Shown here piece after piece: positions 1 through 40,546 of a stretch of DNA of 40,546 nt. This stretch comes from a virus: the IMG/VR virus record IMGVR_UViG_3300025697_000053, positions 1 to 40,546 of that record; one strand, given 5' to 3'. Position 1 is the first letter of the stretch. Every line of letters starts with the position of its first letter. Made by a program: the position numbers and the translations under genes. Below the pieces are notes generated by a model. The model saw only the letters and a program-made list of their open reading frames with translations, ran no database searches and was not told the DNA's origin.

Positions 1-1158
1 CTGAACGGCTGGGGCCCCGTCTCCTCCGAAGTTTACGGGTGGGCGGCAGGCGACTACTCCGGCACTGAGTATGCTTACTACTCCACTGCCGACGGCATGG
101 TCATCAGAGGCACGATCTACGCTGACGATGGCTACCTTACCAATCTTGATGTCGTGGGTATACTCAACATCTCCACCAGTGGTGTCTTGAAGTCGGGGGC
201 TACTGATTATGCGGTGGGTACGGGCTTCTGGATGGACTACAACGCGGGCAGCCCTCGCTTCTACATAGGGTCAGCGTCTTCTTATTTCAAGTATGCCGCA
301 GGGACTGGGGTAATCATCCGGGGCCAGCTTGAAGCTGACACCGGCTATCTCAAGCAGCTAACCGTAAGTGGGGCGCTCACCATCTCTACTGATGGCGTCT
401 TGAAGTCTGGGGCAACAGCCTACATGACGGGAACGGGCTGGTGGCTGGACTATAACGCTGGAACGCCTCGATTCCGTATAGGGAATCCCTCTGCTGACTA
501 TCTACGTTGGGGTGGCACTAACCTCGAGATCGCAGCGGGTGGCGGCGGCCTGACTATTGGGGCAGGCGGTCTAGTTTGCGACCTGAATGACGGCATGACC
601 ATCGAGACTGATAAGACAGATGGCAGCACCCTGAAACGACTACGCTTCCTCTCTAACGACCGAGCGCTGTTGCAGGGCAACGTCTTCTTGCACCAATACT
701 CAACTGATCCGACGCATACCCGAATGCTCATGAACCACTGGGATGACACGGTGTCTGGTGCAGGAGTGGGCCCAACGAACGTATTCGCTTCGGAGATATG
801 GGATGCGGTCAACCCCAAGCGGTTGATTGGCGCTTACTCCAGTCCAGCGGTGGGAAGCGACCAGGGAACGCTCAAGTATGCCATCTCGACAGACGGTTCT
901 GCGATTCATCCTGATTTCACGTCAGGCGAGACTACCTTCGGTATAGCGGGCCTTGACTGGATGGCTTGCGTAGTAGAGAAGGAAGCTAACCGATCTCACT
1001 TCTACCTCAACGGAAACATCATCAAAGTAGTACTGCCAAAGACACCGGCGTCCGCGGCGGCGACTGGCGTTACAGGGAGTTGGTGTTGGGACGCCAACTA
1101 CTTCTACGTTTGTGTCGCTACGGATACCTGGAAGCGCGTAGCGCTATCAACATGGTAA
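1..1158 (+). CDS. Tail fibre / tail-tip protein, 3' part (5' end outside window)
   Basis: The frame is open from base 1 with no start at the edge, so this is the C-terminal 385 residues of a longer protein; the Met codon at 97 is internal. It contains two related units about 71 residues apart, each with GVLKSGAT, a G-T-G-(F/W)-W-x-D-Y-N-A-G core and P-R-F-x-I-G. Such repeats are common in the distal part of phage central fibre and host-specificity proteins. A glycine-rich stretch (AAGGGGLTIGAGG) follows, then a beta-rich C-terminal domain of about 190 residues with no motif I recognise. The role in host contact is inferred from the repeat style and from its position before the cohesin/dockerin genes near the 3' end of the late operon. 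A short gap and a strong ribosome site lead into the next gene. Confidence 0.75.
   Translation: MNGWGPVSSEVYGWAAGDYSGTEYAYYSTADGMVIRGTIYADDGYLTNLDVVGILNISTSGVLKSGATDYAVGTGFWMDYNAGSPRFYIGSASSYFKYAAGTGVIIRGQLEADTGYLKQLTVSGALTISTDGVLKSGATAYMTGTGWWLDYNAGTPRFRIGNPSADYLRWGGTNLEIAAGGGGLTIGAGGLVCDLNDGMTIETDKTDGSTLKRLRFLSNDRALLQGNVFLHQYSTDPTHTRMLMNHWDDTVSGAGVGPTNVFASEIWDAVNPKRLIGAYSSPAVGSDQGTLKYAISTDGSAIHPDFTSGETTFGIAGLDWMACVVEKEANRSHFYLNGNIIKVVLPKTPASAAATGVTGSWCWDANYFYVCVATDTWKRVALSTW
109..528 (+). repeat. Two tandem fibre repeat units, 213-bp period
   Basis: The coding sequence repeats with a 213-bp period: GVLKSGAT is encoded near 181 and again near 394. The DNA copies have diverged while the protein motif is kept, so this is an old duplication within the fibre gene. 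More units may lie upstream of the window. Confidence 0.7.
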
Positions 1159-1187
1159 ACAACCTAACAAACAGGAGGGAAGGAAAC

Positions 1188-1526
1188 ATGGAAACAAAAA
1201 TCAGGAGACTAGAGGGGACCGAACTGACTACGTTGCTCGCCTTGGCTTTTCAGCGTCAAACAGCGGCAGACAAAGCGATGAAGGCACAACAGCAGGCGAT
1301 GCGGCTGACAGCTGCTATGGCTTCTCTTGCTCAGACCTTTGCTGTGGTGTCCGGCGAGCCAGCGGAGAACAAACACGACTTCCTTTGGGAATCCAGCCCA
1401 GGCCAACAAGATGAACCTATGGCTTGGCTGGTCAGACTGGAAGAGGAGAAGCCTCAAGCTAAACAACGGGGACGAAGACGAGCTCGGCCAGTCAAACAAA
1501 ACGAGGAGAAAGTACGAGAATGCTGA
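1188..1526 (+). CDS. Small basic-tailed protein of unknown function (112 aa)
   Basis: The start at ATG 1188 is chosen because AGGAGGGAAGGAAAC lies directly before it; an open frame extends further upstream but overlaps the fibre gene. Residues 1-60 look helical and rich in Ala, Gln and Met. The C-terminus is strongly basic (QRGRRRARPVKQ). No signal peptide, membrane segment or recognised domain is visible. Its stop overlaps the start of the dockerin gene, so the two are probably translationally coupled. A role as tail accessory protein or chaperone is possible from position only. Confidence 0.7.
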   Translation: METKIRRLEGTELTTLLALAFQRQTAADKAMKAQQQAMRLTAAMASLAQTFAVVSGEPAENKHDFLWESSPGQQDEPMAWLVRLEEEKPQAKQRGRRRARPVKQNEEKVREC

Positions 1527-4204
1527 TAACAACAAGTAAAACAAGGCGATATTCTGCCTTGTTTCTAGCAGCAACGCTTTTCGCTCTGCTTGCACTCCTG
1601 GTACGACCGTACAAGATGGTAAAACCCGCTTTTGCCTCCGTGCTTACACTTCAAGAGGGGGTAGACGGATACGCGGGTACGACTGATAATTTTCTAGATT
1701 CTTGGGCAATGACAAGCAACTGGGGGGACAGTGTCTATCTTAAAGTCCGTCACGCTGATATTAGGAAGCCCGTCATCAAGTTTGACCTTACTGGACAAAT
1801 CCCCGATAACTCTACTATTAATTCTGCGACCTTAGCCGTTTACGCTATTGCTCGATCTAATTCGAATTCCCTTACTGTTGGGTCGTTTAAGATCTTACGG
1901 TCGTGGGAGGAGGGAGAGTCAACTTGGGCAAAAGCTAGCACAGAAATAGACTGGGGGACAGCTGGGTGCAACAACACCTCTACTGACCGTGAAGCTACAG
2001 CATCTTACACTACAACGCTCGCCACTACCGGTACATGGTTTGAGTGGGATGTGACAGATATGACGCAAGATTGGGTGGACAACCCCACCAGTAACAAGGG
2101 TATTGCCCTGATGTATGTCACATCTAGCGGCAGTGTAGAGTATATGGGGATATCAAGTGAGCACCCAAACCTAGCCAAACGTCCCAAGCTAACGATTGAC
2201 TACACCGACCCCTCTACTCCCACGCCAACGCCAACCGCGGGCCCCTCTCCTACCCCTACTCCCACTCCTACCCCAACACCTGCACCCGGCCCTTCTCAGG
2301 GCAATGAGCCAGTATTGGGTCTGATCCAAGCACGGGCTTGTTGGGGTGTTCTTACTTACGGAAGTTGTAATTTTGCGTCTCAAACCGTGGATGGGTATCA
2401 GATCGATCTCACCTGGGACGTTGCAGATGGCGCGGGGGCAAGCATTGCTCAGCTAATCAAAGATATAAGAGCAAACCGAACGTGTGGGCCGAATAGCGAT
2501 CACGAGTGCTATGTAACCTTGACAATTTGGCCCATTAACTACGATAGCGGGGTAAACACTGCCCGCATTCCTGGTAGCTGGACTACGTATAACCTAACTA
2601 CTTGCACTGGCGAAATACCGGCGTTTGACGCCGTTGTGGGGTATCAGGGCAAGCTCGTAACGTCAATGACAGCCATCAAGAACACGCTAACTGCTGAGGG
2701 GGCGTTACCAGACGTTGTTTATGTTAGTGATGGCGTTTACGGGGAAAGCGCACCCTTCCGCGGTGGTGCTTGCGCCACATCGGGCTGTGACTACGACTGT
2801 TGGCGAGGGCGTTGGAAGACATATGTCCAATGGGCTATGGAGGCTTACCGAGATGTCTGGGGTAGCGACATGCACCTCATCTGGCAGGGATCTCACATGT
2901 ACCTCTGGGGACCGGATCTTGAAGAAATAGGAGACAAGGCACAAGCGGAGGAGATTGGTTGGCAGGGAAACGGCTGGGGCGGCCAGTACAGCCCTCCCAC
3001 TTACATCGGAGAGGCGCATGACGCAGTCATCTGGAAAGACAGTGGGGCGATTCGGACTGGCAAGTATCAAGAGTACGAAGATCAAGAGGGGAACGTCCCG
3101 CTTGGTTCTGAACCCAAACACATCGTGGGGGCTGAGCGTGAAGCGATCGAGCTAATTTCTTGGATGGCGTCTTATCCCAACAACGTCTACAACGTCCAGA
3201 AAGAGAACTTGACTGCGTTTGAAAGCTATGATACTCCTAACGGGGAGCACTACGAAGACGTGTTCACCCGACTTACCAAACCTGAGGAGAGTATTGCCTC
3301 TTCTGCCTTATACGCATTTTGTCATCCCCACCGAGCAAGAGCGGGTTATAAGGGAAGTTCCACCCTTCGTAGCGTTGGCTGGAGCATGTGGCCTGGAGCT
3401 GAGGACTACACTACTCTAACGGGCGACGATGATGAGCGGTTGAATATCTGTCGTTGGTTAACGCAGACCACTGACGGCAAACCAGCAAGGATGGCATGCA
3501 AACCTTTTCATTATGGCTTCGTTGCGGCTTCACCGGCGATCGATGGCTATTGTCGTATCCCACCGAATGGCGCTGGGCCCAATTTTGACCCCGGATGGAC
3601 AGAGGCAGCGAGGAGCTTTTTCAACTGCGACCCCGCAGGTGCGGGGGGTTATTCCAAGTGCAGCGCGGCTACTCTGACGGGCCTTTACACGATGAATTTC
3701 TGGCATGTCAAAGACAAAGATGGCGACGATTGGCCCTTAGGGTTCACGACCAGCCTAGCTGGAGTTGGTTATACTTCTACTGTTACAGCCACTTTAGTTT
3801 ACACAGGGAGCGGCGGAAACGTAAGTGTGGCGAATTGTGGCAATACAGATCTCGTAACGGTAACAACGTGGACAGAGACAACTGTTGGCCCGTGGACATG
3901 CTCAAAAAAGCCAGGGGATCTACAAGTTACAGCTCCTTCGGGAGGCGAACTTCTTGTAGCCCATATCGAGATAGAAGTAAGTCGTCCACAAGCATACTCT
4001 CCTTACGACTTTGACTGTGATTGCGACATCGACGTTGTGGATATCATGAAGATAGTTGCTCGTTGGGCTTGTGAATGCGGCGATGATTGCTACAACTCTC
4101 TTTATGATCTTGACGATGATTGCGACATCGACGTTGTGGATATCATGAAGATAGTTGCTCGTTGGGCTTGTGAATGCGGAGAAGCATGCTATGATGACAC
4201 CTAA
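1520..4204 (+). CDS. Secreted CBM96-like / glycoside-hydrolase-like / dockerin protein (894 aa)
   Basis: An N-terminal signal peptide is visible: basic KTRRY, a hydrophobic run at about 13-28, then a likely cleavage after AFA at residue 39. Residues 41-231 look like a DNRLRE/CBM96 carbohydrate-binding domain (ESTWAKAS, W-x-T-A-G-C, DRE). A Pro-Thr linker follows at about 232-260. Residues 265-820 form a large domain of unknown function; its VVYVSDGVYGES strand (about 398) is reminiscent of TIM-barrel hydrolases, but I cannot name a family. The C-terminus holds two dockerin-type EF-hand repeats: DFDCDCDIDVVD (from 830) and DLDDDCDIDVVD (from 863), each followed by IMKIVARWACECG. Calcium ligands at loop positions 1, 3, 5, 7, 9 and 12 are acidic; the usual Gly at 6 is Cys. 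The next gene encodes a cohesin, the known partner of dockerins. A signal peptide on a late phage protein is unusual. Confidence 0.8.
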   Translation: MLITTSKTRRYSALFLAATLFALLALLVRPYKMVKPAFASVLTLQEGVDGYAGTTDNFLDSWAMTSNWGDSVYLKVRHADIRKPVIKFDLTGQIPDNSTINSATLAVYAIARSNSNSLTVGSFKILRSWEEGESTWAKASTEIDWGTAGCNNTSTDREATASYTTTLATTGTWFEWDVTDMTQDWVDNPTSNKGIALMYVTSSGSVEYMGISSEHPNLAKRPKLTIDYTDPSTPTPTPTAGPSPTPTPTPTPTPAPGPSQGNEPVLGLIQARACWGVLTYGSCNFASQTVDGYQIDLTWDVADGAGASIAQLIKDIRANRTCGPNSDHECYVTLTIWPINYDSGVNTARIPGSWTTYNLTTCTGEIPAFDAVVGYQGKLVTSMTAIKNTLTAEGALPDVVYVSDGVYGESAPFRGGACATSGCDYDCWRGRWKTYVQWAMEAYRDVWGSDMHLIWQGSHMYLWGPDLEEIGDKAQAEEIGWQGNGWGGQYSPPTYIGEAHDAVIWKDSGAIRTGKYQEYEDQEGNVPLGSEPKHIVGAEREAIELISWMASYPNNVYNVQKENLTAFESYDTPNGEHYEDVFTRLTKPEESIASSALYAFCHPHRARAGYKGSSTLRSVGWSMWPGAEDYTTLTGDDDERLNICRWLTQTTDGKPARMACKPFHYGFVAASPAIDGYCRIPPNGAGPNFDPGWTEAARSFFNCDPAGAGGYSKCSAATLTGLYTMNFWHVKDKDGDDWPLGFTTSLAGVGYTSTVTATLVYTGSGGNVSVANCGNTDLVTVTTWTETTVGPWTCSKKPGDLQVTAPSGGELLVAHIEIEVSRPQAYSPYDFDCDCDIDVVDIMKIVARWACECGDDCYNSLYDLDDDCDIDVVDIMKIVARWACECGEACYDDT
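4019..4179 (+). repeat. Exact 62-bp duplication inside the dockerin coding region
   Basis: Positions 4019-4080 and 4118-4179 are identical over 62 bases, offset by 99 bp (33 codons). They encode the two Ca-binding loops and the IMKIVARWACECG helices. Perfect identity at synonymous sites points to recent duplication or gene conversion. Confidence 0.9.
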
Positions 4205-4215
4205 AGGAGAGATTA

Positions 4216-5229
4216 ATGGCTGTTGCTACGGTGCGTATTGACCCTCAAGCCTCCTATGCGGACATAGATGACACCTTCAATGTGGAAGTATGGGTAGACT
4301 ACGCGGAGGATTTGGGTGGCTTTGAGTTCCAGATGTCCTATAGCTCTAACATTGTCGAGGTACAAACAGCCGTGCTAGGGGCTTTTCTAGGAAGCACGGG
4401 ACGGTCTTCAGTAGCATTGGGCCCCAACATCGATGGCCCGATGGGGGTTGTACGATTCGGGGGCTATAGCGTTGGCAGCCAGGCGGGAGCCAACGGAACG
4501 GGGAAACTTGCCACCATCACTGTCAAAGCCGTAGGCGATGGCACAACTGTTCTTCAGTTGTTCGGTGTTGAGATGCTCGGCACAGATTCAGCACCCCAAA
4601 GCACGACTGTTGAGAATGGCAGTATAACGATAGGCGGCTTGGTTTCCTATCGCCACGGAGAGAACTCTTACACCGGTGGAGTTGACACATATCTGTACTC
4701 TGCTGCCCCTACTGCCAACTATAGTGGTAACCGGCTTATAAATGTTTTATGGTCGACGGACCAATCCGCCGACGTAGTTGGATTGGTTGATTTCCACGAT
4801 ATCATAGATCTAGTCGGCACTACTATTCTGTGGGCAACATTGGAATTTTACGTCTACGATGTCAACCCCATCGGCAGCGACTTTTTGATCTCCGTTTCTG
4901 CCGTTCGTCGTCCTTGGGTAGACACAGAAGCTACTTGGGAAAAAGCCGCAACGTCTGTCTCCTGGGCACTAGGTGGTTGCCAGCACGTCCCTCTAGATAG
5001 GGAGGGAGAATCCTTAGTTGTGCCTAATGTTGAAGGGTCCCTGCAAACAGCATATGTCACCGACATTCTCCAGGGATGGGCCAGCGGAGAACCACAAGAA
5101 GGGTTTCTGCTTCAAGTTTCACTCGGGACCTGTGAGGGTGGCCTGGTTTATCATGCTTCCATTTGCTCAAATGATCAAGCAGTTGTAGGCCACCGACCCA
5201 AACTAACGATCAAGTACGCAATACCCTAG
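4216..5229 (+). CDS. Cohesin + CBM96-like protein (337 aa)
   Basis: Residues 1-140 match the cohesin fold pattern: V-R-I-D-P at the start, then D-T-F-N-V-E-V-W-V, LGGFEFQMSYSS, LGAFLGSTGR, a G-P-x-x-D-G-P-M-G-V-V-R-F-G-G segment, and GTGKLATITVKA. Residues 145-337 form a second DNRLRE/CBM96-like domain (TEATWEKAA, W-A-L-G-G-C, DRE, HRPKLTIKY), related to the N-terminal domain of the preceding protein. There is no signal peptide, so it may be virion-bound or released on lysis. The start follows AAAGGAGAGATTA, 11 bp after the dockerin gene. In known systems cohesin binds dockerin with high affinity; pairing of these two is inferred from adjacency. It is the last gene before a convergent hairpin. 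Confidence 0.85.
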   Translation: MAVATVRIDPQASYADIDDTFNVEVWVDYAEDLGGFEFQMSYSSNIVEVQTAVLGAFLGSTGRSSVALGPNIDGPMGVVRFGGYSVGSQAGANGTGKLATITVKAVGDGTTVLQLFGVEMLGTDSAPQSTTVENGSITIGGLVSYRHGENSYTGGVDTYLYSAAPTANYSGNRLINVLWSTDQSADVVGLVDFHDIIDLVGTTILWATLEFYVYDVNPIGSDFLISVSAVRRPWVDTEATWEKAATSVSWALGGCQHVPLDREGESLVVPNVEGSLQTAYVTDILQGWASGEPQEGFLLQVSLGTCEGGLVYHASICSNDQAVVGHRPKLTIKYAIP

Positions 5230-5253
5230 GTTGGCACGAAGCAAACACGACGA

Positions 5254-5281
5254 GACCCCGGCACTCCCCCATGCCGGGGTC
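5254..5281. terminator. Hairpin between converging operons, likely bidirectional terminator
   Basis: GACCCCGGCA and TGCCGGGGTC form a perfect 10-bp stem with an 8-nt loop. It sits between the stop of the plus-strand cohesin gene (5229) and the stop of the minus-strand gene at 5301. U-tracts are weak on both sides, so termination efficiency is uncertain, but the position fits. Confidence 0.75.
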
Positions 5282-5300
5282 ATTGCTATCCCGGCGGCGT

Positions 5301-5948
5301 TTACGATGCGCCCAGGTGATCAGCCAACTGCGCGATGCCGATGTGGATGCTCTTTAGTATTTCGGTGTGGGCGTATAGCGCCAATATAACCTCCTGCAGT
5401 AACGCCGCCACATCTGTTGACAGTTCCGGGTCCGGTTCTGGTGGCGGGTCTGGGCGTATGCCGGGGTCCGCCGGAATAATCTGGAATACCAGGTCGAGCG
5501 GCCCGCCGTGGTTAGTTCCCCCAAGCATCCCTATCCCGCTCACTCCATCACTGGGTAGCGATGGACTCAGCACCCAAACGGTGTGAGGTCCTCCGGTTTC
5601 GAGGTCTCCGATAAACGAGCCACTCCCCAAGCCAAAGCCGGTCACGCCGTTGTTGTCTGTGTCCTGGACACAAGCCCTGGGATACCAAAGCGACTTGGAT
5701 CGCGATTCGCGCAGATCCTGTAGGGTAGGATCAGGCCAATGGTTGGCCACAGGCTGGGTAAATTGGGGGCCCCCAGCCTCATCAAGCACCCGTACCTTGA
5801 GTACTGCGGGCCCGACGGTCTCTTGCAATCGTACCAACGCGAATTTGCGCAGGGGTCCAGCGTCTAGGTAACTCACGCTTCCGTACTTCCCCCGTAACCA
5901 TTCCCAGGATCGTTCGACGCCGTAGAAGTCGTATACTTTTGGTGTCAT
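5301..5948 (-). CDS. Unknown protein, last gene of the minus operon (215 aa)
   Basis: The start at 5948 is chosen because AGGAGACAAAAGG precedes it; an upstream in-frame Met at 5993 overlaps the 3D-domain gene. Residues 1-150 look beta-rich, with N-H-W-P-D-P, GVTGFGLGSGSFIGD and a Gly-rich SGIGMLGGTNHGG motif. A proline-rich linker (DPPPEPDPE) leads to a C-terminal amphipathic helix. There is no signal peptide. I do not recognise the family. Following the 3D-domain protein by 11 bp, it could take part in lysis or cell-surface binding, but nothing in the sequence proves this. Confidence 0.65.
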   Translation of the reverse strand: MTPKVYDFYGVERSWEWLRGKYGSVSYLDAGPLRKFALVRLQETVGPAVLKVRVLDEAGGPQFTQPVANHWPDPTLQDLRESRSKSLWYPRACVQDTDNNGVTGFGLGSGSFIGDLETGGPHTVWVLSPSLPSDGVSGIGMLGGTNHGGPLDLVFQIIPADPGIRPDPPPEPDPELSTDVAALLQEVILALYAHTEILKSIHIGIAQLADHLGAS

Positions 5949-5959
5949 CCTTTTGTCTC

Positions 5960-6400
5960 CTATTCCTTTACCAGCCAGGCATCTCCCGACCATTTACCAT
6001 ACTCGTCGATAAGCAGATCAATATGTTGTTCGATAGGGGCGAATTCCCCGTTACGGTATACCTCCTCCGCCATAGTATCAACCACTCTCCACGGCCCCGA
6101 CAAATCAGGCCGGCCAGAAATGCGCAAGATTACCAAATCCCCCCACCTAACCAACCCTCCCTTGAACCATAGCAAATCTTGTGATAGAGCACAGACTTTT
6201 TCGGATGTTTCTCGGAGATCTATGCCGCTAGCTGTCATGAATGGCGCGGCATCGGTCTGCTCCGGCACTGCCTGGTATGATGTGATCTCCACCACGCCCA
6301 ATGGTACAAGACGTCGTGCCGGTTTCCCCGGACCGTTCTCAGGAAGATAGCCGGTTATCATAATACTAACCAATAATGCGGCAACGAATAGTTTTCTCAT
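5960..6400 (-). CDS. Secreted 3D-domain protein, possible cell-wall lytic enzyme (146 aa)
   Basis: An N-terminal hydrophobic signal (RKLFVAALLVSIMITGYL) indicates export. The rest matches the 3D (Asp-Asp-Asp) domain, a double-psi beta barrel shared with MltA-type lytic transglycosylases: V-E-I-T-S-Y-Q-A-V-P-x-Q-T-D, then PFMTASGIDL, VRWGDLVIL, VVDTM and IDLLID. The conserved aspartates of the family are present in QTD, VVDTM and IDLLID. In phages, 3D domains occur in lysis or peptidoglycan-remodelling proteins. There is no lipobox Cys. The start overlaps the methyltransferase stop by 4 bp (ATGA), and the holin-like gene lies three genes upstream. No other endolysin is visible in the window. 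Confidence 0.8.
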   Translation of the reverse strand: MRKLFVAALLVSIMITGYLPENGPGKPARRLVPLGVVEITSYQAVPEQTDAAPFMTASGIDLRETSEKVCALSQDLLWFKGGLVRWGDLVILRISGRPDLSGPWRVVDTMAEEVYRNGEFAPIEQHIDLLIDEYGKWSGDAWLVKE

Positions 6401-7827
6401 ATTCCAAACCCCAGTTGGATGCCATCCTCCCGAGCAATGCGGTCGTTGGCTATCCTGATGTATTCCTGATTAATGTCCATGCCGATGTAGTGTCGCTCTA
6501 ATCTCTTGGCTACAACACCCGTTGTACCAGCCCCCATGAATGGGTCAAGGACGATACAAGGTATCGGTTCGCCAGCGTCGCAGGTGCAAGTAGGGGCCCA
6601 GCCATTTTCCGCCATTCTCTTCCAGGGAGCTCCACATTTGGGACAGCAACCCCGTTCGCTCGTACCGGCCCTAATGCATGGTTCAACGAGTGCTTCTGGA
6701 TATGACGCAAAATGCGCCCCCGCGAATGGCTTCGTGTTGATCGGCCAAATGTTCGTTTGATCTGTTTCTTCTCCAGTGAACGCAGCGGCGAAAGCAGACA
6801 TATCTACACCTTGTTGGTCGGCAAACCAAAGAAATTCAGACAGCGTGCTATCTACGCGCCATACGGACCGCTTGTTCCGACCTTTCGGGTTGCTCCCCAT
6901 ACCTCCAGGGGAACGATATGCCATTTGGTTACCCAACGTCGCCTTGATTCTTGTTTTAGCGTCGTCGTACATGCCCAAAGCTTTGCGTTTTTCCCACGTC
7001 ATCTTGGGCTGCGGCCATTTACCACAATTTGGTTCTCGTATAGCGTCCATGTCGTAATAATAACGCTTTTCTTTGCTGAACAGAAACAGATACTCATGCG
7101 CGCTGGTCGGCCTATCTGTTACGCTCTCCGGCTTGCAGTTTGGCTTCCACCAAATGATATCGCGTCGTAGATACCAGCCATCGTCTCGAAGAGCAAAAGC
7201 AACAAGCCAGGGTATCCCAACCAGGTCTTTCGCTTTCAAACCAAAATTGCCTTTTTGGGCGTTTGCCGGATAAGGAATGCCCCCGCTTTTACGTGGGTCG
7301 TGACCGCGCTTGCCACCCAGCTTTTCATTGTATATTTGCCCCGGACTGTTGGACACATAGGAATCGCCTATGTTCAGCCAAAGCGTCCCGTCATCACGCA
7401 GTATTCGGCGTACCTCTCGGAGTATTTCAACCAGGTGGCTGGCATAGAGCTGGGGCGTTGGTTCTGCTCCTAGATTTCCGCGCCACGCGCCACATAGGCG
7501 GCACGATCGGCCTTGTGATATTTCCAGAGCAACGGCGGCCGAGTAGCCCTGCTTACCTCTCGTACCAAGATCCTTACCGGAGTATTCCCCACCACCAGTA
7601 TCTCTAGTCGGACCAGTTTTCTTGAGTGTCTCATCGCCCCACTCGTGCTCACACCCGGCTTCCCCTCCCCATACCTGAGGCATAACGTTATAGTCTCGTA
7701 ATCCCCAGTAGGGAGGGGAGAGAACACACATATGGACGCAGCCATCCGGCATTTGACGCATCGTGCTCAAACAGTTCCCGGACACTATGGTGTCCTCTTT
7801 GTACGGCCCTAATCTCCCCCCAATCAT
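6397..7827 (-). CDS. Site-specific DNA methyltransferase, N4-C or N6-A type (476 aa)
   Basis: The catalytic motif IV is SPPYW (VLSPPYWGLRDY, near residue 37). The SAM-binding motif I lies near the C-terminus (IVLDPFMGAGTTG) followed by an E-R-H-Y-I-G-M-D-I-N motif, so this is a beta-class circular order. The middle has a target-recognition region and Cys pairs (CRLCGAW, CCPKCGAPW, CTC) that probably bind zinc, as in many phage enzymes of this group. Length and order are those of a complete enzyme. No restriction endonuclease partner adjoins it, so it is probably a solitary methylase for protection or regulation. It follows the metallophosphoesterase by 2 bp. Confidence 0.9.
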   Translation of the reverse strand: MIGGRLGPYKEDTIVSGNCLSTMRQMPDGCVHMCVLSPPYWGLRDYNVMPQVWGGEAGCEHEWGDETLKKTGPTRDTGGGEYSGKDLGTRGKQGYSAAVALEISQGRSCRLCGAWRGNLGAEPTPQLYASHLVEILREVRRILRDDGTLWLNIGDSYVSNSPGQIYNEKLGGKRGHDPRKSGGIPYPANAQKGNFGLKAKDLVGIPWLVAFALRDDGWYLRRDIIWWKPNCKPESVTDRPTSAHEYLFLFSKEKRYYYDMDAIREPNCGKWPQPKMTWEKRKALGMYDDAKTRIKATLGNQMAYRSPGGMGSNPKGRNKRSVWRVDSTLSEFLWFADQQGVDMSAFAAAFTGEETDQTNIWPINTKPFAGAHFASYPEALVEPCIRAGTSERGCCPKCGAPWKRMAENGWAPTCTCDAGEPIPCIVLDPFMGAGTTGVVAKRLERHYIGMDINQEYIRIANDRIAREDGIQLGFGI

Positions 7828-7829
7828 AG

Positions 7830-8942
7830 CTACCCTTCTTTTTGCTTCTTCTCTGCTTGAAGAACCTGCAGATACCTAATGCCCTGTTTCAGATAGGGAA
7901 AAGCTACCATTTCCGTTTCGCTAAAAACAATACACGGCATGATGGGTTCCATTCCACCGCCCCAGAAGCGCCACCCGTATTCGGTCGTCGCGAACGTGCC
8001 AACCTTCATGAGGACAGTTAGTCCCCCAAAGCCCTTTTTCAAGGCATCAGCCGTCTGGTAATGCCAATAGTATTCTATCCCAGGCTGGTGGTTGTGCGCC
8101 CCAACGATGACATTCGCGGGGTATGATAGTTGGTATTCTCGCTTCACACCATGAAGGGCGTTGAGAAACGAGTTATAGCGTACTTGGTGGAGCAGTAGGT
8201 GAGAGTATTCTCTATTACCAACATGCACAAACACGAGCCCCCGGTTGGCGAACAGTGGGGCGTTAGAGCGGCGGTGGATATAAGCTTGTAGGCTTTGGCC
8301 AAATATCCGTTCGTCAAAGTGATCATCGTGGCCACCGGTAATAGAAGCTAATAGCTTTCCTTTCTGGCACAGCTCGATGACTATGCCTTCTAACATAATC
8401 GCTTGTTGGGGCGGAGTAAGCGCTTGGGATAGCACGGCTTCTAGGCTACGGAAACTCCGCATATTTTCTATGAGGTCCCCGGCGGTAACTATGTAGACTC
8501 CGGGCGTTCCCATTACCAGCTTAATATGGTCTTTCCAAGCACCATAATCACAAGCGATGTTGCCCAAATGCCAATCTGCTCCGTAGAGGATAAGCGACGG
8601 GCTGGGTATTTTGACGGTAGCAATGCGCTGTTTGTTCGACGCGCGATCAGTGAGCTCTTGGTTGGCTATGGCGGCTTCGAGGTAGTCTCGAAAATCTGGG
8701 ATCTCCCCCTCTTTCTTATCAAGAAACTGGGGGAAGATGTGCTCCTCGTTGTCTGGGGGGACCAGGGTGGGCGGCGCACCCTGGTCCCCCAAACGTTGCG
8801 CCATGCTCCTGAGCGACTTTCCGGTCCTTCCCGTGAAGGATGTCCCGGCCCATCGATCCCATGGTCTGGGGCTTTCTCCCACAGCCAATAGTGCTCGGAG
8901 CAGGTCCTTCTCAGTGGGGGACCATCTAACTAGCTTTGCCAT
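7830..8942 (-). CDS. Myb/SANT-like DNA-binding + metallophosphoesterase protein (370 aa)
   Basis: Residues 1-55 look like a SANT/Myb helix-turn-helix (RWSPTEKDLLRALL, then W-A-G-T-S-F-T-G-R-T-G-K-S). Residues 110-340 carry the calcineurin-like metallophosphoesterase signatures in order: GADWHLG (D-x-H), GDLIE, GGHDDH in place of GNHD/E, and VGAHNHQPG (G-H-x-H). The metal ligands are present. Such proteins in phages act on nucleic-acid ends or nucleotides; the DNA-binding domain suggests DNA as substrate. The ribosome site is weak, but the start is the only one that keeps the N-terminal domain. Confidence 0.85.
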   Translation of the reverse strand: MAKLVRWSPTEKDLLRALLAVGESPRPWDRWAGTSFTGRTGKSLRSMAQRLGDQGAPPTLVPPDNEEHIFPQFLDKKEGEIPDFRDYLEAAIANQELTDRASNKQRIATVKIPSPSLILYGADWHLGNIACDYGAWKDHIKLVMGTPGVYIVTAGDLIENMRSFRSLEAVLSQALTPPQQAIMLEGIVIELCQKGKLLASITGGHDDHFDERIFGQSLQAYIHRRSNAPLFANRGLVFVHVGNREYSHLLLHQVRYNSFLNALHGVKREYQLSYPANVIVGAHNHQPGIEYYWHYQTADALKKGFGGLTVLMKVGTFATTEYGWRFWGGGMEPIMPCIVFSETEMVAFPYLKQGIRYLQVLQAEKKQKEG

Positions 8943-8960
8943 GGTTGTTTTCTCTGTCCT

Positions 8961-9308
8961 TTACTTGCGATGGCTACGAACATCATACAGCGTCAGCATG
9001 CCCTGTCTGAACGTTCTGGTTTGTTTGGCCACACCGAAGAGCGTATTGATGATATCCGTACCAGCGCCAACAAGGATGGCGGTTAGAATACGGCCCAAGA
9101 CCACATTGGGGAGGTACGAGATGAAGATATTCGCAGCGGACACCCACCCCAGGCCGGCCCCAGACAGCAAGACGATGTAAACCAGCCCCCACCAATGCGG
9201 GAAGTCGGGATAGCGTGCCTTGATCGGCGCAACCAGAAACTCGATAAGCGTTCTGTTGACGAGCGCCAGGAACAGCACAATGACGAGCTGCTCAGTAAGT
9301 TGTGACAT
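8961..9308 (-). CDS. Holin-like membrane protein (115 aa)
   Basis: Three hydrophobic segments are visible (about residues 6-25, 38-63 and 68-92), followed by a charged C-terminus (TLYDVRSHRK). Size and topology resemble class I holins. GAGGAGAAAAACACAG precedes the ATG. It lies in the same cluster as a 3D-domain cell-wall protein, which supports a lysis role. No family-specific motif confirms it. Confidence 0.65.
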   Translation of the reverse strand: MSQLTEQLVIVLFLALVNRTLIEFLVAPIKARYPDFPHWWGLVYIVLLSGAGLGWVSAANIFISYLPNVVLGRILTAILVGAGTDIINTLFGVAKQTRTFRQGMLTLYDVRSHRK

Positions 9309-9325
9309 CTGTGTTTTTCTCCTCT

Positions 9326-9562
9326 TTAGACTTCTGATTGGCGGTCAATGACATCCGCCAGTACTGATATGTCGGATTGCAAAAGACTTACTTGATAGCG
9401 CCAGGTGTCAACATCGGTTACCGCCAACCGTAGATGATGCTTGGCACTTCGGAGTTCGCCCAGCAAGGCTGCGTGTTCCTTCTTCACGGATGCTAGGTGG
9501 CTGGGGTTCTCTGCTATCCATTTTTTATGTTTCTTTACTGTTTGCTCTGCGGAGTACGACAT
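9326..9562 (-). CDS. Small coiled-coil protein of unknown function (78 aa)
   Basis: The start at 9562 (MSYSAEQ) is preferred over an open extension to 9640 because AAGGAG lies upstream, though 13 nt away. Residues 25-75 look like a continuous amphipathic helix suited to a coiled coil. It overlaps the preceding nuclease gene by 28 bp. A copy of the phage promoter motif (9527-9556) lies inside its first codons, so the ORF may be read from an upstream promoter only. Function unknown. Confidence 0.6.
   Translation of the reverse strand: MSYSAEQTVKKHKKWIAENPSHLASVKKEHAALLGELRSAKHHLRLAVTDVDTWRYQVSLLQSDISVLADVIDRQSEV
9527..9556 (-). promoter_or_regulatory. Phage-type promoter copy, internal (lysis cluster)
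   Basis: On the minus strand TACTCCG is followed after exactly 15 nt by AGAAACAT, the same -10 variant as the copy at 25351-25380. It lies inside the coiled-coil gene and would direct transcription into the holin, phosphoesterase, methylase and 3D-domain genes. Because it also encodes protein, chance cannot be excluded. Confidence 0.5.
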
Positions 9563-9900
9563 ACTTTTGTGATTGCTCCTTCGTTCATCTTCAGTACCTT
9601 CATGACATGGTCTATTACGGCTACGGGGTCGTCGTTCCACATTTCCGGTGTCATCCGGATGATACGCCAGCCAATAGCCGCGGCAGCGTTGTACTTCTTC
9701 ACATCGTTGGTGTAGCCCTTTCCCCTAACATGGCGGCCTCCGGTGTAGACGCCCCCTTCCATTTCGACTGCCACCATAAAAACGGGGAAGGCGTAGTCGA
9801 AGCGCCATTTTCGGTTTTTGTGAAATTGATACTCTTCTACGGGAGCATCGCATTCCGGGTGGAAAAAACGCCAAACAACTGGAAACGCTAGACTAGCCAT
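9535..9900 (-). CDS. PD-(D/E)XK-type endonuclease, VSR/DUF559-like (121 aa)
   Basis: The start at 9900 has GGAG just upstream and overlaps the end of the preceding gene by 8 bp. The core R-F-D-Y-A-F-P-V, V-A-V-E-M-E-G-G-V-Y and GGRHVRGKGY, followed by D-x-x-K-Y-N-A-A and GWRIIRMT, matches small phage endonucleases of the VSR/DUF559 kind: Asp, Glu-x-Glu catalytic residues and the late helix. Such enzymes cut mismatches, branched DNA or host DNA; the substrate cannot be told from sequence. It lies between a deoxyribosyltransferase-like gene and the lysis cluster. Confidence 0.75.
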   Translation of the reverse strand: MASLAFPVVWRFFHPECDAPVEEYQFHKNRKWRFDYAFPVFMVAVEMEGGVYTGGRHVRGKGYTNDVKKYNAAAAIGWRIIRMTPEMWNDDPVAVIDHVMKVLKMNEGAITKVCRTPQSKQ

Positions 9901-10363
9901 TGCTCTCCAACTCCTCTTGTACAACTCTGCTCACTGCTCGCGCGGCGCTCGCCGTATCGATGGCGGTTCGGTTGATAGGCAACCAATCTCCCGGGTTTGG
10001 GAAATGCCCGTCTTCCCAAATGTCCCAGAGGTAGCCGTATAAATCTGCGTCTGGGGGGACAAGGTTGACGATGACAATAGGAAGATTCCCCTCTATTGCC
10101 ATGGCGATCTCTGCGTCTGTACCGTTGCTCGGCACCCCCTGCCAGAAAGCAACAAAAACGTCACATTGCCTGATAGCCTCCGTGTTGATGGCGTCTACTG
10201 CATCATCTGTACCATCATCCGGAAACCAAAAGGACGACGCTGGGTCATAGCTAGCAATGCCCAACGCGGATAGTTGGGATGCCAGCTCCTGATTTCGTTC
10301 TTGCGCGGCAAGCATACCAACAGACTTTATCGGTCCTGCAATGTATACCAACGGCTTTTCCAC
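9893..10363 (-). CDS. Nucleoside 2-deoxyribosyltransferase-like protein (156 aa)
   Basis: The protein begins V-Y-I-A-G-P-I, has C-D-V-F-V-A-F-W in the middle and GTDAEIAMA after it. This is the order seen in the nucleoside 2-deoxyribosyltransferase / DUF4406 family, where the Glu of the last motif is the usual nucleophile. It probably moves deoxyribose between bases or cleaves deoxynucleotides, which fits the nearby nucleotide genes (dUTPase, PurA-like, Nmad1). The start is GTG with GGGAG six bases upstream. Confidence 0.75.
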   Translation of the reverse strand: MEKPLVYIAGPIKSVGMLAAQERNQELASQLSALGIASYDPASSFWFPDDGTDDAVDAINTEAIRQCDVFVAFWQGVPSNGTDAEIAMAIEGNLPIVIVNLVPPDADLYGYLWDIWEDGHFPNPGDWLPINRTAIDTASAARAVSRVVQEELESNG

Positions 10364-10374
10364 GTGAGTCTCCC

Positions 10375-11124
10375 TTAGAGCAACGCGAGCTGCTCATGTT
10401 TGTCCCGCCGGCGTGCTTTCCAAACATACCGATGGGCGCTGACTTTACCCCAAACAACCGGATGCCCTTCGTTTTTGACGAACACCATCAACCAAGAGTG
10501 GTTACGCTTGGCGTGGCACTGGTAGTCCCACCCTACGGGTGAATGCCCGTTGCGAACCAAAACAAACAAGTCTTCGAGCTGAAAACCAAGATCTTCGACG
10601 CGTTCTTTTAGATTGAATAGGGTCCAATACTGCCTAGCCGACTCTATCGCCCCTTGGCATTTGACAAACAGAACACCGTAGCGTCGCAGTATTCGGTATG
10701 CCTCTCGTATTCCTGCGAGGTAGAAGCTTAGCACATCATCTACGCTCTTGAAGGTCGTCGTCCCCAGCGTTTGGTACTGTTCGTTCATGCTCCTAGCTAG
10801 ATCCGACATCTTTTGACGAGAATGCCCAGTTGAAGACAGGTAAGGCGGGTCGAACACCACACCATCAAAGACGCCATCAGCAAAGGGAATGTTGACGCAA
10901 GACGACTGCAGATCGATACCTGGTAGGGGCATGAAATCGTTGCGTATTATCCGGTACTCCTGCTCCAGGTCTGGGGTCCAAAAGTTCCCCTTTCCCCAGG
11001 TAACATCAACCACTTGCGACGCCGAAGGGAGGTAGATTCGTAAGGCCCCGGGAAAGATGTCGTCGTTGTTCCCTTTTACTGCTGTCAGTATCGGTTGGCC
11101 TGTTAGTGTTTTTCTTTTTCGCAC
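10375..11124 (-). CDS. DNA methyltransferase with DPPY motif (249 aa)
   Basis: The catalytic motif is V-F-D-P-P-Y-L near residue 92; the SAM-binding strand is VVDVTWGKGNFW near residue 40. The fold and length fit a solitary N6-adenine or N4-cytosine DNA methylase. A GTG at 11145 gives a frame seven codons longer, but the phage-type promoter -10 ends at 11151. A transcript starting 7-9 bases downstream would miss that codon. GTG at 11124, with AAGGGGG 10 bases upstream, is therefore preferred. It is the second DNA methylase in this operon. Confidence 0.75.
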   Translation of the reverse strand: MRKRKTLTGQPILTAVKGNNDDIFPGALRIYLPSASQVVDVTWGKGNFWTPDLEQEYRIIRNDFMPLPGIDLQSSCVNIPFADGVFDGVVFDPPYLSSTGHSRQKMSDLARSMNEQYQTLGTTTFKSVDDVLSFYLAGIREAYRILRRYGVLFVKCQGAIESARQYWTLFNLKERVEDLGFQLEDLFVLVRNGHSPVGWDYQCHAKRNHSWLMVFVKNEGHPVVWGKVSAHRYVWKARRRDKHEQLALL

Positions 11125-11150
11125 TGACGAATCTACCCCCTTCACTATTT

Positions 11151-11180
11151 ACATTTCTTGGGGACACTTCTCGCGGAGTA
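11151..11180 (-). promoter_or_regulatory. Phage-type promoter upstream of the DPPY methylase
   Basis: TACTCCG (11174-11180) and AGAAATGT (11151-11158), minus strand, are separated by exactly 15 nt. It lies in the gap between the PurA-like stop (11186) and the methylase start. It would start a transcript covering the methylase, nuclease and lysis genes. Confidence 0.8.
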
Positions 11181-11185
11181 TCTGC

Positions 11186-12280
11186 CTACATCTCGTGTAG
11201 GCTTACACGACGTCCCGGGAACATTACATGGTCCTCGTAGTTTGGGCCTGTTCGCGCCATAACGACCGGGGCCCCCGTAGCTTGTTCGACTTTTGCGATG
11301 AAACTACGGGATTCCCGCGATAGCTGCTCGGGTAGTTGACATCCCAGATCCACGATGTTCAACCAGTCCAGGTAGGTTACCACGATGGCAGTGGGTCCAT
11401 TAAGCTGAGATGCCAGGCGCAGCTCTTGGAAGGATACTTCAAATGGGCGCTCGATACCCCCGGCATCTTGTCCTGCAGATCCCCCTTTTGTTTGCCGGAT
11501 TTGCTCGAATGGCCTTCCTGCTCGTTGGCAAACCTCCCGCCAGGTGAGCTCTTTCCCTAGAGACGGCCCGCTGTTGCCGGGGACCCGAGTCGGTACAGCC
11601 TTGACGACCATAATGACATTTCTGGCGTCCCTCCAGCTCAAGCCAGCATCTGACAGAGCTCCCATGGCCGTGACGTTGCGGCTGGTACAATAAGGATAGT
11701 AGCCATGATCAAGGCTAAGCATCGTACCTTGGCTACCCTCTACCAGGATGCTTGTTCCGTGCAGCGACAAAAGCATTCGCGTCACATCGACCACAAAAGC
11801 GCCAGGGATTTGCTCTATGTGGCGTCGTACGTCCTTGGCTAGAAGACATGAACCATCTCGTCTTACCTTGGCAGCCATAGTAGCCCCGACCCCCAAATGC
11901 GTCGAGCCCCTATCTGCTGCAGCCTCCTTGCCGGACTCCCGTAGGTCTTCTGTAATCATAGCGCAGTGTTCATCAACCCAGATCCTACGGCCTGTTGCCC
12001 CCCAACTCTCCCATTCCCGCGCCAGGCTTGCGGGGTTGAACGTCATTCCCGGGGCTAGGATGGGTGTGGCCATATCTGCGTCTCGTGATGCCATCGCGGA
12101 TGGCACGATGTGGAAGGTATGCTCCCTTCCGGCTTTCGTACGTACGCGGTGTTCTGCGTTCTCCCCACCGGTTCGGATATAGAAATCGTAGGGATAGTTG
12201 TCAGCTAACCACAGGGCCACTGCCCCTTTCCCCTCGTCTCCGTACTGGCCTCCAACTACCACGTCTACTGACGTATTCAT
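11186..12280 (-). CDS. purA: Adenylosuccinate synthetase family protein, PurA/PurZ-like (364 aa)
   Basis: The start at 12280 has AGGAGG upstream and puts VVVGGQYGDEGKG at residue 7, the family's phosphate loop. H44 in GGENAEH matches the catalytic His of PurA; GSTHLGVGA, VEGSQGTMLSLDHG and PTRVPGNSGP are further family motifs. At 364 residues it is shorter than bacterial PurA (about 430) and near archaeal PurA and phage PurZ. PurZ makes the 2-aminoadenine (Z) precursor from dGMP. D15 keeps the PurA catalytic Asp, which as I recall is Ser or Gly in described PurZ. TYLD (302-305) keeps the Asp used to recognise GTP in PurA. It may therefore act on IMP, or be a GTP-using PurZ0-like intermediate. 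It follows helicase, primase and a family A polymerase. Confidence 0.85.
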   Translation of the reverse strand: MNTSVDVVVGGQYGDEGKGAVALWLADNYPYDFYIRTGGENAEHRVRTKAGREHTFHIVPSAMASRDADMATPILAPGMTFNPASLAREWESWGATGRRIWVDEHCAMITEDLRESGKEAAADRGSTHLGVGATMAAKVRRDGSCLLAKDVRRHIEQIPGAFVVDVTRMLLSLHGTSILVEGSQGTMLSLDHGYYPYCTSRNVTAMGALSDAGLSWRDARNVIMVVKAVPTRVPGNSGPSLGKELTWREVCQRAGRPFEQIRQTKGGSAGQDAGGIERPFEVSFQELRLASQLNGPTAIVVTYLDWLNIVDLGCQLPEQLSRESRSFIAKVEQATGAPVVMARTGPNYEDHVMFPGRRVSLHEM

Positions 12281-12296
12281 GTTTGCCCTCCTCAGG

Positions 12297-13268
12297 CTAG
12301 AAATCCAACTCTCTGCTAGTAAACCGCATCTTTCTGGGGTCAAAGTCCAGGGGAAACATCGCCCCAGCGTTGCCCCATCTTTGCTTCAACACCTGCGCCA
12401 CAAACAAACTATCATCTGCGTCTGTGCCAGCATTCCCCAGATCGATAAACTCCCCTTTCATGTACAACCCCGGCTTTGTGAGAGCTAGCACTTTGTCGCT
12501 CGTTTGTTCGATAACCGACGTCCACTGACCATCTCCGATCCGAGGAATCTTCAACCCCCGGATATCGTCTACTTGCCGACCCGCCTGAACAGCTACCACG
12601 ATGGTAACGTCATGGCGTAGCGCCATGCTCTTTAGTATCTCCAGATTGGCAGAGACGATAGACACCCGATCCTTACCCCACCCAGTCAGCTTTCCCCATT
12701 CCGGTATGCGTTGGAGATAGTCCACAATGACAAGCTGAACATTATACTTGGCTTTGATGTTCTGGAGTGCTTGGTCCAGCTCTCGTAGCGATGGGACGAA
12801 CTCCGGGGACATGGCGCCCCTGCCAAAGGGTAGGATGTTCTTCCAAGCATAACCGGTCTCTTCGGTCCAACACGCTTTGGCGAACTCGGTGGGGTCGGCC
12901 ATTCCGCGGCCTATGTCGCCCAGGGTACAGCCGGTCGCCTCAACTGCGCAAAGGCAAACCAGCTCTTCGACCCGGGTTTCCCAAGTAGCGAATACTGTCC
13001 AATCTTCTTGCCCTTTGGGTAGCGTATCAGCCATGTGTAGGGCCAGGTGGACGCAGAACGACGTCTTGCCGTGCCCAGGTCGTCCCATAACGGCTATCAA
13101 TTCGCCGGGTCTCATGGGAATGAGATAGTCGTCAAGGGTCTTGATGCCCCATGTCGCTATCGATCTTGGGTCAGCACGATGCTCTATTTCCCTTCTGGCA
13201 ATGAACATAGCCTGGTCCGGGGCGTAGAGATAGTTACTAAAATCGAGATCCCTCTTCATCTGAGCCAT
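12297..13268 (-). CDS. DnaB-like replicative helicase, RecA-fold ATPase (323 aa)
   Basis: A Walker A motif (GRPGHGKTS) lies near residue 62 and a Walker B motif (L-V-I-V-D-Y-L-Q) near 182. F-A-T-W-E-T and the late V-A-V-Q-A-G-R-Q sensor segment fit the C-terminal ATPase domain of DnaB/gp4-type helicases. The N-terminal primase-interacting domain of full-length DnaB is missing or very short. The start follows GAGGTAAAGC and overlaps the primase stop by 13 bp, suggesting coupled synthesis of helicase and primase. Confidence 0.9.
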   Translation of the reverse strand: MAQMKRDLDFSNYLYAPDQAMFIARREIEHRADPRSIATWGIKTLDDYLIPMRPGELIAVMGRPGHGKTSFCVHLALHMADTLPKGQEDWTVFATWETRVEELVCLCAVEATGCTLGDIGRGMADPTEFAKACWTEETGYAWKNILPFGRGAMSPEFVPSLRELDQALQNIKAKYNVQLVIVDYLQRIPEWGKLTGWGKDRVSIVSANLEILKSMALRHDVTIVVAVQAGRQVDDIRGLKIPRIGDGQWTSVIEQTSDKVLALTKPGLYMKGEFIDLGNAGTDADDSLFVAQVLKQRWGNAGAMFPLDFDPRKMRFTSRELDF

Positions 13269-14185
13269 GCTTTACCTCGCTCTATTGGTTTGTTGTTCCC
13301 ATCTCGGTGAAAACGAGCGGATATAAACTGGAGACTATACTGGACGGCTTCCGTTCCCGCGTGTAGCAGAAAATCGTCGGGCTTCTCAGGGAAAAAGAAC
13401 AACGTGGCTGGGAAACCTGCCTTGCGTATCTTCCCTACCAAATCCTGTGCTTGTTCTTCTGCGTTTGGGTCTAGCCCGACGATAAAACGCAAATTGGTGG
13501 CAGCTTCAATGCCTTGGATGCGGGTTATCAGGGTGAACCCTGAGTTGGCCCCTGGTATGCTGACCACTGTGGGGTGGGCCCTACTGAGGATGATGGCTTT
13601 CTTTGCCCCTTCGACCACCAGTTGGTCGCCTCCTCGGTCCAACACATCAGCGTTGAATAGTGTTGCAGCCACATTTTTCATGTGAGATCGATATTTTCCC
13701 ACGGATACCGGCGCATCCAACAGCCGATGCCGGATGTCTAGTAGTGTTCCCTGGTAGAAGACTGGGATAGTTAGCGATGCGTAGCTTGGAGCTAACGGGC
13801 AGCTCTTTGTCCAACCCAACCCCCACTGCATGACTTCTTCTCTTGATACGCCATGAGATGCCCAAATAGCTAGCAAACCATCATCAGCCCGGCATGTTTC
13901 CCAGTAGCGAACCCAATCATCGCAGCTCTTCATCGCTTCGGCCGCTACCCACTTATCGCCGGCCAACTTCTCGCGGCGTCGTATGGCTTCTAGGTCGTTC
14001 TGACGTCCGTCATCCCACCATACTCGATACCCACATCTTCGGCACCATGCGTTGCCCTCGACAAAAACAACAAGCCGGTCCTTGCCCTTACCACAAGCTG
14101 GGCAAGGACCAGCGTATTCACCCCGCGCGTGCTGGTGGAGAGGAACACACAGGATATCTTGAGCTTCCTTTGCCCAATCTTCCAT
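13256..14185 (-). CDS. DNA primase with zinc finger and Toprim domain (309 aa)
   Basis: An N-terminal zinc finger uses C-P-A-C and C-R-R-C (residues about 28-50). The Toprim part shows LVVEGAKKAI (the conserved Glu) and V-G-L-D-P-N-A-E-E (the Asp motif, D-x-N instead of D-x-D). This is the layout of DnaG/T7 gp4-like primases, in a short form lacking a C-terminal helicase-binding domain. The start has GGGGAG upstream. It is placed between dUTPase and helicase in the replication block. Confidence 0.85.
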   Translation of the reverse strand: MEDWAKEAQDILCVPLHQHARGEYAGPCPACGKGKDRLVVFVEGNAWCRRCGYRVWWDDGRQNDLEAIRRREKLAGDKWVAAEAMKSCDDWVRYWETCRADDGLLAIWASHGVSREEVMQWGLGWTKSCPLAPSYASLTIPVFYQGTLLDIRHRLLDAPVSVGKYRSHMKNVAATLFNADVLDRGGDQLVVEGAKKAIILSRAHPTVVSIPGANSGFTLITRIQGIEAATNLRFIVGLDPNAEEQAQDLVGKIRKAGFPATLFFFPEKPDDFLLHAGTEAVQYSLQFISARFHRDGNNKPIERGKAWLR

Positions 14186-14202
14186 GTTTAGCTCCCCCCG
14201 TT

Positions 14203-14646
14203 CTAGGCATTCGATCCGGTACTACCAAAGCCTCTTCTTCCTCGCTCTGATTCGTCCAGATCGTTGACGCATTCCACGGGGAAGACACATGCAGGAACAA
14301 GTATGAGCTGGGCGAACGCCGCGCCGCTGTCCACTCGGTAGACAGCTTTGCTGCCATGCTGATCTCCCATGTACCACACATAGACAAACAGCTTGCCCCG
14401 ATACCCGGCGTCGATGACACCGGGCAAGACGATTAGCCTCCCGCCTCTGTTTGCCCAAGAGCGAGCGATGACCAACCCCCAGTATCCCGGGGGTATCTGA
14501 ACCCGGATATCTGTGGGGATTACTGCCATCTGGCCTGGATGGAGCCAGACTGCCTCGTTGGCTTTCAAATCGTACCCAACATCCCCTAACAGCTTTGGCG
14601 CGCCCAACTGGGAAGAAGTGGTGCGCAATGTCTCTGTTGTTATCAT
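14203..14646 (-). CDS. dut: dUTPase / dUTP diphosphatase family (147 aa)
   Basis: The five dUTPase motifs appear in order: V-G-Y-D-L (1), A-R-S-W-A-N-R-G in place of GRSS (2), LPGVIDAGYRGKLFV (3), F-A-Q-L-I-L-V-P (4) and RGRRGFGSTG (5). It hydrolyses dUTP to dUMP and keeps uracil out of phage DNA. The altered motif 2 also occurs in dCTP-deaminase relatives, but motif 3 is typical of dUTPase. The start at 14646 has GGAGGAAGA upstream and overlaps the polymerase stop by 4 bp (ATGA). Confidence 0.9.
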   Translation of the reverse strand: MITTETLRTTSSQLGAPKLLGDVGYDLKANEAVWLHPGQMAVIPTDIRVQIPPGYWGLVIARSWANRGGRLIVLPGVIDAGYRGKLFVYVWYMGDQHGSKAVYRVDSGAAFAQLILVPACVFPVECVNDLDESERGRRGFGSTGSNA

Positions 14647-16352
14647 TCTTCCTCCGTAACGTCCAGCTTGATATCTACATTCATAGGGATCCGAGGCGAG
14701 ACCATTTTCAAGATCCGCTCGGGTACAGCGGTTTCCATAATGGCAACAGCCCGACGGCACACGTCATCGATATCCCCGCTCAGTACTTCCAAAACGATAG
14801 AGTCGTGAACCTGCGAGACGATGCGGGCTTCTGGTATCTGGGCGTGTATGCCCAACATGGCGGTCTGCATGACACATGCCACTGACCCTTGGATTAGTTG
14901 GTTGAATGCCTTGTAAGAGCGGTGCTTTATGTCGAAGGGAGAAGCAAAGAGACGGCGACCTGATGATACAACCAAATAGCCTCTTTCCACCCACCGACTT
15001 TCCGCTGATTTGGTCACTTGTGCAAACCGAGGGAAACGTTGTCGGTGGAGCTCCATAACTTCTTTTGCTTGCTTTATGGTCAAGCCAGATGTCGCAGCCA
15101 GGCTTCTAGCCCCTATGCCGTACAGAACAGCAAAATTGGCCCTCTTGCCTCGGAAACGGTACTCTTTAGCTTTTTCGTCTCCGTACATGATTCGGGCAGT
15201 CTCTAGGTGGGGATCTGCGTTTGGGTCTGTGAAGATCTTCGCCATCGCGGTTTCCCCCGCGTACATGGACGCCAACCTCAGCTCCGCTTGGGCGTAGTCC
15301 AGCGATACTAGCGCTTTTGTCCTTTTACCAGGAGCGAAAAGCTTCATTGTCCGAGGTATGGCTTGCGCGTTCGGGTACTGGCAAGTCAAGCGCCCCGATA
15401 CTGTTCCCCCGGGCACAAAAAGCGGATGCACCCTACCGTTGTCGTCGGCCTGGTCTCGCAACCCATCCAGCCAGGTGGAGAGCGATTTCCGAATATGTCT
15501 TCCTCGGAGCACATCGGTTATGACGGATGCCACTTCGCCTTGGTGGTAGGCTTGGATTTCTCGCAGCACGCCCTCGTCCAGCTTGTCTCTGCCTGTTGAT
15601 GTCTTCTCTTCCAGGAGGCATTCCTGAGACAACAGATACAGTCGTAGCTTCTTGTTGTCTGTTGCTCCGAGTATTTGCACAGACATTAGCCGGTTGTTTA
15701 TAGTGTCCAGCTCGGCGTTTTGCTCTTCGGTAATTCTTGCGATAGCCGGGAGGTCGATAGCTATGCCGGACACCCGCATTTGGGCTATCAGCAGGATGAA
15801 GTCCCCCTCGGCTTGTAGCCACTCCTTCGAATACAAGGACGTGGCTTCTTTGTGGATCTGCTCTGCCAGGAGAAGAGTGTTTATCGCGTCGTTTGTGCCA
15901 TACTCCAGCACAACATCAGCAGACAGCTTACCCAGCTTCTTTCGCTTTCCTTTCATGCCCCGCCATTGATCTGTGCCAATGCCGTATCGATCACACAGCT
16001 TCGACAACGATACACTCTCTCTAGAGTCGGTGTAGCGAGCTGTCACCATGGTATCAAAAATGCGGCCTTGGCACAGATCCTCGTTCAGCACACCAATGCG
16101 GAGCAAATAGGGGAGGTCGAACCCGGCGTTGTGGAAAGCCAGCCAGTCACGAGACTTGGTAAGATCCCGTAGCCAACCGAATAGCTGGGGTGTCGTGCAG
16201 GGGGAGTTGAACAGGTCTCTCATTCCAACATTTAGTGCTTCTCCTCTCACGTCGCCCCCTTCGTCACGCCATGCCACGGATACTACTAGCAGCTTGTCGC
16301 TATACGTCAGCCCCGTGGTCTCGATGTCGATTGCCAAGATACGTTCTGGCAT
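14643..16352 (-). CDS. Family A DNA polymerase with 3'-5' exonuclease (569 aa)
   Basis: The exonuclease domain shows D9 and E11 (A-I-D-I-E-T-T-G), FHNAGFD (D79) and Y151-x3-D155. The polymerase has GGTVSGRL (about 316), motif A S-L-D-Y-A-Q-A-E-L (D352, E357), motif B R399-x3-K403-x3-F407-x3-Y411, and motif C Q-V-H-D-S (D517). Ser replaces the usual Glu after the motif C Asp. There is no 5' nuclease domain, as in T7-like and Z-phage (DpoZ) polymerases. GGAGGACATA precedes the start. It leads a block of polymerase, dUTPase, primase, helicase and PurA-like genes and is surely the replicative polymerase. Confidence 0.95.
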   Translation of the reverse strand: MPERILAIDIETTGLTYSDKLLVVSVAWRDEGGDVRGEALNVGMRDLFNSPCTTPQLFGWLRDLTKSRDWLAFHNAGFDLPYLLRIGVLNEDLCQGRIFDTMVTARYTDSRESVSLSKLCDRYGIGTDQWRGMKGKRKKLGKLSADVVLEYGTNDAINTLLLAEQIHKEATSLYSKEWLQAEGDFILLIAQMRVSGIAIDLPAIARITEEQNAELDTINNRLMSVQILGATDNKKLRLYLLSQECLLEEKTSTGRDKLDEGVLREIQAYHQGEVASVITDVLRGRHIRKSLSTWLDGLRDQADDNGRVHPLFVPGGTVSGRLTCQYPNAQAIPRTMKLFAPGKRTKALVSLDYAQAELRLASMYAGETAMAKIFTDPNADPHLETARIMYGDEKAKEYRFRGKRANFAVLYGIGARSLAATSGLTIKQAKEVMELHRQRFPRFAQVTKSAESRWVERGYLVVSSGRRLFASPFDIKHRSYKAFNQLIQGSVACVMQTAMLGIHAQIPEARIVSQVHDSIVLEVLSGDIDDVCRRAVAIMETAVPERILKMVSPRIPMNVDIKLDVTEEE

Positions 16353-16361
16353 TATGTCCTC

Positions 16362-17177
16362 CTAATCGTCTACTTCTCCGAGCTTAGTGATATCCTGCAA
16401 ATCTTTCCACTTGGGGTTTTTGGGCGAGGGTTCCCACCGGACCTGCCAGTTGACGGGGTATTCCTCACCAACGTCACTAAGCAAAGCTTCGATTTCCTTG
16501 TTCTTCCCATACTTCTTGCTCAGGATGGCGACCACTACCCTCGCCGGTGCGTACAGCACAGGATACTCTAGCTTCGTGTTGGAGCTGAACATCTGGACCT
16601 GAGGCGCGGCCTTGGTCCCGGCGATTTGTATCTTAGCGATCAGTTGGTCTTGGGATTTGGCGTCGTTCTGTTCCGGTGCGGGCGCTTGCGCTTTGTCGGC
16701 GTCCCCACGCAGGGCTTGCCGAGCGTGTGCGCTAGAGCTAGGAAACTCTTCGCCATCCCACGGTTGTTCGGGTTTGGGCGCGCTGTTCCTGGTGGCTTGC
16801 TGTTGCTCCCACATAGCTTTCCGTTCCGCTTGGGTTGTCTCACCCTTCTTTGCTATGGTGCCACTTGTCGCGCCCTTCTTTGCCCCGGCGTCCCTTGTTT
16901 CAGCCCTGTCTGCTAGAACCTTCTGTGTCGCCTCAGCTCTCTCTCGCCGGGCCTCGGCTTTGGCAAGCCCAGGGGCGGTGTCGCTATACCTGGACACGAT
17001 GCCGTATTCTGCTCCATCGTCTCGCAGGAATTTCAACCCCTGCATGAGGCCAGCAAGATCGGTGAATGTCACACCCTCTCTCAGGGTGATATTCCACTCC
17101 AACCCCGTGTAGTAGTCGTAGATCTTTCCGAAGACCAATGCCGTGGCCTCCACGCGATCCTTCTTAGCTGCTGTCAT
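16362..17177 (-). CDS. Unknown protein between sigma factor and polymerase (271 aa)
   Basis: Residues 1-70 appear folded (Y-T-G-L-E-W-N-I-T-L-R-E-G and F-L-R-D-D-G-A-E-Y-G). Residues 70-165 are low-complexity, rich in Ala, Lys, Glu and Gln, and probably disordered. Residues 170-271 appear folded again (VLYAPARVVVAIL) and end with an acidic tail (LGEVDD). An acidic tail and a place beside the polymerase recall single-stranded DNA-binding or replication accessory proteins, but no fold is recognised. ATG 17177 overlaps the sigma stop (TGATG); a GTG one codon upstream is also possible. Confidence 0.65.
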   Translation of the reverse strand: MTAAKKDRVEATALVFGKIYDYYTGLEWNITLREGVTFTDLAGLMQGLKFLRDDGAEYGIVSRYSDTAPGLAKAEARRERAEATQKVLADRAETRDAGAKKGATSGTIAKKGETTQAERKAMWEQQQATRNSAPKPEQPWDGEEFPSSSAHARQALRGDADKAQAPAPEQNDAKSQDQLIAKIQIAGTKAAPQVQMFSSNTKLEYPVLYAPARVVVAILSKKYGKNKEIEALLSDVGEEYPVNWQVRWEPSPKNPKWKDLQDITKLGEVDD

Positions 17178-17743
17178 CACTCCTCCTCGGTTTTAATGGC
17201 GGCTAGTATCTTCTTTCTTCCTACAGCCCTAGCAAACCGGACTGTTCGAGCGCCAATGCCTAGATCTCCCGCTATCTCGCTTGACGTATGCCCGATCAGC
17301 GTGAGCTCCATCACTTCGGCTTGTCTGGGACTGAGGCAGCCCAAAGCCCACTCTCGCATATCAGACAAAACGGCTTCGTCCTCAGGCCCCAACACTGGGG
17401 CCGGGACCAAAGAAACGCTCGGCCTATCCCTACCATACCCATCTGTATTACTCTCGTGACAACGTAATGCCTCCCTCTTTCGGCGGTTGCCCTCTATATG
17501 CCGAGCTATGGTGAAGACCGCAGCTCTTACTTTCCCGCTTGCTGGATCTTCCATCAGCACTTCGCCCACTCGGCTTCCCCGTTCGATAAGTCTCCATATG
17601 CACAGCATTGTATCTTGTGCCACATCCTCAGCATCCTCAAGCTCACAGATCCCCGGCCTGTTCTTGCTCCTAACTATCTCATCCCACATAGCGTCCGAGA
17701 TAGCCTGTACTTGAAGCTCTACAACTCCTATCCCTCTTATCAT
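17177..17743 (-). CDS. ECF-like RNA polymerase sigma factor (188 aa)
   Basis: Region 2 is visible as DAEDVAQDTMLCIWR followed by F-T-I-A-R-H-I-E-G-N-R-R-K-R. Region 4 is a helix-turn-helix, CLSPRQAEVMELTLIG then SSEIAGDLGIGARTVR. Length and domain order are those of ECF (group 4) sigma factors; no anti-sigma gene is adjacent. It should redirect host RNA polymerase. The conserved RTACTCCG-N15-AGAAATGT motif lies right upstream, and more copies precede other phage units, so it probably controls them and itself. GGAG lies 6 bases before the ATG. Confidence 0.85.
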   Translation of the reverse strand: MIRGIGVVELQVQAISDAMWDEIVRSKNRPGICELEDAEDVAQDTMLCIWRLIERGSRVGEVLMEDPASGKVRAAVFTIARHIEGNRRKREALRCHESNTDGYGRDRPSVSLVPAPVLGPEDEAVLSDMREWALGCLSPRQAEVMELTLIGHTSSEIAGDLGIGARTVRFARAVGRKKILAAIKTEEE

Positions 17744-17761
17744 CGTCTGCTCCTATCCTCT

Positions 17762-17791
17762 ACATTTCTCGGCCAGGCGCTTCACGGAGTA
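17762..17791 (-). promoter_or_regulatory. Phage-type promoter upstream of the sigma gene
   Basis: TACTCCG (17785-17791) and AGAAATGT (17762-17769), minus strand, have a 15-nt spacer. GGATAG and the ribosome site GGAGCAGACG follow directly, so the 5' leader would be only about 10 nt. The position implies autoregulation of the sigma factor. Confidence 0.85.
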
Positions 17792-18030
17792 TTGCCCTTA
17801 CGCGATTGGCCGAAAATCTCCACTGCTCGCGAAAGCGCGGCCCTGAATCTGCTAGCGTTCATCATACCTTGGACGATCGACTCCGCAATGTAGAACTTTG
17901 GGCTGTTCTCCGCGTTGGCAACGAGCTTGATTTCAGCAAGCAAGGATTTTGCTTCCTCTGCGTCAAGCCGGCCCACCCACAAGACATCTGGGCAGCCAAT
18001 GGTCATGGAGTTGCTGTAGATCCCTTTCAT
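17782..18030 (-). CDS. Small unknown protein (82 aa)
   Basis: ATG 18030 overlaps the upstream stop by 4 bp (ATGA); a longer frame starts at 18057. The protein has a short beta-like N-terminus (P-D-V-L-W-V-G-R-L) and then helices. It has no recognised motif. Its 3' end overlaps the -35 part of the sigma promoter. Confidence 0.6.
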   Translation of the reverse strand: MKGIYSNSMTIGCPDVLWVGRLDAEEAKSLLAEIKLVANAENSPKFYIAESIVQGMMNASRFRAALSRAVEIFGQSRKGNTP

Positions 18031-18440
18031 GCTAGAGGTCCTATAACGTGGAGGCATTCTTCTCCGGAATGCCCGGTCGCCAGGTAGAACGCGTGTTTGC
18101 GGTAGGTAATCTTCGTGCCCAGGGGGAGAGCGTCATGCACAATGCTGGCGTCAACCGACTGCACAGTGTGGTCGGCGTCTTTGTTCTGACAGGCCATCAC
18201 CGACTGCCAAAGTCTGCGATAGAGGAAAGCTTTGACCGCTTCCCGCGGTGTAAAGATGCGACCCGTTGCTTGTGGCCTGTTTTCGTCTGTTGCCTGTTCC
18301 GTGTTGGCCAAACCTTGGAGCACCCGATGCATAGCGATAGCGTTATCCAGAGTTGATTCTAATTCCAGAGTCTTGTCTCTCTGTTCGGTCGCCCACATAG
18401 CTGTAGCCCACTCTTGTATTCGTCGCCTTCCTAGGTCCAT
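18027..18440 (-). CDS. Unknown protein overlapping the Nmad1 gene (137 aa)
   Basis: The start at 18440 is supported by AAGGAAGATCAAG. This gives a 98-bp overlap with the preceding gene in another frame. The N-terminal half is helical and the C-terminal half is beta-like (GTKITYRKHAFYLATG). No family is recognised. The long overlap suggests a moved start or stop in one of the two genes. Confidence 0.6.
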   Translation of the reverse strand: MDLGRRRIQEWATAMWATEQRDKTLELESTLDNAIAMHRVLQGLANTEQATDENRPQATGRIFTPREAVKAFLYRRLWQSVMACQNKDADHTVQSVDASIVHDALPLGTKITYRKHAFYLATGHSGEECLHVIGPLA

Positions 18441-18774
18441 CTTGATCTTCCTTTCTTTCTTTGGCTATCATCTGGTCTACGATGGTAGCTAACCCGTAAC
18501 CAGCTATGTCCAGCCAGGGGGATTCCGAGTCTTTCCAGCCGTCTTCGGTCTCCGTGTGGCCATGCTGGTTCGCCAATCTGAACAACTTGTCCAGCACTCT
18601 GATCATCGTGGCGATTTCGCCGTAAGCTGCAACGGGGATGCCCAGGGGGTAGAACAGCAAGAGAAACGCGCCCGTTGTTGCCAGGTTGTTACCGTAGGCT
18701 TGGCGCTTCTCTTTGAGTGTCTCGATAAGCTCTCCCCCGACCCGCTCGAAAGCTGCGAATTCCTGCTCAAACAC
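18343..18774 (-). CDS. Nmad1/DUF1599-like nucleotide-modification-associated protein (143 aa)
   Basis: K-R-Q-A-Y-G-N-N-L near residue 23, V-L-D-K-L-F-R-L-A-N near 60 and E-S-P-W-L-D-I-A-G-Y near 84 match the DUF1599 / nucleotide modification associated domain 1 family, a helical family related in style to MazG-like pyrophosphohydrolases. In phages it accompanies base-modification or nucleotide-pool genes. The last 35 residues after IAKERK lie beyond the domain and coincide with the overlap with the next gene. The start is GTG at 18774 and overlaps the upstream stop by 8 bp. Confidence 0.75.
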   Translation of the reverse strand: MFEQEFAAFERVGGELIETLKEKRQAYGNNLATTGAFLLLFYPLGIPVAAYGEIATMIRVLDKLFRLANQHGHTETEDGWKDSESPWLDIAGYGLATIVDQMIAKERKEDQDGPRKATNTRVGYSYVGDRTERQDSGIRINSG

Positions 18775-19213
18775 TCGGTTCTTTTCCCTCCCACAGTTCG
18801 ACTGTTATGGCGTATCCTTTGCCACTCTGACGACGACGAACGTAAAAACCGTAGGCTTTGTACCGAACCCACACCCCCACGGGGAAGATCCCCGTGGGGC
18901 CTATAGTGGCGACCATTTCTCGCCCCAACCGATCACAGTGTGCTTGACGAGAGACTTCCCCGCTAAGCCAAGCACCGTGGGCTTTCTTGTATTCGACATA
19001 GGCTCGCGGAGACTCCGTTTGTTCGGGCTTGACGGGGGCGATAAGTCTCCAGGCTTTCAAGTCCAGCAACAGCGAATGGCGGTCACGGTATAGAGCAAGG
19101 CATGCCTCACAAGCCTCTTCAATGAACAGCACGGCGTCTTCATCTTCAGCGTTCCAGGTGTCCTTCACGAGTTGATTCAGCTCTTCCTTTTGGTATTTTT
19201 GCGATAGTCTCAT
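18767..19213 (-). CDS. Unknown protein (148 aa)
   Basis: AGGAGGGGGCT precedes the ATG at 19213. The N-terminal half is acidic and helical (AEDEDAVLFIEEACEACLAL); the C-terminal half is beta-rich and basic (V-G-V-W-V-R-Y-K-A-Y-G-F-Y-V-R-R-R). I do not recognise the family. It is the first gene after the 28-bp palindrome. Confidence 0.65.
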   Translation of the reverse strand: MRLSQKYQKEELNQLVKDTWNAEDEDAVLFIEEACEACLALYRDRHSLLLDLKAWRLIAPVKPEQTESPRAYVEYKKAHGAWLSGEVSRQAHCDRLGREMVATIGPTGIFPVGVWVRYKAYGFYVRRRQSGKGYAITVELWEGKEPSV

Positions 19214-19277
19214 AGCCCCCTCCTCGATTGTGTTACTTGTAGGACTCTCCTACGCGTCTCTTTTTTGACTTCTATCC

Positions 19278-19305
19278 CTTGACTCCCGGGGCCCCGGGAG
19301 TCAAG
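19278..19305. repeat. Perfect 28-bp palindrome, no spacer
   Basis: CTTGACTCCCGGGG is followed at once by its exact reverse complement. The gap 19214-19358 also holds other TTGACT half-sites (19266 and, inverted, 19312-19317) and a second small hairpin, AGGCTT/AAGCCT, at about 19318-19336. No U-tract follows on the minus strand, so it is a poor intrinsic terminator. A dimeric-protein binding site or replication element is more likely. Confidence 0.75.
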
Positions 19306-19358
19306 AGGCAGCAGTCAAGGCTTCCCCGAAAAGCCTCTCAACCACCCAATCGGAGGAC

Positions 19359-20669
19359 TCATCCTCGTTCCCCTCTCTTGTACGTCTGGTATGCTTCCAG
19401 TTGTTCGCTGTATCCTCTACGGCTTTCGTACATCACCGGTTCGTTCTCCCAGGCTTTCTCACCGACTGGCACTGCTGGCATTTCCACTTTCACCATCAGC
19501 ATTCGCTCGTGAGCCTCGTTGTAGAGCTCGCTCAGCTCTTTGGCTTCATCTTCGATTCTCTCGGCCAGCTCGTCCATGGCTTCCTCGATGCGGGAGTGGA
19601 GCTCGTTGATTCGATCCAACATCTTTTCGCCCAGGACATCAGCTCGCTTGTCGCTCAGCATGGCTTCCAGATCGTTGCGGGCTTCCCGACTCTTTTGCTG
19701 GATGTTCTCGTCGTAGTATCGTCGGATTGCGGTCTCGATCAACCGCTTGAGCTCTCCGGGGTGCAAGGCTTCGAGTGCGTCCAGCTCAACAGCCCCGCCG
19801 CCATGGGTATCCTCAAACCTCGTTCGTCGCATCTCCGTCTCTTTGATTGGTGTTCGGGGGAGATTGTATTCCCGAACCTGATCGCCGTTCAGCATGAGCG
19901 GTTCGAGTCGGATGTCGTGGCCTTCCTCGTCCCGTACCAGGTATTCGATCTTTCGGGCTACGCTCACTGGCATGCCGTATCCGGCGGGGTCAAAGTCGGC
20001 GATGTAGAAGATCCGAACCGGGCGGTCGGCTTTTCTTATCCGCTCAACGAGCATGACAACGGCGGTTATGCTCAGCTCTCCCAGCCCTGAGACCAGGTTC
20101 ACACCATAGTGTCTGCAGAGCGGCTTGATGACGTCGTGCATCGTGCTCTTTTCGGTCCAAACCTCGATGTGGTACGGCTGGAGGTTCTTGTCGTAGCCTC
20201 GCGCTACAAAATCGGGGGGTTCTGTGAGCGTTGGCATCTCCAGTCTGAAATCGTCTCCCTGGACGTAGTACTCGGGGTCGCTTCCCCATGCGTACGATGT
20301 GTTGACGATTGGCGGGGGGTTTCGCCGGTCTTCGAACAACGAATGGTCAACGTATCCGAGGTAACGAGCAACCTTTGCGGCTTGAACCAGGTAAAGCCAG
20401 GCTTGCTTTGTGTTCTCGTACGGAGTACCATCTGGTCGCTGGGCTTTGGGGCTTTGTGACACCAACTGGTAGTGCATGCGTCGGATGTGGATGCCGTCTG
20501 TGTAGCCGAATTCTTTCCACCACTTTGCGAACCATTCGGCTTTCTCGACGTCTCCGGGGCTTCCGGCCATGAATGGGTCGTTCTTCACGGCTAGGGCTGA
20601 CAGGTCGCTAAGCTTCAGCCCTTTGTCTTTCGCCAATAGCTTCATGTCTTCTCGAAATGCTGTCGTCAT
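19359..20669 (-). CDS. Toprim-domain protein resembling topoisomerase VI A / Spo11 core (436 aa)
   Basis: The start at 20669 follows GAGGAGGGACTACG. Residues 60-110 look like a winged helix (I-R-R-M-H-Y-Q-L-V). A Toprim-like core follows: V-W-T-E-K-S-T-M (Glu), V-S-G-L-G-E-L-S and F-Y-I-A-D-F-D-P-A-G-Y-G (D-x-D), the order seen in Topo VI-A/Spo11-like proteins. The catalytic Tyr of the winged-helix part cannot be assigned with certainty. A long C-terminal charged coiled coil (about 310-410) is added. No Topo VI-B-like ATPase gene is visible. It may cut or bind DNA during replication or packaging. Confidence 0.65.
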   Translation of the reverse strand: MTTAFREDMKLLAKDKGLKLSDLSALAVKNDPFMAGSPGDVEKAEWFAKWWKEFGYTDGIHIRRMHYQLVSQSPKAQRPDGTPYENTKQAWLYLVQAAKVARYLGYVDHSLFEDRRNPPPIVNTSYAWGSDPEYYVQGDDFRLEMPTLTEPPDFVARGYDKNLQPYHIEVWTEKSTMHDVIKPLCRHYGVNLVSGLGELSITAVVMLVERIRKADRPVRIFYIADFDPAGYGMPVSVARKIEYLVRDEEGHDIRLEPLMLNGDQVREYNLPRTPIKETEMRRTRFEDTHGGGAVELDALEALHPGELKRLIETAIRRYYDENIQQKSREARNDLEAMLSDKRADVLGEKMLDRINELHSRIEEAMDELAERIEDEAKELSELYNEAHERMLMVKVEMPAVPVGEKAWENEPVMYESRRGYSEQLEAYQTYKRGERG

Positions 20670-20949
20670 CGTAGTCCCTCCTCGGGGTGTGTGCTTGAGC
20701 GTTTGCGAGAGCGGGTGTTGCTCTCTTCGGGGAATGCTCAACTCGCTGACCGCTCTTGACGGGCAACAAGCTGGTCGTTCCTTGTTGGACTTCTCTTTCT
20801 ATTGCAGGAGTCGGGCCTTCTCTTTTTCCTCGCCTCACTCCGTTTAGCCTGTCTGTCTGCTGTTTGCTTTTCTTTCGGTGTCTCCCCCTTTCTATATCAA
20901 TTATAACACATCCGGAGCTCTCTTGCTATGACACGGGTCATGACACCCG
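20670..20949 (-). other. Intergenic leader with repeated promoter module 1
   Basis: This 280-bp gap holds the extended -10 promoter at 20900-20908 and two TGACAC sites upstream of it (20929 and 20941). A leader of about 200 nt to the Toprim gene follows. The leader has no open reading frame I can support and no recognisable riboswitch; its last part contains the strong ribosome site of the Toprim gene. Confidence 0.6.
20900..20908 (-). promoter_or_regulatory. Extended -10 promoter, module 1
   Basis: Minus strand reads TGTTATAAT within TGTGTTATAATTGATATAGA, a perfect extended -10 for a housekeeping sigma factor. The same 20 bases occur at modules 2 and 3. No good -35 is seen. Two TGACAC(S)(S)G sites lie 20-40 bp upstream. 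Confidence 0.75.
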
Positions 20950-21117
20950 CTATTCCCAAAGCTCCGGGGTGTGTTCCCCCATCTCGGCTTCCAGCTCCGC
21001 CATCGTCTTAAATTCTGCTAACCAATCGGTGAACGACTGCGAACCATCACTTCTCTTTTCATGCCAGTACCATCGTGCTCTGGTCCACTCCCATTTGGTC
21101 AATTCTTTATTCTCCAT
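20950..21117 (-). CDS. Small unknown protein (55 aa)
   Basis: The start at 21117 is chosen for GAGGAGGGAGAAG upstream; a longer open frame to 21273 lies inside the preceding gene. It is Trp-rich and charged (TKWEWTRARWYWHEKR) with an acidic C-terminus. It overlaps the preceding stop by 11 bp. Function unknown. Confidence 0.6.
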   Translation of the reverse strand: MENKELTKWEWTRARWYWHEKRSDGSQSFTDWLAEFKTMAELEAEMGEHTPELWE

Positions 21118-21400
21118 CTTCTCCCTCCTCGGAGCTGACAACCACAAAGGGTGAGTCGTCTGGTAGTTGGCGTCGGCGTAGAATATCCCCGAATTCGCAG
21201 AAATGAAAAACCGAGGACACCAACCGAAAGTCGCCTTGTCGCCCTGACGCTTTTTCATCTTGAGCGGCTTCATGGTCGGTGAAAACCTTAATGTTCCCTT
21301 GTTCGTCTCTCACAAAGCCGGTTTTGTACCCGGACTTTCGGGACGAATCTCTGTCATTGTATACCACCCAGCAGAGTTTCCACCCGTTCAGTTTAGGCAT
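21107..21400 (-). CDS. Small unknown protein (97 aa)
   Basis: It begins WKLCWVVYNDRDSSRKSGYK, a beta-like N-terminus, and ends with an acidic tail (SSEEGEDGE). It overlaps the preceding gene by 8 bp. No family recognised; it is in the early-looking block behind promoter module 2. Confidence 0.6.
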   Translation of the reverse strand: MPKLNGWKLCWVVYNDRDSSRKSGYKTGFVRDEQGNIKVFTDHEAAQDEKASGRQGDFRLVSSVFHFCEFGDILRRRQLPDDSPFVVVSSEEGEDGE

Positions 21401-21671
21401 CTTGCTGTGTTCCTTGCAATCCGTGCTCAGACAGGACCCGACCCAACCGCTCTTGCAGACCCTCGCAGCGGGACACCACCGTGTCTTGCACCCTGCCAGT
21501 CTTCAATGCGGCAAAGCGGAGCAAGCGGTCGATGCCATCTTGGACCTCGACACTGCGAGACTCAACGTAGCATGCCCACGCGTGGTTTCTTCGGTCCACT
21601 CTTTCCAGGTGCACCAGCAGGATTTCGGGGTCTTGCAGTGGGTTTACATCCATGATTCGTGACGTGTTCAT
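21393..21671 (-). CDS. Small unknown protein (92 aa), first gene behind promoter module 2
   Basis: ATG 21671 follows GAGGAGAGCTGAA. The protein is mixed alpha/beta with V-E-V-Q-D-G-I-D-R-L-L and a hydrophilic C-terminus. No motif is recognised. Its leader carries the GGGGGA/TCCCCC hairpin of the repeated module. Confidence 0.6.
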   Translation of the reverse strand: MNTSRIMDVNPLQDPEILLVHLERVDRRNHAWACYVESRSVEVQDGIDRLLRFAALKTGRVQDTVVSRCEGLQERLGRVLSEHGLQGTQQDA

Positions 21672-21675
21672 TTCA

Positions 21676-21734
21676 GCTCTCCTCTTTCTGTGTGTTTGGG
21701 GGAATCTCCCCCTCTTCTATATCAATTATAACAC
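21676..21734 (-). repeat. 59-bp promoter-leader repeat, module 2
   Basis: Positions 21676-21734 and 22646-22704 are the same 59 bases except for one substitution. The unit contains an extended -10 promoter, a leader hairpin (GGGGGA-ATC-TCCCCC, 21698-21712) and the ribosome site GAGGAGAGC. It works as a portable promoter and leader. Confidence 0.85.
21725..21733 (-). promoter_or_regulatory. Extended -10 promoter, module 2
   Basis: TGTTATAAT on the minus strand, identical in context to modules 1 and 3. It would transcribe the genes from 21671 downward. Confidence 0.75.
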
Positions 21735-21752
21735 ATCCGGAACAATCGTGCT

Positions 21753-21796
21753 TGACACGGGCCTGACACCCGCCTGACACCCGTCTGATTACCTGA
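21753..21796 (-). promoter_or_regulatory. 11-bp direct-repeat operator upstream of module 2
   Basis: TGACAC begins at 21753, 21764 and 21775, each in an 11-bp unit TGACAC(S)(S)G(Y)C, and a degenerate fourth unit starts at 21786. The helical period and the place just upstream of the -10 suggest cooperative regulator binding. Similar TGACAC sites flank module 1. Confidence 0.7.
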
Positions 21797-21802
21797 CAGC
21801 TG

Positions 21803-22030
21803 TCATCGGGGCCCCTCTTGGCTTCCATTCGTTCCAATCGCCTCGTCGATTATGTTGCCCAGCTCGCGATAGCTGTCGTATGCTCTGGCGGCCGCTCGAC
21901 CTTTGGCTTCGGGAAGTTGCTTTTCTTCCAGGTCTGCCAGCTCTTCGAGTGCTGCGATCAAGTCCCAGGTCTGTGCCTCTGCTCGGTTGGTGATCCGCTT
22001 TGCTCTGATTTCCCTTGCTGTTGCTTTCAT
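21803..22030 (-). CDS. Small helical protein of unknown function (75 aa)
   Basis: ATG 22030 follows GAGGAGAGCGAAGCC. The protein is helical and charged (LIAALEELADLEEKQLPEAK). No motif recognised. The leader resembles those of the neighbours, suggesting that the ribosome site was duplicated with the modules. Confidence 0.6.
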   Translation of the reverse strand: MKATAREIRAKRITNRAEAQTWDLIAALEELADLEEKQLPEAKGRAAARAYDSYRELGNIIDEAIGTNGSQEGPR

Positions 22031-22063
22031 CGGCTTCGCTCTCCTCAGGGTGGTGTTCAGATT

Positions 22064-22291
22064 TCAGTCTAGAAATTGGCCGGCCTGTTCGAGGAGCCTG
22101 CCCAATTCCGAATGGTGGCGGCTAGCTTCCGTTATCAATCGTTTGGCTTCGGCCATGTCGCCTATGTCAGCGAGTATTCCGGCGTCGAACAGGGCGGCGG
22201 TCAGGTGTCGATTTTCAACCGCGGCCATTTCTACGACCATCTCAACCTGTGCCTTGCGGCCCTTGTAGCTCTCCTCTGCTATTGCGCGCAT
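22064..22291 (-). CDS. Small helical protein of unknown function (75 aa)
   Basis: It is Ala-, Glu- and Met-rich and entirely helical by appearance. It overlaps the preceding gene by 13 bp; GGAAG lies 7 bases before the start. Length and composition resemble the gene at 21803-22030, so the two may be distant paralogues. Function unknown. Confidence 0.6.
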   Translation of the reverse strand: MRAIAEESYKGRKAQVEMVVEMAAVENRHLTAALFDAGILADIGDMAEAKRLITEASRHHSELGRLLEQAGQFLD

Positions 22292-22638
22292 ATTTGCACT
22301 TCCAGCTTGCTGTTGCTTCCCGTCACCCGCAATTGTTCCTTCGCAAAGACGTCGACGACATGCTTGACGGTGGTGTAAAGCTCACTCCAGATCTCTTCCG
22401 TGCAGGCTTCGGCGCAAGCGCAAACCAACCCATCCGTTGCCGCTTCTGCTATGGCCAGCGGGGAGTATCTCACGGCTTCTCTAACCATCTCGGTCACCAT
22501 TTCGGACAGCTCAGCCGCGATTGCCTCGCTTACTGGATTCCCCGCATCGGGGCAGTTCACTTCGGCTTCGCGGACCATCAGCTCGGTGACAGCTTCGAAA
22601 GTCCTGACGTTTCTCTCGTCCTTCGGTATCCCATCCAT
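22279..22638 (-). CDS. Unknown helical protein (119 aa), first gene behind promoter module 3
   Basis: ATG 22638 follows GAGGAGAGCGAAGCC. It is acidic and helical, with a Cys cluster in LVCACAEACTEE near residue 71. No family recognised. It is the first gene after the most elaborate operator region of the window. Confidence 0.6.
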   Translation of the reverse strand: MDGIPKDERNVRTFEAVTELMVREAEVNCPDAGNPVSEAIAAELSEMVTEMVREAVRYSPLAIAEAATDGLVCACAEACTEEIWSELYTTVKHVVDVFAKEQLRVTGSNSKLEVQICAQ

Positions 22639-22645
22639 TGGCTTC

Positions 22646-22704
22646 GCTCTCCTCTTTCTGTGTGTTTGGGGGGATCTCCCCCTCTTCTATATCAATTATA
22701 ACAC
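22646..22704 (-). repeat. 59-bp promoter-leader repeat, module 3
   Basis: Copy of the 21676-21734 unit with one substitution; leader hairpin GGGGG/CCCCC near 22668-22682. Confidence 0.85.
22695..22703 (-). promoter_or_regulatory. Extended -10 promoter, module 3
   Basis: TGTTATAAT on the minus strand. A perfect inverted repeat, ACACGGGG-ATA-CCCCGTGT (22703-22721), abuts its upstream edge, where a repressor would block polymerase. Confidence 0.75.
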
Positions 22705-22721
22705 ACGGGGATACCCCGTGT
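22703..22721. promoter_or_regulatory. 19-bp inverted-repeat operator
   Basis: Two perfect 8-bp arms (ACACGGGG and CCCCGTGT) around ATA, next to the module 3 -10. It shares ACACGGG with the TGACAC sites at module 1. Confidence 0.7.
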
Positions 22722-22736
22722 AAGTTGTCGTCTGAC

Positions 22737-22802
22737 CCAAATCTTTTGGTAGTCCCGCCGATCGTCTTCGGTCTTGACCGAGTGTCTTTGGTCATAACCA
22801 AA
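22737..22802. promoter_or_regulatory. Three phased inverted repeats upstream of module 3
   Basis: CCAAA-TCT-TTTGG (22737-22749), TCGGTC-TT-GACCGA (22768-22781) and TTTGGT-CATA-ACCAAA (22787-22802). Centres are about 31.5 and 20 bp apart, close to whole helical turns. They share a (T/C)GGT(C/T) half-site, as expected for one dimeric regulator. The gap 22639-22881 holds no gene. Confidence 0.65.
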
Positions 22803-22881
22803 TGCTTTTCAGGTTAAGCTATCCCCGGATAACCGAGGGCGGACGTACGGCCACCAGACCTGGTGTTGGTCGAGGATCTCC

Positions 22882-23190
22882 TCACGACGTTCCTGCAAGC
22901 GGGTGTTCTCCCATTTTCGTTTGGCCGAGCACCTGCTCGCGGTACTCACGCAAGATGGCGGATGCTCGTGCTTTGAACAGCGGAGATGTTTCCCAGTTGT
23001 CATCCGGCCAACGCGGGTGGGCTTCGTCTCGTATCTGACGCCAATCATTACGGTTGAGGTCGTTGAAGGAACCAACCCCCCGGCACAGAAGATGAGAGAC
23101 CAGGAAAAGCCGCTCATCGCGGGATTCGACCCCACACGCTTTTGCTAACAGAATGAGAGCAAGCTTCTGTCCTTTGGTAATTTCTTGCAT
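22882..23190 (-). CDS. Unknown protein (102 aa)
   Basis: GGGGAGATAACG precedes the ATG at 23190. It begins EITKGQKLALILLAKACGVE, looks helical, has W-R-Q-I-R-D-E-A-H and a basic middle. A nucleic-acid-binding role is possible but no domain is recognised. It overlaps the short upstream ORF only at its leader. Confidence 0.6.
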   Translation of the reverse strand: MQEITKGQKLALILLAKACGVESRDERLFLVSHLLCRGVGSFNDLNRNDWRQIRDEAHPRWPDDNWETSPLFKARASAILREYREQVLGQTKMGEHPLAGTS

Positions 23191-23192
23191 CG

Positions 23193-23339
23193 TTATCTCC
23201 CCGCGAGGTCGCAGTCCTCTGGCCAGACCGACATTTCTGGGTCGTCATCCAGAATAAGACACTGGAATTCATTACCATAGATCCAGTTTTCCCAGTCGCT
23301 ATCGAACCAACCCAGGACTTCTTCGATTTTTTCTTTCAT
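23193..23339 (-). CDS. Small acidic protein (48 aa)
   Basis: An open frame from ATG 23339 to TAA 23193 fills an otherwise empty gap between two genes. The product is acidic and Trp-rich (VLGWFDSDWENWIYGNEF, then LILDDDPE). In-frame ATGs at 23363-23369 could add up to 10 residues and overlap the upstream stop. The ribosome site is weak at either start. Such small acidic early proteins are often DNA mimics or host inhibitors, but that is only a suggestion. Confidence 0.5.
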   Translation of the reverse strand: MKEKIEEVLGWFDSDWENWIYGNEFQCLILDDDPEMSVWPEDCDLAGR

Positions 23340-23352
23340 TTCTTGCGTCTCG

Positions 23353-23733
23353 TTAGAAGACATCATCATTCTCTATCTGAGGAGTGTATCGCCGGTCTAT
23401 GACCAACTCCGTTGGGTTGCTCCCACTCCTCGCCATTTCTAGCCAAACAAACATGCCGTTGTACTTGACCGGCTTACCGAACCAAAGCCGGAATCGGTGT
23501 CCTATCTCCGCAACAGAAGCATCTCTATCCAAGCCGTCTAGATACCATCTCAGCAGAGGGCCGCCGCGCTTACCGCGGCGTCGTCGGAAGATGCCCCAAG
23601 GCAGAGACCGGATCGGGTATCGAGTCAGTCGGGAACCACGGAACTGCAGATATGCTTCTTCCAATACGTCTTCCTTGGTAACCGTGATGACCCAACCCTT
23701 GACTCGCCCGATCTCTGTGTACTCGGCTTTCAT
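23353..23733 (-). CDS. Basic protein of unknown function (126 aa)
   Basis: The start at 23733 (M-K-A-E-Y-T-E) is preferred to the far upstream Met at 23895, which overlaps a membrane-protein gene. The centre is very basic (GIFRRRRGKRGG) and the C-terminus is acidic (IENDDVF). Nucleic-acid binding is plausible. No family recognised. Confidence 0.6.
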   Translation of the reverse strand: MKAEYTEIGRVKGWVITVTKEDVLEEAYLQFRGSRLTRYPIRSLPWGIFRRRRGKRGGPLLRWYLDGLDRDASVAEIGHRFRLWFGKPVKYNGMFVWLEMARSGSNPTELVIDRRYTPQIENDDVF

Positions 23734-23930
23734 GGTTGTGTTCCTTTTTGTGCAGCCTGGGACCAACCTATTAAGCAACCCCCGGTCACGAAAAGGCCGA
23801 AAATTAGCCTTATTAGCACGACGCGGCCGGCCAAAGGGCACAGGTGGTTGACCGGCGCAAAAGCAAAGCCGAAAGCCGACCCAACTAGCATCCAACCAAA
23901 CCTTTCTAAGTCTTTCATCGCTTCTGTCAT
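23730..23930 (-). CDS. Small membrane protein (66 aa)
   Basis: The start at 23930 has AGGAGCAACGAG upstream and overlaps the preceding stop by 4 bp. Two hydrophobic segments are seen (about 14-28 and 35-55). Unknown function; one of four small membrane proteins in a row. Confidence 0.6.
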   Translation of the reverse strand: MTEAMKDLERFGWMLVGSAFGFAFAPVNHLCPLAGRVVLIRLIFGLFVTGGCLIGWSQAAQKGTQP

Positions 23931-24151
23931 CTCGTTGCTCCTGCCATCACCGCCCATGACCAAACGAGGATGAGAGCACCGACTACGAAAACGACGAACG
24001 TCAGGAAATCCCAGAGCTCAGCGGCATCGTTATCGTCATCGGTAGAACCACCCATTGCCCCCTGCATCGGTCTTTTGATTGGCGCGGCGCGCATCCCCAG
24101 GGCTACACCCAATACCGCAAAACCGATAGTCGATGCTAGTGAAAACATCAT
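23927..24151 (-). CDS. Small membrane protein (74 aa)
   Basis: ATG 24151 follows AGTAGGGGG. One hydrophobic helix lies at the N-terminus (about 3-20) and one near the C-terminus (about 50-70), joined by an acidic loop (STDDDNDAAE). Unknown function. Confidence 0.6.
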   Translation of the reverse strand: MMFSLASTIGFAVLGVALGMRAAPIKRPMQGAMGGSTDDDNDAAELWDFLTFVVFVVGALILVWSWAVMAGATR

Positions 24152-24155
24152 CCCC

Positions 24156-24488
24156 CTACTTGATTCTAACCGACACCGACGGGGCCGACTTTGTGAAGGG
24201 AATGCCGTCAACAATCTCGCACTTGTGGCATAGCTCCCTCCAGTCGACGACGACTTTGACAGTTGTGTATCGAGCGATGGTTTCTGCGTTGACGTCATCG
24301 CAGCCCATGGCAGCGGCCTCGTAGTCGAAAGATCTACGCCCCCCGTTGTACTTGGCGGTCACACAGCCGACCACCTGTGTTTTCTTCATGGCCAGCACAG
24401 TGTCTTCGATCTCAGTCATGACGAAGTCGGCCTGTCTTTGTAGCACTTCCCATCTCAACATGCGCATAGCCAACTCTGACGAATTCAT
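24156..24488 (-). CDS. Unknown protein (110 aa)
   Basis: GGAGGGAAAGGAAG precedes the ATG at 24488. The N-terminal 35 residues form a helix; a beta-rich domain follows with G-C-V-T-A-K-Y-N-G-G and C-H-K-C, a possible metal site. It overlaps the preceding stop by 4 bp. Function unknown. Confidence 0.6.
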   Translation of the reverse strand: MNSSELAMRMLRWEVLQRQADFVMTEIEDTVLAMKKTQVVGCVTAKYNGGRRSFDYEAAAMGCDDVNAETIARYTTVKVVVDWRELCHKCEIVDGIPFTKSAPSVSVRIK

Positions 24489-24670
24489 CTTCCTTTCCCT
24501 CCTCTTATGTCTGGTTCACTTCGCGGCGTGTAGATCAACATCGTCCAGCGTTCTGTTTCTTCTTCGTGCTCCGGCGGGGTGACAACCCCGGTTTTTCTTC
24601 TGTCTAGGCTACCTTGGTTGCTGGCAGTGGCCTTGATCACTAATCTTATGTCTGTCAACTTTCTGGCCAT
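24485..24670 (-). CDS. Small basic protein (61 aa)
   Basis: It begins MARKLTDIRLVIKATASNQG, followed by an acidic, then basic stretch and W-T-M-L-I-Y-T-P-R. No good ribosome site precedes it, but it fits the operon spacing on both sides. Function unknown. Confidence 0.5.
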   Translation of the reverse strand: MARKLTDIRLVIKATASNQGSLDRRKTGVVTPPEHEEETERWTMLIYTPRSEPDIRGGKGR

Positions 24671-24676
24671 ATTTGA

Positions 24677-24781
24677 TTAGTCGCTATTGTTCAGAATCCA
24701 GACTACAACACAGAACACGACAACGAAAGCATACATAGCGAAGATGGCGATCAGCTCTTTGATAGTTTCAGTCATGTGCAT
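24677..24781 (-). CDS. Single-pass membrane peptide (34 aa)
   Basis: An ATG at 24781 overlaps the upstream stop (TGATG). The product is almost all one hydrophobic helix (I-F-A-M-Y-A-F-V-V-V-F-C-V-V-V-W-I-L) and ends NNSD. Short membrane peptides like this occur in phage early and lysis regions. Reality rests on tight packing with its neighbours. Confidence 0.5.
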   Translation of the reverse strand: MHMTETIKELIAIFAMYAFVVVFCVVVWILNNSD

Positions 24782-24960
24782 CACAAGACAAGCCAACAAA
24801 CAAGCCCCGCAACTACACAAATGACACACCATACCACGTTCGCCCCGGCATTGCTCTCTGGGCCGGCATGGGATTCTAAGACACTCAAGGCCTCGGCGAT
24901 GACGGCGCAAAAGAAAAACGCGGCAACGCCCCACAAACAAGCAGCTATCGCTTTGCCCAT
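24781..24960 (-). CDS. Small membrane protein (59 aa)
   Basis: An open frame from ATG 24960 to TGA 24781 overlaps the preceding gene by 16 bp and the next start by 1 to 3 bp. Two hydrophobic helices (about 4-27 and 42-59) flank a short hydrophilic loop (ESHAGPESNAG). GGGGGACC lies upstream. Function unknown. Confidence 0.6.
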   Translation of the reverse strand: MGKAIAACLWGVAAFFFCAVIAEALSVLESHAGPESNAGANVVWCVICVVAGLVCWLVL

Positions 24961-25334
24961 ATTAGGTCCCCCCAGATGGTGTCATCGTCCCTGTAGGTGG
25001 TGTGGGCGTCCCCAGACGGCATCGACTTCTCGCTGGTGTACTGGCATTCCTCCAGCTCCTTTAGCAAAGCACAAAGGGCATGTTCAACGACATCCATAGC
25101 AAACAACGCGGCGAAGACGCGAGGGCGGCGGTCGTTGCCGCTGATGGTGTACGCTTCTGCGAGTAGCGTTTGTTTCGCCCCTCTGTTTGCTTGGCGGACT
25201 TTGATAACGCTCTTCACGAAAAGCTCGCGCGGTGTCAGCTCCCGGAACAACCCTAATTCGATGCCCTTCTGGACAAACGCGACATGCTCTTCTAGCTCTT
25301 GTTCCATCCTCTTCTCTTCTGTGTTTTTCATCAT
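24945..25334 (-). CDS. Unknown helical protein (129 aa)
   Basis: ATG 25334 is preceded by AGGAGGAAG, directly downstream of a phage-type promoter. The N-terminus is a charged helix (TEEKRMEQELEEHVAFVQKG). The middle contains FAALFAMDVVEHALCALL and the C-terminus is acidic (DDDTIWGDL). No motif recognised. Confidence 0.65.
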   Translation of the reverse strand: MMKNTEEKRMEQELEEHVAFVQKGIELGLFRELTPRELFVKSVIKVRQANRGAKQTLLAEAYTISGNDRRPRVFAALFAMDVVEHALCALLKELEECQYTSEKSMPSGDAHTTYRDDDTIWGDLIWAKR

Positions 25335-25350
25335 CTTCCTCCTATCTTGT

Positions 25351-25380
25351 ATGTTTCTTAGAAATGTCTCTCACGGAGTA
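25351..25380 (-). promoter_or_regulatory. Phage-type promoter upstream of the 129-aa gene
   Basis: TACTCCG (25374-25380), 15-nt spacer, AGAAACAT (25351-25358). GATAGGAGGAAGATG follows, giving a leader of about 9 nt made almost only of the ribosome site. Confidence 0.85.
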
Positions 25381-25387
25381 TCTAGTC

Positions 25388-25723
25388 CTAGTCTCCTCGC
25401 CCCGGCCATTGCGGTTCGTCACAGGGCGGGTCTTCCACCGCAAAATTGCTCGGAATCTGTGCTATGAAGCGTATCAACCCCGCGAGCTCTTTTCCGTGTT
25501 TTGCCAAAGCTTGTCGAACGGAAAGGAAACGGGGTGCGTACAGCCAGTCTGGGACCAACATTCCCCAGTCGGCTATTTCTTTCTCGGCATAAGCCAGCTT
25601 CGTCTCGGCTTCGGCAATCCTCATAAGTGCGTGTAGGCGGTGGGCTTCTGCTGTCTTGGCTTTCATCGCATCCCCTTTTGCTACGACACGATCGAATACT
25701 ACATACTCTGGTTTACCATTCAT
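25388..25723 (-). CDS. Unknown helical protein (111 aa)
   Basis: ATG 25723 overlaps the upstream gene by 11 bp; a TTG at 25732 is a possible earlier start. GAGGAG lies 10-12 bases upstream. The centre looks helical (AEAHRLHALMRIAEAETKLA) and the C-terminus is Pro-rich. No family recognised. Confidence 0.6.
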   Translation of the reverse strand: MNGKPEYVVFDRVVAKGDAMKAKTAEAHRLHALMRIAEAETKLAYAEKEIADWGMLVPDWLYAPRFLSVRQALAKHGKELAGLIRFIAQIPSNFAVEDPPCDEPQWPGRGD

Positions 25724-26285
25724 TATAATCAAACTCCTCTTTTCCTATGTCTTCAAGGATCTTTGCGATTTCTTGAGTGCTCTTCTCTTTGACTTGCCCG
25801 CCACGGGCTTTCATATTGACATAGCGTTCTACGATGGTTTCTTCTGACATGCCTTGCTCTAACCGGCGCTTGACGGCTTGATAGATGCCTTGGTCCTTCT
25901 TCACTTCGTCAAGAGGAACGGCGGTTATCACAGTGAAAATAGAGCGGGGCGAGTAAACGTCAAAGCGTTTTCGTCCGGCTGTCTGTTCAGCGACAAGCCA
26001 CTGCATGCGTTCGATTACCCGATCCGCGCTCCCAAGCTCTTCGAGACACTCCTTTGCGACCTTGACCCAGTACAGCCGTTTTCCCCTGGAACGGGGCGGC
26101 GCGAGGTTGAAGAGCTGGCCAAATTCCTCCAGTATTCTGATAACGTCTACGCCGTAGCTCCTCCAGGTGGAATATCGATACTTCTCGCTTTTGTTGTGGA
26201 ATTTTCCGAGAGCGGCAAGGATTTCAGCATCTCTTGAGCCTCTTCTGTTGATTTCTGTCTTTCCTTCGTCTCTTCCTTGTGCCAT
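25713..26285 (-). CDS. Unknown charged protein overlapping the initiator gene (190 aa)
   Basis: ATG 26285 with GGAGG 11 bases upstream is the best start; no later Met keeps the folded part. The protein is helical and charged, with Y-S-T-W-R-S-Y-G-V-D-V-I and YSPRSIFTVITAVPLDEVKK. It overlaps the winged-helix gene by 139 bp in another frame. It may be a replication accessory (helicase loader or initiator partner) judged by place only. Confidence 0.6.
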   Translation of the reverse strand: MAQGRDEGKTEINRRGSRDAEILAALGKFHNKSEKYRYSTWRSYGVDVIRILEEFGQLFNLAPPRSRGKRLYWVKVAKECLEELGSADRVIERMQWLVAEQTAGRKRFDVYSPRSIFTVITAVPLDEVKKDQGIYQAVKRRLEQGMSEETIVERYVNMKARGGQVKEKSTQEIAKILEDIGKEEFDYNEW

Positions 26286-26890
26286 AAGATGTTCACCCTC
26301 CTCAGGTTTGGTATTCCCCAACAAACCGTCTCTCCGGGTATTCGTTCCAGTCTCTCAAGTAAGCCCAACGCAGATAGCCGGCCAAACGATTGTCGTACTC
26401 CACTCGGGTTTCGTCCCAGAAAATCAGCAAGCCAAACCGTGCCTCGATGATAAATCTCGTATGCGCCCCCTTCCTTGTACTGTCCTTTGGTCTGGACAAG
26501 AACGCCCAAGAGCGTGATGCGGTCCCAGGTCGAGAGCAACTTCAGCTTCACGACTATTTGCGGTATCTTTGCCCACCCTCTTTTCTCCCCACTTTTGACA
26601 ACGATGGTGTGGTATCCCCAATTACCAGTCGGCGCGGGTTGCAACCATCGTTTCACCAAACCAGCTTCCTCTAGTTGCTTGTGGGCGCGGCTAACAGTTC
26701 CCGTAGCTTTTCCCAGCTCTCGTGCTATCGTGACGTGGGACTTACAACAAACATTGCCCCCGGCCCAACCACAAAAGAAGACGTACAGCAAAGCGGCGTG
26801 CTGGCTAATACTTCCTTCTCGCAGGTGCGCCCACATAGAATCCGGCACCCGGGCATAACGGTCGAATTTGAAGTCTCTAGCATCTCCCAT
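26147..26890 (-). CDS. Winged-helix replication initiator-like protein (247 aa)
   Basis: Residues 17-85 form a winged helix of the HTH_36 type: S-Q-H-A-A-L-L-Y-V-F-F, then V-T-I-A-R-E-L-G-K-A-T-G-T-V-S-R and L-E-E-A-G-L-V-K-R-W. Residues 130-200 look like a second winged helix (LADFLGRNPSGVRQSFGRL). Two such domains are typical of phage replisome organisers and plasmid Rep proteins. Its gene starts beside 22-bp repeats that could be its iterons. It is the first gene of the minus operon, behind a phage-type promoter with AGGAGG in a leader of about 10 nt. Confidence 0.7.
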   Translation of the reverse strand: MGDARDFKFDRYARVPDSMWAHLREGSISQHAALLYVFFCGWAGGNVCCKSHVTIARELGKATGTVSRAHKQLEEAGLVKRWLQPAPTGNWGYHTIVVKSGEKRGWAKIPQIVVKLKLLSTWDRITLLGVLVQTKGQYKEGGAYEIYHRGTVWLADFLGRNPSGVRQSFGRLSALGLLERLERIPGETVCWGIPNLRRVNILWHKEETKERQKSTEEAQEMLKSLPLSENSTTKARSIDIPPGGATA

Positions 26891-26908
26891 TCGTTCCTCC
26901 TATCCATC

Positions 26909-26938
26909 ACATTTCTCGAAGATGCCCTGAACGGAGTA
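26909..26938 (-). promoter_or_regulatory. Phage-type promoter of the minus operon
   Basis: TACTCCG (26932-26938), 15-nt spacer, AGAAATGT (26909-26916), then GATGGATAGGAGGAACGA and the ATG of the initiator-like gene. Confidence 0.85.
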
Positions 26939-26953
26939 CCGAGAAGACAACAA

Positions 26954-27008
26954 ACGCGCACCCGACATTAGTCTTACGCGCACCCGACATTAGTCTTACG
27001 CGCACCCG
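26954..27008. repeat. 22-bp tandem repeats (2.5 copies), candidate iterons
   Basis: Two exact 22-bp units starting ACGCGCACCCG lie at 26954-26975 and 26976-26997; a third, partial one (11 bp) lies at 26998-27008. Further ACGCG boxes occur at about 27104-27128, and a 10-bp AAGAGAAAAC-type repeat at about 27025-27048. The region lies between divergent promoters beside the initiator-like gene. The 387-bp gap 26891-27277 has no supportable gene. Confidence 0.8.
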
Positions 27009-27197
27009 GTAGTCATAGATACTAGAGAAAACAAGAGAAAACAAGAGACCCGCCGTGAGTACAGGCGAATGTCATCAAAAGCCCAAAACCGAAAAGCAAA
27101 CGCGGCATACAAACGCGATAACGCGCATCAACCGGTGTTCGCTGGCAGCTAGGTTCTCTAGAGTTGCTCCGGTCCCGCCTCCGAGCTCGCTGGTAAG

Positions 27198-27227
27198 TAC
27201 TCCGCCAGATGCACAGCAGAGAAATGT
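27198..27227 (+). promoter_or_regulatory. Phage-type promoter of the late plus operon
   Basis: TACTCCG (27198-27204), 15-nt spacer, AGAAATGT (27220-27227), then AGAAAATAG. It faces the tRNA-Trp and terminase genes and is divergent from the copy at 26909. Confidence 0.85.
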
Positions 27228-27277
27228 AGAAAATAGACAGGGGAGGCGTGACCAAGAAGGGAAATGCCCAACAACAT

Positions 27278-27349
27278 AGGCCGGTAGCCTAATCGGCAGG
27301 GCAACGGTCTCCAAAACCGTAGATGCAGGTTCGACCCCTGTCCGGCCTG
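27278..27349 (+). tRNA. tRNA-Trp (anticodon CCA)
   Basis: A 7-bp acceptor stem (AGGCCGG with CCGGCCT), D arm, anticodon arm ACGGT-CTCCAAA-ACCGT with CCA in the loop, short variable loop and T arm with TTCGACC form a full cloverleaf of 72 nt. The 3' CCA is not encoded. It lies between the late promoter and terS and would be cut from the late transcript. Phages often carry tRNAs that match their codon needs; Trp is frequent in these proteins. Confidence 0.92.
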
Positions 27350-27401
27350 TCAAACCACCGTTGGAAGCGCTTCCACTAACACGCAATGCGAGAGTATACT
27401 A

Positions 27402-28022
27402 ATGGGACTCCAAAGAGGACCGAAATCGGGAATAGAGAAAGCGGCGACACGCCGACCTAAGTCTCTAGCTTTGCGCATCAAGGGCAAAAGCTATCGCGCT
27501 ATCGCGGCCGAGCTGGGGATTGGTATCCGCACGGCATATACCGATGTTCAGAGGTCGTTGCAGCAGCACGCCAAAATGGAAGCGAAGCTGGCAGCCGACT
27601 ACTTGCGTCTGGAGCTCCACCGGCTTGACGTAGCGCAGGAGGCCATTTGGGATAAGGTAACAGAGGGCGGGCTGGGCGCGGTGCAGACGTTTGTGAGCCT
27701 ATCCAGTCAGCGATCAAAGCTACTTGCTCTCTATGCTCCAACTGAGGTTCTCGTTGCTGGGCCAGACGGCGGACCGGTCGTCATGGAAGTCGACGATAGC
27801 GGCCAAGCGTTGGCCGAGGTGCTGGCCATCCTGGAGCGAGCGGGGGTCATCGGAGCACCAAAGACGGGGGGAAATAATGAGCAGGACGACCAGGCATTGG
27901 ACGTCGTTGCAGGATCGTTGGAGGAGACCGTGGCCACCAACGGAACGCAAGAAGTGGAAGACGACCCGGACGAGCCAAGAGGCCCAGAGACACTCGGAGA
28001 GTCTACGGGCGGCTGGATTTGA
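27402..28022 (+). CDS. terS: Terminase small subunit (206 aa)
   Basis: An N-terminal helix-turn-helix (LRIKGKSYRAIAAELGI then R-T-A-Y-T-D-V) is followed by a helical middle and an acidic tail. It lies directly before the large terminase, and its stop overlaps the TerL start (TTGA). It should recognise the packaging site, which often lies within or near this gene. The start is the first ATG after the tRNA; the ribosome site is weak. Confidence 0.85.
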   Translation: MGLQRGPKSGIEKAATRRPKSLALRIKGKSYRAIAAELGIGIRTAYTDVQRSLQQHAKMEAKLAADYLRLELHRLDVAQEAIWDKVTEGGLGAVQTFVSLSSQRSKLLALYAPTEVLVAGPDGGPVVMEVDDSGQALAEVLAILERAGVIGAPKTGGNNEQDDQALDVVAGSLEETVATNGTQEVEDDPDEPRGPETLGESTGGWI

Positions 28023-29350
28023 ACCAGATAGGAGCGTGGGCGCAGGTACTAAAGCAGAACCCTGGCATCGCCCAAGAGCTCCGTGCGGCGATTTCTCCAC
28101 GAATGACGCGATGGTCGTCGATACAGACACCGACCATCAAGCAAGCGGCGTTTCTGGCGCTCCCCCACAGGGAGGCATTTTACGGCGGGGCGGCCGGCGG
28201 GGGAAAGAGCTCAGCTCTCCTGATGGCGGCTTTGCAATATGTGGACATCCCAGGATATGCGGCACTTCTCCTTCGGCGGACGTACACCGACCTGACACTG
28301 CCTGACTCGTTAATGTCTCGTGCTAGGAGCTGGCTACAGCGGACGGGGGCCAAGTGGACAGAACGAGAGAAGACGTGGACATTCCCTTCGGGGGCAACAC
28401 TATCGTTTGGTTACCTGCAGAGGGCCGGGGATCGCTACCGTTATCAGTCGGCGGCATTTCAGTTCATCGGCTTCGACGAGCTGACTCAGTTTCCTGAGAT
28501 CTCCTACACCTACCTATTCAGCCGTCTCCGGCGCTTGAAGGGCTTCAACGTACCAGTACGCATGAGGTCGGCTAGCAACCCGGGCAACATCGGGCACGAG
28601 TGGGTTAGGCAGCGCTTCCTCATCGAGGGACGAGACAAGGGGCGTATCTTCATTCCTGCAAAGCTAGAAGACAACCCGCATCTGGACCAAGCCGAGTACA
28701 TCGCGTCGCTTATGGAGCTGGACCCCGTGACCAGGGCGCAGCTACTCGCAGGCGACTGGACAGCCAGGCAGACCGGTGGCTTCTTCCCCCGTGAGTGCTT
28801 TGGCCTCATAGCGAAAACGCCCAAGCGGTGGGAGGCGATCGTACGGTTCTGGGACCTAGCGGCTACCGAACCAAAGCCAGGCAAAGACCCAGACAGGACA
28901 TGCGGCTATTTGGTGAGCGTGAACAAAAAGGGCATCTACACAATACACCATGTTGTCAGGATGCGGGGCACTCCTGCAGCGGTCGAGGATGTGGTGGGCC
29001 AGACTGCTAGGCTTGATGGCCGGGAAGTCCCCATACGGATGGAACAAGAGCCGGGTGCGTCAGGGAAGTCGCTAATCAGCTCCTATCGGCGGCGGGTGTT
29101 ACAGGGTTACAACTTCCGGGGCATTCCCAGTGTTGGCAATAAGGTCGTCCGGGCTGGCCCGGTGTCGTCGGAGCAAGCCGCGGGGAACATACGCGTGCTG
29201 TTAGCTCCCTGGACAACAGAGATACTAGATGCGCTGGAGGCTTTCCCGCATGGCGCACACGACGACGATGCCGACGCTCTGTCTGGAGCATACAATTGGC
29301 TAGCAACGAAGGGTTTGCCTGCCCTAGTAATCGAGGACTTTTATCTCTAA
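28019..29350 (+). CDS. terL: Terminase large subunit (443 aa)
   Basis: The ATPase shows a Walker A-like motif (FYGGAAGGGKSS near residue 55), Walker B F-I-G-F-D-E-L-T-Q and the coupling motif S-N-P-G-N. The RNase H-like nuclease has R-F-W-D-L-A near residue 279, and a late acidic cluster (HDDDADAL) supplies further metal ligands. Complete length for a phage packaging motor. The start is TTG 28019, coupled to the TerS stop. Confidence 0.95.
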   Translation: MNQIGAWAQVLKQNPGIAQELRAAISPRMTRWSSIQTPTIKQAAFLALPHREAFYGGAAGGGKSSALLMAALQYVDIPGYAALLLRRTYTDLTLPDSLMSRARSWLQRTGAKWTEREKTWTFPSGATLSFGYLQRAGDRYRYQSAAFQFIGFDELTQFPEISYTYLFSRLRRLKGFNVPVRMRSASNPGNIGHEWVRQRFLIEGRDKGRIFIPAKLEDNPHLDQAEYIASLMELDPVTRAQLLAGDWTARQTGGFFPRECFGLIAKTPKRWEAIVRFWDLAATEPKPGKDPDRTCGYLVSVNKKGIYTIHHVVRMRGTPAAVEDVVGQTARLDGREVPIRMEQEPGASGKSLISSYRRRVLQGYNFRGIPSVGNKVVRAGPVSSEQAAGNIRVLLAPWTTEILDALEAFPHGAHDDDADALSGAYNWLATKGLPALVIEDFYL

Positions 29351-29895
29351 TGATGCAAAGCCAGATGGTTGCCGTCTCAGGCAAATGGGCAAGACACCTG
29401 TTCGACTGCTCCGTTGAACACATTTTGGAACACTGCCACGGGGGATGCTGCGAAGGGGCAAACGGGATAATGGTTTGTCTTTTGCCCGCGGAGGTTGTAA
29501 AGCAAGAAGCGGCGGGGTTTGCGACGAACGGTGAGCTCCTGCTTCGCGATACTGTGACGGGGAAATGCCCACACAAGCTAGCTAGCGGCCTTTGCGCGGT
29601 ACACGACACAGACCTCAAGCCGTTTGGGTGCATTGCTTCACCGTTCACGCTGAATAGGAACGATACGTTGATCGTCCGGTATCGGTATTCACGGATGGAA
29701 TGCCATGGCGAAGGGAAACCTGCTTACGTAGTATTCAGGTCGTCTCTTGATTTATTGTTTGGCGTCGACGAAGCGGAGAGGGTTTGTGCTGAGTTGGCTA
29801 AAGGTGTGGACAGGGTAAGGGCAGAAATGCCTAGGCAGTCGTACGAGAACCTCAAGTATCTGGACGCCATGAAGACTCCGGGAGGGGGAAAATGA
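29350..29895 (+). CDS. YkgJ-like cysteine-cluster protein (181 aa)
   Basis: The start at 29350 overlaps the TerL stop (TAATG); an open frame extends upstream into terL. Cys residues occur as C-H-G-G-C-C near 32, then G-K-C-P-H-K and G-L-C-A-V-H-D followed by P-F-G-C and PF. This order is that of the YkgJ/CxxCxxCC family, thought to bind Zn or Fe-S. A tyrosine-rich and helical C-terminus follows. Its role between packaging genes and portal is unknown. Confidence 0.7.
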   Translation: MMQSQMVAVSGKWARHLFDCSVEHILEHCHGGCCEGANGIMVCLLPAEVVKQEAAGFATNGELLLRDTVTGKCPHKLASGLCAVHDTDLKPFGCIASPFTLNRNDTLIVRYRYSRMECHGEGKPAYVVFRSSLDLLFGVDEAERVCAELAKGVDRVRAEMPRQSYENLKYLDAMKTPGGGK

Positions 29896-30116
29896 AAGAC
29901 GGAATGGAACGAGCAAACGGGCTGGCAGAGGAGACTATGGATTTTTTGGGTGACGCAGTGGAATCGCTTCTTGATTTCTTCATTACGGTGGTGGCGGGGC
30001 TGATCGTCCTGTTCGTCCATATAATAATGAGCGTCATAGGCTTCATCCTCAGCTTGATATTCAGCTTTGTGGGGCTAGTCTTTGACGTCTTTGACGTGTT
30101 CGACGGTGCGCGGTAG
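29892..30116 (+). CDS. Small membrane protein (74 aa)
   Basis: The ATG overlaps the preceding stop by 4 bp and GGAGGGGG lies upstream. Residues 1-25 are acidic and helical; 30-70 contain a long hydrophobic region that could cross the membrane twice. Unknown function; late expression suggests a role in lysis or assembly at the membrane. Confidence 0.6.
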   Translation: MKDGMERANGLAEETMDFLGDAVESLLDFFITVVAGLIVLFVHIIMSVIGFILSLIFSFVGLVFDVFDVFDGAR

Positions 30117-30403
30117 TGGTGGCTGATAGCAATTTCACGATCCGGCTGGACGATGGGCGGGAGGCTGAATGCGAAGAGGCTGATATCCGGGAATACTTGA
30201 ATTGCGCGATAAGCGCTGGGTTGGTAAGCGGCGTTGGCCCCGACGATCTCTATTTCCGGTTTGAGCGGCCCGAGGACGGCGAAGAGGCGCTCACCATTTT
30301 CATGCGCCCCGACGAGATGATCGCTTTTATCTCTGTGTGTAGCGGGGCGCTTTGGTTGCAGCAGGTACGCATCTTGGAGCTGGCGGGGGGAGGAAAGCTA
30401 TGA
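30116..30403 (+). CDS. Acidic protein of unknown function (95 aa)
   Basis: A GTG at 30116 overlaps the preceding stop by 1 bp. The protein is acidic, with an N-terminal beta-like part (NFTIRLDDGREAECEEADIR) and a C-terminal helix. No family recognised. Confidence 0.6.
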   Translation: MVADSNFTIRLDDGREAECEEADIREYLNCAISAGLVSGVGPDDLYFRFERPEDGEEALTIFMRPDEMIAFISVCSGALWLQQVRILELAGGGKL

Positions 30404-30540
30404 AGACTGTTACCACACAGGGGCAGATGCAAGAGGTAGCTAGACTGCTAGGCATCATTCTGCGCTTGACTTTGCGGACAACATATCTCGGCTTGAAAGA
30501 GCTTGCTCAGTGGGCCTACAAGAAGATCGCCAAACGGTAG
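30400..30540 (+). CDS. Small basic protein (46 aa)
   Basis: ATG 30400 follows GGGGGGAGGAAAGCT and overlaps the upstream stop by 4 bp. It is basic and amphipathic (LLGIILRLTLRTTYLGLKEL). Unknown function. Confidence 0.6.
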   Translation: MKTVTTQGQMQEVARLLGIILRLTLRTTYLGLKELAQWAYKKIAKR

Positions 30541-30551
30541 GGGGTGTTCGC

Positions 30552-30899
30552 TTGGGCGACGAAGCGTATCTCAAAGAGGCTTTTCTACGACTGGAGGACT
30601 TCATGGACGAAAGGATACTGGCGATTCTCAAGAATGCTATGCTTTTGATCTGCGACGGCCAGGAAGACGAAGCCAATATGATGGTCGCTTGCCCTCCACG
30701 GCACGCTGTTGTAACGGCGGGGGACGGCTTGAACGTACGACAAGAGCCAAATGCAAAAGGGCTGTGGGTGGGTTTGCTGGCGCATGGCGATGCCGTCTCT
30801 GTTTGGGGTGCCATCGTAACAGATCGTGAATGGACGTTTGTCATCAACCGGGATGCGGTTGGTTGGGTAGCTTCTGAGTATCTGGCGGTAGGCAACTGA
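30552..30899 (+). CDS. SH3-domain protein (115 aa)
   Basis: The TTG at 30552, preceded by AGGGGGTG, avoids overlap with the gene before; an ATG at 30510 gives a longer frame. Residues 1-45 are helical and acidic. Residues 50-115 resemble a bacterial SH3 domain (GLNVRQEPN, then D-A-V-S-V-W-G and VGWVASEYL). Such domains often bind peptidoglycan. No signal peptide is seen, so it may act in the virion or after lysis. Confidence 0.65.
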   Translation: MGDEAYLKEAFLRLEDFMDERILAILKNAMLLICDGQEDEANMMVACPPRHAVVTAGDGLNVRQEPNAKGLWVGLLAHGDAVSVWGAIVTDREWTFVINRDAVGWVASEYLAVGN

Positions 30900-31165
30900 T
30901 GGCGGATAAAGTCAGAAGTGGGGGCGCGCGAGGCAAAGCCGGGGCCAGGTGGATCAAGTGGTTTCGGGACCGACAAGCCCAATGCTGGACCGGTGGGTAT
31001 AACACGAGAGAGCTAGCTAGGATCTGCACAGGGTGCGGGGAACCGATCCGAGTAAAGGACATACTATCCGTGAAGGTCGTGTCGTGGGTGGGCGGTCTTC
31101 GACCAAGGCGCAGAACGCATTGGGAATACTGGCACAAAGGGTGCTGGAATAAGAGCGGGAGATAA
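30899..31165 (+). CDS. Small zinc-ribbon-like protein (88 aa)
   Basis: ATG 30899 overlaps the preceding stop (TGATG). C-T-G-C-G-E near residue 43 and H-K-G-C-W near the C-terminus could bind one zinc ion. The N-terminus is basic. Function unknown. Confidence 0.6.
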   Translation: MADKVRSGGARGKAGARWIKWFRDRQAQCWTGGYNTRELARICTGCGEPIRVKDILSVKVVSWVGGLRPRRRTHWEYWHKGCWNKSGR

Positions 31166-31173
31166 CAACTAAG

Positions 31174-32640
31174 ATGACGTTATGGGATAAGATACTTAAG
31201 GCAACGAAAGCGGCGTGGGAGGCTTGGGTCGGTGGGCCCCAGCTATGGTCAGATGATGATCTCACGGCCCAAGAGAAGGAACGCCGGTCTTTCTACGATA
31301 AAGCCTGGAGCTACTACCGGGGCCACCACCTGAAACCACTCAAAGTGCTCACAGGGCAGCCCAACGATAACGTCATCCTCAACTATTCCCGGCGGGTGGT
31401 AGACAAGGGCGTTGCTTTTCTCTTCGGTAAGCCCCTCGTCTGGGAGCTCCCTCTTTTGGCACCCGAGCAACCCACGCTCGCGGGGGAAGACGAAGAAGAG
31501 GGTGAGAGCAAAGTCGAGACCGCACTTAGGGATATCTGGGAATCTGAGGAGGCTATGATGCTCTTCCTCACTGACCTAGCGACCACCGGCGGTGTTTGCG
31601 GCACTTTCTACATCCAGATCGCCATCAAAAGCGATGAGTCCCTCCGTCTTCTCGCCCTCGACCCTTATCTTGTTCTCCCCAAGTTCAACCCCGATGATGT
31701 CAATGACGTTTGGGCGTACCACCTGCGCTGGCGGGCAGGAGACACAGCAAGACGCCAAATCTGGGTACGAGATACTTTGCTGAATGACGAGAGCGACGAA
31801 GAAGAGCCGGACGACGAGGGCTACTGGAGCTACTGGACTGAAGAAAAGGACAGCAGGGGCCGATGGAAGATAGTCGTTGAACCTGAAGCTTGGGAGTACC
31901 CATTTCCCCCGTTTATTCCGGGCAAGAACCTCCCAAACCCTCATTCGTTCTACGGTCGTAGCGACCTAGAAGACGCCGACATCAATGATACAATCAACTT
32001 TGTAGCAGGGAATACTAACCGGCTGATCCGAAAGTGTGCACACCCGCTCATTTGGGGCTACGGTTTCCAGCGTGGGGAGATGCGCATTTCCCCCGGGTCC
32101 GCGGTTATCTCAGCAAACCAAGACGCCCACCTAGAGGCTATGCAGCAGATCGGGGAGGTAAAGGTGGCGTCAACGTTCTTGGACCGGCTAATTGCAGCCT
32201 ATGCTCAGATTACGTGCACTCCGGACCTAGACCCAAGCAATATGCGGCTTGGAGCGGCATCCGGCTTTGCCCTACGGGTGCTCTACGGAGACCTGCTGGA
32301 GAAGACTGGACTCAAGCGGTCCTCGTATGGTGCAGCGCTGATCGAGACCCTTCGCCGGTGTGCTCATATCATGGACCACGGGGGGGAGCAACGGGTCAAG
32401 CTGGTATGGGAAGATCCTCTCCCCGTTGACGAACAGCAAGAAATCGCTGGCCTAGAGTTTGACGCTGGCCAAAGCCTTGCGAGCAAAGAGACACTGGCAA
32501 CGAAGCGGGGCTACAACTGGGAGGAAGAGCAAAGACGGCTGGATAAAGAGGCGAAAGGGGACGATAACATTGGTCTCGCTCTTCTGGATGCCTTCGAAAC
32601 GGGGCACAGTGGTGTAGATGACCAAGAGGCTGAGGACTAA
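31174..32640 (+). CDS. Portal protein, SPP1 gp6-like (488 aa)
   Basis: The protein has the usual portal start (W-D-K-I-L-K, then K-A-W-S-Y-Y-R-G-H-H), N-Y-S-R-R-V-V-D-K-G-V-A-F-L-F-G-K-P in the wing region and a long alpha-helical C-terminal stem. The middle has L-A-L-D-P-Y-L-V-L-P. Length and location (terL, portal, MuF) fit the Gp6/SPP1-type portal family. It forms the dodecameric DNA gate of the head. Confidence 0.88.
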   Translation: MTLWDKILKATKAAWEAWVGGPQLWSDDDLTAQEKERRSFYDKAWSYYRGHHLKPLKVLTGQPNDNVILNYSRRVVDKGVAFLFGKPLVWELPLLAPEQPTLAGEDEEEGESKVETALRDIWESEEAMMLFLTDLATTGGVCGTFYIQIAIKSDESLRLLALDPYLVLPKFNPDDVNDVWAYHLRWRAGDTARRQIWVRDTLLNDESDEEEPDDEGYWSYWTEEKDSRGRWKIVVEPEAWEYPFPPFIPGKNLPNPHSFYGRSDLEDADINDTINFVAGNTNRLIRKCAHPLIWGYGFQRGEMRISPGSAVISANQDAHLEAMQQIGEVKVASTFLDRLIAAYAQITCTPDLDPSNMRLGAASGFALRVLYGDLLEKTGLKRSSYGAALIETLRRCAHIMDHGGEQRVKLVWEDPLPVDEQQEIAGLEFDAGQSLASKETLATKRGYNWEEEQRRLDKEAKGDDNIGLALLDAFETGHSGVDDQEAED

Positions 32641-32645
32641 GCTAA

Positions 32646-34712
32646 ATGGGGGGGACTGTAGATCAACAAGCAGCCAAATTCAAGGCCGATCTCGGGCGCT
32701 CGGTTCGGGGCGTTGAACAGCAAATGCTCGCGGAGTGGGCCGCTTCGTGGAAGACCATAGGAGAACGCATTGATGAAGCTACTGCCAGGATAGCCAGGGA
32801 CCAGGCCGAGCTAGGGCGGCTTAAGCGTTCTTTGTTTGGTCTGCGCGGGGATAAGAAAACCGCAGCAGAAGCACTAATAGCTCGTCTGGAAACCACTCTG
32901 CCAGGTCTTCGAGCGGCTGTGGTGCGTGATCAGGAATGGCAGGACGAAATAGCTGTAAAGATGTCCACTTTGGCCGACCGAATGGCGGATTGGGTTACTG
33001 ATGCCCAAGAGCAGCTCATTGAGGACGCCCAAGCCCAAGGGCATGCGCTCGGGTACGCTGGCTGGCTAGATAGGGCCAACGATCTGCGGAGAGAAATAGC
33101 AAGAAAGACGCACGATGTCATGGACGTGGCTTGGGGGATGCAGAAAGTTGGCGTGCCGGGCAAAGGCGATTGGGCGATCGCCAAAAAGCAGGGACTCTAC
33201 ATGACAAGGGTAAAAGGCCAACGGCTATACGCCCAAAAGAGAGAGGATGCTGAGCCTCTAATCAATTACCTCAAGGCGGGTGGTGAGTACGGCACCCCGG
33301 AATTCTCCAGGCTTCTGGGCTACACGGAACAAGAAATACTGGAGTATAGGGCTTTTCTTCATGCTCAGAAGATGTCGTCTATGGGCACATTGGTGGGTTG
33401 GGGCCGGCCAAGTGTGGGGGCAATAGAACACCTGGTGGGGCGTTCGATGGATGGGGGCATGCTTGCCGAGAGGTTTAGGACTCTAGGGGAAGGGACGTGG
33501 GACGGCATGCGAACGAAGCTAGTAGAGGGCATGGCACTGGGTCAAAACCCCGCGGTTGTCGCAAGAGCTATGAAGAAGGCTTTTGGTTATGGGCTAAGCG
33601 ACAACATGCGGTTAGCCAGAACGGAGATGATTAACTCCTATCGTCAGGCATCGCTGATGACCTATCGAGAGAACAGCGATATTATCCAGGGCTACCGGTG
33701 GAATGCGGAATTAGGACCTCGAACCTGTCAGGCTTGTATAGCCCTACACGGCACGGAATTCACCCTACACCAAACAGAAAGCACAACGAGGAAAGGCGGG
33801 ACGGGACCCGCTGGCAAAGATACCGCTGGGACTGCGCATTGGGTGAAGCCCGGGTTGCCAGAGCCCGAGCAGCCAAAGCGGGTTGGGGGCATTGCGCCAG
33901 TGGGAAAGGATACAACAACGGAGCGGGCCAAAGATTTCCTTACTGGGGCGCTGGGGCCTAACCGGGGGAATCAGACTTGGAAGAATGCCAGTTGGGCTGC
34001 GAAGGGCGAAGTCAAAAAGACCATCTGTGATACGTTAGCTCAGCGCACTGGCATCGAAGCCGAGAATGTCAACCATTTCATCAAGCAATGGGCATACTCC
34101 TCAAACGATAACGACATGCGATCTCTGGCGGTGCAGCAGTCAGCGTCTGATGAGTTTGGCGTACCGATGTCAGAGTACACGCTGGGCAAGATCGAAATGG
34201 TACAAAATAGGATCAAGAATATGGTTGACGACCAAATGAGGTATGAAGGCAAAGACGCTGACAGAGCAGAAGTGCTCCGGGATATCCTGGAAACCACGCC
34301 GGGGTTTCAGTCGCTACTCCCCGACGCCCAGCAACGAGTCCTCCTCAATGCTATGTACAACAACACACAGAACATGTTGGCGAGTGCGGGGTTTGCGCCA
34401 GGCGATACAATCAGATTGAGACGGGGGGTCGGCTTCGACCACGAAACAGCCGGTGGTTGGAAACGGGGGGATGTAGTTGATCTTGCGGGCAACGCGCTGG
34501 AGAGTTGGTCGGTGGCTAAGAGCGCGGCTAAATCTTTCGCTCAAACAATGATCGCCGACTATGGCGTGGTGCTTGAGATGGATGTGCCCATCGAGATGAT
34601 CATGGGGACGGCCCGTACTGGGTTTGGTTGTCTGTCAGAGGGCGAATTCGTTCTTATGGGAAGCCTAGAATCGAGAGCGAGGGTAGAATGGATGAACCAA
34701 CGATCACGGTAA
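32646..34712 (+). CDS. MuF head protein with C-terminal ADP-ribosyltransferase-like domain (688 aa)
   Basis: Residues 1-270 are helical. Residues 315-375 are the first part of a MuF (Mu gpF/SPP1 gp7) minor head domain: R-L-A-R-T-E-M-I-N-S-Y-R, then ELGPRTCQACIALHG. The MuF end, with its HPNxRC motif, is missing and occurs in the next large gene (34887-36047). A charged linker with two G-K-D-T repeats follows. Residues 585-680 have the R-S-E layout of ADP-ribosyltransferases: RLRRG (R near 592), W-S-V-A-K-S-A-A-K-S-F-A (S near 620) and LSEGEFVLMG (E-x-E near 665). MuF proteins with toxin domains are known in phages and may be injected with the DNA. Target unknown. Confidence 0.8.
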   Translation: MGGTVDQQAAKFKADLGRSVRGVEQQMLAEWAASWKTIGERIDEATARIARDQAELGRLKRSLFGLRGDKKTAAEALIARLETTLPGLRAAVVRDQEWQDEIAVKMSTLADRMADWVTDAQEQLIEDAQAQGHALGYAGWLDRANDLRREIARKTHDVMDVAWGMQKVGVPGKGDWAIAKKQGLYMTRVKGQRLYAQKREDAEPLINYLKAGGEYGTPEFSRLLGYTEQEILEYRAFLHAQKMSSMGTLVGWGRPSVGAIEHLVGRSMDGGMLAERFRTLGEGTWDGMRTKLVEGMALGQNPAVVARAMKKAFGYGLSDNMRLARTEMINSYRQASLMTYRENSDIIQGYRWNAELGPRTCQACIALHGTEFTLHQTESTTRKGGTGPAGKDTAGTAHWVKPGLPEPEQPKRVGGIAPVGKDTTTERAKDFLTGALGPNRGNQTWKNASWAAKGEVKKTICDTLAQRTGIEAENVNHFIKQWAYSSNDNDMRSLAVQQSASDEFGVPMSEYTLGKIEMVQNRIKNMVDDQMRYEGKDADRAEVLRDILETTPGFQSLLPDAQQRVLLNAMYNNTQNMLASAGFAPGDTIRLRRGVGFDHETAGGWKRGDVVDLAGNALESWSVAKSAAKSFAQTMIADYGVVLEMDVPIEMIMGTARTGFGCLSEGEFVLMGSLESRARVEWMNQRSR

Positions 34713-34843
34713 ACATTGGTGATACCGACGATAACGCAGACTGGATAAAGTCGCTACCCGGCCACAAGGATGAAATGCGCATCCACGAGTGGTTAGCAAA
34801 GAAGCTCGCAAAGGAGCGTATCGAGGGAGAAGGGGACAATTAA
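34688..34843 (+). CDS. Small acidic protein behind the ART domain (51 aa)
   Basis: ATG 34688 overlaps the end of the MuF-ART gene by 25 bp; GAGAGCGAGGG lies upstream. It is acidic at the N-terminus (VNIGDTDDNADW) and charged at the end. A small acidic protein coded right after a toxin-like domain might act as an antidote, but only position suggests this. Confidence 0.55.
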   Translation: MDEPTITVNIGDTDDNADWIKSLPGHKDEMRIHEWLAKKLAKERIEGEGDN

Positions 34844-34844
34844 C

Positions 34845-34886
34845 ATGCCTGAAGATCCGTGCAAGCATCTGAGGAAAAGAAGCTAA
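34845..34886 (+). CDS. Possible 13-codon leader peptide
   Basis: MPEDPCKHLRKRS follows AAGGGGACAATTAAC and ends right before the next start (TAAATG). It could couple translation to the metallopeptidase gene. It may also be a remnant of sequence moved with the inserted segment. Too short to be sure. Confidence 0.3.
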   Translation: MPEDPCKHLRKRS

Positions 34887-36047
34887 ATGGTAGATCCTCT
34901 GGATGTGGGCGATATCGAGGTACAAGACCACCCGAATGGGCGTTGCTCGTTTGTACCAGTACTCCGCTCTTGGAAGGATTTGGGTTTTGAGGGCGTGGTA
35001 GACGAAGACCACTGGGAGACCGGCCTGGAGTGGCTGGGGCGTCAGGACTACGAAACTATAACGTCGATTATGCACCCTGCAGTCTACGAGGCTTGGCGGA
35101 GCGGAGCACTGCCTGACAGCCGCTTGATCACCCGGCACTATTCCGAGGGGTTCGGTTGGAGCATGCGACCGGCGACGCTCAAGAGCTTTGGAGATGAAAA
35201 GTTCGCCACATCAGCAAGAGATAGGGATATCAAGGGGTGGGGCAAGCTAGCTGAGAGTGCTCAGCAGAGGAGATCCACGGATCCCCGGTGGTTTCGTACT
35301 CGGGAACATATGGACCAGACCAAAGCGATCATGCAACGAGAGCTCCGCTATGCTACCGGCCATCCTTGGAAGTCAAAATGGAACGGAGAGCTAAAGCTTT
35401 CATTAGACGGCGACTATGGTGGTATGAAAGAGTGGGTGTGTAGCATCATCATAGCGCAGGACGTCGCGGATCTGGGGGCATCAGATAAGGGATGGGCACA
35501 GGGCAAGTACCATACAACCCTTATGCATGAGCTCATGCATTCGTTTTCCCCTGGTGTCAACCCACTGAACTACGGCCCGAATCTGGAATGGGAAGAGGGT
35601 GTGGTAGAGGGCATGACGCGCATGCTTCGCCCCGCCTTGTTTGAGCCAGGGACCGGCTTGCCTGGAAGGAACCGAATACCGGAAAGTATCTGGCGGCAGG
35701 TAGACGAGACGCACGGGTACAACACGTACATCAAGGGACTTGAAGTAGCCAGGAACATGCAGGGTGTGGATCGCCGGGATTTTTATACGACGCTGTTCGA
35801 TACCCCCTTGAATGACCGCTTCAATAGAGCCTTCTCGTGGGATCCAGATGATGTCTCTGGCCTGAGGAGACTTTACGATAGCTTTGGGATGGGCAAGGGC
35901 ATGGAGATGCTTCGTCAGTATGGGGCGGGAGACGTGATCGATAGAGCCTCGGTGTTCTTTGGGAGGGGAATGCTCGAGCAGGGAAGAGCGGGACTTGGCT
36001 TGGGACCGCTTCGAGCACATCAGGAGTCAAGGCGGGCTATCTACTAA
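34887..36047 (+). CDS. MuF C-terminal part fused to zinc metallopeptidase-like domain (386 aa)
   Basis: Residues 1-85 resemble the end of MuF head proteins: D-H-P-N-G-R-C-S-F-V-P-V, then TGLEWLGRQ and A-V-Y-E-A-W-R-S-G. These are missing from the preceding MuF-ART protein. Residues 150-300 carry a zincin motif, T-T-L-M-H-E-L-M-H-S-F (HExxH at about 214-218), and a downstream acidic segment (LEWEEGVVEGMTRML) that could give the third zinc ligand. The tail is basic. A virion-associated protease is possible, for example in capsid maturation or after injection. GAGGAAAAGAAGCTAA precedes the ATG. Confidence 0.75.
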   Translation: MVDPLDVGDIEVQDHPNGRCSFVPVLRSWKDLGFEGVVDEDHWETGLEWLGRQDYETITSIMHPAVYEAWRSGALPDSRLITRHYSEGFGWSMRPATLKSFGDEKFATSARDRDIKGWGKLAESAQQRRSTDPRWFRTREHMDQTKAIMQRELRYATGHPWKSKWNGELKLSLDGDYGGMKEWVCSIIIAQDVADLGASDKGWAQGKYHTTLMHELMHSFSPGVNPLNYGPNLEWEEGVVEGMTRMLRPALFEPGTGLPGRNRIPESIWRQVDETHGYNTYIKGLEVARNMQGVDRRDFYTTLFDTPLNDRFNRAFSWDPDDVSGLRRLYDSFGMGKGMEMLRQYGAGDVIDRASVFFGRGMLEQGRAGLGLGPLRAHQESRRAIY

Positions 36048-36183
36048 TACAAAGGATGGAAGAATAAAGAAGACCGAAGCAGAGCGGGGTGGTCTGTCAG
36101 AGAAAGAAGCGGCGAGGCCATCGTGGGCGGCTGGACTGGAAGGCAGATGGGATATACTGGAGCAGAGATGGGTATGGCAGTAG
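35959..36183 (+). CDS. Doubtful small ORF (74 aa)
   Basis: A TTG start inside the metallopeptidase gene gives a frame that continues past its stop to 36183, where it overlaps the next start. The second half is charged, then Trp-rich (W-D-I-L-E-Q-R-W-V-W-Q). The gap 36048-36167 has no better ORF. Reality is uncertain. Confidence 0.35.
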   Translation: MGGECSSREERDLAWDRFEHIRSQGGLSTNTKDGRIKKTEAERGGLSEKEAARPSWAAGLEGRWDILEQRWVWQ

Positions 36184-36392
36184 TGTTCTGGCGCACAACC
36201 GGCATTGATGTGGGGCAGAAGAGGCACGGGCGGCTAGTCCTGAGGAACGCGGCGGTTTCCGGGCCGAGAGCCCTCATCGAGTTGTTGTTTCCGGATGGAG
36301 TACCAAAGACCGAAGTGGCTATCCGGTTGATCATGGCAGACGCGTCCCGGCGTTTCAACGGGTCGTACTTGCGAGCAGAGGTTCAGGAGTAG
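36168..36392 (+). CDS. Small unknown protein (74 aa)
   Basis: ATG 36168 with GGAGCAGAG is preferred to earlier in-frame starts. The protein is mixed alpha/beta (MAVVFWRTTGIDVGQKRHG, RALIELLF). No family recognised. Confidence 0.55.
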   Translation: MGMAVVFWRTTGIDVGQKRHGRLVLRNAAVSGPRALIELLFPDGVPKTEVAIRLIMADASRRFNGSYLRAEVQE

Positions 36393-36403
36393 CGGGGGGC
36401 ATC

Positions 36404-36637
36404 ATGGCAAAGAGACGAACCAGGGAGCGACTCGAGAATGATATTCTAGGCTTGACGAAAAAGGATCCAGTCGCCAGCCAGCCAAATCGCCGGACAATAG
36501 AGAATCGGGAGACAGTGGTTGGGGGGATCCGGCGACGCCACAAGCGCTGGATGAAAGCGCATCCGCGCGATGAAGGCATGCGGAGCTGGGGCGAGATGTT
36601 GGTCATGCTGGAGACATCGTTCACACACACAGCGTAG
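36404..36637 (+). CDS. Small basic protein (77 aa)
   Basis: It begins MAKRRTRERLENDILG and is strongly basic throughout (IRRRHKRWMKAHPRDEG). GGGGGG lies before the ATG. Probably binds nucleic acid or acidic protein surfaces. It is the last gene before an internal promoter. Confidence 0.6.
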   Translation: MAKRRTRERLENDILGLTKKDPVASQPNRRTIENRETVVGGIRRRHKRWMKAHPRDEGMRSWGEMLVMLETSFTHTA

Positions 36638-36653
36638 GGGCCTTAGTGTCGGG

Positions 36654-36683
36654 TACTCCGTTGGGCGTGCAGCGGAGAAATGT
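36654..36683 (+). promoter_or_regulatory. Phage-type promoter inside the late operon
   Basis: TACTCCG (36654-36660), 15-nt spacer, AGAAATGT (36676-36683), then AAAAGGTAG. It would drive the genes from 36742 on: sulfotransferase, glycosyltransferase and structural genes. Confidence 0.85.
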
Positions 36684-36741
36684 AAAAGGTAGAGATTGTT
36701 TACACGTGGCCGATGAAAACGCTTTCACGATAGGAGGGGGC

Positions 36742-36975
36742 ATGGAACGAAAGAGACGAAGGGTCATCGTCTACTACTCGGGCGAACCAAGGGAAGAGCT
36801 TGACGCAGCTATGCAGGCATGCCCCGGTTTTCACGCTTCGGGTTACGACTTTCCGGACAACAGGCGAGAGTTGGTCTTCGACACATTGAACGATGAGGAG
36901 ATGTTCGCTATCCTAAGCGGTATGCCAGACGACGCCGTTGTGGGCATAAGTATGGTTATGGAAGCGGGCGAATAA
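36742..36975 (+). CDS. Small unknown protein (77 aa)
   Basis: ATG 36742 follows ATAGGAGGGGGC. It begins MERKRRRVIVYYSGEPREEL and has a beta-alpha pattern ending in VVGISMVMEAGE. No family recognised. It overlaps the sulfotransferase start by 1 bp. Confidence 0.6.
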   Translation: MERKRRRVIVYYSGEPREELDAAMQACPGFHASGYDFPDNRRELVFDTLNDEEMFAILSGMPDDAVVGISMVMEAGE

Positions 36976-37604
36976 TGAAGTGCGTCATCGTTCTTGGTAC
37001 AACGCGCAGTTGCACATCGGCGGTGGCTGGTGTTCTACATACCCTCGGATGTCGTATGGTAGATCCCTATCACGCCATTGGGTCGCATCAAGCATTCAAC
37101 GCCAAAGGGCATTTCGAAGATTTGCGGTGGTGGACACTGAACCGCGAAGTGAGAGAGCAGCTTGATCTTCACGTCGATCAGGTTGTGGCATACGAGAAGC
37201 TGATAGCGTCCTGCAGGCGAGAGCCGATTTGGGGCGTGAAAGACCCGGCTTTCATTTCCATGGGCGACATGGTGTTTCCTCTAATCACAGACGATGTTTA
37301 TTATGTTGCTGTCCATCGCCGGTTTGACGCAACAGTATCAAGCGTCCAACGGCATCACAACGGTGGAAGAGGGGCGTCTTTGGCCCAGGCGACGGTTGAA
37401 GTAACCAAGCAGCGTTACTGGCTTTCCGAAATGTTGTACTGGGTTTCGCCAATACACCACTTGCAAGCGGAGATGCTGATGGTAGACCCAGAGCGTGAGA
37501 TCTCGGAGCTGCTGCGTTTTCTCGATTGGTTGCCGGACGGGGGCATGCAGGAAGCGGTTGATTTTATCGATCCGGCAATGTACCACTTTCCGGGGCTAGC
37601 ATGA
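36975..37604 (+). CDS. Sulfotransferase-like protein (209 aa)
   Basis: The N-terminal strand-loop VIVLGTTRSCTSAVAG (residues 4-19) fits the 5'-phosphosulfate-binding loop. R-E-P-I-W-G-V-K-D-P (82-91) and A-V-H-R-R-F-D-A-T-V-S-S-V (112-124) fit the 3'-phosphate-binding part (R-x7-S). It would move sulfate from PAPS to a sugar or protein. It overlaps the glycosyltransferase by 4 bp, so both probably modify one product, such as a virion glycan or host surface sugar. Confidence 0.75.
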   Translation: MKCVIVLGTTRSCTSAVAGVLHTLGCRMVDPYHAIGSHQAFNAKGHFEDLRWWTLNREVREQLDLHVDQVVAYEKLIASCRREPIWGVKDPAFISMGDMVFPLITDDVYYVAVHRRFDATVSSVQRHHNGGRGASLAQATVEVTKQRYWLSEMLYWVSPIHHLQAEMLMVDPEREISELLRFLDWLPDGGMQEAVDFIDPAMYHFPGLA

Positions 37605-38281
37605 ATATCGTCCTTGCGTCGATTTTCCGCAACAGCGCTACCTACCTGGAGCGGTGGGGCCAACAGGCAGTAATCTTACAGTCGGAATTAGCCATGAGAG
37701 GCCATGAGCTGGCCGTGCTGGTCGCTGAGGGGGATAGCAAAGACAACACCCGGACATGCTTGCAAAGGTGGGTCTACTATCTCAGGGGCAGGGTGCTGAA
37801 CCTAGACCATGGCGGCCCCGAATTTGGTAGCGTCAACAAAGCGCAGCGGTGGGCACAGATAACCGGTGTCTGGAATGATCTCTACAGGCATTTCGATGAC
37901 ATTGAAGCCGATGCTGTAATCCACGTAGAGTCGGACCTGATTTGGCGGCCGGAAACGATGCGGCGTCTATTAGGCCATCTCGAAGAAGTCCCTGCAGTCT
38001 CGCCCATGGTTTGGCACAAACTACCGGGGCGGTTTTATGATACTTACGGCTTTCGAAAGGATGGGGCCAATTTCACCTACTGGCCTCCGCACCACCCAGC
38101 GTTAGAAACGCAGCCCAGCGATTTGGTACAGATTGACACAGCGGGAAGCTGTTTGGTTATGCGCGCGTCAGTAGCGAGGGGGGTTTGGTTTGACCCCGAC
38201 GCATGGCACCCAGGCCCTTCGATCTACTGCCAGGGGGCAAGCCTGTGGCTGGACAGGAAAGCAGCGGTTACCCATCCTTAG
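37601..38281 (+). CDS. Glycosyltransferase-like protein, GT-A fold (226 aa)
   Basis: I-V-L-A-S-I-F-R-N-S begins the first strand; L-V-A-E-G-D-S-K-D-N-T (residues 40-50) is a nucleotide-sugar-binding pattern, and V-I-H-V-E-S-D-L-I-W (about 105-114) takes the place of the DxD metal-binding motif. F-W-Y-rich loops follow. The fold looks like Anp1/GT62-type or related GT-A enzymes. It is coupled to the sulfotransferase. The acceptor is unknown. Confidence 0.7.
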   Translation: MNIVLASIFRNSATYLERWGQQAVILQSELAMRGHELAVLVAEGDSKDNTRTCLQRWVYYLRGRVLNLDHGGPEFGSVNKAQRWAQITGVWNDLYRHFDDIEADAVIHVESDLIWRPETMRRLLGHLEEVPAVSPMVWHKLPGRFYDTYGFRKDGANFTYWPPHHPALETQPSDLVQIDTAGSCLVMRASVARGVWFDPDAWHPGPSIYCQGASLWLDRKAAVTHP

Positions 38282-38291
38282 GGGGGGAGAG

Positions 38292-38579
38292 ATGTCTGGT
38301 ATAAGCAAGAGGGATATGGCTAACACCAAGCCGTTAATAGTCACAAAAGACCAGCTCGATACCCTTCTGTCCAGGTATACGCTTGGCTGGAAATGGGCGG
38401 ACGACGCGATACTAGAGCTATGGCACAACGGGACACCTATACCCCAGCCGTGGGGAAGACTACCGCGGAAGATGATCCTGCCTTCTCAATTGCGGGTGTG
38501 GGTCCACGATGTCGGTACAAGAGGCGGCTTCGACATCAGAATAATGGGCTTGACAACTGCAAGCCTATCACCAAGGTAA
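38292..38579 (+). CDS. Small unknown protein (95 aa)
   Basis: ATG 38292 follows GGGGGGAGAG. The N-terminal part has KPLIVTKDQLDTLLSRY; the rest is beta-like with L-R-V-W-V-H-D-V-G-T-R-G-G. No family recognised; probable structural or assembly protein by place. Confidence 0.55.
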   Translation: MSGISKRDMANTKPLIVTKDQLDTLLSRYTLGWKWADDAILELWHNGTPIPQPWGRLPRKMILPSQLRVWVHDVGTRGGFDIRIMGLTTASLSPR

Positions 38580-38597
38580 GACAACAGGAGGAAAGAC

Positions 38598-39191
38598 ATG
38601 AAGGGGAATTTGGGTTTGTCAGGCAAGCTGGGATGTCAGCGTGTACGGGCATCGCGGCCTGGTCTGAGATGGAAGCTGGGGAACTGGCGTGCTATCTTGC
38701 CGGGGTTGCTGAGGTGGTACGTTTCCAAGATGACCGGTGCTTTCTCCGCACTCGGCACCTTGCACGCCGTGCTGATCAAGGGCAACGGTGAGAGAGTCAA
38801 CTATGGGTTGGTCTCGACCAAGCTGGTCACCACAGCGTTCGTCGAATATGTGGTGGATCAGTTGACGGCAGAGGACAGCGCTTTCGGAGACTTCAAGTTC
38901 CACGACTCCGGCATTGGGGTTACCGGGGCGGCCATCGGTGATACAGACATCGAGACGACCGACGGTGAATCCCGGGTTACCGGCGACCAGGGTGAGGGTG
39001 CTTCTGGCGAGATCTACAAGTCGATAGGGACCATCACCTACAGCACGACCAAGGCCATCACCGAACACGGACTGTTCAACATCGTCACCGGTGGGATCAT
39101 GATGGATCATCACGTCTTCTCGGCCATCAACGTCGTGGACACGGACAGCATCCAGTTCACGTTTGAGCTGACCTGCGCGGCTGGCGGATAA
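38598..39191 (+). CDS. Putative virion structural protein (197 aa)
   Basis: AGGAGGAAAGAC precedes the ATG. Residues 1-45 are basic; the rest is beta-rich, with SAFGDFKFHDSGIGVTG, GASGEIYKSIGTITYST and AITEHGLFNI. This pattern recurs in uncharacterised phage head or tail proteins. The basic N-terminal part may be a leader. Confidence 0.65.
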   Translation: MKGNLGLSGKLGCQRVRASRPGLRWKLGNWRAILPGLLRWYVSKMTGAFSALGTLHAVLIKGNGERVNYGLVSTKLVTTAFVEYVVDQLTAEDSAFGDFKFHDSGIGVTGAAIGDTDIETTDGESRVTGDQGEGASGEIYKSIGTITYSTTKAITEHGLFNIVTGGIMMDHHVFSAINVVDTDSIQFTFELTCAAGG

Positions 39192-39218
39192 GGGCAGCAT
39201 TAGCTAGGGGGATATTTA

Positions 39219-40193
39219 ATGGGCTTAGTCGCAACATACGTTGACGCCAACACATTCACTGTCGCCACCGACCTAACTACTGATTTTGCGGTCAACCGCA
39301 AGGTCAAATGTGACTGCGGTGTGGACGGCGCAAAATACGGCGTTGTATCGGCGTCAGCGTATGGCGATCCCAACACTACCGTTGATTTGACTGCCGACTC
39401 TGACGACCTGACTAGCAATCTAACTGCTGTTGAGTGGTCGGTAGTCAAACCCGGAACAGCCGGGAATATTCCCCTGCACGACCATAGAGACGAGGACAAA
39501 GGGGGCCTCTCGTTTGGGTGGTCAACCAAACCCTGCAACTCCAAGGGCAACTCCTTCGCCACTGTTCAAGCCGCGATAACCGACCTGGCGGGCGATGGGT
39601 GGGTATTCGTGCCAACGGGGACGTGGAGCGAGGCGCTAACGATTGCCAATAACAACGTGATACTCTTCGGGGCAGGGTGGGGTTCAATCATTGACGGGGG
39701 GGTAACCGGGCACGCTATCAACGTAACCGGCGACAACTGCATAGTGCGAGACCTGCAGTGCAAGACCACACCAGCGGGAGGCAATAATTATGTTGGTGTC
39801 CGGGTAACAGAGAACCACGCATCAATAGAGCGAGTGTACGTAAGTCAAAGCGACTATTTAGGCATCTATCTAGTAGCTGGTGGTTTCGATCACGTTGTGC
39901 GAGACTGTGTTGTTGACAATATAGACGACTCCGGTGTGTACATCTACGGGCGAACGATCTGTAAAGGTAACGAGATCAATAACTGCGGTGCGTGGGGGGT
40001 CGTGGTGCGCGGTACAGGAGATAACAGCATTTTTAACGATAACTTCATAGATACGACTGGCGATGATGGTATTTACCTCCTCGCCGATGCTGACAACTGC
40101 GTCGTGGACGGCAATCGTGTCACCAACTGGACGAACGAGGGCATTGACGACGATTCGGGGACGAGCGTAATCGGCGACAACGACTTGACCTAA
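39219..40193 (+). CDS. Right-handed beta-helix protein (324 aa)
   Basis: Residues 110-324 contain parallel beta-helix turns of the pectate-lyase/NosD kind: F-A-T-V-Q-A-A-I, GWVFVPTGTWSEAL, then repeated N-C-I-V-R-D, S-G-V-Y-I-Y-G, N-S-I-F-N-D-N-F and N-C-V-V-D-G-N-R. Residues 1-90 form a separate small beta-rich domain. Such proteins serve as tailspikes or decoration proteins that bind or cut polysaccharide. AGGGGGATATTTA precedes the ATG. Confidence 0.8.
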   Translation: MGLVATYVDANTFTVATDLTTDFAVNRKVKCDCGVDGAKYGVVSASAYGDPNTTVDLTADSDDLTSNLTAVEWSVVKPGTAGNIPLHDHRDEDKGGLSFGWSTKPCNSKGNSFATVQAAITDLAGDGWVFVPTGTWSEALTIANNNVILFGAGWGSIIDGGVTGHAINVTGDNCIVRDLQCKTTPAGGNNYVGVRVTENHASIERVYVSQSDYLGIYLVAGGFDHVVRDCVVDNIDDSGVYIYGRTICKGNEINNCGAWGVVVRGTGDNSIFNDNFIDTTGDDGIYLLADADNCVVDGNRVTNWTNEGIDDDSGTSVIGDNDLT

Positions 40194-40205
40194 CCAGGAG
40201 ACAAT

Positions 40206-40546
40206 ATGGACGCAAAATGGACAGTTATCAGTTTCAAGCATCGTGCCGATGGTGTGCACTGTCGCTGGACGCGCTCAGTCATCAACGTCACCACGGGGTT
40301 GACTGAAGAGCAACTAGCGCAGGCGGCGGAGTGGGCTGAGAACAACGACGTGTGGTTCTCCAGCAAGCGCACCCTGTTCTTGTGTGCTGATGCAGCGGAG
40401 CAGGCCGCCGTGACGAACGTGCTGGACGCGCAGTGCTACGACTATGATGTGGAACTCAGCTTGCTCACGCCAGAGGACAAAAGCATAATCGATAAGGCGC
40501 AGGTTAGCAACCGCAATGACATCGCGGAATTGCTGGATGTGCCTCG
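40206..40546 (+). CDS. Unknown protein, 5' part (3' end outside window)
   Basis: ATG 40206 follows AGGAGACAAT, and the frame stays open to the window end (at least 113 residues). It begins MDAKWTVISFKHRADG and has a helical middle (LTEEQLAQAAEWAENN). No family recognised from the part seen. Probably a further structural gene. Confidence 0.7.
   Translation, partial: MDAKWTVISFKHRADGVHCRWTRSVINVTTGLTEEQLAQAAEWAENNDVWFSSKRTLFLCADAAEQAAVTNVLDAQCYDYDVELSLLTPEDKSIIDKAQVSNRNDIAELLDVP

Follow-up and report, generated by a model that had tools for sequence, protein, structure and literature searches.

A phage gene pair encoding a secreted dockerin protein and a cohesin protein without a signal peptide

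The window analyzed here, that is, the whole 40,546-bp IMG/VR virus record IMGVR_UViG_3300025697_000053, carries two adjacent genes whose products bear the two halves of the cohesin-dockerin connector. P1 (1520..4204, + strand) is an 894-residue protein composed of a signal peptide, a DNRLRE/CBM96 domain, a PT linker, a domain of about 560 residues without a family, and a dockerin. P2 (4216..5229, + strand) has 337 residues and consists of a cohesin followed by a second DNRLRE domain, without a signal peptide. Few known protein connectors are as strong as the cohesin-dockerin interaction, which has been described from cells. From sequence comparisons, we infer that P1 and P2 are cognate partners, and we consider the chances about even that the main function of the locus is the coupling of this pair outside the cell.

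The two genes and their phage context

The late genes of the phage lie on the + strand and include terminase (28019-29350), portal (31174-32640), and head genes; with the start of the window, the late set ends at 5229. The early genes occupy the - strand from 5301 to about 27386 and encode methyltransferases, a PurA/PurZ-like synthetase, a helicase, a primase, a DNA polymerase, and a topoisomerase. Between these convergent operons is a G+C-rich hairpin, GACCCCGGCA...TGCCGGGGTC (at about 5254..5281), which likely marks the end of the late transcript. Several other genes merit a record. The PurA/PurZ-like synthetase (11186-12343, -) matches the adenylosuccinate synthetase model at 7e-58 and PurZ at 2e-44, both below the cut-offs, as well as phrog_1211 at 1.6e-55, and its gene is near that of a family A DNA polymerase (14643-16352); a 2-aminoadenine (Z) genome is therefore possible. 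The two DNA methyltransferases of the early operon are encoded at 6397-7827 (-) and 10375-11145 (-). In the late operon, a NosD/beta-helix-like repeat protein (39219-40193, +; 8e-8, below the cut-off) is possibly a capsid decoration or fibre.

A related phage, C1 (JAGMDA010000001), is a 60,160-bp contig in an Eisenbacteria MAG bin; it is colinear with the window, and its terminase is 89% identical. Comparison with C1 revealed that the two ends of the window are not contiguous, with approximately 10 to 13 kb (tape measure and other tail genes) absent between 40546 and 1. C1 also has a G+C-rich hairpin at the corresponding place, and its head-tail region encodes a glycosyltransferase (L113 15668-16843; phrog_2170, 5e-35). 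Upstream of P1, the window has the C-terminal part of a tail protein (1..1158, +; phrog_17312 tail protein, 1.2e-10; 76% identity to an 880-residue C1 protein) and a small conserved open reading frame (ORF) (1188..1526, +; 74% identity in C1). Downstream, synteny is anchored by a conserved phage gene on the opposite strand (5301..5993, -; 62% identity in C1).

Between the homologues of window positions 1188-1526 and 5301-5993, C1 has a single 795-residue protein (L114:6729-9116) made up of a signal peptide, a DNRLRE domain, a GH5 domain (PF00150, 4.9e-7; cellulase domain), and another DNRLRE domain. The N-terminal 222 residues of this protein share 53% identity with P1 residues 9-229, which indicates that P1 is a true phage gene with a differing C-terminal part. 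The middle domains of the two proteins are unrelated by sequence, and the bacterial profiles described below find no cohesin or dockerin among C1 ORFs at this locus. P1 plus P2 and the C1 protein share a common layout in which two DNRLRE domains surround a central domain, with the second one residing on the cohesin protein in the window. Nevertheless, P2 is not just a detached end of a C1-like chain, because its DNRLRE domain shows no particular closeness to the C-terminal one of C1 and has diverged too far to be named its descendant.

This synteny also bears on the suggestion, raised in the initial annotation as a refuting alternative, that P1 and P2 are host genes joined onto a phage contig by mis-assembly. 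Two observations could be read in its favor. The third-codon GC content (GC3) of P1 and P2 is below that of the other genes checked (0.50 for both, versus 0.53 to 0.67), and a second copy of the phage from another metagenome (L002, IMGVR_UViG_3300005918_003312; 99.9% identical over window positions 25413-39347) stops short of the P1/P2 region. However, C1 shows synteny on both sides of the locus, and the stretch of P1 that resembles the C1 protein is found in that very place, so an assembly chimera is already contradicted and highly improbable. The equally low GC3 is consistent with P1 and P2 being one unit.

P1 begins with a signal peptide (1520..1636, +) that has the n-region TSKTRR, a hydrophobic core, and a site between AFA and S. 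Judged by hydropathy, only P1 of the pair carries an export signal: P2 has no hydrophobic N-terminus and no signal peptide (N-terminal hydropathy of 0.41, versus a peak of 2.86 in P1). The DNRLRE/CBM96 domain of P1 (1682..2197, +) matches NF033679 at 1.2e-21, with 77.5 bits against a curated cut-off of 34, and CBM96 at 8.8e-7; it is 57% identical to the first DNRLRE domain of the C1 protein. The middle domain (2306..3997, +) yielded no recognized family or catalytic domain in family profile scans and no relative among 301 Chloroflexota genomes, while a looser limit gave three weak matches in 121 Chloroflexota genomes. Neither it nor P2 has a sequence match in the PDB, which P1 matched only through its low-complexity linker. 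A GH5 domain like that of C1 was rejected, as hhalign and blastp detected no similarity, and our suggestion that the middle domain may be an enzyme is a guess.

The P1 dockerin (4004..4180, +; 1.8e-20 with a bacterial dockerin profile) has two calcium-loop repeats, DFDCDCDIDVVD (4007-4042) and DLDDDCDIDVVD (4106-4141), each a 12-residue loop followed by IMKIVARW. Alignment with Chloroflexota dockerins revealed the PF00404 layout, namely, two repeats and a 12-residue calcium loop with D at positions 1, 3, 5, 9, and 12; the helices after the loops are read from this alignment only. At the DNA level, the repeats (3996-4080 and 4095-4179) are 93% identical with a period of 99 nt, which suggests recent duplication or gene conversion, and they are more alike than the repeat pairs of bacterial relatives.

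P2 starts 11 nt past the P1 stop codon, which is directly followed by the Shine-Dalgarno motif AGGAG (4205..4209, +). The splitting of one gene into P1 and P2 by a sequencing error is unlikely, since this motif is present and an in-frame stop occurs at 4195, upstream of P2. The cohesin domain spans residues 4-140 (4225..4635, +) and the DNRLRE domain spans residues 157-332 (4684..5211, +); the latter matches NF033679 at 1.7e-13 (51 bits against the cut-off of 34) and shares 27 to 31% identity with the three remaining DNRLRE domains at the locus. The initial annotation had described two adjacent genes at 1520-5229 near the 3' end of the late operon, the first for a secreted-looking protein with a C-terminal two-repeat dockerin and a CBM96/DNRLRE-like domain and the second for a protein with an N-terminal cohesin and a DNRLRE-like domain. 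This description holds: both ORFs are present there with good ribosome-binding sites, and their signal peptide, calcium loops, and domain matches are those given above and, for the cohesin, below.

Family identity and pairing in Chloroflexota

The initial annotation had proposed profile searches with PF00963 (cohesin) and PF00404 (dockerin) as a check, and would have taken a failure of these searches as a refutation; judged in a single step, that is how they came out. Direct Pfam scans of P2 for PF00963, and of P1 or its C-terminus for PF00404, returned no match even at an E value of ≤10, and NCBIfam and PHROG scans recognized neither a cohesin nor a dockerin. The assignment nevertheless stood when made through Chloroflexota intermediates. 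P2 residues 3-140 are 41% identical (E value of 2e-30) to the Chloroflexota protein L117, which is over the PF00963 cut-off (1e-9). Similarly, the P1 dockerin is 45 to 52% identical (E values of 1e-11 or better) to dockerins of the Chloroflexota genomes G019, G289, and G192, all of which pass the PF00404 cut-off. The dockerins of G299 and G285 are more distant (28 to 34% matches to P1), and the tested G299 dockerin fails that cut-off.

Independent evidence comes from hidden Markov models (HMMs) built from bacterial sequences only, with eight Chloroflexota and one Eisenbacteria sequence for the cohesin and nine Chloroflexota sequences for the dockerin, most of which pass Pfam's cut-offs. Searched against 947 test sequences, these HMMs matched P2 at 1.2e-38 and P1 residues 829-887 at 1.8e-20, and there was no other match among window ORFs, C1 ORFs, or 400 shuffles. 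On these comparisons, the cohesin and dockerin identities are far beyond chance. AlphaFold, run on single sequences without an alignment, gave low-confidence models, with a pLDDT of 33 for P2 and 48 for the P1 dockerin. The negative Pfam scans could suggest that the domains merely resemble cohesin and dockerin, in that the loops would be generic EF hands and the beta-rich domain a coincidence. However, this idea is already contradicted by the transitive and independent-HMM evidence (1e-38 and 2e-20), as well as by the co-occurrence of both domains, and it is vanishingly improbable.

In Chloroflexota, the two domains occur together. Matches to P2 residues 1-141 are present in 12 of 301 genomes and P1-type dockerins in 5, all of them within the cohesin-positive 12 (Fisher P value of 4e-8; because the genomes are related, this denotes a strong association rather than an exact probability). 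Moreover, four of the five dockerin genomes have a cohesin gene as the immediate downstream neighbor of a dockerin gene, on the same strand and after a short gap: in G019 on L175 (dockerin 1658-2542, cohesin 2581-3273), in G192 on L177 (9567-5194, 5055-3805), in G285 on L226 (8736-6643, 6506-5499), and in G299 on L179 (8877-6307, 6243-5125). As read from sequence, three of the four tandem cohesin proteins have a C-terminal membrane anchor. In the fifth genome, G289, cohesin and dockerin are found within one frame of 2940 residues, and G019 has one such protein too. The order of P1 and P2, dockerin and then cohesin, matches that of these tandems. We know of no description of such a tandem cassette, in which a gene for a secreted dockerin protein accompanies one for a mostly membrane-anchored cohesin.

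Connectors closest to those of Chloroflexota, terminase matches of 59% in two MAGs of this phylum, and the likeness of the phage tRNA-Trp to Chloroflexota tRNAs (up to 83% identity) together make a Chloroflexota host likely. A search of 400 Chloroflexota genomes gave no clear CRISPR spacer, and long DNA matches were mainly to tRNA-Trp, at about 80%. The placement of C1 in an Eisenbacteria bin may be an artefact of binning; cohesins of P2's kind are present in Eisenbacteria genomes as well.

At least two further IMG/VR records have such domains, as identified by pattern-based searches with P1, P2, the tail protein, and dockerin and cohesin alignments. L001 has DNRLRE only, in a tail-module protein that lacks a signal peptide. 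L183 (IMGVR_3300031707_002291; 60.8 kb), a phage contig unrelated to the window phage, encodes at 5617-6204 a 195-residue protein that consists of a signal peptide, a Pro-Thr-rich linker, and a dockerin, and nothing else. Its gene sits between the terminase (with an intein) and portal genes, and its product, added as a test sequence, matches the bacterial dockerin HMM at 5e-19. The window is thus not the only phage sequence with a dockerin. A profile search of the whole 60.8-kb record, which may be a fragment, found no cohesin; a dockerin with no phage-encoded partner suggests that host cohesins are the target, and the protein is possibly a free-dockerin decoy. Among isolated phages in INPHARED, tblastn gave no match to P1, P2, a Chloroflexota dockerin, a Chloroflexota cohesin, or the C1 protein, in searches that cannot detect distant dockerins.

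Proposed function and alternatives

In the evenly weighted reading of P1 and P2 as a cognate pair, the P1 dockerin would bind the P2 cohesin, with the calcium dependence of the family, as a coupling pair of the kind by which Chloroflexota keep secreted proteins at their surface. The infected cell would export P1 via Sec in the late phase, and P2 would stay cytoplasmic until lysis, perhaps on the virion tail. Because these compartments differ, the two proteins could meet only after lysis, locking together outside the cell, either in the lysate or on a P2-bearing virion. A virion seat for P2 is possible, since the phage L001 has DNRLRE in a signal-less tail-module protein. The resulting complex would have the order DNRLRE, effector domain, dockerin:cohesin, DNRLRE, a noncovalent equivalent of the single chain of C1. 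Alginate is the ligand of the founding CBM96, which shares about 30% identity with DNRLRE domains (PMC9971899); by this analogy, both DNRLRE domains likely bind extracellular polysaccharide. The complex would then bind polysaccharide around host cells, and would also cut it if the P1 middle domain is an enzyme, so that progeny are freed or spread. Were P2 seated on the virion, P1 would become a plug-in virion enzyme.

The main alternative, which we regard as a tentative possibility, is that the partners are host proteins. The P1 dockerin would take or displace clients of host anchored cohesins, coating the infected cell (for superinfection exclusion or surface remodelling), and P2 would capture dockerin proteins of the host, either in the lysate or when the next cell is reached; binding between P1 and P2 is not required. 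The same lineage does have single cohesins with a signal and a C-terminal membrane anchor, of which the closest is 41% identical to the P2 cohesin, and L183, which secretes only a linker and a dockerin with no cohesin found on its record, fits host cohesins better. On the other hand, the phage has its own cohesin gene directly behind the dockerin gene, as in the bacterial tandems, and the Chloroflexota host is likely rather than proven. It is quite unlikely that P2 is a virion adhesin for host dockerin-bearing surface proteins while P1 is an unrelated secreted enzyme reusing the connector. P2's lack of a signal, the position of the locus directly after a tail gene, and the tail-module DNRLRE protein of L001 are consistent with that idea, but C1, whose tail gene is 76% identical, has no cohesin at the locus, and host cohesins probably already hold the cell-surface dockerins. 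The bridge and host-mimicry ideas of the initial annotation are both compatible with the evidence. A broader and unlikely generalization is that Chloroflexota phages use the host's dockerin-cohesin display as a modular socket, with progeny gaining, after lysis and by calcium-dependent coupling, an enzyme or adhesin exported by the dying cell, and other phages secreting free dockerins as decoys for cohesins on the host surface.

Comparison with known systems

We found no paper on a phage dockerin/cohesin pair in the open literature, with closed-access papers outside the scope of the search. What appears to be new is the phage pairing, the signal-less cohesin partner, and a layout common to a one-chain phage enzyme; the connector itself is already known. 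A phage with both connector halves shows that viruses have taken up cohesin-dockerin, and the pair makes it possible to test directly if a phage is assembled or equipped extracellularly. Also, the little-described Chloroflexota cassette of a dockerin and an anchored cohesin may be a phage-contested surface, and P1/P2 is a compact natural connector pair.

Bacterial cellulosomes and Chloroflexota surface proteins had been named as precedents; the Chloroflexota-type connectors bore this out, whereas the cellulosome is not the closest system. Like the clostridial scaffoldin and its type I dockerin enzymes, the phage set has a cohesin and a two-repeat dockerin connecting carbohydrate-active modules. 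A cellulosome, however, combines a multicohesin scaffoldin with several dockerin enzymes, and the window ORFs include one cohesin, one dockerin, no scaffoldin, and no recognized cellulase. Noncellulosomal cohesin/dockerin sets are found in ANME archaea, where they have been suggested to hold proteins on the cell surface; this use of the pair resembles that of the phage, but the archaeal sets are cellular and have scaffoldin-like multicohesin proteins (PMC9012536). With CBM96, the likeness is that P1's DNRLRE domain matches this family in Pfam. The DNRLRE-GH5-DNRLRE protein of C1 shares with the phage pair the locus, the homologous N-terminus and DNRLRE domain, and the number of DNRLRE domains in the set; it differs in being one chain, in having GH5 where P1 has a domain without a family, and in the absence of cohesin and dockerin. 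The closest precedent is provided by the Chloroflexota tandems of G019, G192, G285, and G299, which resemble the phage genes in dockerin and cohesin subfamilies, order, strand, and the secreted dockerin protein. Their cohesin proteins, however, bear a signal peptide, and three of the four also an anchor, whereas P2 lacks both and has a DNRLRE domain in their place.
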